Positions 1 to 64,000 of a stretch of DNA of 64,000 nt are shown here, one piece after another. This DNA is from Isoetes taiwanensis (taxonomy: Eukaryota; Streptophyta; Lycopodiopsida; Isoetales; Isoetaceae), in contig JAJEKV010000013.1 of the NCBI GenBank assembly GCA_021234155.1, positions 674,894 to 738,893 on the forward strand, given 5' to 3'. The position numbers were made by a program, and so were the translations under genes. Position 1 is the first letter of the stretch. Each line of letters opens with the position of its first letter. A model generated the notes under the pieces. It made no database searches. It was given only the letters and a program-made list of their open reading frames with translations, and had not been told where the DNA came from.

Positions 1-599
1 CAGTCTTCTGTGCAGGTTATTCCAATCTTAATGTCCGTATCTATGCAGGAAAATTTTCCGTTATATACATATTCTACAAAATTGAATTCGCCATTTTTTA
101 TATCAAAATCTATGTACTTTGGTTACAAAAATGCAAGCTCTTCTTCCATTGATTTCATATACTTTCTTTGTATTATTTATATTTATACTCATTTGTATAA
201 TTTATTGGGATAATTCAAGAAGCTAACATTGGAATTGGAACTAATGTCATGGAAGGCATAAGTTTTAATATCTTTTTAGATGCTATTTTGCTAGAAGCAT
301 AAGCACTTCCTTCAATTGTTGCCAAATGTTTTGGTAAATATCAAATAGTGCTAAACTATTTAGATATGCTGAATGTGAATGCATTTATTAGCTCTCTTAT
401 TATGTTTCGTAAATTCTTCACCAGGTTCTTAAGCAAGTCGGCTCTATTTTGCACGCTTAGGTACGGATATCGACAGTATACCATTTTATTCTAAACAAAA
501 TACAATCGACACAGGTCTTGCATCCCGTAGCCTAAGTTACATACAGATAGCATGATATTCCAATAAATGAAATTCTGGTGATCCATTTGCTGAATACAG
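1..599. other. AT-rich sequence, no gene recognised
   Basis: I see no recognisable coding region or RNA gene here. It lies directly upstream of a Helitron helicase remnant and may be decayed sequence of the same element, but nothing in it proves that. Confidence 0.3.
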
Positions 600-810
600 G
601 CCTTACACCCTAGAAATCCAATTTCTTTCTGTCAATTTGTTTCTACCCAATTTCCAAGTCACAAGGACAATCGTTAAAATCTGTTGGGATCTATCTATCT
701 TATGCAGTCTTCACACATGGTCAATTATATGTTGCTTTATCTAGATGCACGTCAATGAATGGTGTCAAAATTTGCATTGAAAGCACTAATTGCTTGACAT
801 CATCAAGGCA
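600..810 (+). pseudogene. Helitron/PIF1-type helicase, C-terminal remnant
   Basis: Read on the plus strand, 677-798 encodes KSVGIYLSYAVFTHGQLYV followed by ALSRCTS. This is the C-terminal end of superfamily-1B PIF1-like helicases as found in Helitron RepHel proteins (motif VI, 'HGQLYVALSR'). Just upstream, the conserved NKSQGQSLK segment (motif V) can be read at about 641-676 in a frame displaced by one base, so the ORF is frameshifted. The rest of the helicase (Walker A and B) is absent from the window to the left. In Helitrons this domain unwinds DNA during rolling-circle transposition. It is a dead fragment, probably the 3' part of a Helitron whose start lies outside the window. Confidence 0.8.
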
Positions 811-1650
811 TGATGCAGGTATGCCGCCCAAACTGCACCAAAAAAAAAAAAAGAGCCTGATTTGGCAAACAAAGCGCTTTACATTTTTATAACAAAAAAA
901 GATTTTCGCAGTAACAAAACAAATGAAGGCACTACTGTAACGAGGTTTCACAAGTCAGCGCACACAACCATATCTTATCACACATTAAAACTCAACTTAT
1001 GGACAACACATTGCCCTTCAAATCTCCATTTACAATCACATACAAAGCCCACCAACGGTGGGCAATTTTCTAGTTATATATATAAAATTATTCTATGTGT
1101 CCCAGGAAAGGATGTACCCATGCTATATAGAGATTAATGCCAGCCGTCCAATTGGAAATGGAAGGCCATGATGCCGCCACCTCATGGGAGAGGTCATGCA
1201 TGGGCATAGAAATATGATGGGGGGCATGCATAGGGGCATGCACCATGTCTTTAAGCCGTCGGATCAAAAGGGGAGGAGAAATCATGGCCCTTAATTTTTT
1301 ATAAAGAAAGTGCAAGGAAGCTTCCTCAAAAGTGGATTTGGTGCAACCAATCTTAACTGTTAGATCAAAAGGGGGAGGATAAATCCTAGCCATTCATTTT
1401 TTTATTAAGTTAGAATTCTTTATATTAAAGGAGGTGAGGTGGCACCCTTTATTTAATGAAAAGATAGTGAGGTGGCAACTCATTAATTATAAAGCTTTCT
1501 TGGAAGCTTCCTTTTTTGTGTCGCCTTCAAACGACTTTATCTTGCGGTGGAGGTCTCGGATCAAAGTGGGACCCATGCCTTTGGATTCCTCTCATCAAAT
1601 GCTTTCTAATGAGTAGTGGTTTTGGCATCATTTCATGCAATGTTGGATAA
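811..1650. other. non-coding, low-information sequence
   Basis: The stretch holds a short poly(A) run (841-852) just after the helicase remnant and AT-rich unique-looking sequence. The short ORFs here have no recognisable domains. No gene is supported. Confidence 0.3.
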
Positions 1651-2905
1651 TCTAGGGGAATATTCATAGAATCTAAGGGAATTTGAGAGATATTGGCATA
1701 ATCTTTGAAAATCAAGGGAATCTCAAGAGAATCTTAAGAATCTATGGGAATCTCAAAAGAATCTAGGGGAATCTAAGAAAACCTTCAAAAAAGGTTTAAG
1801 AATCGAGGGAAATCTCGATGGAATCTTAGAGATCTAAGGGGATCTTCATAGAACTTAAGGGAATCTATAAGAATCTACATAGAATCTTAGGGAATCTAAA
1901 CGAATCTTCAAATAATCTTTGAAAATCTAGGGGAATCTTTATAGAACCTTAAGAATCTAGGGGGATCTTTGTGGAATCTTAGGGAATTGCAGGAGATTCC
2001 AAGGGATCTAGGGAAATCTTTGACAGTAGGTGCGTTCTATAGGGGAATCTTCATATAATCTAAGGGAATCTAGAAGAATCTACATGGAATCTTAGAGAAT
2101 CTAGAGGAATCTTATGATAATATTTGGGAATCTAAGGGAATCTCAAGAGAATATTTAGGAATCTAAAGGAATCTAGAGGAATCTTGGGATAACCTTTGGA
2201 ATCAAAGAAATGTCAAGAGAATCTTAACGAATCTATGGGAATCAAAAGAATATAGAGGAATCTAAGAGAATCTTCAAAAAATGTTTGAGAATCAGGGGGA
2301 ATCTTTATAAAATCCTAGAGAATCTAGTGGAATCTTGATAGAATCTAAGGGAATCTAGGAGAATCTACATAGAATCTTAGGGAATCTAAAGGAATCTTCA
2401 GATAATCTTTGAAAATCTAGGGGAATCTTTGTAGAACCTTAAGAATCTAGGGAATGTTTATGGAATTTTAGGGAATTTAGGGGGAATCCAAGGGGATCTA
2501 GGGGAATCTTTGACACTAGATGTGTTCTACAGGGGGATCTTCATAGAATCTAAGAAAATCTTGAAGAATCTACATGGAATTTTGAGGAATCTTAGGATAA
2601 TCTTTGAGAATCTAGGAGAATCTCAAGATAATCTTTAAGAATCCAAAGGAATCTAAGGGAATCTTCATAAAATCTTTGAGTATCTAGAGAATCTTGGTGG
2701 AATCTTGGAGAATCTCTATAGAATCTTCATCGCATGACTTTAAATTTGACTTCTACTCGAATTTGTACAATTCCTCGAGGAATAATTCGCGGATCTTGGG
2801 GAATATAAGCGCACATTGATGGAATCTCATAGTATCCAGGGAAATTTTTCTAGAGCCTTTAGAGAATCTTGGAGAATCTTTATAGGATCTTCGTTGGATG
2901 GCACT
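1651..2905. repeat. degenerate GAATCT tandem-repeat field with ~490-bp higher-order period
   Basis: The core GGAATCT(T/A)AG(G/A) recurs about every 10-13 bp throughout. A larger period is visible: the string starting GAATCTACATAGAATCTTAG at 1871 recurs at 2361 with the same following variants, including the block about AAATCTTTGACA(C/G)TAGRTG and a GTTCTA motif (2016-2040 and about 2505-2532). Near the right end a different unit appears twice (about 2720 and 2890), containing CGAATTTGTACA. The region is non-coding and looks like a local satellite-type expansion. Confidence 0.85.
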
Positions 2906-3337
2906 GCATTTGGCTTCTAGTCGAATTTGTACAGTCCCTTATAGTACAATAACTTGTATATATATACAATTTATACATTATTATTAACATATCAAACGTC
3001 ATAACTAGAGTTATGAACTGCGAATTTAGCATCATTGAACAACCCAAGATGCTTCATCATCACTACAAATTTAGATCTTTTTAACCTGTATACTAAACAA
3101 AAAATTTTAGACAATTTGGAATTATCACTAGTAATACCCATGAATAAATTATACCATAGAAACGTAGCCTTATCTCAAAACCTAGACTATCCACGTGTCC
3201 TAAAATTTCACATGGACTTATTCTAACCCATTAAATCTGATCTATGAAAATGGACGATGCAAAAAATTAGAAAATTAGTTGTTTGGAAAGATCGCGACTA
3301 AATCGCAACCCTAAAACGTTGCCCCAGCGTCTCGGCT
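2906..3337. other. non-coding AT-rich spacer
   Basis: No domain-bearing ORF, repeat or RNA gene was recognised. The final 60 bases become GC-richer and lead into the short ORF at 3338. Confidence 0.3.
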
Positions 3338-3589
3338 ATGGCGACGTCGATCGAAGCAGACCAATCCACGAACCCTAGTCCTCACATCCACATTAGCAAA
3401 ACTATGGCGCCCAAGCAGCAAAAGCAGCTCGAAGGCCTTGTATCGAAGAATCTCATGCTCCGCCAGTTCGATGGGCAGCCATTTATTTTGATCAATCCGC
3501 AGCCTCTCTCGCAGTGGGTCACAAAGCAGGTGGCCATACCTCCCAGATCTATGCCACTCGCTAAGGCATTATTTCCCATTAGCCTTTAG
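3338..3589 (+). CDS. hypothetical 83-aa ORF, possible first exon
   Basis: The ORF starts at an ATG in a locally GC-rich context that resembles a plant first exon (upstream AACCCTAAAACG, then CTCGGCT before ATGGCGACG). The protein begins [17 protein letters not shown] and has no motif I can name; residues 30-67 ([10 protein letters not shown] to WVTKQV) look like a folded segment. A GTGGCC at about 3529 after AAGCAG could be a splice donor. It lies between a satellite field and a LINE fragment, so it may be a captured or truncated host exon. Function unknown; it could also be non-coding. Confidence 0.3.
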
Positions 3590-3837
3590 TTTTCTAGCCT
3601 GTCAACCATATACATTGCCTTAAATAGATTTGCGATTTCATATAAGCGGAACTTTCCAGGCTTTTCTAAGCCAGACACAGTCTATAGAATGGGTTTCTAT
3701 TCCGATGGGTGCTATATAACTCCAGATTCAGAAAACGGGGTTCTATTGAATGCAGATTTTTTAATAGCAGAAGGGCACTACATGGTAATAATGTGGGCGT
3801 GATCAAAATCCATATTTTTATACCTTAAGGTTATGGA

Positions 3838-3950
3838 TTTACAGGGTTCCTATGCAGAATCGATGGCAGAAGGCCGGGCTAAGGGTGCAGGTTACAGGCC
3901 GCGTCCGTTTCAGTCCAACCTGTAATAGGAAAGTTAAGAATATAATAGAT
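3838..3950. repeat. dispersed repeat copy (second copy at 13341-13500)
   Basis: The string from ACAGGGTTCC to GGAAAGTTAAG matches 13343-13455 closely. At 3.9 kb this repeat is interrupted by an inverted LINE fragment, and its continuation (GAAATAATATAGTAYGGAAGG) resumes at 4837. At 13.4 kb the two halves are adjacent, so that copy is a near-empty site. Confidence 0.75.
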
Positions 3951-4835
3951 TTTTTAGCGTCCACGGAGACCGATTGGCCTATCGTATTACTGACAGGATT
4001 AAAAAACCCCCGCCCCGAAGGGTTTTCGAGGGAAAAATCTTGGCAGTAATAAGTATGCTAGCACGCTGTACAATTGTATAGGACAGTTCAATGCCATCCC
4101 GGAGGACACAACTAAGTCCGTGCATCTATAACCTCCTGGAGGTATGACCCCAACAAACCCATTGATGCCGTAGTCCATAACTGATGCAACGGTTGGCCAG
4201 GCACTAGTAATCGAACATATCGTTCTCGGGTATGGGAAAACGCTGGGCGGATCTGGAGGGCATGACATTCATCCTCAATGGCGCCTGGTGGCAACACTGT
4301 CGTGCTTCCCGAGCCCAACGTCCTGTTTCAATGCAGAGGCGATGTGCACCCGTGCGAATGGAAGCTATAAGTCTGCGCTGCTTTATGGGCAGCTGGGTGT
4401 ACAAGTACTGGTGTGGGCCTCTCGTGAGCCTAGGATTGACTTGCTGCTGATAGTGTGCCAGCTTAACGTGCGTCAGAGCATCTGCATCCCAGAGCTTGCG
4501 AAGGAAAGTAGCATCTAGGTACAACTTAAGTGCCTTGTGATCTTTCTTTGTCCTTACATGTAAGCATCTGTTTGCCTGTACACCCCAGCGTGAGAACCAC
4601 TGAGCTTGCTTGTCCTTCTAGCAGGATTTCAAGCGTTGGGGACCCATCGCCATGGCCAAAGCAAGGTTGGGCAAACATGTATCAGCCATAGCGACCACCT
4701 TCTGGAAGTAAATGATATGGCATTCCAATGCAGCCCGTTGAAGGGGTAGAAAGCCTGTCTCCTGGAGTAGGATCTGGTATGGAACTGTGGACTTCACCCC
4801 AAGGGCTCGTGCCAAGAAGGCCTTCTGCACCTGTG
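3950..4835 (-). pseudogene. LINE fragment (C-terminal end of RT ORF and 3' UTR), inverted
   Basis: On the minus strand, 4830-4618 reads QKAFLARALGVKSTVPYQIL, then LLQETGFLPLQRAALECHI. Downstream, 4524-4204 reads LWDADALTHVKLAHYQ and RLIASIRTGAHRLCIETG. This matches the plus-strand LINE at 16205-17428 (QVQKAFLARH..., LRAALERHIIYF, VVIASIRQ). In plant non-LTR retrotransposons this is the thumb and terminal region after the reverse-transcriptase core; the catalytic YxDD core is absent. The 3' UTR (minus-strand end near 3950) shares GGTCTCCGTGGAC with the other copy. Frameshifts are present, so it is dead and 5'-truncated. Confidence 0.75.
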
Positions 4836-5450
4836 AAATAATATAGTATGGAAGGGAAACATTGGTAACTATTCATTCCTATCTAATGCAGTGTCTATTT
4901 CTGTTCTCCTCTAATTTGTTCCTTAAAAATTGCGAGCATGTGACACGTTGCATTGATAGCATTTATTGCATTAATTTCAGATTTCTGACGCATTTATGGT
5001 GGAGGAAGAACGTTATCAAAAGACGACACGTGTGAACTTATTAATTGCAGGGCATTAATGTGTGTTCAGAAGCATTTATGAGCATTTATAGCGGAGGAAG
5101 AACAGGGGCACGCCTCATGACGAGCTATGGCGGCATGTGAAATTCTTCACCTGTAGGCTAAGGGTATGTGAAACAATCAGATCGACCAAGCAATACCCAG
5201 CAGACAAAAAATCAGCAGAACTCTTTTGATTTGGGATTAGAGCTTGGCGGTATATGGAAATGCCATAACCTCTTAGTAGGGGCCTCCTCAGCTAGATATT
5301 TGGAGCACAAAAATTCCTGGCAAACGGTCCTCTCAACCGGCCTCTCTACATCACGCACAAAAATATGAGTTGTGCGGTTGTCTGATCTGCTTCTGGCCAT
5401 AAGCTAAAGAGACTAGGAACTTGCCGAATTTCGGTAGATCTCTACGTCAA
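4836..5450. other. non-coding; repeat remainder and unassigned sequence
   Basis: The first 45 bases continue the dispersed repeat that the LINE interrupts. A GCATTTAT(R)G motif recurs several times around 4958-5100 (local duplications such as AGCATTTATGAGCATTTATAGCGGAGGAAGAAC). The rest shows no gene. Confidence 0.35.
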
Positions 5451-6038
5451 TGGGTGTGTACACACGTGGATGGGTGTGTACACACGTGGTTACCCCGCCT
5501 CTATGTCACTGGCCTGATCAACTAAGTTGACCTTGCTCAGACACAGAGGAATATTGGTTGCAATGTTTGATGCTATGATTGCTTAGTTATTATATATATG
5601 GTCTTGAATGTTGGAATTAAGTTGCAATGGTCGTACTTATAGTGGATACTCATGGTATAATTATGCATTGTGGATATGCTTGTTGGATTAGTAACTTGGA
5701 TTGCAGGGGCGAGGCTACGGTAAGGCTGAGTTATTATTTCTAGGTTAATGCTTTGTGTTGTTGATGCTACACATGTCCTAGATCCCTGATCCCCACTTAG
5801 TTCGTATGACTAACCCCGTGGTTGATGGTGTAAGCAGAACCGCGAGATACTCTAGGGAGTAGCCAAGCTTCAGGAAGGCGAGAGTAGAAGTGTGGATTGT
5901 CAGTTAAATAAACTTGATTATTATTATTATATATTGGCTTGATGCTATAATTATTAAGAACATTAATTATTGTGCGAGGTTATTGTTGAGTAATGGGCAA
6001 GGATATTTTTGGGACCTTAGAATATACACAAAGACTAA

Positions 6039-9000
6039 GGGCGAAATCACATTAGGGCACCTGCCCAACTCTGGAATTTGATGACATGGCATGAAATGGG
6101 CAAGTGCCCAGGCGTACCTCTGAACATTGTATCCCACTAGGGCACCTGCCCAACTGCCACGTAACAGCCACGTAGACCAAACTACGTTGCTGCTGTTCTG
6201 AGAGAGATATCGAAGAAGATGCCGTGGAGAAGAATCGCTCCAGCAGATCGTCTCACACCCTGAGGAATTTTCATGTCAATTTTACAATTCTTAAAATTCT
6301 GTTTTCAGTAGATTCCTAGTCCTTAGAAGCGTTGTCTTTATTTGCAGAATTTGTGTAAGCGTTGTCTTTATTTGCTGGAATTGCCATGCAGCTGCACATC
6401 TTCAAAAAGAAAACATCAGTTCTAATAGTCCACTGCAGCACCCACAATTTCCTTTGTCTCAGACTAGCAGTTCTACAATTTCTATTCTACAAGTTGAAGT
6501 CTATCAGAACATATATCTTTTGGTAATTTGGCAAACTGCAGGCCCTTTTGGCAGCCCATGGCATACCTTGCAAATGTTGAAAAACACCAAGTGTTTTCTG
6601 TTTCCAAAACCATCAAATGACAAATCTTAACTATTAAAAAGTTCAAATGAGATGTGACACAATGTAACCCTATATTGCATCCCAGGTGGAACAAAAAGTC
6701 TGTCTGTGCGCAAAGAGGATGAACTAGTTGAGGCCATGTTTGATAGGGCTAGAAGCATTGGAATTGCAAAATAATCAGGCAATGGTTTAAAAAGCCATAC
6801 AACAAGTTTGAGACACAAGATTTCTCTCCTAACCTGCATCCTCTCTCTGCTTTGCTGTAGAGCTAGAAGGGCCACAACTAGACTTAAGGCAGTTGGAAGG
6901 AATTGTCATGCAGCTGCACATCTTCAAAAAGAAAACATCAGTTCTAAGCACATAAAAAGTGGACTTGATGTAGCCTAAACATGGAATATGAAGATGGAAG
7001 ATCAATGGCAACTAAATTGACAATCGAAGATAGAATTCTGACATAAACAATCACCCTTTAACAGTGCATACATGGATAGTGTAGATCAGCATAAAGTAGG
7101 TAATAAACTAGGCATTTGGCTACTTACGTCTGCTCTTACACCACCTTTACACCACTGTTATAAAGAAAGAACACCCATTGTTTATCTGCATCCAAATATA
7201 GACCAGTTCTTCCTTTTGCCTTCGTCCACTATCATTTAAATAAGGCACTAGTCGTACTGAGAGCTCTATCAGACCATTTTAAAAGCTAATGACCCATGTG
7301 TTAAAAACATCTCAAACCATGTGTTAAAAACATCTCAAGAAAGTTGACATGCAAAAACAAAATCTGCACTGCCTACCTTAAATCTGCAGTAATCAGAAAC
7401 AGACTAGAAACTTCCAGCTCTGTTCAGATCGCTCTCTTCATTACAATCCAAATTGAGGTGCATAAATATAACAATAAAGTATTATGTCTGACAATGAATT
7501 AATCAAGTTCAATGACATCAAATTTTGTCAATGAGACGGTCAATGGAGGCACCAATGCCCTTCAGAACCAACAACTTTTCTGCTTCTGCTTGCTTCAAAG
7601 TCTCGTTCATTTGTTTTCCCTGTTCCAACAAGTCTTCCATTATATGTAGCCGTTTCTTTTTGCTCCTTTTGGAGGAAGAAGAATTTGGAGTTTCCTTTTT
7701 GACTTGCACGTTCTCTCGTGTAACATCTTGAAGAGTTTCTTGTGCAGTGTCTCCTATCTCCGATTCATTGTCTTCCTCGATTGCACCAGCATGAACGTGT
7801 TTCCTGACATTGGCTCTTTCACCAAAATAGCTATCCATTAAACTGTATATGGATGACTTTCTCTTCTATCATTTCCGGAAACACTATTCCGGTGACATCA
7901 TCACTTTGAACTGTCTCAACACATACTGAAATTTTTTCCTGCAGGCTTTGGCATCTTTCTTAAAATCAGGACACGTAGCGACAACCTTTGCATGCACCTG
8001 TCCCCACAAATTCGTACCCTGCTTTGGTCTCTCAGAAAATTGTTTATTCATTTCACATCGGGCATGTAATAGAGCAACAACATGCTTCTCTTGCCATGGT
8101 TTACCTGCATCGTCATCATCTTCACTTTCGATTCTATTTCCACAAGAGGTTTTAGGGACAAACTGGCTTCTTGGTTTTCTTCTTCGCAGCATCTTTTTTT
8201 GGCTCAATTTTTCTACTCTTTCTAGTCTTACCTGCAGGAGTGAAATCTGTAGAAGGTGGAGGTGCGGATGAATGTGCAACAATAGGAGGCTGAGAAAAAT
8301 CTGAGTGGGCTGCAGATCCAGGAGGTAGGAGAGAAAAGTATCAGCAGATAGCTTGCCGGAGTGCATCCGCCGGGAGGAGCAGGATATGTGGCAACACCTG
8401 TTCTAGTAGCTGTGGCCTCAGCATTATTGGAAGTGCTTTGGTGAGGATTGAAGCAAGGGATAGGAGTCCGTCTGGCAATGAATTGATGCATGGAATTTGC
8501 AAATGGTGGCTGGCTAGGCTGGGAATTGGCACTGAATGCAGGTACTGGGTGGCTTGTATTTGAGAAAACTGATCATCCTGAGTGCTAGGAACAACATCAT
8601 GCTCACTGAAATCCATCTGGACAATGAACACAAAAGAATGCAAGACAATGACTTCATGATTCGTAATTCACCATGGAAAAATGAAAACTGACAAACCATA
8701 CATACCTGTGAGAGAAATGTAGATGCTGAAAATCCAGAGACGCTGAAGAAGAGAAGCACGAATTGGAGCGAATTGGAGCGGTGAAGAATTCTTGCCTCAC
8801 AGTTCCCGCCAAGGCCACCACCACGGACTGCCTCGCATCAGCCGGTCAGCTGATGATATGGCATAGTGCCCAAGCTTTGGGCACCCGCCACCGTCGACCA
8901 AAAAATTCACGTGCCCAACTCAAAGCCCGTTTTGGGCACGCGTTGGTGTGATAGATGCATGTGCCCAATCACGTCCGCGTGTAAATTTTTAATAAGAGAG

Positions 9001-9043
9001 GGAAGATTTTAAAGATGGTCGGGCACCTGGTGTGATTTGGCCC
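6039..9043. mobile_element. non-autonomous PIF/Harbinger-like DNA transposon, 3005 bp
   Basis: The element is bounded by TAA at 6036-6038 and TAA at 9044-9046. The terminal inverted repeats begin GGGCGAAATCACAT at the left and, reverse-complemented, GGGCCAAATCACAC at the right. The paralogous LTR at 20711-20720 reads AGACTAAATT, with a single TAA, which is the unoccupied site. A 3-bp TWA duplication with G-rich inverted ends is characteristic of the PIF/Harbinger superfamily. Subterminal regions are full of GGGCAC and TGCCCAA motifs on both sides (for example GGGCACCTGCCCAA at 6055 and 6139), probable transposase-binding repeats. Inside is a minus-strand Myb/SANT-like ORF, the usual second protein of this superfamily; no DDE transposase was recognised. 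Confidence 0.88.
7518..8366 (-). pseudogene. Myb/SANT-like (trihelix) ORF of the Harbinger-like element
   Basis: The minus-strand ORF at 8366-7884 ends in a Myb/SANT-like domain: KPWQEKHVVALLHARCEMNK, then LWGQVHAKVVATCPDFKK, then CRKKFQYVLRQFK. These are the tryptophan-anchored helices of the trihelix type. The following ORF (7838-7518) carries MDSYFGERANVRKHVHAG, then a basic SSKRSKKKR patch and a heptad-like C-terminus (MEDLLEQGKQMNETLKQAEAE). In PIF/Harbinger elements this kind of protein helps carry the transposase to the nucleus and to the element ends. The two ORFs look like one protein broken by a frameshift and a stop between 7838 and 7890. It could instead be a captured host trihelix factor, but its location between Harbinger-type ends favours the transposon role. 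Confidence 0.7.
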
Positions 9044-9251
9044 TAAATTCTTTATCTAAGCATGCATGTGTAGATCTCTTGAGTTCCTAGGCTTAAGTAG
9101 ATCCAACGGTAGAGATTGATGGGATCTCCAGTTACCGAGAGGTTAACTGGCCAGCCCCGTCACAGTTGATATTAGAGCAAAGATGAATTAGTGGATTATA
9201 AGATTTTTGATTATTGATGTTATTTGCTATGGTTTCAGATTTTTGGTAGAG

Positions 9252-10667
9252 ATGAGTTCCCCAGGGGGATCCCCCAGAGCAGCTGGACAGGCTGGTGGAG
9301 CGGGGCCTAATGGAACTCCTTATATAGCCGATATCTTGCAAGCTATCCAGCAAGTGTTGCAGCAGAGTGCCTCGCAACAAAAGACAGCAGCTGGCAAGGC
9401 AGTGGAGAAGGTTCTTAAGGATACTAAGCGGGAAGTGTTTACTGGAGAGAATGTTACAGGGGATGATGCAGACTCATGGCTTCATGGGGTTGAGTTTTAC
9501 TTTAAACTCATTAACGCTGAAGATTCTGTTAAAGCTTTATTGGCTCAGGCAATGTTGGGTGGATTTGCTAGAGTATGGTGCGAGAATTACTTGCGGGACA
9601 TAAATAAGGTCGTAGGGCAAGCAACTTGGCAAGAGTTTAAAAGCGCCTTTGAAAGACACTTTATGCCTCCTGGATACAAAGTAGACAAGATGAATGAGTT
9701 TTTGGACCTGACACAAAAAGGGAGTGTGGCCGAATATAATGAGAAGTTCTGAAGGTTGCAGTATCATTGTCCTTTCGAGGATAAGGAGAAGCTCTGCGCT
9801 CGATTTGTGAAGGGTTTGCAAGTTGATATTAAGAGCACAATGTCAGTTGTGTCCTATAAGGATCTGGAGGAGGTATTCTGAATTGCTAAGAATCGTGAAT
9901 TTGACCTAGCTGAGAAAGCAACTTTGGAGAATTCAAAGAAGAGACAAGCTTATTCCATATGGCAGACTGCTGGACCTATGAGTAGAGATAGATTCTCTAG
10001 TCGAGGAGGTACTGTTGCGCAGACTGTTTGTATGCAGGAGAGCAGTCAAAATTGCGGATTTTGCCCTATGTATGCACCTTCAAATGATGAAACCAGGGAA
10101 AAGTTTATCAATGAGAATCAATGCTTTAGGTGCAGAGAAGTTGGTCAGTATGGACAAGACTGTCCGAGAATATGGGCAGATAGTACCACCTCATCTGCAG
10201 GTTCTCAACGTGGAGGGCAAACAAACCAGTGGTCCAGGTCAAATTCTAGTGATGCTTATGGGCGGGGCCAAGGCAGAGGAAACCTAGGCCGAGATAACAG
10301 GGGTGGTTGTGGAGGTTATTGGGATAATAACAGGGGTGGTAGAGGACAAGCTAGAGGAGATAACAGGATCATAGCACAAGACAACTTTACAGTTGAAGTT
10401 AGGGCTGCTCGAATCACGGACCCTCCTGTGGAAAGAATGTGCATGTATGCTGCAGTGGACCAGGGCCATGTAGATAACCAAGTTGTAGTCATCAGAGTAC
10501 TAGGTATTATTCATGGAGTTCCTGTTCTATTTCTTATTGACTGTGGTAGTACACATTGCTTTATTTCCCCAAGGCTGGCAAAGAAACTAGATTTGAACAT
10601 GATTAGTCGGGACCCTAAATATGTGAGTTGGCTGATGGTAAAATTAAGACTTCTTATTCTATGGTAG
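9252..10667 (+). pseudogene. G1 gag-protease
   Basis: One frame runs from the ATG at 9252 (MSSPGGSPRAAGQAGG) to 10667, interrupted by two TGA stops (9750-9752 and about 9879-9881). The capsid-type gag core is visible at about residues 60-165: FTGENVTGDDADSWL, then MLGGFARVWCENYL, then TWQEFKSAFERHFMPPGY. A zinc-knuckle-like motif follows (CFRCREVGQYGQDC) in which the usual histidine is glutamine. A retropepsin-type motif (LIDCGSTHCF, about 10534) marks the protease. Gag packages RNA and the protease cuts the polyprotein. Both stops sit where a TGG/CGA-type codon could have mutated by a transition, as expected from decay of methylated DNA. Non-functional. Confidence 0.85.
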
Positions 10668-10913
10668 AAAATCTTGAATTCCAAGTAGGAGACCTTGAGT
10701 CTCACGCTAGTTTTGAAGTATTGAGCTAGGGAAGTATAGGAATGTCATGGTTGGGACCATGTAAAGCTTGCATTGATTGTGGGAAGCAAGTAGTTACATG
10801 CCAAAGTCCTAATGGAGATAAGTATGTGCCGGAAGGATTGCCTTCATTATTAATGGTTATCCCTTTGTCCAGAAAAAGCTTTTAAGAAACAGATTAAGAG
10901 GGGTTGCATAAGA

Positions 10914-11684
10914 ATGGGATGTGCATTGTTGTTAGATCCATTTTTGGGTACCGCAGAGTTGCAAGAACAACCTATTGCTCTTGAGATCCAGAAAGTGTTG
11001 GATGAGTTCTCTGATGTGTTTCCTGAAGAATTAACAGAATTGCCTCCACATAGAATGGTAGATCATGAGATAGAACTTGTTCCAGGGGCTGGACCTACAT
11101 CAAGGCCACCACATAGATTTCATGCATTAGAGATGGCTGAATTAAAGAAGCAGTTAGCAGAATTATTGGAACAAGGGTTCATACGGTCAAGTGTTTCTCC
11201 ATTTGGGGCACCAATTTTGTTTGTGAAAAAGAAAGATGGGACATTAAAGTTGTGTATTGATTATCATATGCTTAACCAGATTACAGTTAAGAATAGATAT
11301 GCATTGCCTAGAGTTGATGAGCTCTTTGACCAGTTGGGTCAAGCTAAGTATTTTACAAAAATTGATCTTCGATCTGGATATCATCAGATCCGGATCAAGG
11401 ATATAGATATTTATAAGACTGCATTTAGGGCACGCTATGGACATTATTCCTTTGCACAAACTAGATTGGTATACCTTGGACATGTTATTTCAGAAAAGGG
11501 ATTGGAGCCAGATCCTTCCCAGATTGAGGCAGTTAAGGATTGGCCAACACCAACATTCTTGGGATTAGCAGGGTATTACTGCAAATTTGTTCCTAAATTT
11601 GCAAAGATTGCTGCTCCTTTGACTTCTTTATTGGGTAAGAAGAATGACTTGCATTGGACTAATAGTTGTCAGGAAAGTTTTTAA
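10914..11684 (+). pseudogene. G1 reverse transcriptase with active-site deletion
   Basis: The 256-aa ORF has the Ty3/gypsy RT start ([20 protein letters not shown]), fingers ([20 protein letters not shown]), palm ([14 protein letters not shown]) and [14 protein letters not shown]. It then jumps directly to [19 protein letters not shown]. The block normally lying between these, which contains the YxDD catalytic aspartates, is missing, so the enzyme cannot polymerise DNA. After the thumb ([20 protein letters not shown]) the frame stops at 11684. Family identity is very secure; function is lost. Confidence 0.92.
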
Positions 11685-12120
11685 AAGTTGAAGGATATCT
11701 TGATTAGTGCACCAATTTTAAGGATTCCTGACATGAATATGCCCTTCCATGTAGTCACTGATGCTTCTGGGAAAGCTATAGGGGGGCATTGTTGCACGAT
11801 AACCGATTTGTGCTTACATATCTCGTAAGTTGTCCCATGCTAAATAAAATTACTCGATGTATGATTTGGAAATGTTAGCTATTATCCATGCCTTGAGGGT
11901 ATGAAGGCATTATTTATTAGATCATCATTTCTTTTTGAAGACTGACGACCAAAATTTGAAGTATTTTGCAAAACAGCCATATCTGAACAATAGGCAAAGG
12001 AGATGGATGCAACTAAGAGAAGAGTATGATTTTGAACTTGAATATCAACCTGGCAAGGAAAATGTGATTGCTGCTGCTTTATCTAGGAGATCATTTTTAA
12101 TCTCTATTAGTGTGCTTTAA
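11685..12120 (+). pseudogene. G1 RNase H remnant
   Basis: In shifting frames this reads a Ty3/gypsy RNase H: a DASGKA segment at about 11759, LEMLAIIHALRV at about 11868, then DDQNLKYFAKQPYLNNRQRR and WMQLREEYDFELEYQPGKEN with the terminal AAALSRR (to 12100). This domain degrades the RNA strand of the replication hybrid. At least one frameshift lies near 11785. The sequence then passes directly to the integrase C-terminus, so the integrase zinc finger and DDE core are deleted. Confidence 0.75.
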
Positions 12121-12597
12121 GGACAAAATAGACAAAAACAATATGCAGACAAGAGGCGTAGGCCACTTGAATTCAAAAAGGGAGATTATGTGTTCTTAAG
12201 AATTAACCCCAAGCAGAGTTCAATGGCATTTAAAAGCGCAGGTAAATGGGCCCCTAGGTATGCAGGTTCATATGAGATTTTGGAACGCATTGGAAAGGTG
12301 GCTTACAGGTTGGAGTTACTTTCGCACTTGAAAGTACATAACATCTTCCATGTGAGTAACTTGAGGAAGTATGTTTTTGATCCTTCCCATATGTTGGGGG
12401 ACGATGATTTAGTAAGTAGGGAGAACTTTTTGTACCCCCGACCAGAGCGTATTTTGCAAGAGGAGACCTGTCGCTTACGGAGGCGAACAATAAGTAGATT
12501 TTTGGTTCAATGGGCTGGTTGTCCTGAGGAAGATGCCACATGAGAAGATGCCAATTGGGTTCTTCGCGAGTTTCTGGAGATGCGCCCATGAGGACAT
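12121..12597 (+). pseudogene. G1 integrase C-terminus with chromodomain
   Basis: The reading frame contains the post-core integrase segment (RRPLEFKKGDYVFLRINPKQ, APRYAGSYEILERIGKVAYR, LELLSHLKVHNIFHVSNLRK) followed by a chromodomain-like end (PERILQEETCRLRRRTISRF, LVQWAGCPEEDAT, then a TGA at 12541 and EDANWVLREFLEM). The chromodomain reads histone marks and directs integration in chromoviruses. The stop codon sits where the conserved tryptophan of the domain would be. Confidence 0.85.
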
Positions 12598-12621
12598 GGG
12601 TTGAATTTTTGGAGGAGAGAC

Positions 12622-13340
12622 TGTAACGGACCTAGGATTTTGAGGTATGTTGTGAAATTTATATTACTATGGGATGCAAGGGAATAATAAAATTAAAATA
12701 CCATACATGCAGAGTATACATCGTATATGCAGAGACTATATAGACAAATAGATCAGTGGTTAATAATACATACAAATACAATGAATATCTTGATGCATGT
12801 GATGGTGGAACATTTTGGAAGGCGATAGATTGCAGCTAGATTGCTGAAGGAGCAAGTTGTGAGCAATACTCTGGGAGCGTTGTTGGAGTTGCAGAAGAAG
12901 CAAACGGGTTTTGCAGGTGGGGATCAAGCCTTACATCTGGGGGTTTTCTAGTGTTAGCAAAAGCTGTGTTGATTTAACAACGATTGTTCTGGAGATAGCA
13001 TAGACTTAGAATTAAATGAGCGTGGTTATCATCAAGCATGCATGGCTTGTAGATGAGATTTTGAATAGCAAAGATCATATAGTTGTAATAGATCTGGTAA
13101 TCTTTATCATGTAAACATTCCAATCCATTCCAGAAGAAGCCGAGTAAGCTTAGAATGATCAGAATTCTGGAAGGATGAGGTTAAGAAATACTGCAGGGGC
13201 AAGAACTGGTAAAGACGAAGGAGTTTTACTTGCATGATGTCAGCAGGACGACGATAGAACTTGTCAATCCAAGAGTATTAGAAATGCATGAAATAGTCCC
13301 GAAATGAGCCGATTTGAGCCTCAGGGAGGTCGATTTGGAC
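12622..13340 (+). repeat. G1 3' LTR, left part
   Basis: The LTR begins TGTAACGGACCTAGG directly after a purine-rich tract. It cannot be compared with the 5' LTR because that copy lacks its outer end. The sequence breaks off at about 13340 where a dispersed repeat (also at 3838) begins. The LTR block at 20182-20835 could be its displaced remainder or a separate copy. Confidence 0.55.
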
Positions 13341-13500
13341 AAAGGAACGATTTACAGGGTTCCCATGGAGAATAGATGGCAGAAGGCCGGGCTAAGGGCG
13401 CAGGTTGCAGGCCGCGTCTGTTCAATCCAACCTGTAACAGGAAAGTTAAGAAAAAGTTAGTAATGAAATAATATAGTAAGGAAGGGAAATGTTGATAACT
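13341..13500. repeat. dispersed repeat copy (first copy at 3838)
   Basis: It matches 3838-3950 joined to 4837-4880, without the LINE fragment found there, so it serves as the uninterrupted version of that site. Confidence 0.75.
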
Positions 13501-14392
13501 ATTTTTTTTTTTTTTTTTTTTTTTGAAGGACGACAATCTATTATCAAGAAAAATCAAGATACATATACAAGGGACCTGTGACATGGGACTCAAAACCAAG
13601 AGGACGAAATAGTCCACTAAGCAAAGCCACCTATAAGTATATAATCATACTCCTTGTGGCACCTTGAGGCGTTTAATGGCCTCATCACAATTAACATGAT
13701 CTGCGACATCGAGACGATCATCAATAGACATCAAATTGTCATGCCACTGAATAGTAGGAGGTAGAATAGACTCATGAGATGACATAACAAACTTCTTCCT
13801 CGCTGCCTTCTTCTAATTGACCTGTTGCATGACTCTTTAGTGCACTGAATATTAAGACCATCAGCCATGACAATCTCAGAAGCATGAGAAGCAGAAGCAA
13901 CAAAGTGAAGAGTAGTAGGAACTATAGCTGCAGCTCATGGTGCTAAGGACGACACCATCGAAACTGTATGTGGAGGAGCATCTTCCATAACCGAGGAATG
14001 CAAAGCAACCAGCAAAGGTTGATCATGAATAGATGAGAAATAACAACGGGAGCTTGAACCTGAGAAGAATGTTGAACAGATACCTGAGATGCACGATTAA
14101 CTCGATGAAAGCTAGCAAAAGCCTCCTTATCAGGAAACAAACGGGCTAATTCTGGACCATTCAAAAGCTTAAGATCCAACCTCTTATACCAAGGCCCACT
14201 CTTCACAACTATACAATCTGGTAAAGGCGAGTCCACTGTCATAGAAACACAAATCCTTGGACCATTCATGATGGAGTGTGAGATATGAACCCCAAGTCCC
14301 GTTGCAGTTGCAACTAGAAATTGATGAGCCATTAGATCAGGAGGAAGATTAGGTAACGAGAACCAGCAAGGCATCTTTAATGCACGAACCAT
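13501..14392 (-). pseudogene. LINE-type ORF1 fragment with poly(A) tail, inverted
   Basis: A run of about 20 T (13503-13524) is a poly(A) tail on the minus strand. Immediately upstream on that strand, the segment ending CCTTCAAAAAA resembles plant L1-type 3' ends. The minus ORF 14392-13943 reads PCWFSLPNLPPDLMAHQFLV, then GPRICVSMTVDSPLPDCIVV. This is the DUF4283-like region typical of plant L1 LINE ORF1 (RNA-binding) proteins. The ORF2 endonuclease and RT are missing between ORF1 and the tail, so this is an internally deleted or chimeric retrocopy. Confidence 0.6.
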
Positions 14393-15440
14393 ATCTGGTG
14401 TAAATGGTACATTATATATTCCCCACCAAGTGGATCAATCCCTCTTGATACCAAAGAATCCACTGCATCACTACTTTCAAACATAAATTGTTAAAGTTAA
14501 GAATTAAGTTAGTAAGGCTAGGAAAAAAATAAGGATGAGCTAGGCTAAACGGGAAATTAAGCGGAAAGAGCAAGGCAGAGGTTCTATGAGTGGAGAAATT
14601 GGTACCAGAAGGCCAGATAATAGTTAGTTAAGCTATAGAGTAAACCATTATTAAGACCATAAATATAAATGAATAAACTCATTTACTTAAAGTCGTATTT
14701 AATTAAAGTGGGACTCATTCCATTCCCACTTTTTTTGGGAACCCTGTTAATTTACACAAAAAGAAGCACCCCGACCCGAAAACTGGCCATAATTGGAATT
14801 TTTGTCTATTAGTGTGCATCCAAGCTTTTCTTCCAGTTTTCTTGGATAGCGTGTCGAGAACAAGAACAATGCAACGCAAACATAGGAATTTCATTACAGC
14901 TTGAAACCAAAGTTCCAATTGAAAAATATTCTTAGTTGAACATTTTGGCTCTATTTTCTTAGGTGGGTAGACAATAGATCACAAATTCCAACAAAAATTA
15001 AGCAAATTGTTTACTTAATCACCCAAGAATACTAGTTTTGAGATACCTTATATTTATAAATGGGCTCATTACAATATATATTACAGTGGGTGAAGAGACC
15101 ATAGTGGTGGTATGGGCACAATGATTACACCCTCTTCACACATGAACCACCTAGTGCAAAGGGCGCGTGGAGCTCTCTCCTAGTCACGGAGCAACTTACA
15201 GACGATAGAAATTTGTATGAGGAGTTCCTTTATGGGCCACGTGCTTGTATGTCCAACTGATGTCACCACCCTCTTCTCGGCACCTTTCTTCAATGAACTG
15301 ATCTTTTCATTGCTCCCAAGCATGTACTATCTGGTCGAGATAAGGACTGCAAGAGACAAAATCAAATTAGTCAATTGATGCTACATGCAAAAAAATAAAA
15401 TAAAACACAGTTCTTAGGGCCATTTTTGGAAAATACTGAG
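14393..15440. other. non-coding; no gene recognised
   Basis: AT-rich sequence. The block CCCACTTTAATTAAATACGAC on the minus strand at about 14685-14712 recurs on the plus strand at about 19784, so this may be inverted debris of the same repeat. No ORF has a recognisable domain. Confidence 0.35.
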
Positions 15441-15469
15441 GCATGAGAAAGGCGTTTCGAGAGGAAAAA

Positions 15470-15841
15470 CACAGACGAAGGCCTTTCTCGACTTCCTGAA
15501 ATCGAAAGGCACCAAAGCTTAAAAACGCAGGTTTTAGGGATCGAAGGCCTTTCGACTCGCGAGTCGAGAAAGGCGCTTCAAACCGTAAACGGTGTTTTAT
15601 GGGTCAGAAGGCCTTTCTCGACTTCGCGAAGTCGAAAAGGCGTACCAAAAAATGCAAGTTTTAAAATGGGTTTTAGAAGGCCTTTCTCGACTCCCGAGTC
15701 GAGAAAGGCAGCTCAAAGCGAAAAACACAGGTTTTAGGGATCAGAAGGCCTTTCTCGACTCGCGAGTCGAGAAAGGCAGTTCAAAGCCAGAAACGCAGGT
15801 TTTAGGGGTCAGAAGGCCTTTCTCGACTCGCGAGTCGAGGA
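15470..15841. repeat. ~66-bp tandem repeat built around a palindrome (6 units)
   Basis: Six units are centred near 15497, 15561, 15626, 15694, 15762 and 15830. Each contains a self-complementary core of the form CTTTCTCGACTCGCGAGTCG followed by AGAAAGG, then a linker resembling CAAAGCGAAAAACGCAGG and TTTTAGGGRTCAGAAGG. The third unit has CTTCGCGAAG where others have CTCGCGAG: a T gained on the left is matched by an A on the right, so pairing is kept. Unit 4 has a CC centre. The ORF over this region is a shadow of the repeat. Confidence 0.9.
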
Positions 15842-16204
15842 ATAACCTTCAAACATCCTATGTATTTTCTATGAAAAAATACCCTCCTCATAAATTTCCT
15901 ACGCATTTTCCATGAAAAATAGACCCTCCCCATGTATTATCTAATGGACACATATCCAATGGACCCTCCCCCTTTCTAATGGACCATACCATATAGCTAT
16001 ATGAAGATGGGACCATTGGGCTCATATTTAGCTATGTATAAAGAGTAATGCCTAATGCACATGTAAATAGCAACATATGCACCTATAATGCACATTATAA
16101 CCTACGAGAGCCTATTAGACCTATGCAACGCCACCTGGATGCTTTGGAGCTGGTCCCATCATCCCGGCACCCACGCCTTCCCTCATTCACTTACCGTAAG
16201 CAGT
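15842..16204. other. non-coding spacer
   Basis: Short local duplications (TTTCCATGAAAAATA and TATTTTCTATGAAAAAATA; CCTCCCC and GGACC repeats). No gene seen. Confidence 0.35.
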
Positions 16205-17428
16205 AGTGGAGGTGGCTCGATCTTATAAGTATTTGGGCATTGAGTTTTCTACTACCACACACCGGGATGCATCCATCGGTTCACTGGTCACTACAGGTGG
16301 AAAGCCCCAGATGCAATGCAAAACAACAAATCAAGGCGTAGCCAGTATGCATGGGGTCACCAGGCACACTTGTTCAGGGCCTTGGTTGATCCGGTCCTCC
16401 TCTATGGGGCAGAAGTGTGGGGGCCAGTGATATCCCTCACCACTTGGAACGATCTAGAGCAGGTACAGAAGGCCTTCTTGGCCCGGCACCGGAGTGAAAT
16501 CCACGGTCCCATATCGGATCTTGCTCCAGAGACGAGGCTTCCTTCCATTCTGAGGGCTGCGCTAGAACGTCACATTATTTACTTCCGAGAAGGTGGTGGC
16601 TATGGATGAAGCCCTGGCTGCCCAACCTTGCTTTGGCGGTGGTGATGGGCCCGCAACGACTCAAAGCTTCTTTGGAAAGACAAGCAAGCCCAAATGGTTC
16701 TCGCTATGGAATGTGCAGCACACGGATGTGGACCGGTGCATACACCGAAGGAACGCAGCGGCCGCCTTGAAGCGGTACTTTGATGCTTGCTTCATGGCCA
16801 AGCTTTGGGATGCAGAGGCCCCGTCACATGTCAAGGTGGCAAATTATCGACCGGCCAGTTAATCCCATGCTCACGGGGGCCCACACCACTACACACCCCC
16901 ATCTACCCATGAAAAGCGCAGTGGTGATTGCTTCCATTCGACAGTGCACACCCACCTCCGCGATTGAGAGATGGGAGATGGACTTGGGAACTGCGTGAGG
17001 ACAGAGTCCGCCGTCGCCGCCTTTGTCAGGCGCCATTGAGGATGAAAGTCACGCCCTCGGCCTGTCCGTGACGAGCATATCCGGCTCGGTATGCTCGGTT
17101 AGTTAGCCCCATCAGGCCTTGCATGAGCTATTGAGCACGGCCTCTCAGAGGCTTGTTGGGATCAGACCTCCCAGGAGGTAATGGATATCTTGGACTTCGG
17201 TTATGCCCCCTCGTCCGCATTAACCTCACCAGTACTTGTGATTATGTATATAATCGTGCGGATGTCGGCATCCTTATTGCTACTAAGGTTTTTCCTCCGA
17301 AAACCCTCCGAGGGGGTTTTTAATCCTGGTAGTAATACGCCTGCTGCTCTCTCTTTGTACTTGGGTCCCATAGGCCAGTTGGTCTCCGTGGACGATAAAA
17401 TCATATTCTACTCTATTCTATTCTATTA
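16205..17428 (+). pseudogene. LINE fragment (RT C-terminus to 3' tail)
   Basis: Overlapping broken frames read VARSYKYLGIEFS, then ALVDPVLLYGAEVWGPVIS, then DLEQVQKAFLARH, then LRAALERHIIYF, then LWDAEAPSHVKVANY and a terminal CCHC-like region containing GAIEDESHAL. This is the end of a non-LTR retrotransposon RT protein beyond the catalytic core. The 3' UTR includes GGTCTCCGTGGAC, shared with 3950-4835, and the copy ends in a short pentanucleotide tail of ATTCT units (17404-17428) rather than poly(A). It is 5'-truncated and frameshifted. Confidence 0.75.
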
Positions 17429-19330
17429 AATCTATTAATATGTATTAGACCTATATACATTTTGTGTCTTGAACCTTCAAAATGGGTTAAACAAGGTGTA
17501 AATTATATCATGATCTTCGCAAAGTTAAATTTTTACCTTAGAATAAGAATATATGCCTAGAAAACGTGCACCATGGCAACGTAATGTTTAACGTGTGAAC
17601 ATAGTAGCACACACATGAAAAGAGAAAATTGGGGACACGTCAAAATATAATCCTATATTATTAGCATTTATTTTACACTTTCTTTTCAACGTATTATTTT
17701 ACCCTTTTTTTTCTAATACCCCGCCTTTTTTTCCCGCCCATGCTTGAATTTTAAAATCATTTATTTTACACTTTCTTTTTCAACGTATTATTTTACCCCC
17801 TTTTTTCTAATACCCCGCCTTTTTTTCCCGCCCATGGTTGAATTTTAAACTTTGGTACATATCTTTGAGACATAAGTTCCTTTGTTCCACTTGGAAGAAG
17901 ATCCCCAACGCCATAGCTCCCACCGGCTTGCTAATCAATTTCGGCTTGGCAGATTAACCAACACTTACGCCGAAAATCGTGGCTATACAAAATCAACACT
18001 TACGCCGAAAATCGTGGCTATGCAAAAAAGAATCGGAAAGAGTTGGAGCAAGAAACGGACATACATGCAGAAAGAGAATAGGAAAGATCGGGAGCAAGAA
18101 GGCTATGGCAGATCTTTTTATAAGGTATGGCCGTCATTTCTTTTGCTAGTCGTCATTCATGCTGTTTCTTCCGCTGTTTCTTCCGCTGCCAATAGCTCGA
18201 ATTAAAAACAGAGGATGAAAATGGAGGATGAAAATGATGAGAAGCAGGAGCTCATTATCGCTCAAGCTCTTCATCACCGGATCTGCCTGCTATTTGTAAA
18301 GGGCCGTCTATTTGTAAGAGCAAAAGAATCAAAATCTGTTGCTCCGGGCCTGTTCTGCCGGAATAGGATCAAATCCCTTTCAACGCCTCCATGATTTGCC
18401 TATTATAGTCTGTTGCTCCAAGCCAGAATACAATCAAACCCCTTCCAATGCCTCCATGGATTGCCTACTTAAACGACAAAATGGATTGAAATCCTTCAAA
18501 TCTGCAAAATCTGAATCTTGTTTCTGCGTCGAACGATCGGGAAGCTTGAATTGCGTAGCAAAAGAGCGAAAAATGGATTCGAATAGTTCCGGCGGTTAAG
18601 AGCAGGAGGGAGAAAACGGTAACGAAGATGATTGCATAGGAATGCTGGAGAAAGATGAGATTAGTAAGAAAGAAGAAAATGGTTTTGAGGAAAGAAGAAA
18701 ATGGCGGAAACGGGGATAAGCGTTACAAGGCGATGAAGCGGTCGGATGGGGGCTGGAAAGAGGGAGGAATTTGGCTATGGAGGTCGCCGGAATGGAAGGT
18801 CCTGGCTATGGAGATCCGGAGGCAGTGACCTTCTTTGATTTGTATGAGGGGTGAACTCCAGTCTTCAAATTCGCCGCTGCCTGCTATTTGTAAAGGGCCG
18901 ATGTTCAGAGGTGTGGGTCTTGGAAGGAAGGAAGGAAGGAAGGTGTATTTTTTTTGGAGAAACAGGGGAACATAGCAGGAGATCCAAGTAAGCAGCAATC
19001 AGGCTAGAAAGGAATGCGAATGGAGGGAGATTGCAACTCAACGGCAAGGCAGAGGAGCCACAGACAAATTTCGATCCAGGACCAGCTAAATTGCTGATGC
19101 TATGCCACAGACAGATTTCGATCCAAGACAGGTTATATTAGCCCTCCATTGCTCCAGCACCGGATTGAAACACAACAACGCCTACGGCTTTCACGCCACG
19201 CAGAAGGAAGGAAAGAAAGAAAAAAAATATCTAATTAATTTTATTTATTTGTATTTATTAAATCATTTATTGTATTTTTATATTGTATTTATTATATTTA
19301 CTTATTTTATTATTTATGGAGCCTTACTTT
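17429..19330. other. non-coding with short local duplications
   Basis: A ~92-bp direct duplication occupies about 17665-17848 (both copies contain AACGTATTATTTTACCC and CCCGCCTTTTTTTCCCGCCC). A second duplication of about 32 bp (CAACACTTACGCCGAAAATC...) lies at about 17961-18022. The phrase CTGCTATTTGTAAAGGGCCG occurs at 18286 and 18882. No protein domain is recognisable. Confidence 0.45.
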
Positions 19331-19615
19331 TGGATTTATCCCCTCTCCTTCCTTCCTTTTCCCCTCCCCTTGCCATCTCCTCTTTGCCATCCCTCTTCTT
19401 TGACTTTCCTCCTTCCCTTGTCATCCCTTGGCCATCTCCTCCCCCTTTGCCCCTCCTTATTATCCCGTTTCCCCTTTGCCATCCCCCTCATCCTTCGCCC
19501 CTCCATGTGCCCCTTTGCCCCTCCCTTGCCATCCGATTTGCCTTTTGCCACCCCCTCCCCCTTTGCCCCTTGGCCAGCCACCCTCCATGGGCATTTCCTT
19601 TCCACTCTTCTCCCG
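19331..19615. repeat. polypyrimidine tract, ~285 bp
   Basis: The plus strand is overwhelmingly C and T, with repeated CCCCTTTGCC and CCATCTCCTC words and few purines. The apparent ORFs on both strands are artefacts of this composition. Such mirror-rich homopyrimidine DNA can form triplexes. Confidence 0.8.
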
Positions 19616-20177
19616 GTGAACTAGTTGTAAATTTTATGAGAAAAACATGTGAACTAGTTGTTGTTCTTTAACGTGAATTTCTATTAGTATATGGTGTGTA
19701 ATTATATTCAAGCATTCAACTCCAAATTTTTTTCTTCCATCTGAGTCCCATTTTCAGTCTGAATCCCAAAATTTGAGATTTGACCCACTTTAATTAAATG
19801 CGACTTCTTAGTGAATATTGGGAAATGATAATGAATGTTTTATTTTAAATTTAGTGGTGATGGTTGCATTTTGCATTATGCATTATAATGGACGTAATAA
19901 TCATATGAACCATGTTTGGACTTTCCTAGTTGCATGAAATGTGTATTATGGAATTTCCTTAATGTTGAATTGCAATGACATGTGTTTTGATGATAATGAG
20001 TTATATAGGGGTATAATTCTTTGATATAGACCTCAGGGGCCGGAGCCTAGGTGCGATGGTCTGGACTCACGGTTATTGCACAGTGCTATGTGAATGGTTA
20101 TTGGAACATCGGGCGTTGGTACCTTAGGGTACAATGTCTTGCACAGTTATGTGGTCCTCCACTGGTGGAGACACAGC
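19616..20177. other. possible outer part of an LTR; start unresolved
   Basis: It lies directly upstream of the LTR block shared with G1 and may be the outer LTR region missing from the truncated copy at 5455. There is nothing to compare it with inside the window except the CCCACTTTAATTAAAT motif also seen inverted at 14.7 kb. Confidence 0.3.
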
Positions 20178-20835
20178 GTGGATGGGTGTGTACACACGTG
20201 GTTACCCGGCCTCTATGTGACTGGACTGATCAGCCGAGTTGACCTTGCTCAAACCCAGAGGAATATTGGTTGCAATGTTTGATGCTATAATTGCTTAGTT
20301 ATTATATATGTGGTCTTGAACATTGGAATTAGGTTGCAATGGTCGTACTTATAGTGGATACTCATGGTATAATTATTCATTGTGGATATGCTTGTTGGAC
20401 TAGGCTGAGTTATTATTTCTAGGTTAATGCTTTGTGTTGTTGATGGTAGACATGTCCTAGATCCCCGATCCCCATTTAGTCCGTTTGACTAACCCCGTGG
20501 TTGATGGTCTAAGCAGAACCACGAGATACTCCGGAGAGTAGCCAAGCTTCAGGAAGGCGAGAGTAGAAGTGTGGATTGTCAGTTAAGTAAACTTGATTAT
20601 TATTATTATATGTTGGCTTAAGGCCATAATTATTAAGAACATTAATTGTTGTGCGAGGTTATTGCTGAGTAATGGGCAAGGATATTTTTGGGACCTTAGA
20701 ATATACACAAAGACTAAATTCTTTACCTAAGCATGCATGTGTTACTCTCTTGAGTTCCTAGGCTTAAGTAGATCCAACAGTAGAGATTGATGGGATCTCC
20801 AGTTACCGAGAAGTTAACTGGCCATGCCCGTCACA
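20178..20835 (+). repeat. second G1-family LTR (carries the empty Harbinger site)
   Basis: It is collinear with 5468-6038 plus 9044-9164. It ends CGTCACA, as the G1 5' LTR does. The following bases (GTGGACATTAGGAT) align with the G1 primer-site region (GTTGATATTAGAGC), which suggests it was a 5' LTR whose interior is lost. AGACTAAATT at 20711-20720 is the site that in the other copy holds the 3005-bp Harbinger-like insertion. Confidence 0.8.
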
Positions 20836-21000
20836 GTGGACATTAGGATATAAATATCTTGTACTGTATACCTTGTCAGCGTGGTACCATCTTGGACATT
20901 ATGTTCTTGTATAGCCAGATAAGATAGTGGAGGGATTGACCAATGCTGATGTTTGCGCTAGGATTAACTAGTTCAAGCCAGTTTTTTTTTTCTTTGAAGG

Positions 21001-22552
21001 TGTGACATTCCAGAATAATATACGGTATGAATACGTATATTATACTGACACGTCACTAGTACATGTCGACTCAGACGACATGTACACATCGACCATAAAG
21101 GGGTAGTACCCTAGGGTACAACCCTGTGAACCATTATATTGCACATGTTAAGGCCACATGTGAATATAATATCCTTTTGCCATGTGGCAATAGCCCATTG
21201 ACCAAAAGGGCCCAGCCCTAAATTCGTGGGGATAAAGGGACATAAACCCTAAAGGGGAAACCCTTTCGGTTTCCAGCCCCTATAAGTCGGATTGAGCAAA
21301 GATGGGCGCCTTTTGCCCTAACAAGAGCTTGAGGAACCGAATTCCTTAGTTGCGGCTGATCCAAGCCAAGCAATCTCGAGATCCAAAGAATGGACGCCTT
21401 GGAGGAGTGGGAGCCAGCCAAGAAGCGGGTTAGTGGTTGATCCGATAGTTAGATCCGAAGCCAGGCCTCATTCCATAGGGATTAGTATTCATTCTTGGCT
21501 ATAGGCCCCCCACAACCTAAGAATGATAGATACTAACAAAGGAACCTAACCATGTATGATTAGGTAGATTAGAATAGATGTATTCTATTATTTCAGTTCC
21601 GTTGTGATGATGTTTTGACATTATGCCACTCTTGTGTATTGGGAAGGGGGTAGAGACCCGTGAGCCCAAGTAGTTGGAGGATCCTAGTTTTAGCCCATTA
21701 ATTCCCAATTAATGCGCCTCGTATATAAGAGCCCCACCCGGCCGGGTGGCGGAAAGCAGGCCGGCCGACAAGGGAGGTCTTGTCTAATCACGGTTGATCC
21801 CTCCGTGCGTGAGCGACGGCCGGGAACGTTGAGCCAGGCCTAATACCACGCGCTGCGTGAGGGCGGGGTATGGGCTCGACACCCTCTTGGGCGATCGCGC
21901 CGCCTTCCGGGGTTCAAGTCGTATACGAGCAAAGGGTCTCTCTGCCTTGTGATTGGCATGAACCTTCGAGAGGGGAGTGATCCCCCCCGCCTCATCGGGC
22001 CGGGGGGAGATGCAACCCAAGAGTAGCAGAGCCCCTCCGCTATTCACCCGGCAGGCTACGGTCGCTCTCAATACTTTTCAAACCTATCTGCAAAGTATGC
22101 AATGGGAAGGGCGGATGGAGTGGACTACCCAACGCCATGTTCCTATGCCAAAAATCCATTTGCCATGAATTCTATCCGCATTGCTATCACGGAGACCCCA
22201 AGCCGCCATTCGATCCCCATCAACAGAGGCCCGGGTAGGATCTTCCCTATGTTATGTTGATGTACCGATGTGTGATGCAACTCTTGTGGATATGGTGGAC
22301 CACCCTTCCGAGGTGGGCATGTTTATTATTGATTGATGTCATGTGCTCATGTTTTGTTTACGCTTCCGTTGCTAGGTCGATCCCGAGGGAGACGGGATGA
22401 ATGACACGTCCATTCTTCCCCATCGGGTTCTTGGCCACCATCGAGAGCCCGATGTTAGGTGGACGGCCTCACATCAGCGGGCAGATGCTGGTTTGAGGGA
22501 TGATCTCCAGTTTGTATCACGACGGGGCATCGATATGAGTAAGGCCGTCACA
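21001..22552 (+). repeat. G2 5' LTR
   Basis: TGTGACATTCC to CCGTCACA. The start is rich in palindromes (GTACCCTAGGGTAC near 21107; ACATGTCG...CGACATGT at 21061; AATATACG...ACGTATATT). A TATA box (GTATATAAGAGCCCC, about 21721) is a likely Pol II promoter. Homologous to 33145-34708. Confidence 0.95.
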
Positions 22553-22553
22553 A

Positions 22554-22567
22554 TGGTATCGAGCTCG
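22554..22567 (+). promoter_or_regulatory. G2 primer-binding site
   Basis: TGGTATCGAGCTCG lies one base after the 5' LTR. It resembles the complement of the initiator tRNA-Met 3' end used by many plant LTR elements (TGGTATCAGAGC) with a small deletion. Confidence 0.7.
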
Positions 22568-22804
22568 ATCTTGGCGCATCGGGATCGAGCAATCGAATCA
22601 AACCCTATAGGAACTAACTAATCTAGACATTCAGTCTTGGAGATAAAAGCCCAAGCACAAACCTCGAGTAGCGGGAAAATTTTTCTTCCCAGGGTAGAGT
22701 TAGTAATTATCTAGGATTAGGATAATTAGAGAACATAAGTAAGATAGAACACATAGGAGAAAAGCACCTAAGAGGGCCTACTAAATTTCAGGCACTTTCG
22801 GCCG

Positions 22805-22876
22805 ACACCTCCAAGGGTGCGCCAGGAGCATGTTAGGTCCAGACCTAATGGGTCTCTCGCGCACTCTTAGAGGGGT
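22805..22876 (+). repeat. palindromic cloverleaf element, copy 1
   Basis: The outer arms are ACACCTCCAAGGGTGCGCC and GCGCACTCTTAGAGGGGT; the inner hairpin is TTAGGTC-CA-GACCTAA. It sits just left of the antisense helicase fragment. Confidence 0.85.
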
Positions 22877-22984
22877 CACCCCATGTGAACCCTAGAACTC
22901 GGCCATAGGTACCCCAAATGGTAAAATAAAAGATGAAATTCCATCTAAACAGCTCGAATTAGCTAAACTTGTATGTTAAAACAC

Positions 22985-23597
22985 AGGAAAACACTAAATA
23001 AAAGTCAACGAACCGCATAAGTTCGACATCTCCTGCATTTTGTATTGGCTGATATAACCTTAGCACACGAAAAGTTTGCCATAGTGGCGATGACTTTATG
23101 GATGCTTTGATCACGGCAATTTTTCTACCTCCTTTTATGCAGGCGCTACTTGTCTGAAATCCCCAGATGCTATAAAGTGCTTTCCTCCAAATGGCAGGTT
23201 ATTTCTACATAACTCTTGCATAAATAGTTCACACTCTCTACCACTGCTCTATTGGCCATTGGAAATTCATCCCAAATTATAGCCTTTGCTTGAATGAGCA
23301 GTTGAGCTGCCCTAGAATTTCGTTCCAATAGTGAGTACAAGCCTGTGTTATTTTCTGTGACGGGGATCTAAAAGAGTGAATGCGCAGTTCGACCCCCCGG
23401 ATATAATAAAGCACAAAGTCCTGTAGTGCCACATGGGAGTACTATATGTCCATTACCACGTAGTAATAGGCATACGCAATTGAGCAAGAATGTTTTACCT
23501 GTGCCCGCTTTTCCATCCACAAAAATTGGTCCTTCACTTTGTTGAAATTCTAATTGATCCTGTATATAGAGGTATATATCCGATTGGTTATTAGAGC
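22985..23597 (-). pseudogene. Helitron-type PIF1 helicase fragment, antisense inside G2
   Basis: On the minus strand from about 23590, the sequence reads DQLEFQQSEGPIFVDGKAGT, then GKTFLLNCVCLLLRGNGHIV. This contains the Walker A motif GKAGTGKT. After frameshifts it continues with AKAIIWDEFPMANRAVVE (Walker B, DE), then NLPFGGKHFIASGDFRQVA and an ASIKSSPLW-like segment near 23060. These are motifs I to III of PIF1/RRM3-like helicases as found in Helitron RepHel proteins. It encodes the part of the helicase that the window's palindromic Helitron lacks. It lies exactly between palindromic elements 1 and 2 and opposite to the retrotransposon's transcription, so it is captured or inserted debris. 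Confidence 0.88.
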
Positions 23598-23670
23598 AAC
23601 ACCTCTAGGAGTGCGCCAGAGCATAGTTAGGTCACGACCTAACCCCCTTCTCGCGCACTCTTGGAGGGGT
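23598..23670 (+). repeat. palindromic cloverleaf element, copy 2
   Basis: Outer arms AACACCTCTAGGAGTGCGCC and GCGCACTCTTGGAGGGGT; inner hairpin GTTAGGTC-AC-GACCTAAC is a perfect 8-bp stem. It marks the right limit of the antisense helicase piece. Confidence 0.87.
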
Positions 23671-23810
23671 CCCCTAAAAGTGACTTAAAAAACTACTCAA
23701 AACTAACTAAAAATATGAAATAAATGGTAGAATCGAGCTTAGAATGCTTACATTAGTGGGAAATGCATGTTCATTAGTGTAAATTATATACATTTAAGGC
23801 AGAAAAGTAC

Positions 23811-23884
23811 AACACCTCTAAGGGTGCGCCAGGGCCCAGTTAGGTCCGAACCTAACCCCCTTCTCGCGCACTCTTGGAGGGGTT
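23811..23884 (+). repeat. palindromic cloverleaf element, copy 3
   Basis: Outer arms AACACCTCTAAGGGTGCGCC and GCGCACTCTTGGAGGGGTT; inner stem GTTAGGT-CCGA-ACCTAAC. It lies immediately upstream of the H3-like gene's promoter. Confidence 0.87.
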
Positions 23885-23939
23885 CGGGAGAAAACGACTG
23901 AAGAAGACTCCACTTTGGTTCAAGGTGGGGAGAATTTCG

Positions 23940-24101
23940 CCAGCAAACCAACAAGATGACCAATTCGACCGAACCCTAAAATTTAAACCCTATAAATTAC
24001 GGGACGTAGGCTCATTTTCTAGGGTTTCTCAAGTGATTCCGCGAGCTCCTTCTGATAGCCGATCTTCTGGCGCCCTGCTCCGAATTGAACGCTGTTATAC
24101 A
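23940..24101 (+). promoter_or_regulatory. promoter and leader of the H3-like gene
   Basis: Contains CCAATTCGACCGAACCCTAA at 23960 (a CCAAT-like box fused to a telo-box) and a TATA-like CTATAAATTA at 23990, about 110 bp before the ATG at 24102. The combination CCAATTCG(A/G)CCGAA plus CGAACCCTAAAA is repeated upstream of the second cargo gene, which suggests the two genes are regulated together. Confidence 0.55.
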
Positions 24102-25264
24102 ATGGCTAGAACAAAGCAAACCGCTCGTAAGCCCAAGAAGGATGATAAGCCCAGCGCCCAAGTCCTCGCCGCTGAACAGAAGCTCAAAGATGCTGACGAG
24201 AAGCTGAAGGCCGACATGGAGAGGCGGCCTAGGTATTATAGGAATTTGGAAAAGAGGCGCGGGAAGGAAGAAAAAGCCAGGAAGAAAGAAGAAAAGGCAA
24301 AGAGAAGGGAAGAAAAGGCCAAGAGAAAGGAGGAGAAGGCGAGAAGAAAAGTGGACGAAGAAGCTGCAGAGGGAGAAGACGACCAATGGCGAGAGCAGAG
24401 GACAAAGAATAGGGAGGAACCCGACCGGAAAGGAAAAAGGGTAATGACTGAAGAACCCCGGCCTAAGAGGAGGAGGACCTCGACCGGCGTAGTCATAAAC
24501 GAGACAACCGAGGGTGAACAACCTCCATCCTCGTCAGAAGATACTGGCGATGTAGCAGACTTCTTGGAGACAGTGCTTCTCGGAACCGGAGAATCTTCAC
24601 AGAAGCAGCCTAACCCTCGTCCTGACACAGATGAACCCCTGGAGGAAGAACCACTCCCAGCTCAGGCCCCGGCAGAGACACAGGTTGACCTACCCCCGCC
24701 GTTGCCCCCACCATTTTTGGAATGGCAAGAGGCAAAGAAGCTTGATGCAGAAAAAGCAGCTGGGAAGAAAGCAACCAAAACCGCCCGGGACTCGTACACC
24801 TTAGGGCCCGAGAGGAGGTACAAGAAGGAATTAGCCGACTATACGATATACAAGAAGATGTACGACGAGTACGCAGCTTATTACGAAGCACACAGGGTCA
24901 AGTTTGTCGAAGGATCCAGCTCAAACCTCCACCAGAACTGCCGGAAACCCCCAAGAAGCCTATGAAGAGATCCCAAGACTCTCCTTTTGCAAGAGCCCTA
25001 CGAGAAATCCGCCACTTTCAACGGAGCTACGGATTTCTGATTCTGAGAGCAGCATTCCAGAGGTTCGTCCGAGAAATCTTGTGGGAGTTCGACCCCAACA
25101 AGCGAGTAACTAACGACATGTTACTCGCTTTACAAGAAGCAGCAGAGATGGAAGTAGTGCAACACTTCGAGGATTCACTGGCGTGCACGCTCCATGCAAA
25201 GAGGGTCACACTTCAACCAAAGGATATGAAGCTAGCCAAATATATCAAGAGGACAGATAAATAG
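24102..25264 (+). CDS. histone H3-like protein carried by retrotransposon G2
   Basis: The ATG at 24102 opens with MARTKQTARK, identical to the first ten residues of histone H3 (K4 and K9 present; S10 replaced by P). A lysine/glutamate-rich, probably coiled or disordered linker follows (repeated EEKA(R/K)(R/K)K units, about residues 55-90; RPKRRR at about 130), then acidic and proline-rich stretches. This frame ends with TGA at 24963. An overlapping frame (ATG at 24962, ATGA overlap) encodes the H3 fold: ARALREIRHFQRS, AAFQRFVREI, LALQEAAEMEVVQHFEDS, then HAKRVTLQPKDMKLAKYIK. It aligns with plant H3 over about 87 residues without gaps, roughly half identical by eye from memory. Loop 1 has canonical H3 length, not the longer CENH3 form. 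The shift is either a one-base lesion or a coupled start-stop. Confidence 0.87.
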
Positions 25265-25400
25265 AAGGGAACTTACCTTTTGTAACTAACACTTTATATG
25301 TAATATATGAAAATTTTGAGTAAAGAAGATATATAGTTGTTTAAATGTGCATTGGAATAAGTACAAATAGTAGTTAAGGAGCAAATGTCCAATTTTGGCC

Positions 25401-25474
25401 AACACCTCTAAGGGTGCGCCATAGCACAGTTAGGTCTGAACCTAACCCCCTCCTCGCGCACTCTTAGAGGGGTT
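25401..25474 (+). repeat. palindromic cloverleaf element, copy 4
   Basis: Outer arms AACACCTCTAAGGGTGCGCC and GCGCACTCTTAGAGGGGTT; inner stem GTTAGGT-CTGA-ACCTAAC. Flanking TTGGC and GCCAA extend the outer stem. It is located 137 bp after the H3-like stop codon. Confidence 0.87.
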
Positions 25475-25613
25475 CAGCCAACTGGGCCCTTGATCAGCAA
25501 TTTACCTGCTCCAAATGAAGTAAATAACCAAAGAAACCTGCAATTAACAAGAAAAGAAATAGGAATTTACCTCTTTAAACTTGTTTTTGGCATTTATTAA
25601 GCATAGGTAGGCC

Positions 25614-25686
25614 AACACCTCCAAGAGTGCGCCAGAGGCCACTTAGGTCCTAACCTAACACCCTCCTCGCGCACTCTTAGAGGGGT
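25614..25686 (+). repeat. palindromic cloverleaf element, copy 5
   Basis: Outer arms AACACCTCCAAGAGTGCGCC and GCGCACTCTTAGAGGGGT; inner stem TTAGGT-CCTA-ACCTAA. It lies immediately upstream of the second cargo gene's promoter, as copy 3 does for the first. Confidence 0.87.
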
Positions 25687-25719
25687 CCGACCTTTCCAGG
25701 TCCATAACTCGAGCTACAC

Positions 25720-25987
25720 ATATCCAATTCGGCCGAAATTTGTTGCGTTCGAACCCTAAAAGTGGATGCAAGCCATTCCTAGCGTCAAATTAGCCTAGAA
25801 ACATCCCACTTCATCTCCAAATACCAAAAGTTTTAGAAACCCTAAAATTTTTAGGGTACAAGATCCCTATATATACCCTCATAACCTCTAAATCCACACC
25901 TACAGGATTGCTCCAGTGCCCCAGGCGATCTTCCAGGCTCCTTAAGCGCTTCTAGTTCTGTTAGACATCGGCAGCACGCGCCTCCTC
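25720..25987 (+). promoter_or_regulatory. promoter and leader of the second cargo gene
   Basis: CCAATTCGGCCGAAAT and CGAACCCTAAAA match the H3-like gene's promoter motifs. A further palindromic telo-box-like CCTAAAATTTTTAGGG lies near 25840 and a TATA box (CTATATATACCC) at about 25867, about 115 bp before the ATG at 25988. Confidence 0.55.
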
Positions 25988-27434
25988 ATGGCTACTTCAT
26001 CCTTCATCAGCTGGTACAACGCCTCTCCCCACGTTGCTGAGGTAGATGTTAACCTAGTGTTCCAAGTTTTCCAGAAAGAACTTGACTTGTCGGCAACCCT
26101 GAACTCCAACCCGTTCTAGAAGTACCCCCATGCATAGGGTACTTTGTACCAAAGACTGCATTGCAAACATCCCTTAATCATATACCCAACATTGCCAAGC
26201 TACTGCAGAATAGAACAGAGCGCCTACCCAATTACATGACCCTGAGTAGCAATAGAAAGAGATTTTTCTCCTACAACACAGCCTTAGCACTGTATCTATT
26301 CTATAGGGCCCAAACAGTTGTAGGTGAACCATCCATCCAGCCACTAGAGGTCACATGTTTGGACGCAGCAGCAGACGAACAACTACTGCTCGAGTACGAA
26401 GAGTCTGAAGAAAGTGAAGACTCAGAAGAAGGAAGCGAAGAAGAAATGGAAGTGGACCCAGAAGAAGAACGCCGGGAAGCAGAACAGGATGTTACCCGAT
26501 TCGAAGCTGACAGGAGCACGCCAAGGATAGCGCACCCAATCGGGCTCGGAATAACAAGTCTAGCACCGATTATAGTCGAAGGCCAAGAGTATTTATTTCT
26601 TAATGATATCAAAAACCTTCCCGAATGCAGGGATAGGGGCTACCGCGTCGACGAACTGCTTCACCTTCTACGGCAACAACCGAATTTAGAGGATTTCATC
26701 GACCAAGACACAGAAGACTTTCCAGTGCAGGTAAGGGAGGCAGCAACATACACAGGACATAACATGTCAGACATCGAAGCTTATAGCACCATAAGAGGCA
26801 TGATGGCGGAAGAACAACTCCCTACAGAAGAGGAGTTTTTGGCACTGCAAGAGCAGATGGGAATAAGGGGGAAGTCAACAAAGGTACTGCTACCAGAATC
26901 TTCTTCTCAAGAACCATCACCAACCTTCCAAGGGAGAGCCACGAGCTTAACAAGTGTACGCACGCTCTTCCACGACTACGAAGAACTAGTTCAAGTACCG
27001 GTTGATCAGCATGCATCCAGGCACAGGTCTACCTCGGGAGCACGAGGAGGAATACCCGGAGCAGCACTGAAATACTATCTTCCGCTCGGCAGAATAATAG
27101 TATTTCATAAGCTATTCAGCCCACGTGGAGAGGAAGCCATCAGATGCTGATAGCATTATCTGGTTTTGGTATGCACGCCCGATTATCAGAGAAAATCGAC
27201 CATGTAATTTTAGTGAAGCGAAAGACAGCCTTGAGCATATTTGACTTCGCGGTACCTCACCTCCGACAAGGTCGGTTGGCAGTAACAGCAGCACATACCT
27301 CAGATAGACTGGTCGAAGAGCTAGCATTAGCTATCAGAGGGGGATCATCAAGGGATATACTCCGGAACTTGGGACGTACAGTGGGTACAACCCAAGTGAA
27401 GAAATTCCTTGAGGATCACCCAGCCCATCAGTAA
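25988..27434 (+). CDS. acidic-linker protein with possible H2B-like and H2A-like ends
   Basis: The ATG at 25988 opens MATSSFISWYNASPHVAEVD, followed by VNLVFQVFQKELDLSATLNS, which resembles the first helix of an H2B fold. A TAG at 26117 requires a one-base shift into the frame that continues LNHIPNIAKLLQNRTERLPN and YMTLSSN...TALALYLF (weak H2B-like pattern). An acidic stretch (EESEESEDSEEGSEEEMEVD) and an unassigned central region follow. The frame ends at 27150 and overlaps ATG 27144, whose ORF reads LAVTAAHTSDRLVEELALAI and RGGSSRDILRNLG, comparable to H2A alpha2-alpha3. A competing short match is KRKT...D...RQGR, as in the H4 C-terminus. The histone reading is tentative (H2B-H2A doublet-like); the ORF itself and its promoter are clear. 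Confidence 0.4.
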
Positions 27435-27573
27435 AATTATGTAATGAAAATCATGACTATTGTATTAAGTAATATATATCGGCTATATATTAATAAATAT
27501 AAGATCTTTTGAATTGCACTTTAAATGTCTTTTTGATATCTTTGTCTTAACAATCATATCATTCAAACACGTA
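27435..27573. other. spacer between cargo and gag
   Basis: AT-rich sequence without a palindromic element; contains AATATATATCGGCTATATATT, an imperfect palindrome at about 27469. Confidence 0.4.
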
Positions 27574-28830
27574 ATGCAACCAACAAACGAACTCATGATA
27601 AATGGTGCTAATGTAATATGTGCAGTTAGAACAGCCAGGAATGTCGACCTTGAGTTCCAAGCCCAAGGCGATCAGACACCACTCAGACAATTCCAGCCTC
27701 GGAATCTATTCGAGGAGTATTATGCACCGACGCCGGAGGAAGAAATTTCGCAGATGAGGTCGGATCTGCAAGAAATAAAAGCCATGTTGGCGGGCAGGGG
27801 AAGAGACAGGCAGGACCAGAATGTGCAGGCCCCAGAGGCCCGCTCTCAGCACAAGGGAAAGGAGAAAAAGAGGAGCCGGCGCAGATCTTCTAGCTCCAGT
27901 TCTTCAGATAGCTCGGACTCAAGCTCAGAGTCTGAGGAGGAAACAGGAAGAACCGCCAGAAGGGAAGAAAGAGTAACGGCAGCGTACCAGCCAATATCGA
28001 CTACCGTAAGAAGGTCGACTCGGCCTTTAAGTAATGTTTGGAAGGCACGCAAGCCGAAACAAGCCCGCTTAAAATAGATCGTGGATGGAAGCCGGGCATG
28101 GCTAGACGAGATGAGTGAGTACGAAAATGCTTACGCATGAAAGACAAAGACAAGGGCGTGGTAGCCACCGCTAACTTGAAAGGGCAGCCCGTGATTTGGT
28201 GGAGGGCTATGCTAAAGCCCATGGAATGAGCAGAGACAAGTGCAGTTCACAAAGTTCGCAAGGGTTTCAAAAGCACTATGTCCCAAGAGAACACAAGTGC
28301 CATCGATGCAAGCATTCCACGATTACAACAGGGGAACAAATCCATTTGAAATATACCAAAGAGTTCATGAGGTTGAGGTCAGATGTGCCAAAACTCGCTG
28401 AGAGAAGAGCAAAGGAAGGTTATGTGGAGGGCCTCAATGAGGACCTCCATGAAGATAGTCGAGTCCCGAACCCGCCAAAGATCGAGAGGTCGGGCAAAGA
28501 CCGTGGAGCCTACAAGGGGCGGACCCCGGAAAAAGTGAACCCGGGCAAGTGGTAACGACAAGGGAAAAGCATATGGAGGCCGAGCCCGAGAGCAACCAAA
28601 TTCGCCACACCGCCAAGATACCATACCGAAACCAATGGAAACAAAACGAGAAAAAAAGTGTCACCTTCAAAGATAAAGGACAAGGGGAGGCTCACATTAT
28701 TCAAAGACAGTCCAAGCGGTTCCTCAACTCCATTCAAAGAAAAGAAAAAGCGGCAGAATGTATAGAAAAAAAACAATTGTGCTTCCTGTGTTTCAGTAGG
28801 GCATAGAACACAATAACCGCCTGCTCGTGA
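27574..28830 (+). pseudogene. G2 gag
   Basis: The frame opening at ATG 27574 (MQPTNELMINGANVICAVRT) encodes a segment with heptad pattern (EEEISQMRSDLQEIKAMLAG), then a basic/serine-rich stretch, and stops at 28077. Shifted frames continue typical retrotransposon gag: VVATANLKGQPVIWWRAM (about 28155), then KYTKEFMRLRSDVPKLAERR and AKEGYVEGLNEDL (28350-28450). A partial zinc knuckle (CFLCFSVGH-like, about 28780) lies near the end. Gag forms the particle that packages RNA. At least two frameshifts and one stop inactivate it. Confidence 0.75.
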
Positions 28831-28833
28831 TGA

Positions 28834-31331
28834 ATGCAAAGACTTATGGAGATGGGAGGTTGGGAGATCCCGACAGAAGAAGAGGAGGACGAAGGATGCG
28901 ACTTTATCCATGGTGAGTGTCACATCTTTGCCGCCATAGATACAGAAAGCGCAGAGAGCCAATACCAAGTAATATCCATGATTGGTAAGAGAGCCGCAAA
29001 ATCCTTTATAGTCCTCATAGACTGTGGCAGTTCCCACAATTTTGCATCACCAAGGATGGCCGAAATGCTAAAGTTGAAAACAGTGAAGTCTAAGCCCAGG
29101 CCAGTAGTGTTAGCTAGCGGAGCCATAAGGCACACGGCTGGCAAGAGGGTGAATTTCAATATAGACTTACCTGGTATCAGCATTGAAATGGGCGCAGAGA
29201 TCATGAACATAGGAAAGTATGACCTCATCATAGGTATGGAATACCTCCACCCGGCAAAAGCACAAATAGATTGTGGAGAGCGGAAGGTGAAGCTCACGGT
29301 GCCCAACGGAAAAATCATAGAAATCTCAGGTAAGCAAGTGACACCTATAATGCAATGCATGTCAAGTAAGAAATTACTTAGATGCATCAAAAAGGAGCAA
29401 GTTGCATATATCTTCAAATTAGAACTTGCCGAAGAAGAGGCACCAGAAGATAAAGAAGACAAATCAGTAAGCAAACTACCCAAGCAGGTAGCCAAGCTAA
29501 TAGAGGCGTTCCATGACTTGTTCCCCGATGAAATCAAGGAGCTTCCGCCATATCGAGGAGTGGAGTGTGAAATTGCACTCGAACCAGGCACTAAGCCCAC
29601 GAGTAAGGCACCATACAGAATGACGGCTCACGAACTATCAGAGTTGAAGAAGCAATTGCAAGAGCTATTAGACCTAGGGTTATAAGGCCTAGTGTCTCTC
29701 CGTTCGGAGCCACCATCTTATTCATCAAAAAGAAAGATGGAAGCTTGAGGATGTGTATTGACTATCGTCAATTAAACAAACACACAATCAAGAACAAGTA
29801 TGCCTTACCCAGAGCAGATGACCTGATGGATCAGTTACAAGGTGCCAGAGTCTTCTCCAAAATAGACTTAAGGTCTGGATATCATCAAATCAGAATCAAG
29901 GAGGAAGATATTCACAAAACGGCGTTCCGAACAAGATATGGCCACTATGAATTCACGGTGATGCCATTTGGCCTATCTAATGCCCCAGCAACGTTCATGA
30001 GACTCATGAACGACATCTTTCGGGAATTCCTTGACACATTTGTTATCGTGTTCTTCGATGACATTTTGGTGTATAGCAAGTCCCTAGAGGAGCACACGCA
30101 GCATTTGAGAAGGGTACTTGAGAACCTGAGAAGGCACCAGCTTTATGCGAAGTTGTTGAAATGTCATTTCGCCACCGAAAGAGTGGAATACTTGGGGCAT
30201 GTCATATCAGCAGACGACATCTCCACCGACCCCGCAAAGATCCAAGCAGTGATTGAATGGCCAGCACCAAAGAACATACACGAGGTGAGAAGCTTTTTGG
30301 GCTTAGCAGGCTATTATAGAAAGTTTGTCAAGAACTTTGCTAAGATAGCAGCACCTTTGACGGACCTCACCAAGGCAGAGAAGCTAAAAGACTGGGTGGC
30401 ACATTGGCAAAAGAAGGCTCAAGCAGGATTCGAGAAGTTGAAGGAAGCCTTAACAACCGCCCCCGTCTTAACATTGCCAGATCCAGAGAAGGACAAGCTA
30501 GTTGCAACCGATGCTAGCAAGATTGCGACGGGAGCAGTCTTAATGCAAGAAGAAAGAGTCGTAGCATACGATTCACGGAAGATGAACGACGCAGAGACTC
30601 GCTATCCGACACATGATCAGGAGCTATTGGCAATGGTAAGAGCTTTAAAGATCTGGAGACACTACCTATTGGGAAGGAAGTTCCAATTAGATACCGACCA
30701 CCAGAGTCTGCAGTACATCTTCACGCAACCATTGTTGAATTTGTGGCAAAGAAGATGGATGGAGTTCCTGGAAGAGTACAACTTCGAGATTGTGTACAAG
30801 CCAGGGAAACTCAATGTGGTCGCAGATGCTCTGTCAAGGCACCCCTTAACAACAAGGGTGCATTGCAATGCCATATCAACACTCACCAGTGAGTTTGGCA
30901 AGAAAATAGAAGAAACATTGCCAACGGACAAGGACTTCCAGGAAGTATGGGCAAGCCTTTCTAAAGAGGCAAGAACGGACAAAGAGAGAGAAGCCTTCAA
31001 ACACTTTAAGAAGGAAGGAAATCTCTTATACCATAAAAATAAGTTGTATGTGCCAGAATCATCCGGAGTCAGAAGGTTGATTCTCCATGACACCCACAAC
31101 AGCCCAATAGCCGGCCACGCAGGTTTTACGAAAACCTACTTCAAGATAAGAAGTAGTTACTATTGGCCAGGCATGAAGAAGCAGATAGCAAGGTACATAC
31201 ACGAGTGTCGACTATGTCGACAAACCAAGGCGAACAACTACAATTCCGTGAGCATTAGAGCCATTGCCGCACCAAACTCCAAGTGGGAGATAATAAGCAT
31301 GGACTTCATTACGGGCTCCCTAGAACCATAA
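28834..31331 (+). pseudogene. G2 pol: protease, reverse transcriptase, RNase H, integrase zinc finger
   Basis: Two long frames, split near 29685. The first has the retropepsin-like motif VLIDCGSSHNFASP and the RT lead-in (LIEAFHDLFPDEIKELPPYR). The second (from 29745) has RT palm motifs [32 protein letters not shown] and the catalytic FFDDILVYS. Thumb [20 protein letters not shown] and RNase H ([52 protein letters not shown]) follow. The HHCC zinc finger of integrase ([19 protein letters not shown] ... CRLCRQTK) and the first catalytic region (SMDFITGS) come before TAA at 31329. All RT catalytic residues are present but the polyprotein is frameshifted. Confidence 0.93.
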
Positions 31332-32386
31332 GGGGGCAAAGACGCCTTAATGGCGTAGTCGACAAAATTGTCGAAAATGGCCCACTTTGTGCCTTGTAGG
31401 AGCACCGACACCGACTTTGGACACACCGTATATTCACAAAGGAGATTTTTAGACTCCACGGAATGCCAAGAGAAATAATCTCGATAGGGATTCAAGTTCA
31501 TGAGTGCATTACGCAAGATCTCTTCAGCACCATCGAACGAAATTGTCAATGAGTTCGCTTATCACCTTCAAAACGGATGGCCGACGAGAAGGCACTAATC
31601 GCATACTTGAAGATATGTCATGAATTATGTCCGAACAAGCAATCAAAGTAGGATGACTTCATTTACCGGGTTGAGTTTGCATACAATAGCACCAAGCAGA
31701 GTCATCCCAAATGTCGCCGTTATGATCAACTACGGCTATCGGTGCTGACACCGACACTTGGCACAACCCCATGTCCAAGGTAGAAGTATCCCAGCCAGAT
31801 GTTAGCCGAGATGCAACAATTGGTTGAGGAGGTGAGAGGATACCTCTTAGCAAGAAGCCGCAAAAAGAGCATAGCTGATCGGCAATCGAACAAGAAGGGA
31901 GTTCAAAGTAGGGGACAATGTTTGGCTGAAGATAAAAGTCAAACAAGCAAAGCTCTCGCATCGGCAATTGCAAGAAGCTTGCTCCAAGGTGGGCTGGTCC
32001 ATTCAAAATTGTCAAAAGAGTGGGCAACCAAGCCTACAAATTGGACTTACCAAAGACACCTCAAGATCCATAGAGTCTTTCACGAAGTCTCCTAAAGAAA
32101 CACACTCCTAATCCGGAGGGAAGTATTGGAGACACCGAAGTTTATCGGAATTAACGGACGCATCAGCTTGAGATTGTCCCCGAGGTTCTTCTCGACCGAT
32201 CCTATAAGAAGACGAGAAGATCTCAATTTCTCCAGTACCTTGTGAAATGGACGCACTTACCAGTGGAGGACGCTACGTGGGTACTACAATCAGATCTTGA
32301 GAAGCAGTACCCACAATTCATGGAGCAATGCAAGGGTCATCTCGTCACCGAAGTGGTCGACTCCGAACCGATGGGTGAGTGAGGTA
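31332..32386 (+). pseudogene. G2 integrase core remnant and chromodomain
   Basis: The DDE core is scrambled by frameshifts: a RLHGMPREIIS segment at about 31450 is recognisable, with the following acidic catalytic motif disrupted. Further on, KLAPRWAGPFKIVKRVGNQA and YKLDLPKTP (31975-32060) are the integrase C-terminal barrel. QFLQYLVKWTHLPVEDATWV and LQSDLEKQYPQF (32225-32320) form a chromodomain-like end. It presumably directed integration to particular chromatin when active. Confidence 0.8.
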
Positions 32387-33130
32387 ATATAGGAGTCTAC
32401 TTCCGATGCCATGGAAGTAGTCAATTGAGAGAAAAGAGGTCATTCAGGAATGCATTTGATAGGAAAAGCACCTCTAGCCCCATATATGCTTTGATAGGAG
32501 GAATCTGTCCTTCACGCCCACATACGGGAAGGACCCTATCCTCCACGATGGGCAACTAAAGGTGTAGGCATGAGCGGCATATAGGCATGATAGGGTGCTG
32601 TCTCCACGGCCACGATGGAAGAATCATCCTCTTCCTACGCCGGGAGATTAGCCCTGCATTCATGTAGATAGGTGGGGTGGTCACCATATAACCAAAATTT
32701 TATTAATAATTAAATGATACTAATGTAGTGCTGAACCTGCAGGCCAATAGAACGACGAACAGGCGGGAGGTTGCACTACAAGATCTTGTAGCATATGTAG
32801 TGAATAAATGCTACAAGGGGGACGAGAACCTTAAGAACACTTTTTGTTATGTTTAATCTTGATATTTTAAGCTTGATATTTTAAGTAATGTTCAATTAAG
32901 GCATAAATTAAAAGCCTTACCACAAAACGATTATAAACATTTTACTTATAACTTTTTATTACCTTATAATAATTGTCTAAATTAAAAATATCGAAAGAAT
33001 TCGATAAGCTGTATGCAGGTCCCTTTCTTCAAGGTGGATATGATATTAGTATATTGGATGCATCAAGTTCATTGCAAGTTAGCAAGATTCCAAGGTGGGG
33101 AGACTCGTGATGCTGCGGATAGCATCAATC
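32387..33130. other. G2 3' untranslated region
   Basis: Non-coding. CCAAGGTGGGGAGA occurs twice at the end (33091 and 33131), and CAAGGTGGGGAGAA occurs a third time far upstream at 23920. Confidence 0.5.
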
Positions 33131-33144
33131 CAAGGTGGGGAGAA
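33131..33144 (+). promoter_or_regulatory. G2 polypurine tract
   Basis: AAGGTGGGGAGAA directly abuts the 3' LTR start TGTGACG at 33145. This is the position from which plus-strand DNA synthesis is primed. Confidence 0.8.
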
Positions 33145-34708
33145 TGTGACGTTCCAGAATAATATACGGTATGAATACGTATATTATACTGACACGTCAC
33201 TAGTACATGTCGACTCAGACGACATGTACACATCGACCATAAAGGGGTAGTACCCTAGGGTACAACCCTGTGAACCATTATATTGCACATGTTAAGGCCA
33301 CATGTGAATATAATATCCTTTTGCCATGTGGCAATAGCCCATTGACCAAAAGGGCCCAGCCCTAAATTCGTGGGGATAAAGGGACATAAACCCTAAAGGG
33401 GAAACCCTTTCGGTTTCCAGCCCCTATAAGTCGGATTGGAGCAGCATTGGACGCCTTTTTGCCCGAACAGTAGCAGAGGAACCGGAATTCCTTAGTTGCA
33501 GCTCGATCCAAGCCAGCAATCTCGAGATCCAGCAGCATGGACGCCTTCAGAGGAGTGGGAGCCAGCCAAGAAGCGGGTTAGTGGTTGATCCGATAGTTAG
33601 ATCCGAGTTTTCAGGCCTCATTCCATAGGATTAGTATTCATTCTTGGCTATAGGCGACCCCTACAGCCTAAGAATGATAGATACTAACAAAGGAACCTAA
33701 CCATGTATGATTAGGTAGATTAGAATAGATGTATTCTATTATTTCAGTTCTGTTGTGATGATGTTTTGACATTCTATGCGCCACTCTTGTGTATTGGGAA
33801 GGGGGGTAGAGACCCAAAGCCCAAGTAGTTGGATGATCCTAGTTTTAGCCCATTAATTCCCACCAATGCGGCCGCATAAGAGCCCGCATGGTTGTGGGTG
33901 GCGGAGCTAGACCGGCTGACAAGGGAGGTCTTGTCTAATCACGGTTGATCCCTCTGGTGCGTAGCGACGGCCGGGGAACGTTGTGAGCGGGCCCGATAAT
34001 GCACCAGCTGCGTGAGGGCAGGGTATGGGCTCGACACCTCTTGGGCGTCGCGTCGTCTTACGGGGGTTCAAGTCAGATACGCAGCAAAGGGCTCTCTCGC
34101 TGCTTCCGGATTGGCATGAACCTTCGAGGGGAGTGATCCCCTCACGCCTCATCGGGCCGGGAGATGCAACCCAGTAGCGAGTAGCCCCTCCGGGCTATTC
34201 ACCCGGGGGTTACTGGTCGCTCCAATACTTTTCAGCCTATCTCGCAAAGTATGCAATGGAGGGGGCGGATGGAGTGGACTACCCAACGGCCATGTTCCTA
34301 TGCCAGCCAAATCCATTTGCCATGAATTCTGTCTGCATTGCTATCTGGAGACCCCAAGCCGTCAGTCGATCCCCATCAGTCCGAGCCTGGGTAGGATCTT
34401 CCCTATGTTATGTTGATGTACTGATGTGTGATGCAGCTACTGTGATATGGTGGACCACCCTTCGAGGTGGGCATGTTTATTATTGATTGATGTCATGTGC
34501 TCATGTTTTGTTTACGCTTCCGTTGCTAGGTCGATCCCGAGGGAGACGGGATGAATGACACGTCCATTCTTTCCCGTCGGGTTCTTGGCCACCATCGAGA
34601 GCCCGATGTTAGGTGGACGGCCTCACATCAGCGGACAGATGCTGGTTTGAGGGATGATCTCCAGTTTGTATACGATCGGGGCATCGTATATGAGCTGGGG
34701 CCGTCACA
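33145..34708 (+). repeat. G2 3' LTR
   Basis: Homologous to 21001-22552 throughout, with scattered substitutions and small indels. The TATA-box equivalent is altered here (GCATAAGAGCCCGC near 33884). It ends CCGTCACA and is followed by the GAAGG target duplication. Confidence 0.95.
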
Positions 34709-34713
34709 GAAGG

Positions 34714-35235
34714 TAAGAAGATAAGCTTTATTGATTGGAAATTTTTTTACAAAGCTAAATAGCTAGTATTATGGTGGCCATAGCCACTACCTCTTCCCAA
34801 CTAGTAAGTACTATGGAAAAACGTTCTGCCCTTTCCTGCAAACTACGTTTCTATAAAAGCTAACATGCCTCTGCCTCCAAAAAAAGGGCAACCTCAAGAT
34901 ATAAAGTTTAAAATTGAACTTTAGTGAAATGCTTCAATCAAATAGTCTACTAAGCATGCCAGTGATTTGCTCCTGAACTTAATACCAAAATTCCCTTGAA
35001 GCTCCTCCTCCGAAAGTAGCATGGACTTCAAACATTTCAAGAGCTTGCTCCCAACCGCGTGAGGTTGGAGCTCCCTATTCTGTAAGGACCCAGGGCCATA
35101 GGAATAAAGAGACAAAAAACATGCCACCTTCATCTAATCCCGTTCAGTCTTGTCACCTCATGGGATCAAGTGCACAATGATTAGGAGCCTCCCGTCTCCT
35201 ACTCATGCATATAGCTATGTATATTCCTCCTACTA
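34714..35235. other. non-coding; flank of G2 insertion
   Basis: No recognised gene or repeat. It continues whatever sequence G2 entered (the left flank is at 20836-20995). Confidence 0.35.
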
Positions 35236-35360
35236 GGTGCTGCTTTTATTTGCCACCCGTTGGATGATGCTATTACTTTGCCACCCATTGGATGATATTA
35301 TTATTTTCCACCAGTTAGGTGACGCTCTTATATTCCATCCATTGGGTGATGCTATTTGTC
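35236..35360. repeat. short tandem repeat (about 4 units of ~33 bp)
   Basis: The unit resembles TTGCCACCCATTGGATGATG plus CTATTA, with degeneration in the third and fourth units. Confidence 0.7.
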
Positions 35361-35780
35361 CCTCTCCCTCCCTCCCCCCTCCGCCCCCTTCTCCTGTTGG
35401 TGATTCTACTATTTCTATACTTGTTGTTGATGCTACTATTTCGTGGGTGCTTCAGATTCATTAGTTTTCCTTTATTTTAGATGGTCACTCGCCTACAATA
35501 TTCATTCCTCTTTTTCATTATTATTCCTAGAAATTAACGGTACTTTTTATATGCTTGCATTTTTTCAACTAGTTCTACCATTCCTCAAGTTCACTACATA
35601 TTGCATTTGAGTTTGCCACCTTTTCATCTTCAATTCAAGGGCATTCATTCGAGATTGTTGGCGACATATTTCCATTAGGATTTTCCTCAAAAATCCAAAA
35701 GAGCGGGGTTTTTTCCATGAAAAGTTGTTGCCCGTGCCCCACTCTTGCTTAGGCATATAGTCTATTATTTCATGTTTATG
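35361..35780. other. non-coding; no gene recognised
   Basis: AT- and T-rich sequence with a short pyrimidine run (35370-35395). No domain-bearing ORF. Confidence 0.3.
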
Positions 35781-35784
35781 GGAT

Positions 35785-36050
35785 AGGTCGAAGTTGTTCC
35801 TATAGTCAGCTCCTCATACATTCCGTTCAAACCATTGTATTCTACTATTGTGATGAATGATACACCCATCTATAAAGAAGGATCCTCAGAAGAACATGGA
35901 ATTAGATTTAATACATTTTTTATGGAATAGCTCGACGTTGTTCCTATCGTCAGCTCCCCGTACGTTCCTTTCAAGTCATTGTATTCTGCTACTGTTACGA
36001 ATGATAAGCGTATCTATAAAGAAGGATCTTCAGAAGAGCATGGACTTAAA
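35785..36050. repeat. ~142-bp direct duplication
   Basis: GATAGGTCGAAGTTGTTCCT to CTCAGAAGAACATGGA (about 35783-35898) recurs as GAATAGCTCGACGTTGTTCC to TTCAGAAGAGCATGGA (about 35925-36043) with scattered differences. Confidence 0.8.
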
Positions 36051-36815
36051 AACTAACTATAAACATCTTACAATGAATTAGAAAAATGGACAATCGGGAA
36101 TATGCACAAGTAGCTATGCTAGAAACTACATTTGGGGAATAGAGTAGATATTGTAGCTCGATCTTTAACTCTGTTCAAATGTCTTTGTTATCATAATAGT
36201 CATCCTAGTTTCTTGTGGTAATTTATCTAATATGTAAAGGACATTGCATCAACAGTTTGCAAGCTATCCTCAGACCTTCTAGTTATTCCCCTTTTTATGC
36301 AAGGAAAAGGAAAGTGGTGGCCAACTAGGGTTTTCTCTTTTCTAATGAAAATTATATACATAGTGCTCTTATAATTCTGAAGGAGCTGCCATCCCTTAGC
36401 TCGGTTATATTGCAGCTTATGACAACTTTCTCAACTCATAGAGAGAAGACCTTGTCACACGGAAAAGGGCACAGGCTATGAAAGATGTACTTAAGGAGGC
36501 CGATGTGATATTTGGATATGTGATATTTAGACTGAACTATAAATGGGCATAATGCATAATATTATTCCATTATAATGTGGTTCTTATTGTGGTAGCAAAT
36601 AAATGGACCAACAATATATTATCATCATGCTTAATTAATTGCTTTTACAGGTGAGCATGCAATCTACATTGGAAAAGACAATATACCACCTCATGAACAA
36701 ACAAAGGCTGTTATTGATAAAGGAGCTGATCAGTTTTTCCCATTCTCCATGCTACTTTTTGTTCTTTTGCGGCACGATGCTCTAATGTTACCTATGTGAT
36801 TTAGAGCAAAATCAT
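36051..36815. other. possible exon debris, otherwise non-coding
   Basis: Short readable stretches such as KRAQAMKDVLKEADVI (about 36465) and HAIYIGKDNIPPHEQTKAVI (about 36656) flanked by a plausible acceptor (TTTTACAG) look like fragments of exons. I cannot name the gene. Confidence 0.3.
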
Positions 36816-36817
36816 CT

Positions 36818-37140
36818 TAAAGTGAATAAACTGAGAGGAGTGATGCTTTTGATCCCACCTATTTGCAAGGCATATTTATCTTATTAGAATGTATGACGAC
36901 CATGTGGGCATAATACAAAGATGGCCGTCAAATGAAAGTGAATAAACTGAGGAAGAGTGATGCTTTTGATCCCACCTATTTGCAAGGCATATTTGTCTTA
37001 TTAGAATGTATGGCGACCATATGGGTATAATAATACGAAGATGGCCGTGAAACAAATAGTTGCGCGAGGCTGGATTCGAACTTGCAACTTTCTAGTCGCA
37101 AGCTTTATACCTTTGCCAACTAAGCTACCTATTGTTCTTT
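36818..37140 (-). repeat. tRNA-derived SINE-like element with duplicated body
   Basis: On the minus strand the right end holds a Pol III A box (TAGCTTAGTTGG) and B box (AGTTCGAATCC), about 45 bp apart (37135-37060). The anticodon and T stems pair poorly, so it is not a functional tRNA. The body (GTGAATAAACTGA...GATGGCCGT) is present twice in tandem (about 36818-36933 and 36941-37050). Confidence 0.55.
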
Positions 37141-37987
37141 ATTAATATTCTCTGTTAATGTTATCTGCATCTTCTTCATATGCTATATCAGTTCTAGGAG
37201 GTTCTAGAACATTTCAGGGCCTAGGTGCACGTGCGACATTTGGCATGATCTCATCATTGGAGTGGTGCGATCCTGAGCATTGGTCTAGGCATATACAAGT
37301 CCTGGGCTAGTTTCTTACATCTGAAATTGATTTTTATTGCAGAATGGTAGCATAGGTAAAATACATTAGATAAATCCGTGATTGAGTGAGCTATTGATGA
37401 TGACTAAGAAATGCCTATTGAAGGTTTCAAATGGTATAGGTTGGTAAATTTGTCATCTGTGGCATACCCATTATGCATAGCCTCTCAAGTATAATTTATA
37501 TATTTTTGTTGAAATATTGGAACAAGTATTTGTTATAAAAATTGGATAATCTTTTTGCAACATCTGTAGTGGTAAGTAATGCAGTATATGTCTATAAATT
37601 TTAAGAATTTATCGTCAAGAATTTTATTGTTACTAACATCCAAACTGCTATGCCTTTTAACCTACCTCAGTTGGGTATGCATAAAGTAATACAATTGCTG
37701 CATTCTATGATCAATAGAGCTCGTGGATGCCCCATAAGGAAACAATTAATCTACCTTGTTTTTGATAAATGTGAGGCAAATTGTTAAATTACCTAGTAGA
37801 TTTAGATAAGGTCGCAGTCGCATCTGAATGTTCTTATAGCACTTGTACCTTTTAAATTATCACAATCATTTCGTATATAAGAGGAATTTATGAGGTCTTA
37901 GCCTTTGATGAAAACCTTGCATGCTGTTTTGATGTAAAAGCCTTTTATTTGTTTCAAATAATTGGTTTACCAATTTACCTTATATTT
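37141..37987. other. non-coding; no gene recognised
   Basis: AT-rich sequence without recognisable ORF or repeat. Confidence 0.3.
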
Positions 37988-38094
37988 TAGAATAGAATAG
38001 AATAGAATAGAATAGAATAGAATAGAATAGAATAGAATAGAATAGAATAGAATAGAATAGAATAGAATTGAATTGAATTGAATTGAATTGAATT
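37988..38094. repeat. pentanucleotide microsatellite (AATAG)n then (AATTG)n
   Basis: About fifteen AATAG units are followed by about six AATTG units without interruption. The same pentamer (ATTCT on the other strand) forms the tail of the LINE at 17404-17428, so this could be an expanded LINE tail, but no LINE sequence adjoins it. Confidence 0.95.
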
Positions 38095-38538
38095 TTAGAG
38101 CAAAAGTCGGAAACATAAAAGTGGAAGGACATTGCAAAAGCGCGAACAATTCACTTTACTATGTATCTCTATCTTAGAGATATAAAAATAGAACGATGTG
38201 AATTGACATCGATTTTAGAGTCAGTATTTGGATTCTCCAAACTTTAATCTGTATCCCATATAAACATAATAAGACTTTGAAAGGATTTTCAAGAAACAAA
38301 CTTTCTACGATTAGAAGATATACTAACCACTTAGATAAGGTAAGCATATCAGGTTGAAGCAAGTACGGCCTTGAAGATAGCATGTAGAGATAGTGCGCGA
38401 CAATACAAAATGGTATGTAAGAAGCTGGAGATATATACTGCTTGATTTAGTAAAGCTTTTCATCACTGGTGTCTCTGATGCGTGCAATAACTGCAGAAAA
38501 GAGAAAAACAAATACATGAAAATTAAGTACATCAATTA

Positions 38539-38811
38539 CTACTGAGGTATATGACCTTTCAAAACGAATGTTTGTGCTTGCTTCGTCTTTTCAACTTCAT
38601 TTCTGCTAAAAAAGTAGACAATGTTTCTTCGGCAGCAGGCGTCGAGCATACTTAATTTTTGAAAACCATCTCGTGACTCAAAGGTCTTACCATTCACGGT
38701 AACTATTGCCTTGACTTTTGGCTGATGATCTGAACCACTCTTAATGACTTCGTAAGAAGACGGATTCCATTTCGCCTTCTGACAGAGAATATTTAACGAC
38801 ACTTTTGACAT
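38539..38811 (-). pseudogene. double-stranded-RNA-binding domain fragment
   Basis: From an internal Met at 38811 the minus strand reads MSKVSLNILCQKAKWNPSSY, then EVIKSGSDHQPKVKAIVTVN, then GKTFESRDGFQKLSMLD. This follows the dsRBD pattern: a first helix with L-x-x-L-C-Q-K, strands ending in V-x-V-N-G-K, then a second helix that should be AKNxAA-like but is degenerate here. Such domains bind dsRNA in plant DRB, Dicer and related proteins. The upstream part of the ORF is probably intron. It lies 600 bp beyond an RPA-like fragment on the same strand, next to the Helitron palindrome. It may be a captured host exon; host gene unknown. Confidence 0.6.
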
Positions 38812-39417
38812 TTTGTGGTCCATCACAAATTTCATAGATGCAATGAGAAATCGGCTTCGTTTTGATTGAAGCAAACAGTTGAAAGGAAGCGCCCGTGGAA
38901 ATAATCTAATAAAGTGTTTGCATGAACTAAATAAAGTGCTAGTATTGAAGAATACAAAAGCGTGCTTTTTTGCATGCGTTGCATGCAATGGCCTAAATCC
39001 AAAATTTATTAAACAGTGATAAAAGGACTTTTTAAACAAAAAGATACTTTGCTATGAGTCATGCATCTATCTTTGAGGTAAAAGGCATTTAGTAAATGCA
39101 CACGACTTGTAAGTATTTTTTATCGTGGAAAAGACCATTGAGTTTTTTCACTTGGATTTAGTTCAACTATAGTTTTGCAAATCCATTTCTTGGTGCAGTT
39201 GCAACCCTTGCTAATGGAAATGAATGAATGGAATAGCTTTCGATCTATTCATTCCGTATCTACCACCAACTTTATCTAATAAATATATTGTCTATGTATA
39301 GAAGCGACCAAAATGGATTACATTGACAAAAATAGATATACTAGATCGAACAGATCAAAACATATTATATTGCATCAAGCTCTAAGTGCAACATTTTGAC
39401 ATTATTTCGAAGTGGAA

Positions 39418-39717
39418 TCAGTGATGAATCCAACATAACTTAATGAAAAAGGTCTTTGTTGGGTTATGATTGAGCAGCATATCGCAAAATTGTATGAGGT
39501 CCTTCATAAGTACAGAAATTGTGTCAATTTCTGTGTTCCCTAGCAAATGATCTAATATGCAATCGCCAATGCATATGGGAATTGAATCTGTCTCTGTCAC
39601 AATCTTGCCACGCAATGTTAGGTGAGCTTTCACATCACACTTGCCACAATTCTTACAAATGTCATCCATCTTATTGTCTTCAACATCTTCAGCACATGTA
39701 CTATAAACAATTTTCAC
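39418..39717 (-). pseudogene. RPA1-like C-terminal (zinc-finger OB) fragment
   Basis: The minus ORF reads MDDICKNCGKCDVKAHLTLR, then GKIVTETDSIPICIGDCILD, then HLLGNTEIDTISVL. The C-x-x-C pair followed by a strand-rich segment and LLG matches the C-terminal ssDNA-binding domain of replication protein A large subunit. RPA1-like genes are commonly carried by plant Helitrons, where they may protect single-stranded intermediates. The fragment ends less than 200 bp from the Helitron 5' terminus at 39895 and points away from it. Other RPA pieces lie at 53.2-53.8 and 54.5-55.1 kb. Confidence 0.65.
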
Positions 39718-41218
39718 CTTGTTTTCTCCAACAATTCAAAGATGCAATTTGCCTGTAATCTATATGATTTGAAATACGCAATATTCTATAAGCATATTAA
39801 AACATGATAGGCGCAGATGAAATTTAAATGTAATCTAAAAGATTTGAACTCAAACAAAATTTATATCAACATATTAAAGAAGATGATACATATATCTTAC
39901 TACATATAAAATTACTTGCTCATCTTTCCGGTTCCAGAAATAAACAAAAAAATCCAAAAAAAATCCAAAATGTCCAGATTTGGAACCGGAAATTGATTTC
40001 CGGGACGAAGCCATACCTTGAATATGCGGTTTAGCTGCTCTGCTTCATCTGCCTACCTACCTGTACTCCCCTGCCTCAGCTAATCAGAACCACGGTCTAT
40101 CTGCTCCCCTAAGCAGAATCGGCATCTACCTACGGCGCATCCTCTAGGTAGGCGCCCTTGCTCATGGATTGATTTATGCAAACCAAATTGTTAAACTTTT
40201 GTTGTGGCACTTGCAGAACTCTTGCACCGACTTGCAGCGCAAAGCCAGAGAGCCCTTAAAGAAAAAACCTCCGGTAAGTTCTGTTGTTCAGTGCTTATTA
40301 ATTGGAAATTGCTTCTGTGTGATCGCTCAAAACATGAGGAGCCCACCTATGTTTAGATTAGGCCTATTTATAAAGAAATTTTTGAGAAGCCTCTATGGAT
40401 TTGCAGGGTGGGAATTATGATTCTGTGCCTAATGGGCCAAAAGATAAGGAGCTCAGCTCTGTTTAAATCAGGGAAATCAATTTTTCTGAGAGTAGAGCCT
40501 GTTATCTTTAGGTTTTGAGATACACAGTTTCAAAAACCGTCTGTAGAATAAACATCTAATTGCTTTATTGTATGGAGACTTCTGCAATGGCCAATTTGTA
40601 TGGAGGCCTGTGCAGTGGCTACTTTCTGAAAATTTTTGAAGCAACGTGGACCCTGTTACATTGTTATGGGATGCCATATTTACCATTTCTGGTATGAGAA
40701 ATTGAGAATTGAGAAGTCGAAGACTGATTATATGCTTTATGTGGGCATAAGTCATAGTGATCGAACTAAGGTCTGGTATAAACAGGGTATAGGAGCTGAA
40801 ATTCAGTTTATGAGAAAGTACAGGAACAAAAAATAATAGACATTATGGAGTTTGGATTCAAATTCGTCATGAATCCGCATCACTTATATTCTTCAAAACT
40901 CTAACAGCCATAACTCTTCTTGGAGCATCTTGCACGTTCAATTTATTAATTGAAGTATCAGGTTCTTCATTTCTAATTGCAACCCCTGGTTGTCTGCATG
41001 GTGATAGTGATAATGACTGCACAATGGTTGCAATCCTATGTATAACCCAAAGGCAGTAAAAGTCAATCTACTACCTGTATTATTTTTCAAGCTGATTGTT
41101 GTCTGAAATATAATCCTCACCCTCCTTTGTCTGGATTGTTTCTTTTCTGTTAACTCATTGATTCATTTGTACAAAGTAGATTGCCAACTGTGTTTATTTG
41201 TCGTTTCCCTTGCAGAAT

Positions 41219-41272
41219 CTCAGCCTCGGCTAATAAGAACAGAGCGGCCTGAGCTAGAAAAACCACGGGTAG
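41219..41272 (+). pseudogene. small Helitron exon (basic, AT-hook-like), left arm
   Basis: After the acceptor CTTGCAG, the sequence encodes ESQPRLIRTERPELEKPR and ends at a GTAGG donor. A similar small exon (RKAREPLKKKPP, then GTAAG) lies at about 40230-40273. Both are mirrored in the right arm near 51830 and 52815. Confidence 0.5.
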
Positions 41273-41557
41273 GTTATTTTTTTGTTAAATTTCATTTGAA
41301 ACTAAGATTTAAAGCCGTGAAAAGAACAGCCTTTTGAGTTTCATCCCACTTTAGCATTTGCTTCTGTTATAATTCAATTAGAGTATCGATAAAAATTAAG
41401 CTAAGATTCATTGTTCTGTTCGAAAGGTTTAATAGAGAATTGCAAGGATTTACCAGGGCTTTTTCTTAATAAATCTTCAATCTGCAAATGGAATTTGGGC
41501 ACCAGAGATGCCCAGTCTAATGCTGAGATTCCTAGGGCCGATAAGCTTGATTTGAAG

Positions 41558-42149
41558 TAGTGTTGTCAGGTATGTTTAATACGGTACGGGTATTATATGT
41601 ACTTAACGTATTAATACCGTATGCATACCTCTCATTTAAAAAGTACTTTAAATACGTTTTTTGGAATTATAAAATACTTATTAAATACGTAAAATACGTA
41701 CTTTACGTACAGTACGTTAAGTACTTCCTGTAATTTTTTAAAACTATTATTTCTTGTATTGCAGTTGAAATAGTTGCAATAACAACGAGTATAAAGAACT
41801 TCAAGTTTTAAATAATGAACTAGAATATATCAATCTAGAAAATTAAGTACTTCTCAAAGTTTTCAATCCAAAATATGTCTATTTAAGAGTTATATATTCT
41901 GCAATCTACACCCACAGACATTAAGTAATTGTTGCTCATTTGTTGCATCCGAAGCTATTAACTGTCACTGACCTCTGTATTTCTTTCCTGGCATGAATGC
42001 AAGCTACTGAAGTATTAAGGAGAAGTTCTGCCTCCAAAACAAGGAGAAAGGTGGGTCTGCATCTCCATCTCCATTCCGATTTGGCGGCTAGGGTAAAAAG
42101 AAAGAGGGGGAAAACACAGAGGTTTTGGGTTTTTATTTGCAAGAAGATT

Positions 42150-42190
<41 letters not shown>

Positions 42191-43084
42191 TGTAAGAGAA
42201 TGGACTTCAACAACATAGGTGGACAAAATTGTTTTAAGGACAAGGAACAAGCACATGCACTGATGAATACTTTTATGCAAGGGTTATGGATTTAAAACTG
42301 TTGATTGAGTTTGATGGCAGTTTACATATGGTGAGATCTTTCCCTGCTGCTTCTGTCTTTGAAGAATGTACAACACAAATAGAATTTTGCTTGGATATAG
42401 TTCTTTATTTACATGATTTAGAATAGCTACTTACAGATTTTGGGCCATAATATATGGATATCATTTATTATTTCTGCTATGTAGCAGAATATTTTGCATT
42501 CTTCAGCATGTTGAACACGATTAATACTATGATATGGATTTTGTCAAAATCAATGAAAGTGGCAAACAGACATCTAATGTTTATGAAAAGTGTTGTATGT
42601 TTATATGATTATAGGCAAGATTTCATGGTTTTAAAAAGAAACTGAGGAATTTGAGTACCATCTAAGACTACCTAGACTTTGTATGGGTTGATCATGTTGT
42701 ATAAGGATTGACTTGTGCAGACGTTGATCCTAGTTGGGCTTTTGTCTAAAGCTAGGATTTACTGGGTTTTTTTTTTTAACTACAATTCTATAATTTCCCT
42801 AATGTCTAAAGTCTCCTAATGTGTTTTGTACTCCTATTCTATAATATATAATAATGTATTTTTCCTAATATATAATTTTACCAATTCTATTGGTTTAATG
42901 TCATTTGGACGTTTTTTTTTTAAAGTACGTATCATACGTACTGTATGTATTAATACGTTAAGTACGGTATTAATAAAACAAGATCTCAATTTGACCTGTC
43001 AACTTATAGGTATAGTACGTATAGTACTGTGAGGAAGGTACGAGACGTATGTAAACGTAAAATATGGGTACGTAAACAACACTG
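41558..43084. mobile_element. hAT-like non-autonomous DNA transposon, 1527 bp
   Basis: It is flanked by the 8-bp duplication ATTTGAAG (41550-41557 and 43085-43092). The ends are TAGTGTTGTC at the left and, reverse-complemented, CAGTGTTGTT at the right. The right arm of the palindrome has a single ATTTGAAG at the matching place (near 51525), which is the empty site. An 8-bp duplication with YAGTGTTG ends fits the hAT superfamily. The subterminal regions are dense in TACGTA and ACGTATTAATACG motifs on both sides. No transposase was found; a 39-T run lies at 42151-42189. It inserted after the inverted duplication formed. Confidence 0.9.
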
Positions 43085-43808
43085 ATTTGAAGGCCCTAGA
43101 ACAGAGCTCTTTAGATCCGGAGGTCTACTTGATTCCCAGCCTTTGTCGGATAGAGAGATATTTTAATAGTTTTTCCAAAACATCAAGGCCGCCCTGTTGG
43201 CGGGAGTTACAATGTGGAAATCTGCGAAAGACAATAGAGTATTCTTTTGATGTCAATGCTGATGGATTCCATCCGACTGCAAGCAATGTTTGGGCGCTAA
43301 ATCTTGATTCTTAGGGAATTGTCAGACTGGAGCTTTAACAGAGGTTGGAGCTTCCTACGGCCGGAAGGACAAACCAAGATCTAAACTTGGACTTCATCGA
43401 TTTGTCACATTGTTCTCAATTTCACGCCAATCCTTAAGATCTAAGGTTTATTACTCCCATTCTGGTGATTGATTACTGTCCTTTTCCTGCTTCAATAAGA
43501 TCAGTTTCTTCAGTCCCGCAGATTATTTGCTAAAAAGGAGACACATTTGCTCCGTGCCACTTGAGTAGATAAGGCTTTGTTCCTTTTTGGTAAACCAATG
43601 CCTGCTAATAGACTATGTATACATTTTCTTTTTCTATTATAAAATCTGGGATGAGAGGACCTACCAACGACCCCTTAATATAGTTCATAGAGCACAGTCG
43701 TATTTGGACCTCTTTATACACAACAGAACAAGGGGGTTATGATATGTATTGTGTGTATAAATAACCTTAGTGGTTTTGTCACTAACGCTATTCATGTTCC
43801 ATCTACAC

Positions 43809-44550
43809 AGATTCTAATTCCACAACAAAGGACAATGTCTGAGGAGGAAAGCAAGGGAAGAAGCCGCCCTAGGTACAGATAAGCTAGAATGGCTTATTCT
43901 TTATTTTATATCTACACATTTATGGTGGTGCCAAGAGATATCGATACTTAATAGACTTTCAAAGGATAGTATCAATGTATGTTCACTAAAGATTTTCATA
44001 CAAATGTGTAATTAAGCTAATTTGTTTTATAAAAAAGAAGAGCATTCAAGGCCATGTAGAAGAAGAAAAATCAAAGAGCCAATTAGGCCGTCGAGCCTAT
44101 AAACGGCTACATGAGCAGAATAGAAAAGGCAAGCAAGCTAATAATAATCTATTGGACCTGCCAATAGATAAGTTGAAGATGAAAAGTGACCCACATAAAT
44201 TCATGCTTGTGATGCCTGCATCCTTTCTAATACAAAATATATTGATCTACTCTAGGAAAGTATGTGAGCCGAATATTTCCCAAAATGCTCCAAGGAAAAG
44301 AGGCCGACCTAGGTAATTTTCATTTTTCCATTCTACTTTTTTTCCTATTATAAGCACATATAACCTTTTATGTTTGTAAGCAATTCGTTATTACCTTCAA
44401 TAGTTTTTTGGGCTCGATTCTTTCCAATACCTTAAGCCATATTGCAGTAAAAACAATTTTTCTAATACAAAATACATTGATCTACTTTAGAAAAGTATGT
44501 GAGTCGAATATTTCCCAAGACGCTCCAAGGAAAAGAGGCCGACCTAGGTA
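43809..44550 (+). pseudogene. Helitron AT-hook exons with a tandem-duplicated unit, left arm
   Basis: The successive exon-like blocks are: MSEEESKGRSRPR followed by GTACAG (43835-43874); SKSQLGRRAYKRLHEQNRKG with KQANNNLLDLP (44070-44170); VCEPNISQNAPRKRGRPR then GTAATT (44260-44316); and a second version, VCESNISQDAPRKRGRPR (44496-44552). KRGRPR is a canonical AT-hook core, which binds the minor groove of AT-rich DNA. The last exon with its flanking intron is duplicated in tandem (period about 236 bp), and both copies are also in the right arm, so the duplication predates the palindrome. Confidence 0.7.
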
Positions 44551-44885
44551 ATTTTCATTTTTCCATTCTACTTTTTTCCTATTGTAAGCACATATAGCAT
44601 TTTATGTTTGTAAGCAATTCGTTATTACCTTCAATAGTTTTTTGGGCTTGATTCTTTCCAATACCTTAAGCCATATTGCAGTAAAAACAAAACTCAAAAC
44701 GATGGACAAATTTCTATAAAGCAAGAAGAATCGGAGAATCGGATAAGTACCAGAAGACAGTACCAGAAGAAAAGGAAAGTCAGGTATGTCTTCATTAGTG
44801 CTTCGCTCTTCTTGAAAATCTGTTATCATTTCTGATAGATCAGTTCTCTCATTTCAAAGTATTTGGTATTAAAATTATTTTTGTA

Positions 44886-46768
44886 GACATGAAACGCAGT
44901 CTATGCTAGAATTGCCTGTTAGAGATGGAGAAATACGAAATATTGATCCATCAAATAGTCTTAAGACTGCGATAGTAGAAGACAATAATAATAAATAATC
45001 TGGGTCAACCTCTTCTAATAGTTCCACAGGGATTGCATTGACGAATGCAATCCCTGTGGGACAACAGAGCGATATCATTCCCACTTTGCTTACAGATTAC
45101 TTAGATATTAGCTCTGCGGCACGCCATTGGCGACATCAAATCAATGTCATGCAGCTAAATATTAAACCTATAGCTTATGAGCTCTTAAAATGGAGCAAAA
45201 AGTGTCAAACATGTGGTATTGAACTGCTTGATTCTGAGAGCCCTACATTCTGCTATAACAATGGCCATCGATTACTTCCGCCTCTGGAAGATCTCCCTAG
45301 CAAATTACAGCATCTCTACGCGATACCTGAATTTGGCACGAATTCACGTATCATCAACAATCTTTTCTGCTTCACAGCGCTTGGCGTCAAGGGAAGCTTT
45401 GTAGACCTAAAGCTGCCAGCATGTGTTGCTATTATGGGACGAACATATCATCGTCTCTTATCTGCAAGTGAAACAAACAGTACTCTTCATTGGTATATAT
45501 ACGATGACACAAGACGATTTGAACTCGGTAATGAAATGCGAGTACCAGCACACTGGATCATGGAAGTTGCTGCCGTACTAAATGTTACAAATCCATATTT
45601 TAAAGAGTTAAGAACAGTAAACGAGCTACATCCATGCCCAGCAAGACTAACACTTGCCGATGCACCTGCACCGAACGAATTTTCTGCAATTGTGCATGCA
45701 AACAATAGCGTCACAATAGAACCGAGATCGGTTGTACTGTGGATGCGAAAAGAGCACAAGCCAGTCTTTATAAGCATTCTTGATCCTATGTATGAACCAC
45801 TCCAATACCCACTATTCTATCCACATGGCACTCCTGGATGGCATCCACGCAATGAATACAAAATGTCCCAAATAGATTGGTACCGAACCAGGCTGCTACA
45901 TGAGCCACGCTTCTTGCAGCTTGGCAGACTCTGCAATGAGTACCTAGTCGACATGTACTCGAGAGTTGAAGAAGAACGCCTCAACTACATTGCAACAGAG
46001 GGATACCGCCGAAACTTAGCACAACATGAAGAAGATTTCATCGATGATGACGACGAAGATGCCCGCCAAGGAACCCTGCCTGCGTCTTTCTTAGGATGCA
46101 AAAGATGGTGTTCAGTACAAGTCGCAGACTCGTTAGCGTTGTCGAGAGAATACTGAAAACCGAGTTTTTTCATAACAATGACCACAAATCCCAACTGGCC
46201 AGAAATTAAATGCAGACTAGCACCCAGTCAAAATGCGTCGGATATCCCAACAATTGTAGTCAGATCATTCCATGAAAGACTCCAGCATGCAAAAAACATT
46301 ATTCGAAAACACTTTGGCCCATTATCTTTTTTAATGCACGTAATTGAGTTCCAGAAACGCGGGTTACCACATTCGTATATCGTTACAAAAACAACGCATG
46401 AGCTTCCAATCACTATGATTGACGATTTAATTTCAGCAGAGCTACCGACGGATCAGACACTCAGAGCACAACTAGAAAAATATATGATCCATAATCATTC
46501 AAAACGATGCCTTAAAGACGGCCAATGTTGTTATGGCTATCCAAAACCCATTAATCAAAAAACATACATCGACGAAAAAGGCTACGTGCAATATAGAAGA
46601 AGAACTGAAGCCGATATCAACGTCGTCCCTTATATGCCGTTCCTGTTAAGAGAACTGGATTGTCACGTGTATGCAGACGTCGCATCAACTGTGCATATAT
46701 TTGCATATCTTTACGGATATATATACAAAGAATTCGATACCACGTGTTTCGAAGGTTTGTGTATATGA
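44886..46768 (+). pseudogene. Helitron Rep (HUH nuclease) gene, left arm
   Basis: Starting after a splice-type acceptor (TTTTTGTAG), the frame reads the Helitron N-terminal zinc-finger region (CQTCGIELLDSESPTFC), then NNLFCFTALGVK, then RTYHRLLSASE. The Helitron-like N-terminal block DPMYEPLQYPLFYPHGTPGW follows, and then Rep with FQKRGLPHSYIV and VHIFAYLYGYIYK (two-tyrosine region). The HUH pair reads H-S-Y here; the other arm has H-S-H. Stop codons interrupt at 44996 (TAA) and 46154 (TGA). Rep nicks and joins DNA in rolling-circle transposition. The ORF ends at 46768 before any helicase. Confidence 0.9.
45024..45059. repeat. perfect 16-bp hairpin inside Rep coding sequence
   Basis: CCACAGGGATTGCATT, loop GACG, then the exact reverse complement. 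It is present in both palindrome arms (right arm 49519-49554, loop CGTC), within the coding frame at the peptide TGIALTNAIP. Confidence 0.95.
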
Positions 46769-47275
46769 AGGAGGGCAGATACATATAGATCGGGAAGGGA
46801 AAAAATTTATGAATTCTGCCATGGAACTTGTCAAGCTTTATTGCCATGATATACATCTACCGTGGCCTTTGGTAAAAAGAAGCCATAAAGAGAGAGTCAT
46901 TCATGCTTTAAAAAACGACTATGGCACAGGTTTTTCTAGCCGCTGGGTCTTAGGAATGATTACGAGTATTTTTTATTTTTCATCTTCATTTTACATACTT
47001 TAGTTTCTAAAAGATGTGATTACGTATTATATAGATATAAATTGAGAAAACAAGTACGAGAAAATCCTAGGATGAAGAAACCTCAAGATTGCAAGAAAGA
47101 TGAGGCAAGGAAGTTATTTAAAGAAGATTGTAAGAAGGAAAATGATGACAAGAAGAATGCTGCTGCTGTTGCAAGAAAGAGTAAGCCAAAGCTAGGTTCG
47201 GGGGGAATAGACTCCATCAAAGTTGAATTTGTAAGTATTTTTGAATGTTTATCGTATGTTATCGTCTTTGCTAAA
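46769..47275 (+). other. unidentified coding-like segment joined to the Rep truncation point
   Basis: Overlapping frames read EGGQIHIDREGKKFMNSAME, then LVKLYCHDIHLPWPLVKRSH, then KERVIHALKNDYGTG, then after an AT-rich gap RKQVRENPRMKKPQDCKKDE and KPKLGSGGIDSIKVEF. This is not part of a normal RepHel protein. It looks like exons of another plant or transposon gene captured at the truncation. I do not recognise the family. It is mirrored at 47287-47800. Confidence 0.4.
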
Positions 47276-47286
47276 TAGTCAGAACA
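47276..47286. other. palindrome centre (11-bp spacer)
   Basis: TAGTCAGAACA separates CTAAA (end of left arm) from TTTAG (start of right arm). The immediately adjacent 40 bp on each side are near-perfect reverse complements. Confidence 0.95.
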
Positions 47287-50200
47287 TTTAGCAAAGACGA
47301 TAACATACGATAAACATTCAAAACATACTTACAAATTCAACTTTGATGGAGTCTATTCCCCCCGAACCTAGCTTTGGCTTACTCTTTCTTGCAGCAGCAA
47401 CATTCTTCTTGTCATTATTTTCCTTCTTACAATCTTCTTTAAATAACTCCCAGGCCTCATCTTTCTGGCAATCCTGAGGTTTCTTCATCCTAGGATTTTC
47501 TCGTACTTGTTTTCTCAATTTATATCTATATAATACGTAATCACATCTTTTAGAAACTAAAGTATGTAAAATGAAGATGAAAAATAAAAAATACTCGCCT
47601 GTAATCATTCCATCTCTTGGCAAGCCTTCCTAAGACCCAAATGGCTAGAAAAACTCGTGGCTATAGTCGCTTTTTAAAGCATGAATGACTCTCTCTTTAT
47701 GGCTTCTTTTTACCAAAGGCCACGGTAGATGTATATCATGGCAATAAAGCTTGACAAGTTCCATGGCAGAATTCATAAATTTTTTCCCTTCCCGATCCAT
47801 ATGTATCTGCCCTCCTTCATATACACAAACCTTCGAAACGTGTGGTATCGAATCCTTTGTATATATATCCGTAAAGATATGCAAATATATGCACGCAATG
47901 CGACGCCTCGATACATCGGATAATCCAGCCTTCTTTAACAGAACGGCATATAAGGGACAACGCTGATGTCGGCTTCGGCCCACGTGAAGCCTTTTTCGCC
48001 GATGTATGTTTTTGATTAATAGGTTTTGATAGCCATAACAACATTGGCCGCCTTTAAGGCATCGCTTTGAATGATTATGGATCATATATTTTTCTACTTG
48101 TGCTCGAAAGTGTCCGATCCGCCTTGTAGCTCACTGAAATTAAATCGTCAATCATAGTGATTGGAAGCTCATGCGTTGTTTTTGTAACGATATGTGAATG
48201 TGGTAACCCGCATTTCTGGAACTCAATTACATGCATTAAGTAAGATAATGGGCCAAAGTGTTTTCGAATAATGTTTTTTGCATGCTGGAGTCTTTCATGG
48301 AATGGTCTGACTACAATTGTTGGGATATCCGACGCATTTTGACCGAGTGCTAGTCTGCATTTAATTTCTGGCCAGTTGGCATTTGTGGTCATTGTTATGA
48401 AAAAACTCGGTTTTCCGTATTCTCTCGACATTAACGCTTAACGAAGTCCGCGACTTGTAATCGAACACCATCTTTTGCATCCTAAGAAAGACGCAGGCAA
48501 GGTTCCTTGGCGGGCATCTTCGTCGTCATCATCGATGAAATCTTCTTCATGTTGTGCTATAAGTTTCGGCGGTATCCCTCTGTTGCAATGTAGTTGAGGC
48601 GTTCTTCTTCAACTCTCGAGTACATGTCGACTAGGTACTCATTGCAGAGTCTGCCAAGCTGCAAGAAGCGTGGCTCATGTAGCAGCCTGGTTCGGTACCA
48701 ATCTATTTGGGACATTTTGTATTCATTGCATGGATGCCATCCAGGAGTGCCATGTGGATAGAATAGTGGGTATTGGAGTGGTTCATACATAGGATCAAGA
48801 ATGCTTATAAAGACTGGCTTGTGCTCTCTTCGCATCCACAGTACAATCGATCTGGGTTCTATTGTGACGCTATTGTTTGCATGCACAATTGCAGCAAATT
48901 CGTTCGGTGCAGGTGCATCGACAAGTGTTAGTCTTGCTGGGCATGGATGTAGCTCGTTTACTATTTTTAACTCTTTAAGATATGGATTTGTAACATTTAG
49001 TACGGCAGCAACTTCCATGATCCAGTGTGCTGGTACTCGCATTTCATTACCGAGTTAAAATCGTCTTGTGTCATCGTATATATACCAATGAAGAGTACTG
49101 TTTGGTTCACTTGCAGATAAGAGACGATGATATGTTCGTCCCATAATAGCAACACATGCTGGCAGCTTTAGGTCTACAAAGCTTCCCTTGACGCCAAGCG
49201 CTGTGAAGCAGAAAAGATTGTTGATGATATGTGAATTCGTGCCAAATTCAGGTATCGCGTAGAGATGCTGTAATTTGCTAGGGAGATCTTCCAGAGGCGG
49301 AAGTAATCGATGGCCATTTTTACAGCAGAATGTAGGGCTCTCAGAATCAAGCAGTTCAATACCACATGTTTGACACTTTTTGATCCATTTTAAGAGCTCA
49401 TAACCTATAGGTTTAACATTTAGCTGCATGACATTGATTTGATGTCGCCAATGGCGTGCCGCAGAGCTAATATCTAAGTAATCTGTAAGCAAAGTGGGAA
49501 TGATATCGCTCTGTTGTCCCACAGGGATTGCATTCGTCAATGCAATCCCTGTGGAACTATTAGAAGAGGTTGACCCAGATTGTTTATTATTATTGTCTTC
49601 CACTATCGCAGTCTTAAGACTATTTGATGGATCAATATTTCGTATTTCTCCATCTCTAGCAGGCAATTCTAGCGTAGACTGCGTATCATGCCTACAAAAA
49701 TAATTTTAATACCAAATACTTTAAAATGAGAGAACTGATCTATCAGAAATGATAACAGATTTTCAAGAAGAGCGAAGCACTAATGAAGACATACCTGGCT
49801 TTCCTTTTCTTCTGGTACTGTCTTTGGTAAGCTCGACGACTTATCCGATTCTCCGATTCTTCTTGCTTTATAGAAATTTGTCCATCGTTTTGAGTTTTGT
49901 TTTTACTGCAATATGGCTTAAGGTATTGGAAAGAATCAAGCCCAAAAAACTATTGAAGGTAATAACGAATTGCTTACAAACATAAAATGCTATATGTGCT
50001 TATAATAGGAAAAAAGTAGAATGGAAAATGAAAATTACCTAGGTCGGCCTCTTTTCCTTGGAGCGTTTTGGGAAATATTCGACTCACATACTTTCCTAGA
50101 GTAGATCAATGTATTTTGTATTAGAAAGATTGTTTTTACTGCAATATGGCTTAAGGTATTGGAAAGAATCGAGCCCAAAAAACTATTGAAGATAATAACG

Positions 50201-53183
50201 AATTGCTTACAAACATAAAAGGTTATATGTGCTTACAATAGGAAAAAAGTAGAATGGAAAAATGAGAATTACCTAGGTTGGCCTCTTTTCTTTGGAGCAT
50301 TTTGGGAAATATTCGGCTCACATACTTTCCTAGAGTAGATCAATATATTTTGTATTAGAAAGGATGCAGGCATCACAAGCATGAATTTATGTGGGTCACC
50401 TTTTCATTTTCAACTTATCTATTGGCAGGTCCAATAGATTATTATTAGCTTGCTTGCCTTTTCTATTCTGCTCATGTAGCCGTTTATAGGCTCGACGGCC
50501 TAATTGGCTCTTTGATTCTTCTTCTTCTACATGGCCTTGAATGCTCTTCTTTCTATAAAACAAATTAGCTTAATTACGCATTTGTATGAAAATCTTTAGT
50601 GAACATACATTGATACTATCCTTTGAAAGTCTATTAAGTATCGATATCTCTTGGCAGCACCAATATAAAATAAAGAATAAGCCATTCTAGCTTATCTGTA
50701 CCTAGGGCGGCTTCTTCCCTTGATTTCCTCCTCAGACATTGTCCTTTGTTGTGGAATTAGAATCTGTGTAGATGGAACATGAATAGCGTTAGTGACAAAA
50801 CCACTAACGTTATTTATACACACAAAACATATCATAACCCCCTTAACAAAACCACTAAGGTTATTTATACACACAATACATATCATAACCCCCTTGTTCT
50901 GTTGTGTATAAAGAGGTCCAAATACGACTGTGCTCTATGAACTATATTAAGGGGTTGTTGGTAGGTCCTCTCATCCCAGATTTTATAATAGAAAAAGAAA
51001 ATGTATACATAGTCTATTAGCAGGCATTGGTTTACCAAAAAGGAACAGAGCCTTATCTACTCAAGTGGCACGGAGCAAATGTGTCTCCTTTTTAGCAAAT
51101 AATCTGCGGGACTGAAGAAACTGATCTGATTGAAGCAGGAAAAGGGCAGTAATCAATCACCAGAATGGGAGTAATAAACCTTAGATCTTAAGGATTGGCG
51201 TGAAATTGAGAACAATGTGATAGATCGATTAGATCTTGGTTTGTCCTTCCGGCCGTAGGAAGCTCCAACCTCTGTTAAAGCTCCAGTCTGACAACTCCCT
51301 AAGAATCAAGATCTAGCGCCCAAACATTGCTTGCAGTCGGATGGAATCCATCAGCATTGACATCAAAAGAATACTCTATTGTCTTTCGCAGATTTCCATA
51401 TTGTAACTCCCGCCAACAGGGCGGCCTTGATGTTTTGGAAAAACTATTAAAATATCTCTCTATCCGACAAAGGCTGGGAATCAAGTAGACCTCCGGATCT
51501 AAAGAGCTATGTTCTAGGGCCTTCAAATCAAGCTTATCGGCCCTAGGAATCTCAGCATTAGGCTGGGCATCTCTGGTGCCCAAATTCCATTTGCAGATTG
51601 AAGATTTATTAAGAAAAAGCCCTGGTAAATCCTTGCAATTCTCTATTAAACCTTTCGAACAGAACAATGAATCTTAGCTTAATCTTTATCTATACTCTAA
51701 TTGAATTATAACAGAAGCAAATGCTAAACTGGGATGAAACTCAAAAGGCCGTTCTTTTCATGAAATCAAGCTTTAAATCTTAGTTTCAAACGAAATTTAA
51801 CAAAAAGATAACCTACCCGTGGTTTTTCTAGCTCAGGCCGCTCTGTTCTTATTAGCCGAGGCTGAGATTCTGCAAGGGAAACGACAAATAAACACAGTTG
51901 GCAATCTACTTTGTACAAATGAATCAATGAGTTAACAAAAAAGAAACAATCCAGACAAAGGAGGGTGAGGATTATATTTCAGACAACAATCAGCTTGAAA
52001 AATAATACAGGTAGTAGATTGACTTTTACTGCCTTTGGGTGGTTATACATAGGATTGCAACCATTGCGCAGTCATTATCACTATCACCATGCAGACAACC
52101 AGGGGTTGCAATTAGAAATGAAGAACCTGATACTTCAATTAATAAATTGAACGTGCAAGATGCTTCAAGAAGAGTTATGGCTGTTAGAGTTTTGAAGAAT
52201 ATAAGTGATGCAGATTCATGACGAATTTGAATCCAAACTCCATAATGTCTATTATTTTTGGTTCCTGTACTTTCTCATAAACCGAATTTCAGCTCCTATC
52301 CCCTGTTTATACCGATCACTATGACTTATGCCCACATAAAGCATATAATCAGTCTTCGACTTCTCAATTCTCAATTTCTCATACCAGAAATGGTAAATAT
52401 GGCATCCCATAACAATGTAACAGGGTCCACGTTGCTTCAAAAATTTTCAGAAAGTAGCCACTGCATAGGCCTCCATACAAATTGGCCATTGCAGAAGTCT
52501 CCATACAATAAAGCAATTAGATGTTTATTCTACAGACGGTTTTTGAAACTGTGTATCTCAAAACCTATAGATAACAGGCTCTACTCTCAGAAAAATTGAT
52601 TTCCCTGATTTAAACAGAGCTGAGCTCCTTATCTTTTGGCCCATTAGGCACATAATCATAATTCCCACCCTGCAAATCCATAGAGGCTTCTCAAAATTTT
52701 CTTTATAAACAGGCCTAATCTAAACATAGGTGGGCTCCTCATGTTTTGAGCGATCACGCAGAAGCAATTTCCAATTAATAAGCACTGAACAGCAGAACTT
52801 ACCGGAGGTTTTTTCTTTAAGGGCTCTCTGGCTTTGCGCTGCAAGTCGGTGCAAGAGTTCTACAAGTACCACAACAAAAGTTTAACAATTTGGTTTGCAT
52901 AAATCAATCCATGAGCAAGGGCACCTACCTAGAGGATGCGCCGTAGGTAGATGCCGATTCTGCTTAGGGGAGCAGATAGACCGTGGTTCCGATTAGCTGA
53001 GGCAGGGGAGTACAGGTAGGTAGGCAGATGAAGCAGAGCGGCTAAATCGCATATTCAAGGTATGGCTTCATCCCGGAAATCAATTTCCGGTTCCAAATCT
53101 GGACATTTTGGATTTTTTTTTTTATTTTTTTTGTTTATTTTTCGAACCAGAAAGGTGAGCAAGTAATTTTATATGTAGTAAGA
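47287..53183 (-). mobile_element. Helitron, right arm of giant palindrome (inverted copy)
   Basis: Reverse complement of 39895-47275, without the hAT insertion. It ends at GTAGTAAGA|T (53183), the mirrored Helitron 5' terminus. The arms differ by point changes and small indels, so they are diverged copies and not the same molecule read twice. A 56-bp local duplication at about 50810-50890 (CACTAAGGTTATTTATACAC repeated) is private to this arm. Confidence 0.88.
47817..49695 (-). pseudogene. Helitron Rep (HUH nuclease) gene, right arm
   Basis: It is the same gene as in the left arm: zinc-finger region CQTCGIELLDSESPTFC, DPMYEPLQYPLFYPHGTPGW, SREYGKPSFFITMTTNANWP and the HUH motif CGLPHSHIV with both histidines. 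The two left-arm stops are not present here, but this arm has its own lesions: a stop near 49055, frameshifts near 48557 and 48100, and one before the tyrosine region (VHIFAYLYGYIYK, about 47850). Each arm is therefore inactivated independently. Confidence 0.88.
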
Positions 53184-53189
53184 TGTCTT

Positions 53190-53828
53190 TCTGCTCAAAA
53201 CAAAAGAATAAATTAGCTGTATCCAAAAGACCAATATCATTATCAATAAGTGAGCAATAGTTGTTCTTGAATTCGGCTGTTGCAATTAAACTGTCATTTA
53301 ATGAAGGTTCAGGTCGTGCTTTCAACAATTGAGATATCGATAGAACTGGTCTTGAAGAGAGCTTTAAAACAATTTGATGTGTTGGTATAAAAAATACTTT
53401 AGTAGGTGGCATTATATGTATTGTATTCTCGCATTCTGTAAACTCGTACTTACGATTGAATGCCCAAACATTGTAATGCCAGACAATACTTAACCAGTTC
53501 TTCCCACGTTTAAGCAACTGAATTGTTCGATCAGCTCCATATGCAGAGATTGCAATAGTCTCGCCACGACTTGGATCAACAACGTCAGCAATCACCACAC
53601 AGAGTCTTGTTTCGGAAGAGCGATTAATATTTCCATACAGAACAAGCACAAGAATGTGTATTTCATTGTCGTTATGTTCAGATAATGCATAGCAATGCTG
53701 CAATGCATGTGCTTGTTTGGGACTTCGTACATTGACATGACAACCCTCATCTGTTTCAAATAAATGACTACTCGTATAAATAGAGAACTCAGAGTTTGTC
53801 GAATGCCCGCTAGATGGTCTAAATACAT
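53190..53828 (-). pseudogene. RPA1-like OB-fold fragment abutting the right Helitron end
   Basis: The minus ORF reads RLCVVIADVVDPSRGETIAI, then SAYGADRTIQLLKRGKNWLS, then IVWHYNVWAFNRKYEFTECE, then ENTIHIMPPTKVFFIP. This is the pattern of the RPA large-subunit DNA-binding domain A (strand, GETI, alkaline loop, YEF, then TxxF). Reading continues to FFCFEQKD and runs into the Helitron 5' terminus at 53183. RPA binds ssDNA in replication and is a common Helitron passenger. Either the Helitron inserted into an RPA gene of another element, or the RPA belongs to a nested Helitron. Confidence 0.7.
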
Positions 53829-54365
53829 TACTTTACGTCATGTCAAGTAACAAATTACATGTCTGCACCAAAATCTCTCTCTTGAATGTGATTAAGACTC
53901 AAACATTGGATTTTTTGTTTATGCACCTAATTGAATCCGAAAATATTTGATATAAGAAACAAGGCATCATCGGATATGATGCCCACAATGTTTCAATGAA
54001 CCTATAATCTAAAGTATCTCAGCACGTCAATGCAACAGAATAGACAATTGAAGAATTCGAATTTTTGCTAACACTTTTGTGGGGAGAGAAATCAACTGAT
54101 CACATGAAAAGAAATTTTGTGTAGAAAAGAATCGATTGATTGTTGGGCAAGACGCTCACATGAACACGAGAGCCAATAGGTATATTTCTGAAAGATCACA
54201 TTTCTTCTATATTAAGAAATGAACGATCTTATATATGACAACTATCGTAGATGGATGAAAAAATCCCATCCACATAGATTACTTGACACAAAACTCACTT
54301 GATGGCAGCAAAGTAGGACAACCAGATGTGAACTCAAGAGAACTGGCATATTATCACTTCAAATA
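53829..54365. other. non-coding spacer between inverted RPA fragments
   Basis: No gene recognised. It separates RPA-like sequence on the minus strand (left) from a diverged copy on the plus strand (right). Confidence 0.35.
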
Positions 54366-54479
54366 ATGGAATTGGTTACGAGTCGACACATAATTATTTA
54401 TGCAATTTTTGTTGTTTGCATTTCTTTTATGGTTTTATCTTCAACTGCTCCTCCAACACTAGAATCAAACGATGCTCCT

Positions 54480-55092
54480 GATCTAGTTGGGATTCTTTTA
54501 ACTCTGAGTTCTCCTCTCCATGCGATTATTCATTCATTCGAAACAAATGAGGGGGATGATGTAAATGTATAAAGATTCAAACAAGCACGTGCACTACAAT
54601 ATTACTATATGCACTATGTTAATATAAGAACAATGAAATATACACATTCTTGTGCTCGTCCAATATGAAATTTTAACTCGCTCTACTTCAGAAACAAGAC
54701 TCCATGTGGTGACTGTTGACGTTGTGATCCAGCGGTGGCGAGACTATCACAATTTGTGCACATGGAGATGAAGCTAATTGAACAATACGTGGGAATAGAT
54801 AACAGGTTAAGTATAAAAAATTATAAGGTTATGACAATCAATAGTCAATAGTAAGGTCGAGTCTGCAGATTGCAAGAACACAATACTTATAATGCAAGGC
54901 ACTGAAGTATCTTTTGTACCAATAAATCAAATTGTTTTAAGGCTCTCTCCAACACCGGGTTTATCAATATCTCAATTGTTGAAAGTGCCACCTAAACCTT
55001 CATCAAATGGCAGTTTATTTGTAACAGTTATTAAAATAGATGAATTAAGAACAATTATTATTTACGTATTGCCCATGGTATTGATCTTTTAG
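54480..55092 (+). pseudogene. diverged plus-strand copy of the RPA1-like fragment
   Basis: Plus-strand pieces align with the minus-strand RPA fragment: HSFETNEGDDVNV with HLFETDEGCHVNV; nucleotides CATTCTTGTGCT and GAAACAAGACTC shared; VSFVPINQIVLRLSPTPGLS and ISQLLKVPPKPSSNGSLFV with the 53.2-kb copy. Frames are broken. A possible donor (GGTAAATG) follows FWSW near 55117. About 280 bp later a third Helitron 5' terminus begins, so RPA sequence precedes two of the three termini. Confidence 0.65.
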
Positions 55093-55397
55093 ACACAACT
55101 AGATTGTTCTGGTCTTGGTAAATGTATGAACATTCGAAATGACTATTTCTATTTGGTGCGAGCCCCGTGATGCTCTTTAAAATCATCGCACATTGTATCT
55201 TGTCTAATAGCAATAATCTGATCAAAAGCAATACGACAATAGTTTGATAAGAAGCAATGCAACAATAGTTTTCCGTCCTGCTATTGATCCAATAAGTGCA
55301 TTCCCTACTATTTCTAAGTGTGAGCAGGATTTCCCTACTACCTCACAGATGTTATTTTTCGAAAACACAATCATCTGCCAGAACAGGTATTTCCTTA

Positions 55398-55528
55398 TCT
55401 TACTACATATAAAATTACTTGCTCACCTTTCCGGCTCCAAAAATAAACAAAAAAATTCCAAAAAAATTCCAAAATGTCCAGATTTGGAACCCGATATTGA
55501 TTTCCGGGACGAAGCCATACCTTGAATA
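55398..55528 (+). mobile_element. third copy of the Helitron 5' terminus
   Basis: A|TCTTACTACATATAAAATTA through AAGCCATACCTTGAATA matches 39895-40025 closely. Left of the TC and right of about 55528 the sequence is unrelated to the other copies, so this is the terminal region of a different family member (possibly non-autonomous). Confidence 0.8.
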
Positions 55529-55920
55529 GCAGGCTCTGTGAGCCGCCTCAAACGCATAGCTTGGGTCGAGCTCCCAAAGCATAGTTTGCGACAGCTTACC
55601 CTGCAGATACACCACCGACCCTGGGAAGATAATTTTGGGCGGAGGAAGGATAGAGAGAAGACCGCAGCACAAAACGTCAAGGTAAGTGGGTGTCCGTTCC
55701 TTCTGTTTCTTGGATCATTCTTATCCAGAATGAAAACTGGCATGCAGAAAACCGGGAGAATCAGGTTGGAGCTTACCTTGACGTAGTGGAGGAGGAAGGG
55801 GTCGAGCATTCTTGCCAGCCCCCTGACCTGCAGAATCCGGCGCGACCGGATGCAGGTCAGGGGGCTGGCAAGAATGCCCTCCCGCTTCCCGTTCCACATA
55901 ACATCCAGGTGGGTTGCCAT
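55423..55920 (-). CDS. hypothetical 165-aa ORF across the Helitron 5' region
   Basis: The minus ORF begins MATHLDVMWNGKREGILASP and ends inside the Helitron terminal segment (GMASSRKSISGSKSGHFG). The last ~35 residues are also readable in the other two termini. I recognise no domain in the first 130 residues. It overlaps a long hairpin (55806-55877). It may be a captured exon that gained an ORF tail from the transposon, or no gene at all. Confidence 0.3.
   Translation of the reverse strand: MATHLDVMWNGKREGILASPLTCIRSRRILQVRGLARMLDPFLLHYVKVSSNLILPVFCMPVFILDKNDPRNRRNGHPLTLTFCAAVFSLSFLRPKLSSQGRWCICRVSCRKLCFGSSTQAMRLRRLTEPAIQGMASSRKSISGSKSGHFGIFLEFFCLFLEPER
55806..55877. repeat. 27-bp perfect inverted repeat (hairpin)
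   Basis: The left arm starts GCATTCTTGCCAGCCCCCTG (55806-55832) and pairs perfectly with 55851-55877 across 18 bp; inside the loop TCCGG and CCGGA pair again. A weaker outer pair (ACGTCAAGGTAAG at 55674, CTTACCTTGACGT at 55772) lies upstream. Confidence 0.97.
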
Positions 55921-55929
55921 AAGGATTTA

Positions 55930-57125
55930 TAGTATGTTAGTCTAATTTATAGAGCGTCTAGCTTCCCAAGGGCAGACTGCTGTGCATACCATTTGAGCTT
56001 AGGATAGTTTAAGCAATGGTGTGCAGAGCCCTAAAAACGGCCTGCAAATAGTTGATTTGAAAGTGATTGAGACTGAAATTAAGGGTCGTCCTACAGTTGG
56101 GTTGTTCTTTGATCGATTACAGGGGCTGATGAATGAGCTTTTTGAATAAATATATGGATTCTAGCCCCAATTGATGTGTTTAACAGACGCCTTGAATTTT
56201 TTGTGGCCGAATCCATGACCAATTCAACGAAATTTGGGATTCCTTGATCGAATTCATGCATTTTACACATTCTGGCCCCAATTCATGGATTTTAGAGACG
56301 AATTCTTGGATTTTTATGGCCGAATCCATCGTCCTTTCAACAAAATTTGGGATTCATTTCGGGTCCTAAGTGCAAAATCATGTGTCTACCTGGTCGAATT
56401 GGGCTAAGCCCACAAATTAACATGTCTGTTGGAATAGTTCTTTTAGGGAAGAGTGTTTTCTGCTCGATACTTTTTTTGCTTCCTTGCCTTATTCTGTGAC
56501 TGACAAATTTGAAACCATGGTCGGCTCATCACCCTCAGGCCTCTGCCTCAAAAAGCATAAACACTCCGGTTGTTGAACGATTAAATTGGCGGCCAATTGT
56601 TACAGGGGACAGAGTATTGGAAATCCAAAGGATTATCCTATTTCACGCCGTTTACAGACTCGGTCTGTCTTCCAGGCCCTTACAGAGAGCTATAACCCGG
56701 GATTCAGTAAAATAGAAGAGTTAAAATTCATGGAATGGCTCTGTCACCTACAATTCTATTTAATTTGTGGAAGAATTAATGGGGTTCGGAAGACTGTTTT
56801 GTGGTCTAAAACAGATAAACGCATGCGTTCTACTGGGTTTGATTGAAAGAAGGTCGGATATGGCACTGTTATTTCTTTTCAATTCCATGGATTTCTTTCA
56901 GGGAGAACAGATGTCATGTTCGCAATTCTTAGCAGACCCAAAATCCTGGTAGTATAATCAAACAGTTATTTTTCTGATGGTCACGACATGGACTCCATGG
57001 CACCGCCCTAAAAACTTTACAAAATTCATATCCCCAAGACAAGAATCGATCAATGTTTGATGCAGGTTCGGAAGAAAAGTAGGCTTGTTGGCTTACCGTT
57101 TTGCTCTAGAGCTTCTTTTAGAAAA
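55930..57125. other. non-coding; no gene recognised
   Basis: Several mutually similar short phrases (ATTCATGGATTTTAGAG, ATTCTTGGATTTTTATGGCC and GAATCCATGRCC, 56160-56345) suggest local repeats. ORFs have no recognisable domain. Confidence 0.35.
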
Positions 57126-57130
57126 GAGTG

Positions 57131-57369
57131 TGTTAGCACCATGTGATTACGTTGCATGGCATGCAAGGGTGCAGGTGGGTGCTGACAACTCAGGCGGTGC
57201 AGAATTGTGATTTGTGTTTGTTGAACGGTGCCATAATTCATGGCACCATGTTTGCTTCATTTCTATTATTAGTTCAGTCTCCGTTGTATTTAAAGGATCA
57301 ATCGATCCTTTCTGAATCAATCAAGTATTTGGTTTTTTCTCTTCCTACTCTTGTGTTCGATCCTTTACA
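57131..57369 (+). repeat. copia 5' LTR
   Basis: 239 bp, TG...CA ends. TATTTAAAGG at about 57287 is a likely TATA-type promoter. Confidence 0.95.
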
Positions 57370-57385
57370 TGGTATCAGAGCCTCG
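57370..57385 (+). promoter_or_regulatory. copia primer-binding site
   Basis: TGGTATCAGAGCCTCG is complementary to the 3' end of plant initiator tRNA-Met, the usual copia primer. Confidence 0.93.
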
Positions 57386-57410
57386 TTGGCTCAGGTAAGC
57401 GGCACAAGAA

Positions 57411-58320
57411 ATGGATTCCTCTTCCACCTCTGCGGCCCCCACTCCAAGCGTCTTGGCCGAATCACCAGAGTTTGGCATCGAACGTTTCAAAGGTGAAAAC
57501 TTTCACACATGAAAGTATCAGATGCAAACATATCTCACAGCCACTGGAGTATGGAATGTGGTGGATGGTTCTTCAACCAAACCTGTTCGTGAGGCTGGAC
57601 GAGAATCAAATCAGGAGGCATTAAGGCGATGGATCACCAAGAATTCCCGTGCTCATTCGGTGATTATATGCAGTGTGCATCCTACCATCCTTAATCGACT
57701 CAAGGTCTCTCAAAGTGCCCATGAATGCTGGAGTAAACTTCTCATAATGTTTGAAGATAAATCTCTGGCAGCCCAAGTTATGCTGAGGCATAAACTATAT
57801 GCTGCTAAGCTTCAAGAAGGAGAATCTCTCAGCTTGCATATCTCTAAGCTCAGAAGTCTGATGGATCAATTGAAAGATTCCGCCATCAAACCCGGGTAAT
57901 GCGTGTATTGCATACACAGAGCAACATAATTGCATTACTTTGTTGTGCAAAATTAACTCCAAATAAGTACAAAAATATTGTGGTGGTGCTTTCAAATTCA
58001 TCCACTACGCTTTCATGGGAAGAAGTACGCACAAAACTTCTTCAAGAAGAAGCACGTCTTCAAAATAACAGTGATGTCCAACTGTCTCTGTTTTCTGGAA
58101 CCAAGCCCAAAACTGAAAAAGAGGCAAGGTGAGTCAAGCTCGTGATTCAAAACGCCCCGTGATGCAGGTATTGCCGCTTCAAAGAGGTCATCCGAAAAGT
58201 GGTTGTTGGAAGCGCCAAGCTGATGAAGCCAAGCAAAGCCAGCAACCACCGGGCGCAAAGAAGTTGCACTTGTTACTGCTACCGCTGAGGAAGACTCTTC
58301 CCACGCTCGAGATCTTTCAT
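57411..58320 (+). pseudogene. copia gag
   Basis: The ATG at 57411 opens MDSSSTSAAPTPSVLAESPE and FGIERFKGENFHT, then an in-frame TGA (57510-57512) where copia gags usually have tryptophan. It continues YLTATGVWNVVDGSS and HECWSKLLIMFEDKSLAAQV to TAA near 57899. After a frameshift, LSWEEVRTKLLQEEARLQNN (about 58010-58070) is the typical gag C-terminal helix. The zinc-knuckle region near 58170 is degenerate. Gag would form the virus-like particle. Inactive. Confidence 0.85.
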
Positions 58321-58339
58321 GATCAAGCTTGGCCCAATA

Positions 58340-59453
58340 CTAGACTCCAGAATTTGGTGGTTAGATTCTGCGACCTCGCACCATATGTCCGGAAGCAAGG
58401 CTTCTTTATAACTCTGCAAGAAGCTCTCACCAATGCATTTGTTCTAGTAATGGAGGCGCACTCCATGCTTCTCACATTGAGTTGTGCAGTTTATTTGATG
58501 CCAATCAACCTATCTCCATAACAAATGTTCTTCCCTCCGTTCCGTGGTTGAACCAGAATCTTCTTTGCATTGCTCAAATGGCAGACCTTGGTCTTACTGT
58601 CACCTTCACAAAAAAGGAAGCTCTTATTTCTGATGCAGTCACTGGAATCTTGGCCACGGGACTTCGACAAGGAAATTTGTATAAGCTAAACACCTTTTGT
58701 GCTAACCTTGCTCTTCATACTGAAGTAGTATCCTCCAGCACACTTTGGCATCAACGATTGGGTCATGCAGGAGTTGCAAGCATAAAAAATACTCTTGCCC
58801 ATGAAGCAGTCACCGGAATGCCATCAAATGTTACTCTGAAAGATCCATGTCAAACCTGCATTCGTGGCAAACACCACAAAGCTCCATTTTTTCCATCTGA
58901 GAATCGTGCCACCCATTGTGCTCAACGAATTCACTCAGATCTGTCTGGTCAGCTTCCAGTCTCTCATGAAGGGTTTCAATATTTTCTTACGTTCATTGAT
59001 GACCATTCTCGACACATAGCAGTTTATTTCCTCAAGCGCAAAAATGAAGTGCTCTCTGTTTTTGAGCAATTCGTCCAGCTTACCCAAACTCAACTTGGGA
59101 AACCAATCCAGCAGCTTATGACAGACAATGGTGGTGAGTATACTTCTAAAGCTTTTGAGCTTTTCTGCAGTTCTCGTGGCATTGAACATTGCACAACAGT
59201 TGCTGGTAATCCGGAGCAGAACGGTCTTGCAGAGCGGATGAACCGCACTCTCAAGGATCAAGCAAGGTGCCTCTTAATTCCAAAAACTTACTGTTCAATT
59301 TTGGGTTGCTGCCATACACACCGCCGATATCTCCGCGAACCCGCCTTGTGCCAAGTACGCCTTCTACAAATAAAACTCCCCATGAGCTTTGGCACTCTCG
59401 AAACCCGATCTTGCTCATCTCGTAACCTTTGGTCGCCTAGCCTATGCCCTTGA
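58340..59453 (+). pseudogene. copia protease and integrase
   Basis: A protease motif WWLDSATSHHMSG reads at about 58352 (copia consensus DSGASHHM) before a frameshift. From 58482 the frame carries the GAG-pre-integrase zinc region (LWHQRLGHAGVASIKNTLAH ... CQTCIRGKHHK) and the DDE integrase core: RIHSDLSGQLPVSHEGFQYF, LMTDNGGEYTSKAFELF, AGNPEQNGLAERMNRTLKDQ. All three catalytic acidic residues (D, D, E) are visible. The frame is lost after about 59270. Confidence 0.92.
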
Positions 59454-59784
59454 TTTACATCCCAAAACTGTTTTTCTCCTCGCAGCCACCCTTCTCTTTG
59501 TTGGCTATTCTACCACCAAAAAGGGTTATCGCCTCTTCAATCCTCAATCACGCAAGTTCTTCTTTAGCCGGATGTCAAGTTCATTGAAAATCAGCTTGGT
59601 TCCTCTTTGCTTCCTTCCTGCTTTTGCCCCAAGATCTTGTGCATTTTCCGTGTTTTGACTTTTCGCTCCTACTTTGCCAACCAAGAGTCCCGTTGTATCA
59701 CCTCCTTCAAGCCCCTCTCTCTCCATCCAATACGCCTTCTCCAAAGGCTCCAACCTCACGTAGCTTCGACGATCATCCCGCCCT

Positions 59785-61463
59785 TTGAAACCTAATCAAA
59801 AGCTCTTTGCTTACCATCAAGCTAGTTTCACAGATCATACCTTGCACACTCCCACCACTTATGACCAAGCTTGCTCCCATCCTCATGCTGCTCAATGGCA
59901 TGCAGCCATGGATAATGAAATACATGCACTTCAACGCAATAACACTTGGACACTAACTGCTTTGCCCCCTGGCCGTCGCACTGTTGGCTCCAAATGGATT
60001 TATAGGGTTAAAACCAAGTCTGATGGCACTCTGGATAAATTCAAAGCAAGGCTTGTTGCACGTGGCTTCTCTCAAATCGCTGGAATTGACTTCACTGAGA
60101 CCTTTGCTCCAGTAGTCAAGCTTGCCACATTGCGGTCTCTCTTAAGCTATGCTGCTGCTCATGACTTTGAGATACATCAGATGGATGTACAAGCTGCCTT
60201 TCTTTACGGGGATCTTCAGGAAGAAGTTTATCTTGATCAGCCCACAGGTTACATTCAAAAGGGACAGGAGCATCTTGTTTGCCGATTGCACAAAGCCCCG
60301 TATGGACTCAAACAGGCACCCCGGCTTGAATGCTCGAATTCATACCTTCCCCGCTAGAACATGGCTTCACTAGTGGACATGCGGATCCAAATCATACATT
60401 CAACGCCAAGGTGACAATGTTCTCTTTCTTGCTCTTTACATTGATGATCTCGCCATTCTCCAAGAAGGACCTCGCCTCGATTGCCGGCCTTAAAAGACTT
60501 CTCTGTGCGCACTTTCAAATGACTGACTTACATGAAATCCACAGCTGCTTGGGACTCCGCATCACTCGTGAGCGTCCAAACCGCCTCCTCTGGCTGGATC
60601 AGTACCATTATGCCCTCCAAATCCTATCCCAGTTTGGCCTGGCTGATTGCAATGGTGTTTCCACACCCATGGATCCCGGTCTCACTCTTACCTCTGCTCA
60701 ATGTCCCCAAAATGATGCTGAAGCTGCTCAAATGACCTCGGTACCTTATCGCAATGCCCTTGGCTGTCTCAACTACCTCATGGTGTCTACTCGTCCTGAC
60801 TTGGCCTTTGCCATCAGTTCTCTAAGTCGCTTCATGGCAAATCCTGGTCAAGCACATTGGCATGCTCTTAAGAGGGTCATGCGCTACTTGAAGGCCACTC
60901 TTTCTTATGGGCTCCTTGGGTCCTCTTCACCTTCAGACACCTTTATTAGTTATTCTGACTCTGATTTTTGTGGAGATCAAGACAACAGCAAATCCACTTC
61001 AGGATATTGTTTTTTCTTCAATGGCACTATCACTTGGAGCAGCAAGAAGCAGTCCATCACTGCCCTTTCCACCACTGAAGCTGAGTACATCGCAGCTTGT
61101 GAGGCTGCCAAGGAAGCTGCCTGGATTCGTCATCTTGCCCAGGATCTTCAGTTGCAGCAGGAGCTTCCAATCTCTGTCTACTGTGACAGCCAATTTGCCA
61201 TTGCCTTGTCTCATGATTCTCGCTTTCATCCTCGCTCTAAACACATCCAGTTGCGCTTCCACTACCTTCGTGAACAAGTTCAAGCAGGAGCTCTTCTCCT
61301 TCCTCATTGCTCTTCTAGTTCCATGGTTGCTGATATTCTGACCAACGCTCTTCCTCGAGCTAAATTTGAACTTCATCGAGCTAATCTTCATGTGTTGCCT
61401 CTTGGCTTTGCTCAAGCAGGAGTAGTAGACTCTGAAACTTTAGCTGAACATTCAGGGGTGTGA
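59785..61463 (+). pseudogene. copia reverse transcriptase and RNase H
   Basis: The frame from 59785 has the RT start (QWHAAMDNEIHALQRNNTWT, GSKWIYRVKTKSDGTLDKFK, ARLVARGFSQIAGIDFTETF, HQMDVQAAFLYGDLQEEVYL, APYGLKQAP) and stops at 60357. The catalytic YIDD segment lies near 60435 in a different frame from the ORF that resumes at 60330, so it is separated by indels. The second ORF then covers the rest of RT (GCLNYLMVSTRPDLAFAISS) and RNase H (SYSDSDFCGDQDNSKSTSGY, STTEAEYIAACEAAKEAAWI, YCDSQFAIALSHDS, RSKHIQLRFHYLREQ). Confidence 0.93.
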
Positions 61464-61493
61464 GCTGCAGCCATGCAACTCATCAAGCAGGAG

Positions 61494-61732
61494 TGTTAGC
61501 ACCATGTGATTACGTTGCATGGCATGCAAGGGTGCAGGTGGGTGCTGACAACTCAGGCGGTGCAGAATTGTGATTTGTGTTTGTTGAACGGTGCCATAAT
61601 TCATGGCACCATGTTTGCTTCATTTCTATTATTAGTTCAGTCTCCGTTGTATTTAAAGGATCAATCGATCCTTTCTGAATCAATCAAGTATTTGGTTTTT
61701 TCTCTTCCTACTCTTGTGTTCGATCCTTTACA
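61494..61732 (+). repeat. copia 3' LTR
   Basis: 239 bp and apparently identical to 57131-57369. The polypurine tract is immediately upstream. Confidence 0.95.
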
Positions 61733-61922
61733 CAGTGAGGATGCTTATGCTTAAGATTTACCCACTGCTCCGATCAAAGAGGTGAATACAAACACGACCT
61801 CGATTGTTGCAGTGAAGAGCAAACGCAACAGGCAATCACGATTTTTTCCACCCGGCCCTTCTGCTAGCAACGACTCTTACCACAGCATAGGAAACAGAAT
61901 GAAAACTATAATTGACAATTAA

Positions 61923-62145
61923 GGGTGCTTTCCCATGAGATTGGCGACCTGAAAATCTGGGTCAGGTCAAAAACTTGAGCGCTGAGAAATGCTTCGTGAT
62001 TACTTTTGATTCAGGTAAAAAACCTGAGTCTTTTGATTCAGGTCAAAAACCTGAGTCTTTGAGGTTGAGGCGCCCACGGGAACCTGCACGTCTTCATCTG
62101 GACCTCAACAAAACCTTGAGGTCGGAGGCCCATGGGAAAGCACCC
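61923..62145. mobile_element. Tourist-like MITE, 223 bp
   Basis: TAA flanks on both sides (61920-61922, 62146-62148). Inverted ends GGGTGCTTTCCCATGAG and (reverse-complemented) GGGTGCTTTCCCATGGG. A TWA duplication and GGG ends fit the PIF/Harbinger-derived Tourist class. The interior has a duplicated phrase (TTTTGATTCAGGTMAAAAAC). Confidence 0.85.
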
Positions 62146-62149
62146 TAAG

Positions 62150-62640
62150 GCCTGCACCAATCTGCAAAGGCACGGTTCTTGCTGTGTTGATATACACAGA
62201 TCATAAATATTGCTGCCACGTTCAAGTGAGTAATGCAGTGTTTGCTTAGACCTCTTTTGCCTGGCTTTATGATGCCTTCGCCGCTACAAAAGTTCAGAAT
62301 ACTAGAAAATGTAACCATGTCTGGCTTTACACATGCATGCAGCATGTCATCAACGCATTGTATTGCTAAGAAATGTTGTTGCTAATGTGCATATGCTACT
62401 ATCATTCTATTCCAAATGATTACATCTATAACTACCATTTGTGCCTCCTCTAACTTCCCGCTTTTGACATATAGATCCACAAGCCTACTTCCTATAGCGT
62501 TATCGAATTCTAACTCCCTTTCTATGATTAACTCATGAACATGGATGGCTCTCAGGCTACTACAACCCAAAAATTTAGAACTGGGCTGATGAAGAACAGA
62601 GTAAACAGAGTATTTTAAATCCAAAGGATTCTCATTTCAA
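62150..62640 (-). pseudogene. pentatricopeptide-repeat (PPR) protein fragment
   Basis: On the minus strand: RAIHVHELIIERELEFDNAI, then GSRLVDLYVKSGKLEEAQMV, then DVIIWNRMIVAYAH, and after a frame change CVKPDMVTFSSILNFCSGEG. These are consecutive PLS-type PPR units ('HVH..I...G...N...LVDLYVKSG.LEEA', 'V..WN.MI..YA', 'V.PD.VTF.SIL..C'). PPR proteins bind organellar RNA. The copy is broken and short, a decayed host-gene fragment. The Tourist-like MITE ends at its 3' edge. Confidence 0.8.
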
Positions 62641-62869
62641 GGTCTATTGCACTGCCTGGACCCAAATCAATGCTCACAAAGATCTTTTGAAGCCTTAAAT
62701 GAGAGAAACAAAAAATCGATTCTGGAATCGATTCTGCTGTGGCACGTGAAAAGGCAGTTCGGCTTTCACGTCCTCTCTACAGGCTATTTCTGGAGATTTT
62801 CTGCGTTGTATGGAGTGGAAGCTTTGAAACGAAGATCAATGCATCTTTGTTTTTGAATAAATTATTTCA

Positions 62870-63185
62870 ATTTTCAAAAGCTAGCAAAGAAGGTGATTGA
62901 TAATGCATTAAAATGTCTGGTGAGCATATTGACATCTTCTGCCTCAGGTGCTCTGCAATCGACACTGAAAGTTTTATTTTTGCTTTTTGAAGTACACTCA
63001 AAGAGCCAAAGCACAGCCACGAAAAAACTCTCAAGGCATGAATTCCAGCCTCCATGGCTCAAGAATGCCCCCATCGGGCTATGTTGCAAAATTTGAAGTT
63101 GAGGAACCCAACCACATATAATCCTTCCATAACCTTGGCTCCTTTCTATAAATTTCTCTGATAATTTTTTCCACCACATTCTCAT
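62870..63185 (-). pseudogene. UDP-glycosyltransferase fragment (PSPG box)
   Basis: The minus strand reads GRIICGWVPQLQILQHSPMG, then AFLSHGGWNSCLES. This is the plant secondary-product glycosyltransferase signature (WVPQ..IL.H...G.FL.H.GWNS.LE), which binds UDP-sugar. The usual downstream residues (the acidic/glutamine end of the box) are replaced by unrelated sequence (FFVAVLWLFECTSKS...). Only this part of the enzyme remains, so it is a pseudogene fragment. Confidence 0.8.
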
Positions 63186-63283
63186 GCTCCATTCTCCATA
63201 CCCATAAAATCAAGTATTGCAATTAAACTTCCGAATAAAATATATAAAACAGTGCGTGTTCTTTGTGAATTCAACCACTGTAT

Positions 63284-64000
63284 GCATACAATTTCTTTTT
63301 CTATTATAAAATCTGGGATGAGAGGATCTACCAACGACCCCTTAATATAGTTCATAGAGCACAGTCATATTTGGACCTCTTTATACACAACAGAACAAGG
63401 AGCTTATGATATGTATTGTGTGTATAAATAACCTTAGTGGTTTTGTCACTAACGCTATTCATGTTCCATCTACGCAGATTCTAATTCCACAACAAAGGAC
63501 AATGTCTGAGGAGGAAAGCAAGGGAAGAAGCCGCCCTAGGTACAAATAAACTAAAATGGCTTATTCTCTATTTTATATCTACACATTTATGGTGGTGCCA
63601 AGAGATATCGATACTTAATAGACTTTCAAAGGATAATATCAATGTATGTTCACTAAAGATTTTCATACAAATGCGTAATTAAGCTAATTTGTTTTATAGA
63701 AAGAAGAGCATTCAGGGCCATGTAGAAGAAGAAGAATCAAAGAGTCAATTAAGCCGTCGAGCCTATAAACGGCTACATGAGCAGAATAGAAAAGGCAAGC
63801 AAGCTAATAATAATCTATTGGACCTGCCAATAGATGTTGAAGATGAAAAGGTGACCCACATAAATTCATGCTTGTGATGCCTGCATCCTTTCTAATACAA
63901 AATATGTTGATCTACTCTAGGAAAGTATGTGAGCCGAATATTTCCCAAAATGCTCCAAAGAAAAGAGGCCGACCTAGGTAATTTTCATTTTTCCATTCTA
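63284..64000 (+). mobile_element. fourth copy of the Helitron family, truncated by the window end
   Basis: It matches the left arm from about 43616 to 44330: same exon-like blocks MSEEESKGRSRPR, SKSQLSRRAYKRLHEQNRKG and APKKRGRPR. The left breakpoint (near 63284) lies inside the element, so its 5' half is missing. It continues past the window. Confidence 0.88.

Follow-up and report, generated by a model that had tools for sequence, protein, structure and literature searches.

Capture of histone genes by mobile genetic elements has been described in fungi, where hAT DNA transposons captured and amplified histone H3 (PMC6710886). As in those transposons, the locus described here places an H3 coding sequence in a mobile element. 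The fungal elements, however, are DNA transposons that carry a housekeeping H3 and exist in Pseudocercospora fijiensis as hundreds of RIP-inactivated copies (PMC6710886), whereas the present element is a Ty3/gypsy LTR retrotransposon and its H3 is strongly reshaped, tail and fold being separated by a linker of some 280 residues. Among plant elements, orchid Gypsy retrotransposons carry an ORF for an active AlkB m6A demethylase (PMC9289625), which parallels the present case in adding a host-type ORF to a plant Ty3/gypsy element, although its product is an RNA demethylase rather than a histone. Across 121 angiosperm genomes, 15 extra domains have been reported, with no histone among those named (PMC9289625). 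Gene23 of Grande, an antisense ORF with its own promoter (PMC7264820), is likewise an accessory gene, but the H3-like gene lies in the sense orientation, upstream of gag. Given these and other additional ORFs of plant LTR elements (PMC7264820), the premise of the initial annotation, that gag-pol is normally all that LTR elements encode, is too strict; the word ‘histone’ is absent from the main text of this survey of such ORFs. A further parasite-encoded histone, the bracovirus protein CpBV-H4, is said to join host nucleosomes, to change expression and to act via its N-terminal tail (PMC5423620); it differs in being an H4 from a polydnavirus of wasps, and it is likened to our protein by description, not by sequence. 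A search of the full-text literature, judged by titles and abstract openings and covering few subscription papers, revealed no histone gene in an LTR retrotransposon.

The window, a 64,000-nucleotide stretch of an Isoetes taiwanensis contig (JAJEKV010000013.1), contains at positions 21001–34708 an element that is bounded by two LTRs and, outside them, by the target site duplication GAAGG (20996–21000 on the left and 34709–34713 on the right); its features lie on the plus strand unless stated otherwise. The 5′ LTR (21001–22552, TGTGAC...GTCACA) is followed by TGGTATCGAGC (22554–22564), which, from its sequence, we take to be a likely primer binding site of the initiator-Met-tRNA type, and the 3′ LTR (33145–34708) is preceded by a polypurine tract (33132–33144), recognized from its position and composition. 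A broken gag-like region (27574–28830, limits set by eye) is assigned from its position before the protease, its match to Retrotrans_gag (E-value 0.11, 13.2 bits) falling short of the cut-off of 24.1 bits. Protease, reverse transcriptase, RNase H and the integrase zinc domain were recognized by Pfam at 28834–31331 (RVP_2, 4.6e-10; RVT_1, 2.3e-40; RT_RNaseH, 3.3e-33; Integrase_H2C2, 2.7e-19), with the frame changing once, between 29607 and 29685. Between 31331 and 32155 the integrase core is disrupted, with no Pfam match for the two pieces tried there; a chromodomain follows at 32155–32379 (PF00385, 2e-10). From the LTRs, the GAAGG duplication and the domain order PR-RT-RH-IN-chromodomain, the element is therefore a Ty3/gypsy chromodomain LTR retrotransposon. 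Judged by its mobile elements and motifs, the window appears to come from a plant. The two LTRs differ by 166 substitutions over 1539 aligned columns (K2P distance 0.117 overall), but the differences are unevenly spread, with 2 substitutions in columns 1–300 versus 118 in columns 600–1299, and we assign no insertion age because divergence this patchy cannot date the copy. The differences form small scrambled clusters with compensating gaps nearby, adjoining near-identical stretches, and the pattern may be due to conversion or to assembly error.

The H3-like gene shares its strand with gag-pol, ahead of which it lies, downstream of the 5′ LTR; the LTRs, the duplication and the pol domains bear out the original claim that the gene resides inside a bounded Ty3/gypsy element. 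It is read in two frames, the first (24102–24917) opening at 24102 with MARTKQTARK, the exact start of the H3 tail, as had been noticed, and continuing into a charged linker, and the second (24918–25264) comprising the end of the linker and an H3 histone fold (within 24962–25261). A frame-specific codon score trained on the pol of the same element rises near the ATG, follows frame 0 until 24917 and then frame 2, and falls at the stop codon (25262–25264); the coding call of this model spans 24127 to 25252. Codon usage resembles that of pol, with a z-score of 6.3 in the linker and of 4.1 in the fold; none of 1000 dinucleotide shuffles scored as high in either, although host genes may have the same usage. 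The continuity of the score across both frames therefore indicates one long gene with a single slip in this copy and a linker that is coding rather than intronic; thus, the stretch of about 280 residues previously proposed between tail and fold is indeed present. The slip, near 24,918, is the only one in 1.16 kb, no other stop or shift having been found in the gene, whereas the model finds little coding sequence in the gag and integrase stretches, which are less well preserved. Protease–RT carries one frame change in 2.5 kb, so that per base the H3-like gene is somewhat more broken than this best part of pol. At the LTR indel rate, the gene should have acquired about ten frame-breaking indels, against one observed; we do not regard this deficit as proving selection, since RT likewise has an open frame over 1.7 kb.

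The second frame encodes a member of the histone H3 family by fold. It matches the Pfam Histone family (PF00125, 3.4e-22) with 79.4 bits, above the cut-off of 26.4, finds H3 chains in the PDB with a best E-value of 4.1e-21, and is modelled by AlphaFold with a pLDDT of 91.4; the alignment to H3 is ungapped over 84 positions, with 50–52% identity. The assignment of the C-terminal domain to H3 thus withstood the kind of check proposed earlier, here by HMMER and fold comparison. Canonical H3 or H3.3, which are near-invariant proteins of about 136 residues, are ruled out as the identity of this protein by the linker of about 280 residues and by the 50–52% identity of the fold.

The divergence of the fold is far from random with respect to position. 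The protein retains the H3 residue at 26 of the 29 positions where 85% or more of 33 homologues have it, versus 2 of the 25 where under 50% do, a gap equalled in none of 500 neutral simulations and none of 20000 permutations. Because these homologues were found with the H3-like protein itself as the query and do not form an independent set, the comparison was repeated with four CENP-A-type histones as the yardstick: the protein keeps 16 of the 18 positions shared by all four versus 2 of the 12 unshared positions (0/20000 permutations as high). The open frame alone is weak evidence of function, since 50 of 500 neutral runs simulated to 50% identity contained no stop, and the replacements are not more conservative than under neutrality (mean BLOSUM62 score −0.3 versus −0.53, the former reached in 95 of 500 neutral runs). 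The kept residues include R49, R69, R72, R83, E94, E97, E105, D106, C110, H113, K115, R116, T118 and D123, several of which we take to contact DNA, H4 or H3′; R49, R69, R72, R83, C110, H113, R116 and D123 presumably make DNA or H3–H3′ contacts. The changes R63L, P66A, L109A and R129Y fall at positions that presumably make DNA or H3–H3′ contacts in H3. The strong evidence is the position pattern of the changes, which shows that the protein diverged under H3-type constraint, as a histone-fold protein. Such constraint may have acted after the gene joined the element or earlier, while it was still a host gene, and the pattern fits either history.

The leader of the element holds features that the initial annotation had not mentioned, namely five hairpins, promoter-like motifs and a Helitron-type helicase fragment. 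Hairpin 1 lies at 22800–22882, hairpins 2 (23594–23676) and 3 (23807–23889) form a pair upstream of the H3-like gene, and hairpins 4 (25397–25479) and 5 (25610–25692) form a pair upstream of the next ORF; in both pairs the second hairpin follows the first by 213 bp, and the two spacers are unlike each other (35% ungapped identity). The five 75-nt copies have a mean column identity of 87%. Three pieces of the hairpin, searched across the window with up to four mismatches, gave, beyond the five copies, one isolated half-match, at 34452 in the 3′ LTR, and Rfam returned over 20900–34800 a single match, far below the gathering score. Pairing holds in 97.3% of cells, with no two-sided change and with 500 of 500 shuffles reaching the observed value; in the absence of compensatory change, five such similar copies cannot show RNA selection, and we reject the hairpins as covarying RNA on this alignment. 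Between hairpin 3 and the gene (23955–24000) lie CCAATTCGACCGAACCCTAAAA and CTATAAATTA, which, from their sequence, we take to be putative promoter-like motifs. Both the H3-like gene and the next ORF are preceded by CCAATTCG(A/G)CCGAA, CGAACCCTAAAA and a TATA-like sequence, the motif matches between the two leaders being short (BLAST E-values of 0.02 to 0.24 within the pair). Together, the hairpins and motifs look like a repeated leader module, perhaps with putative internal promoters. The ORF that follows (25989–27434, ends set by eye) is interrupted, acidic and of no known Pfam family, its main piece giving no Pfam match at an E-value of 1, and could be either an extra gene or an N-terminal part of gag; its single-sequence structure model is uninformative (pLDDT 34.5). 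This ORF contains a strongly acidic stretch, and the hairpin pair upstream of it is of the same kind as that before the H3-like gene.

On the minus strand between hairpins 1 and 2, some 500–930 bp upstream of the H3-like ATG, lies a decayed helicase fragment of the PIF1 type (23170–23604), matched in two pieces by PF05970 (1.8e-16 and 8.6e-06) and presumably Helitron-derived; within about 0.45 kb it contains one or more stops and, judged by eye, a frame change. The leader therefore probably took up foreign DNA, and the remnant points to a rival origin of the H3 that had not been named before. Helitron ends have the form TC...CTRR with a 3′ hairpin. Elsewhere in the window, two similar Helitron-like N-terminal ORFs (45038–46768 and 48557–49666, named by eye) lie in opposite orientation and are flanked by inverted repeats.

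We favour, by a modest measure and with an appreciable chance of being wrong, the interpretation that the H3-like gene is an accessory gene of this Ty3/gypsy chromodomain element and has been under selection. We prefer it because the element is bounded and the gene sits within it on the gag-pol strand, because the fold is real and has diverged under H3-type constraint, and because the gene shows a single slip where gag and integrase are badly broken; its pol-like codon usage and the precedents of the orchid AlkB ORF and the extra gene of Grande also speak for it. Against it stand the solitary copy, the helicase remnant, replacements no more conservative than neutral ones, the changes at presumed DNA or interface positions and a protease–RT that is less broken per base. 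The main rival, which we consider distinctly less probable but serious, is that a Helitron or a retroposition event dropped a host H3-variant gene, or a fragment of one, into this copy alone, where it plays no part in the biology of the element. Foreign DNA in the leader, together with the capture of genes by Helitrons, is what gives Helitron cargo this rank: the helicase remnant occupies the same leader, and Helitrons are prone to ORF capture (PMC6431247). The helicase, however, is a fragment broken within about 0.45 kb, whereas the H3-like gene shows one slip over its whole length; the hairpin-paired leader recurs before the next ORF, as if the gene belonged to the layout of the element itself; and H3-type constraint maintained through about 50% divergence is unlike a long-dead insert. 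Recent capture from an already diverged host H3 variant would still fit these observations.

The number of H3-carrying copies of the element seen so far, namely one, also suits accidental cargo, as does the lack of a sibling in protein searches. With the fold as query, 40 matches were obtained among 42 candidates, and the 32 inspected (29 as sequences, three in an alignment) were all H3, CENH3 or H3-like proteins, with no sibling among them; the tail and linker found none at an E-value of 0.01 or better among the best 7992 candidates, a search probably dominated by low-complexity words. When the fold was searched with full-length limits, giving 32 matches among 64 candidates, 18 were inspected as sequences and four in the alignment, ten further matches being judged by their table rows; the linker was absent from all sequences read. 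The protein sets searched may lack genes of masked repeats. Among these, the closest layout is that of a 294-residue unnamed protein (P0044), which starts with MARTKQTARR, has less sequence between start and fold, and shares 52% identity with our protein in the fold. Viral contigs gave no match for the fold, the tail and linker, pol or the second ORF, and tblastn detected no second copy of the gene in the window. From the layout, we consider it likely that the gene belongs to the element.

The relationship to CENH3 yields a different alternative, namely that a fast-evolving host CENH3 was captured and is used by the element for targeting to centromeres or heterochromatin. The H3-like protein shares with plant CENH3 an H3 fold, a variable stretch between start and fold, and the motifs EIRHFQ, the resemblance of which to CENH3 had been pointed out earlier, and VTL; long variable tails are usual in CENH3, and the best single database match of the fold is a Linum CENH3, which aligns to 88% of the query with 54% identity. 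By contrast, the first ten residues are exactly those of H3, and loop 1, as previously observed, has no CENH3-type extension, matching that of H3 in length and falling short of the plant CENH3 sequences compared by one or two residues. In a tree of 35 rows, from which alignment rows P0050, P0053 and P0067 were dropped and to which four canonical H3 sequences were added, the four plant CENH3-type rows (two of which, P0002 and P0020, were labelled from sequence rather than from names) cluster with support of 99/94 and exclude the H3-like protein, which sits on a long branch beside an unnamed protein (86/57); the tree is weak, with 6 of 32 inner branches well supported. Capture of a CENH3 thus seems improbable, and we conclude only that the protein appears to be a divergent H3, its membership in CENH3 being left unsupported.

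Histones of viral origin package DNA in some giant viruses (PMC9145170). In the H3-like protein, the first 110 residues (pI 9.95) and the fold (pI 9.83) are strongly basic, and the mid-linker is acidic (pI 4.37). A gag-like nucleic-acid packaging protein that re-uses the H3 fold, perhaps compacting element cDNA within the particle instead of entering host nucleosomes, would suit the basic regions and the location upstream of the gag region, but it is very improbable, considering that the mid-linker is acidic, that the exact MARTKQTARK and the kept core positions would be superfluous for simple packaging and that H3 needs H4 in order to wrap DNA.

Silencing of retrotransposons in plants relies on histone H3 marks. 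If the H3-like gene is an accessory gene of the element, as we prefer, a host H3-type gene would have been captured in the leader, by the element rather than by the present copy alone, and its protein would have been kept under selection until this copy landed, the single frame slip arising afterwards. The LTR transcript, or a transcript started in the promoter-like leader of the gene itself, may give rise to the protein; it would then enter the nucleus, where its fold could pair with host H4, and be deposited in chromatin, most usefully on the DNA of the element, as a silencing-resistant H3. With residues A1 to K4 of the tail retained, readers of active-type K4 could bind, whereas P replaces S10 after K9, and H3 residues 11 to about 40, K27 included, are unrecognizable, so that silencing marks would be hard to write on the altered tail. 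This mechanism, the one we favour among those considered, is a tentative proposal drawn from the sequence, and we regard it as rather unlikely in its entirety. Similarly doubtful, if not slightly more so, is its fuller form, in which a lineage of plant LTR elements would encode its own H3 variant behind a paired-hairpin leader and place it on element DNA, where it would bear K4-type marks and no normal K9 or K27 marks and so resist silencing. If true, an element carrying its own H3 would represent a direct escape from, or hijack of, H3-based silencing, and would demonstrate that histone variants can evolve in selfish DNA. The reading is open to assay at the level of the protein, its tail and its pairing with H4.

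The tail also bears on two earlier suggestions about the function of the gene. Mimicry of K4 and K9 signals survives in part: mimicry of K4 is possible, whereas that of K9 is doubtful because the context of K9 is ARKP rather than ARKS. A partnership between the tail and the chromodomain in biasing integration is weakened, given that alignment of the chromodomain to an HP1 sequence places I, W and L at the cage positions occupied in HP1 by Y24, W45 and Y48. The domain thus keeps W45 alone of the three H3K9me cage residues and falls outside group I; chromodomains without Y24, and usually without Y48, constitute group II (PMC3350952). Chromodomain-like pieces are also present in a second, broken Ty3/gypsy element of the window (9207–12589), together with pieces of gag, protease and RT, all of them named by eye.
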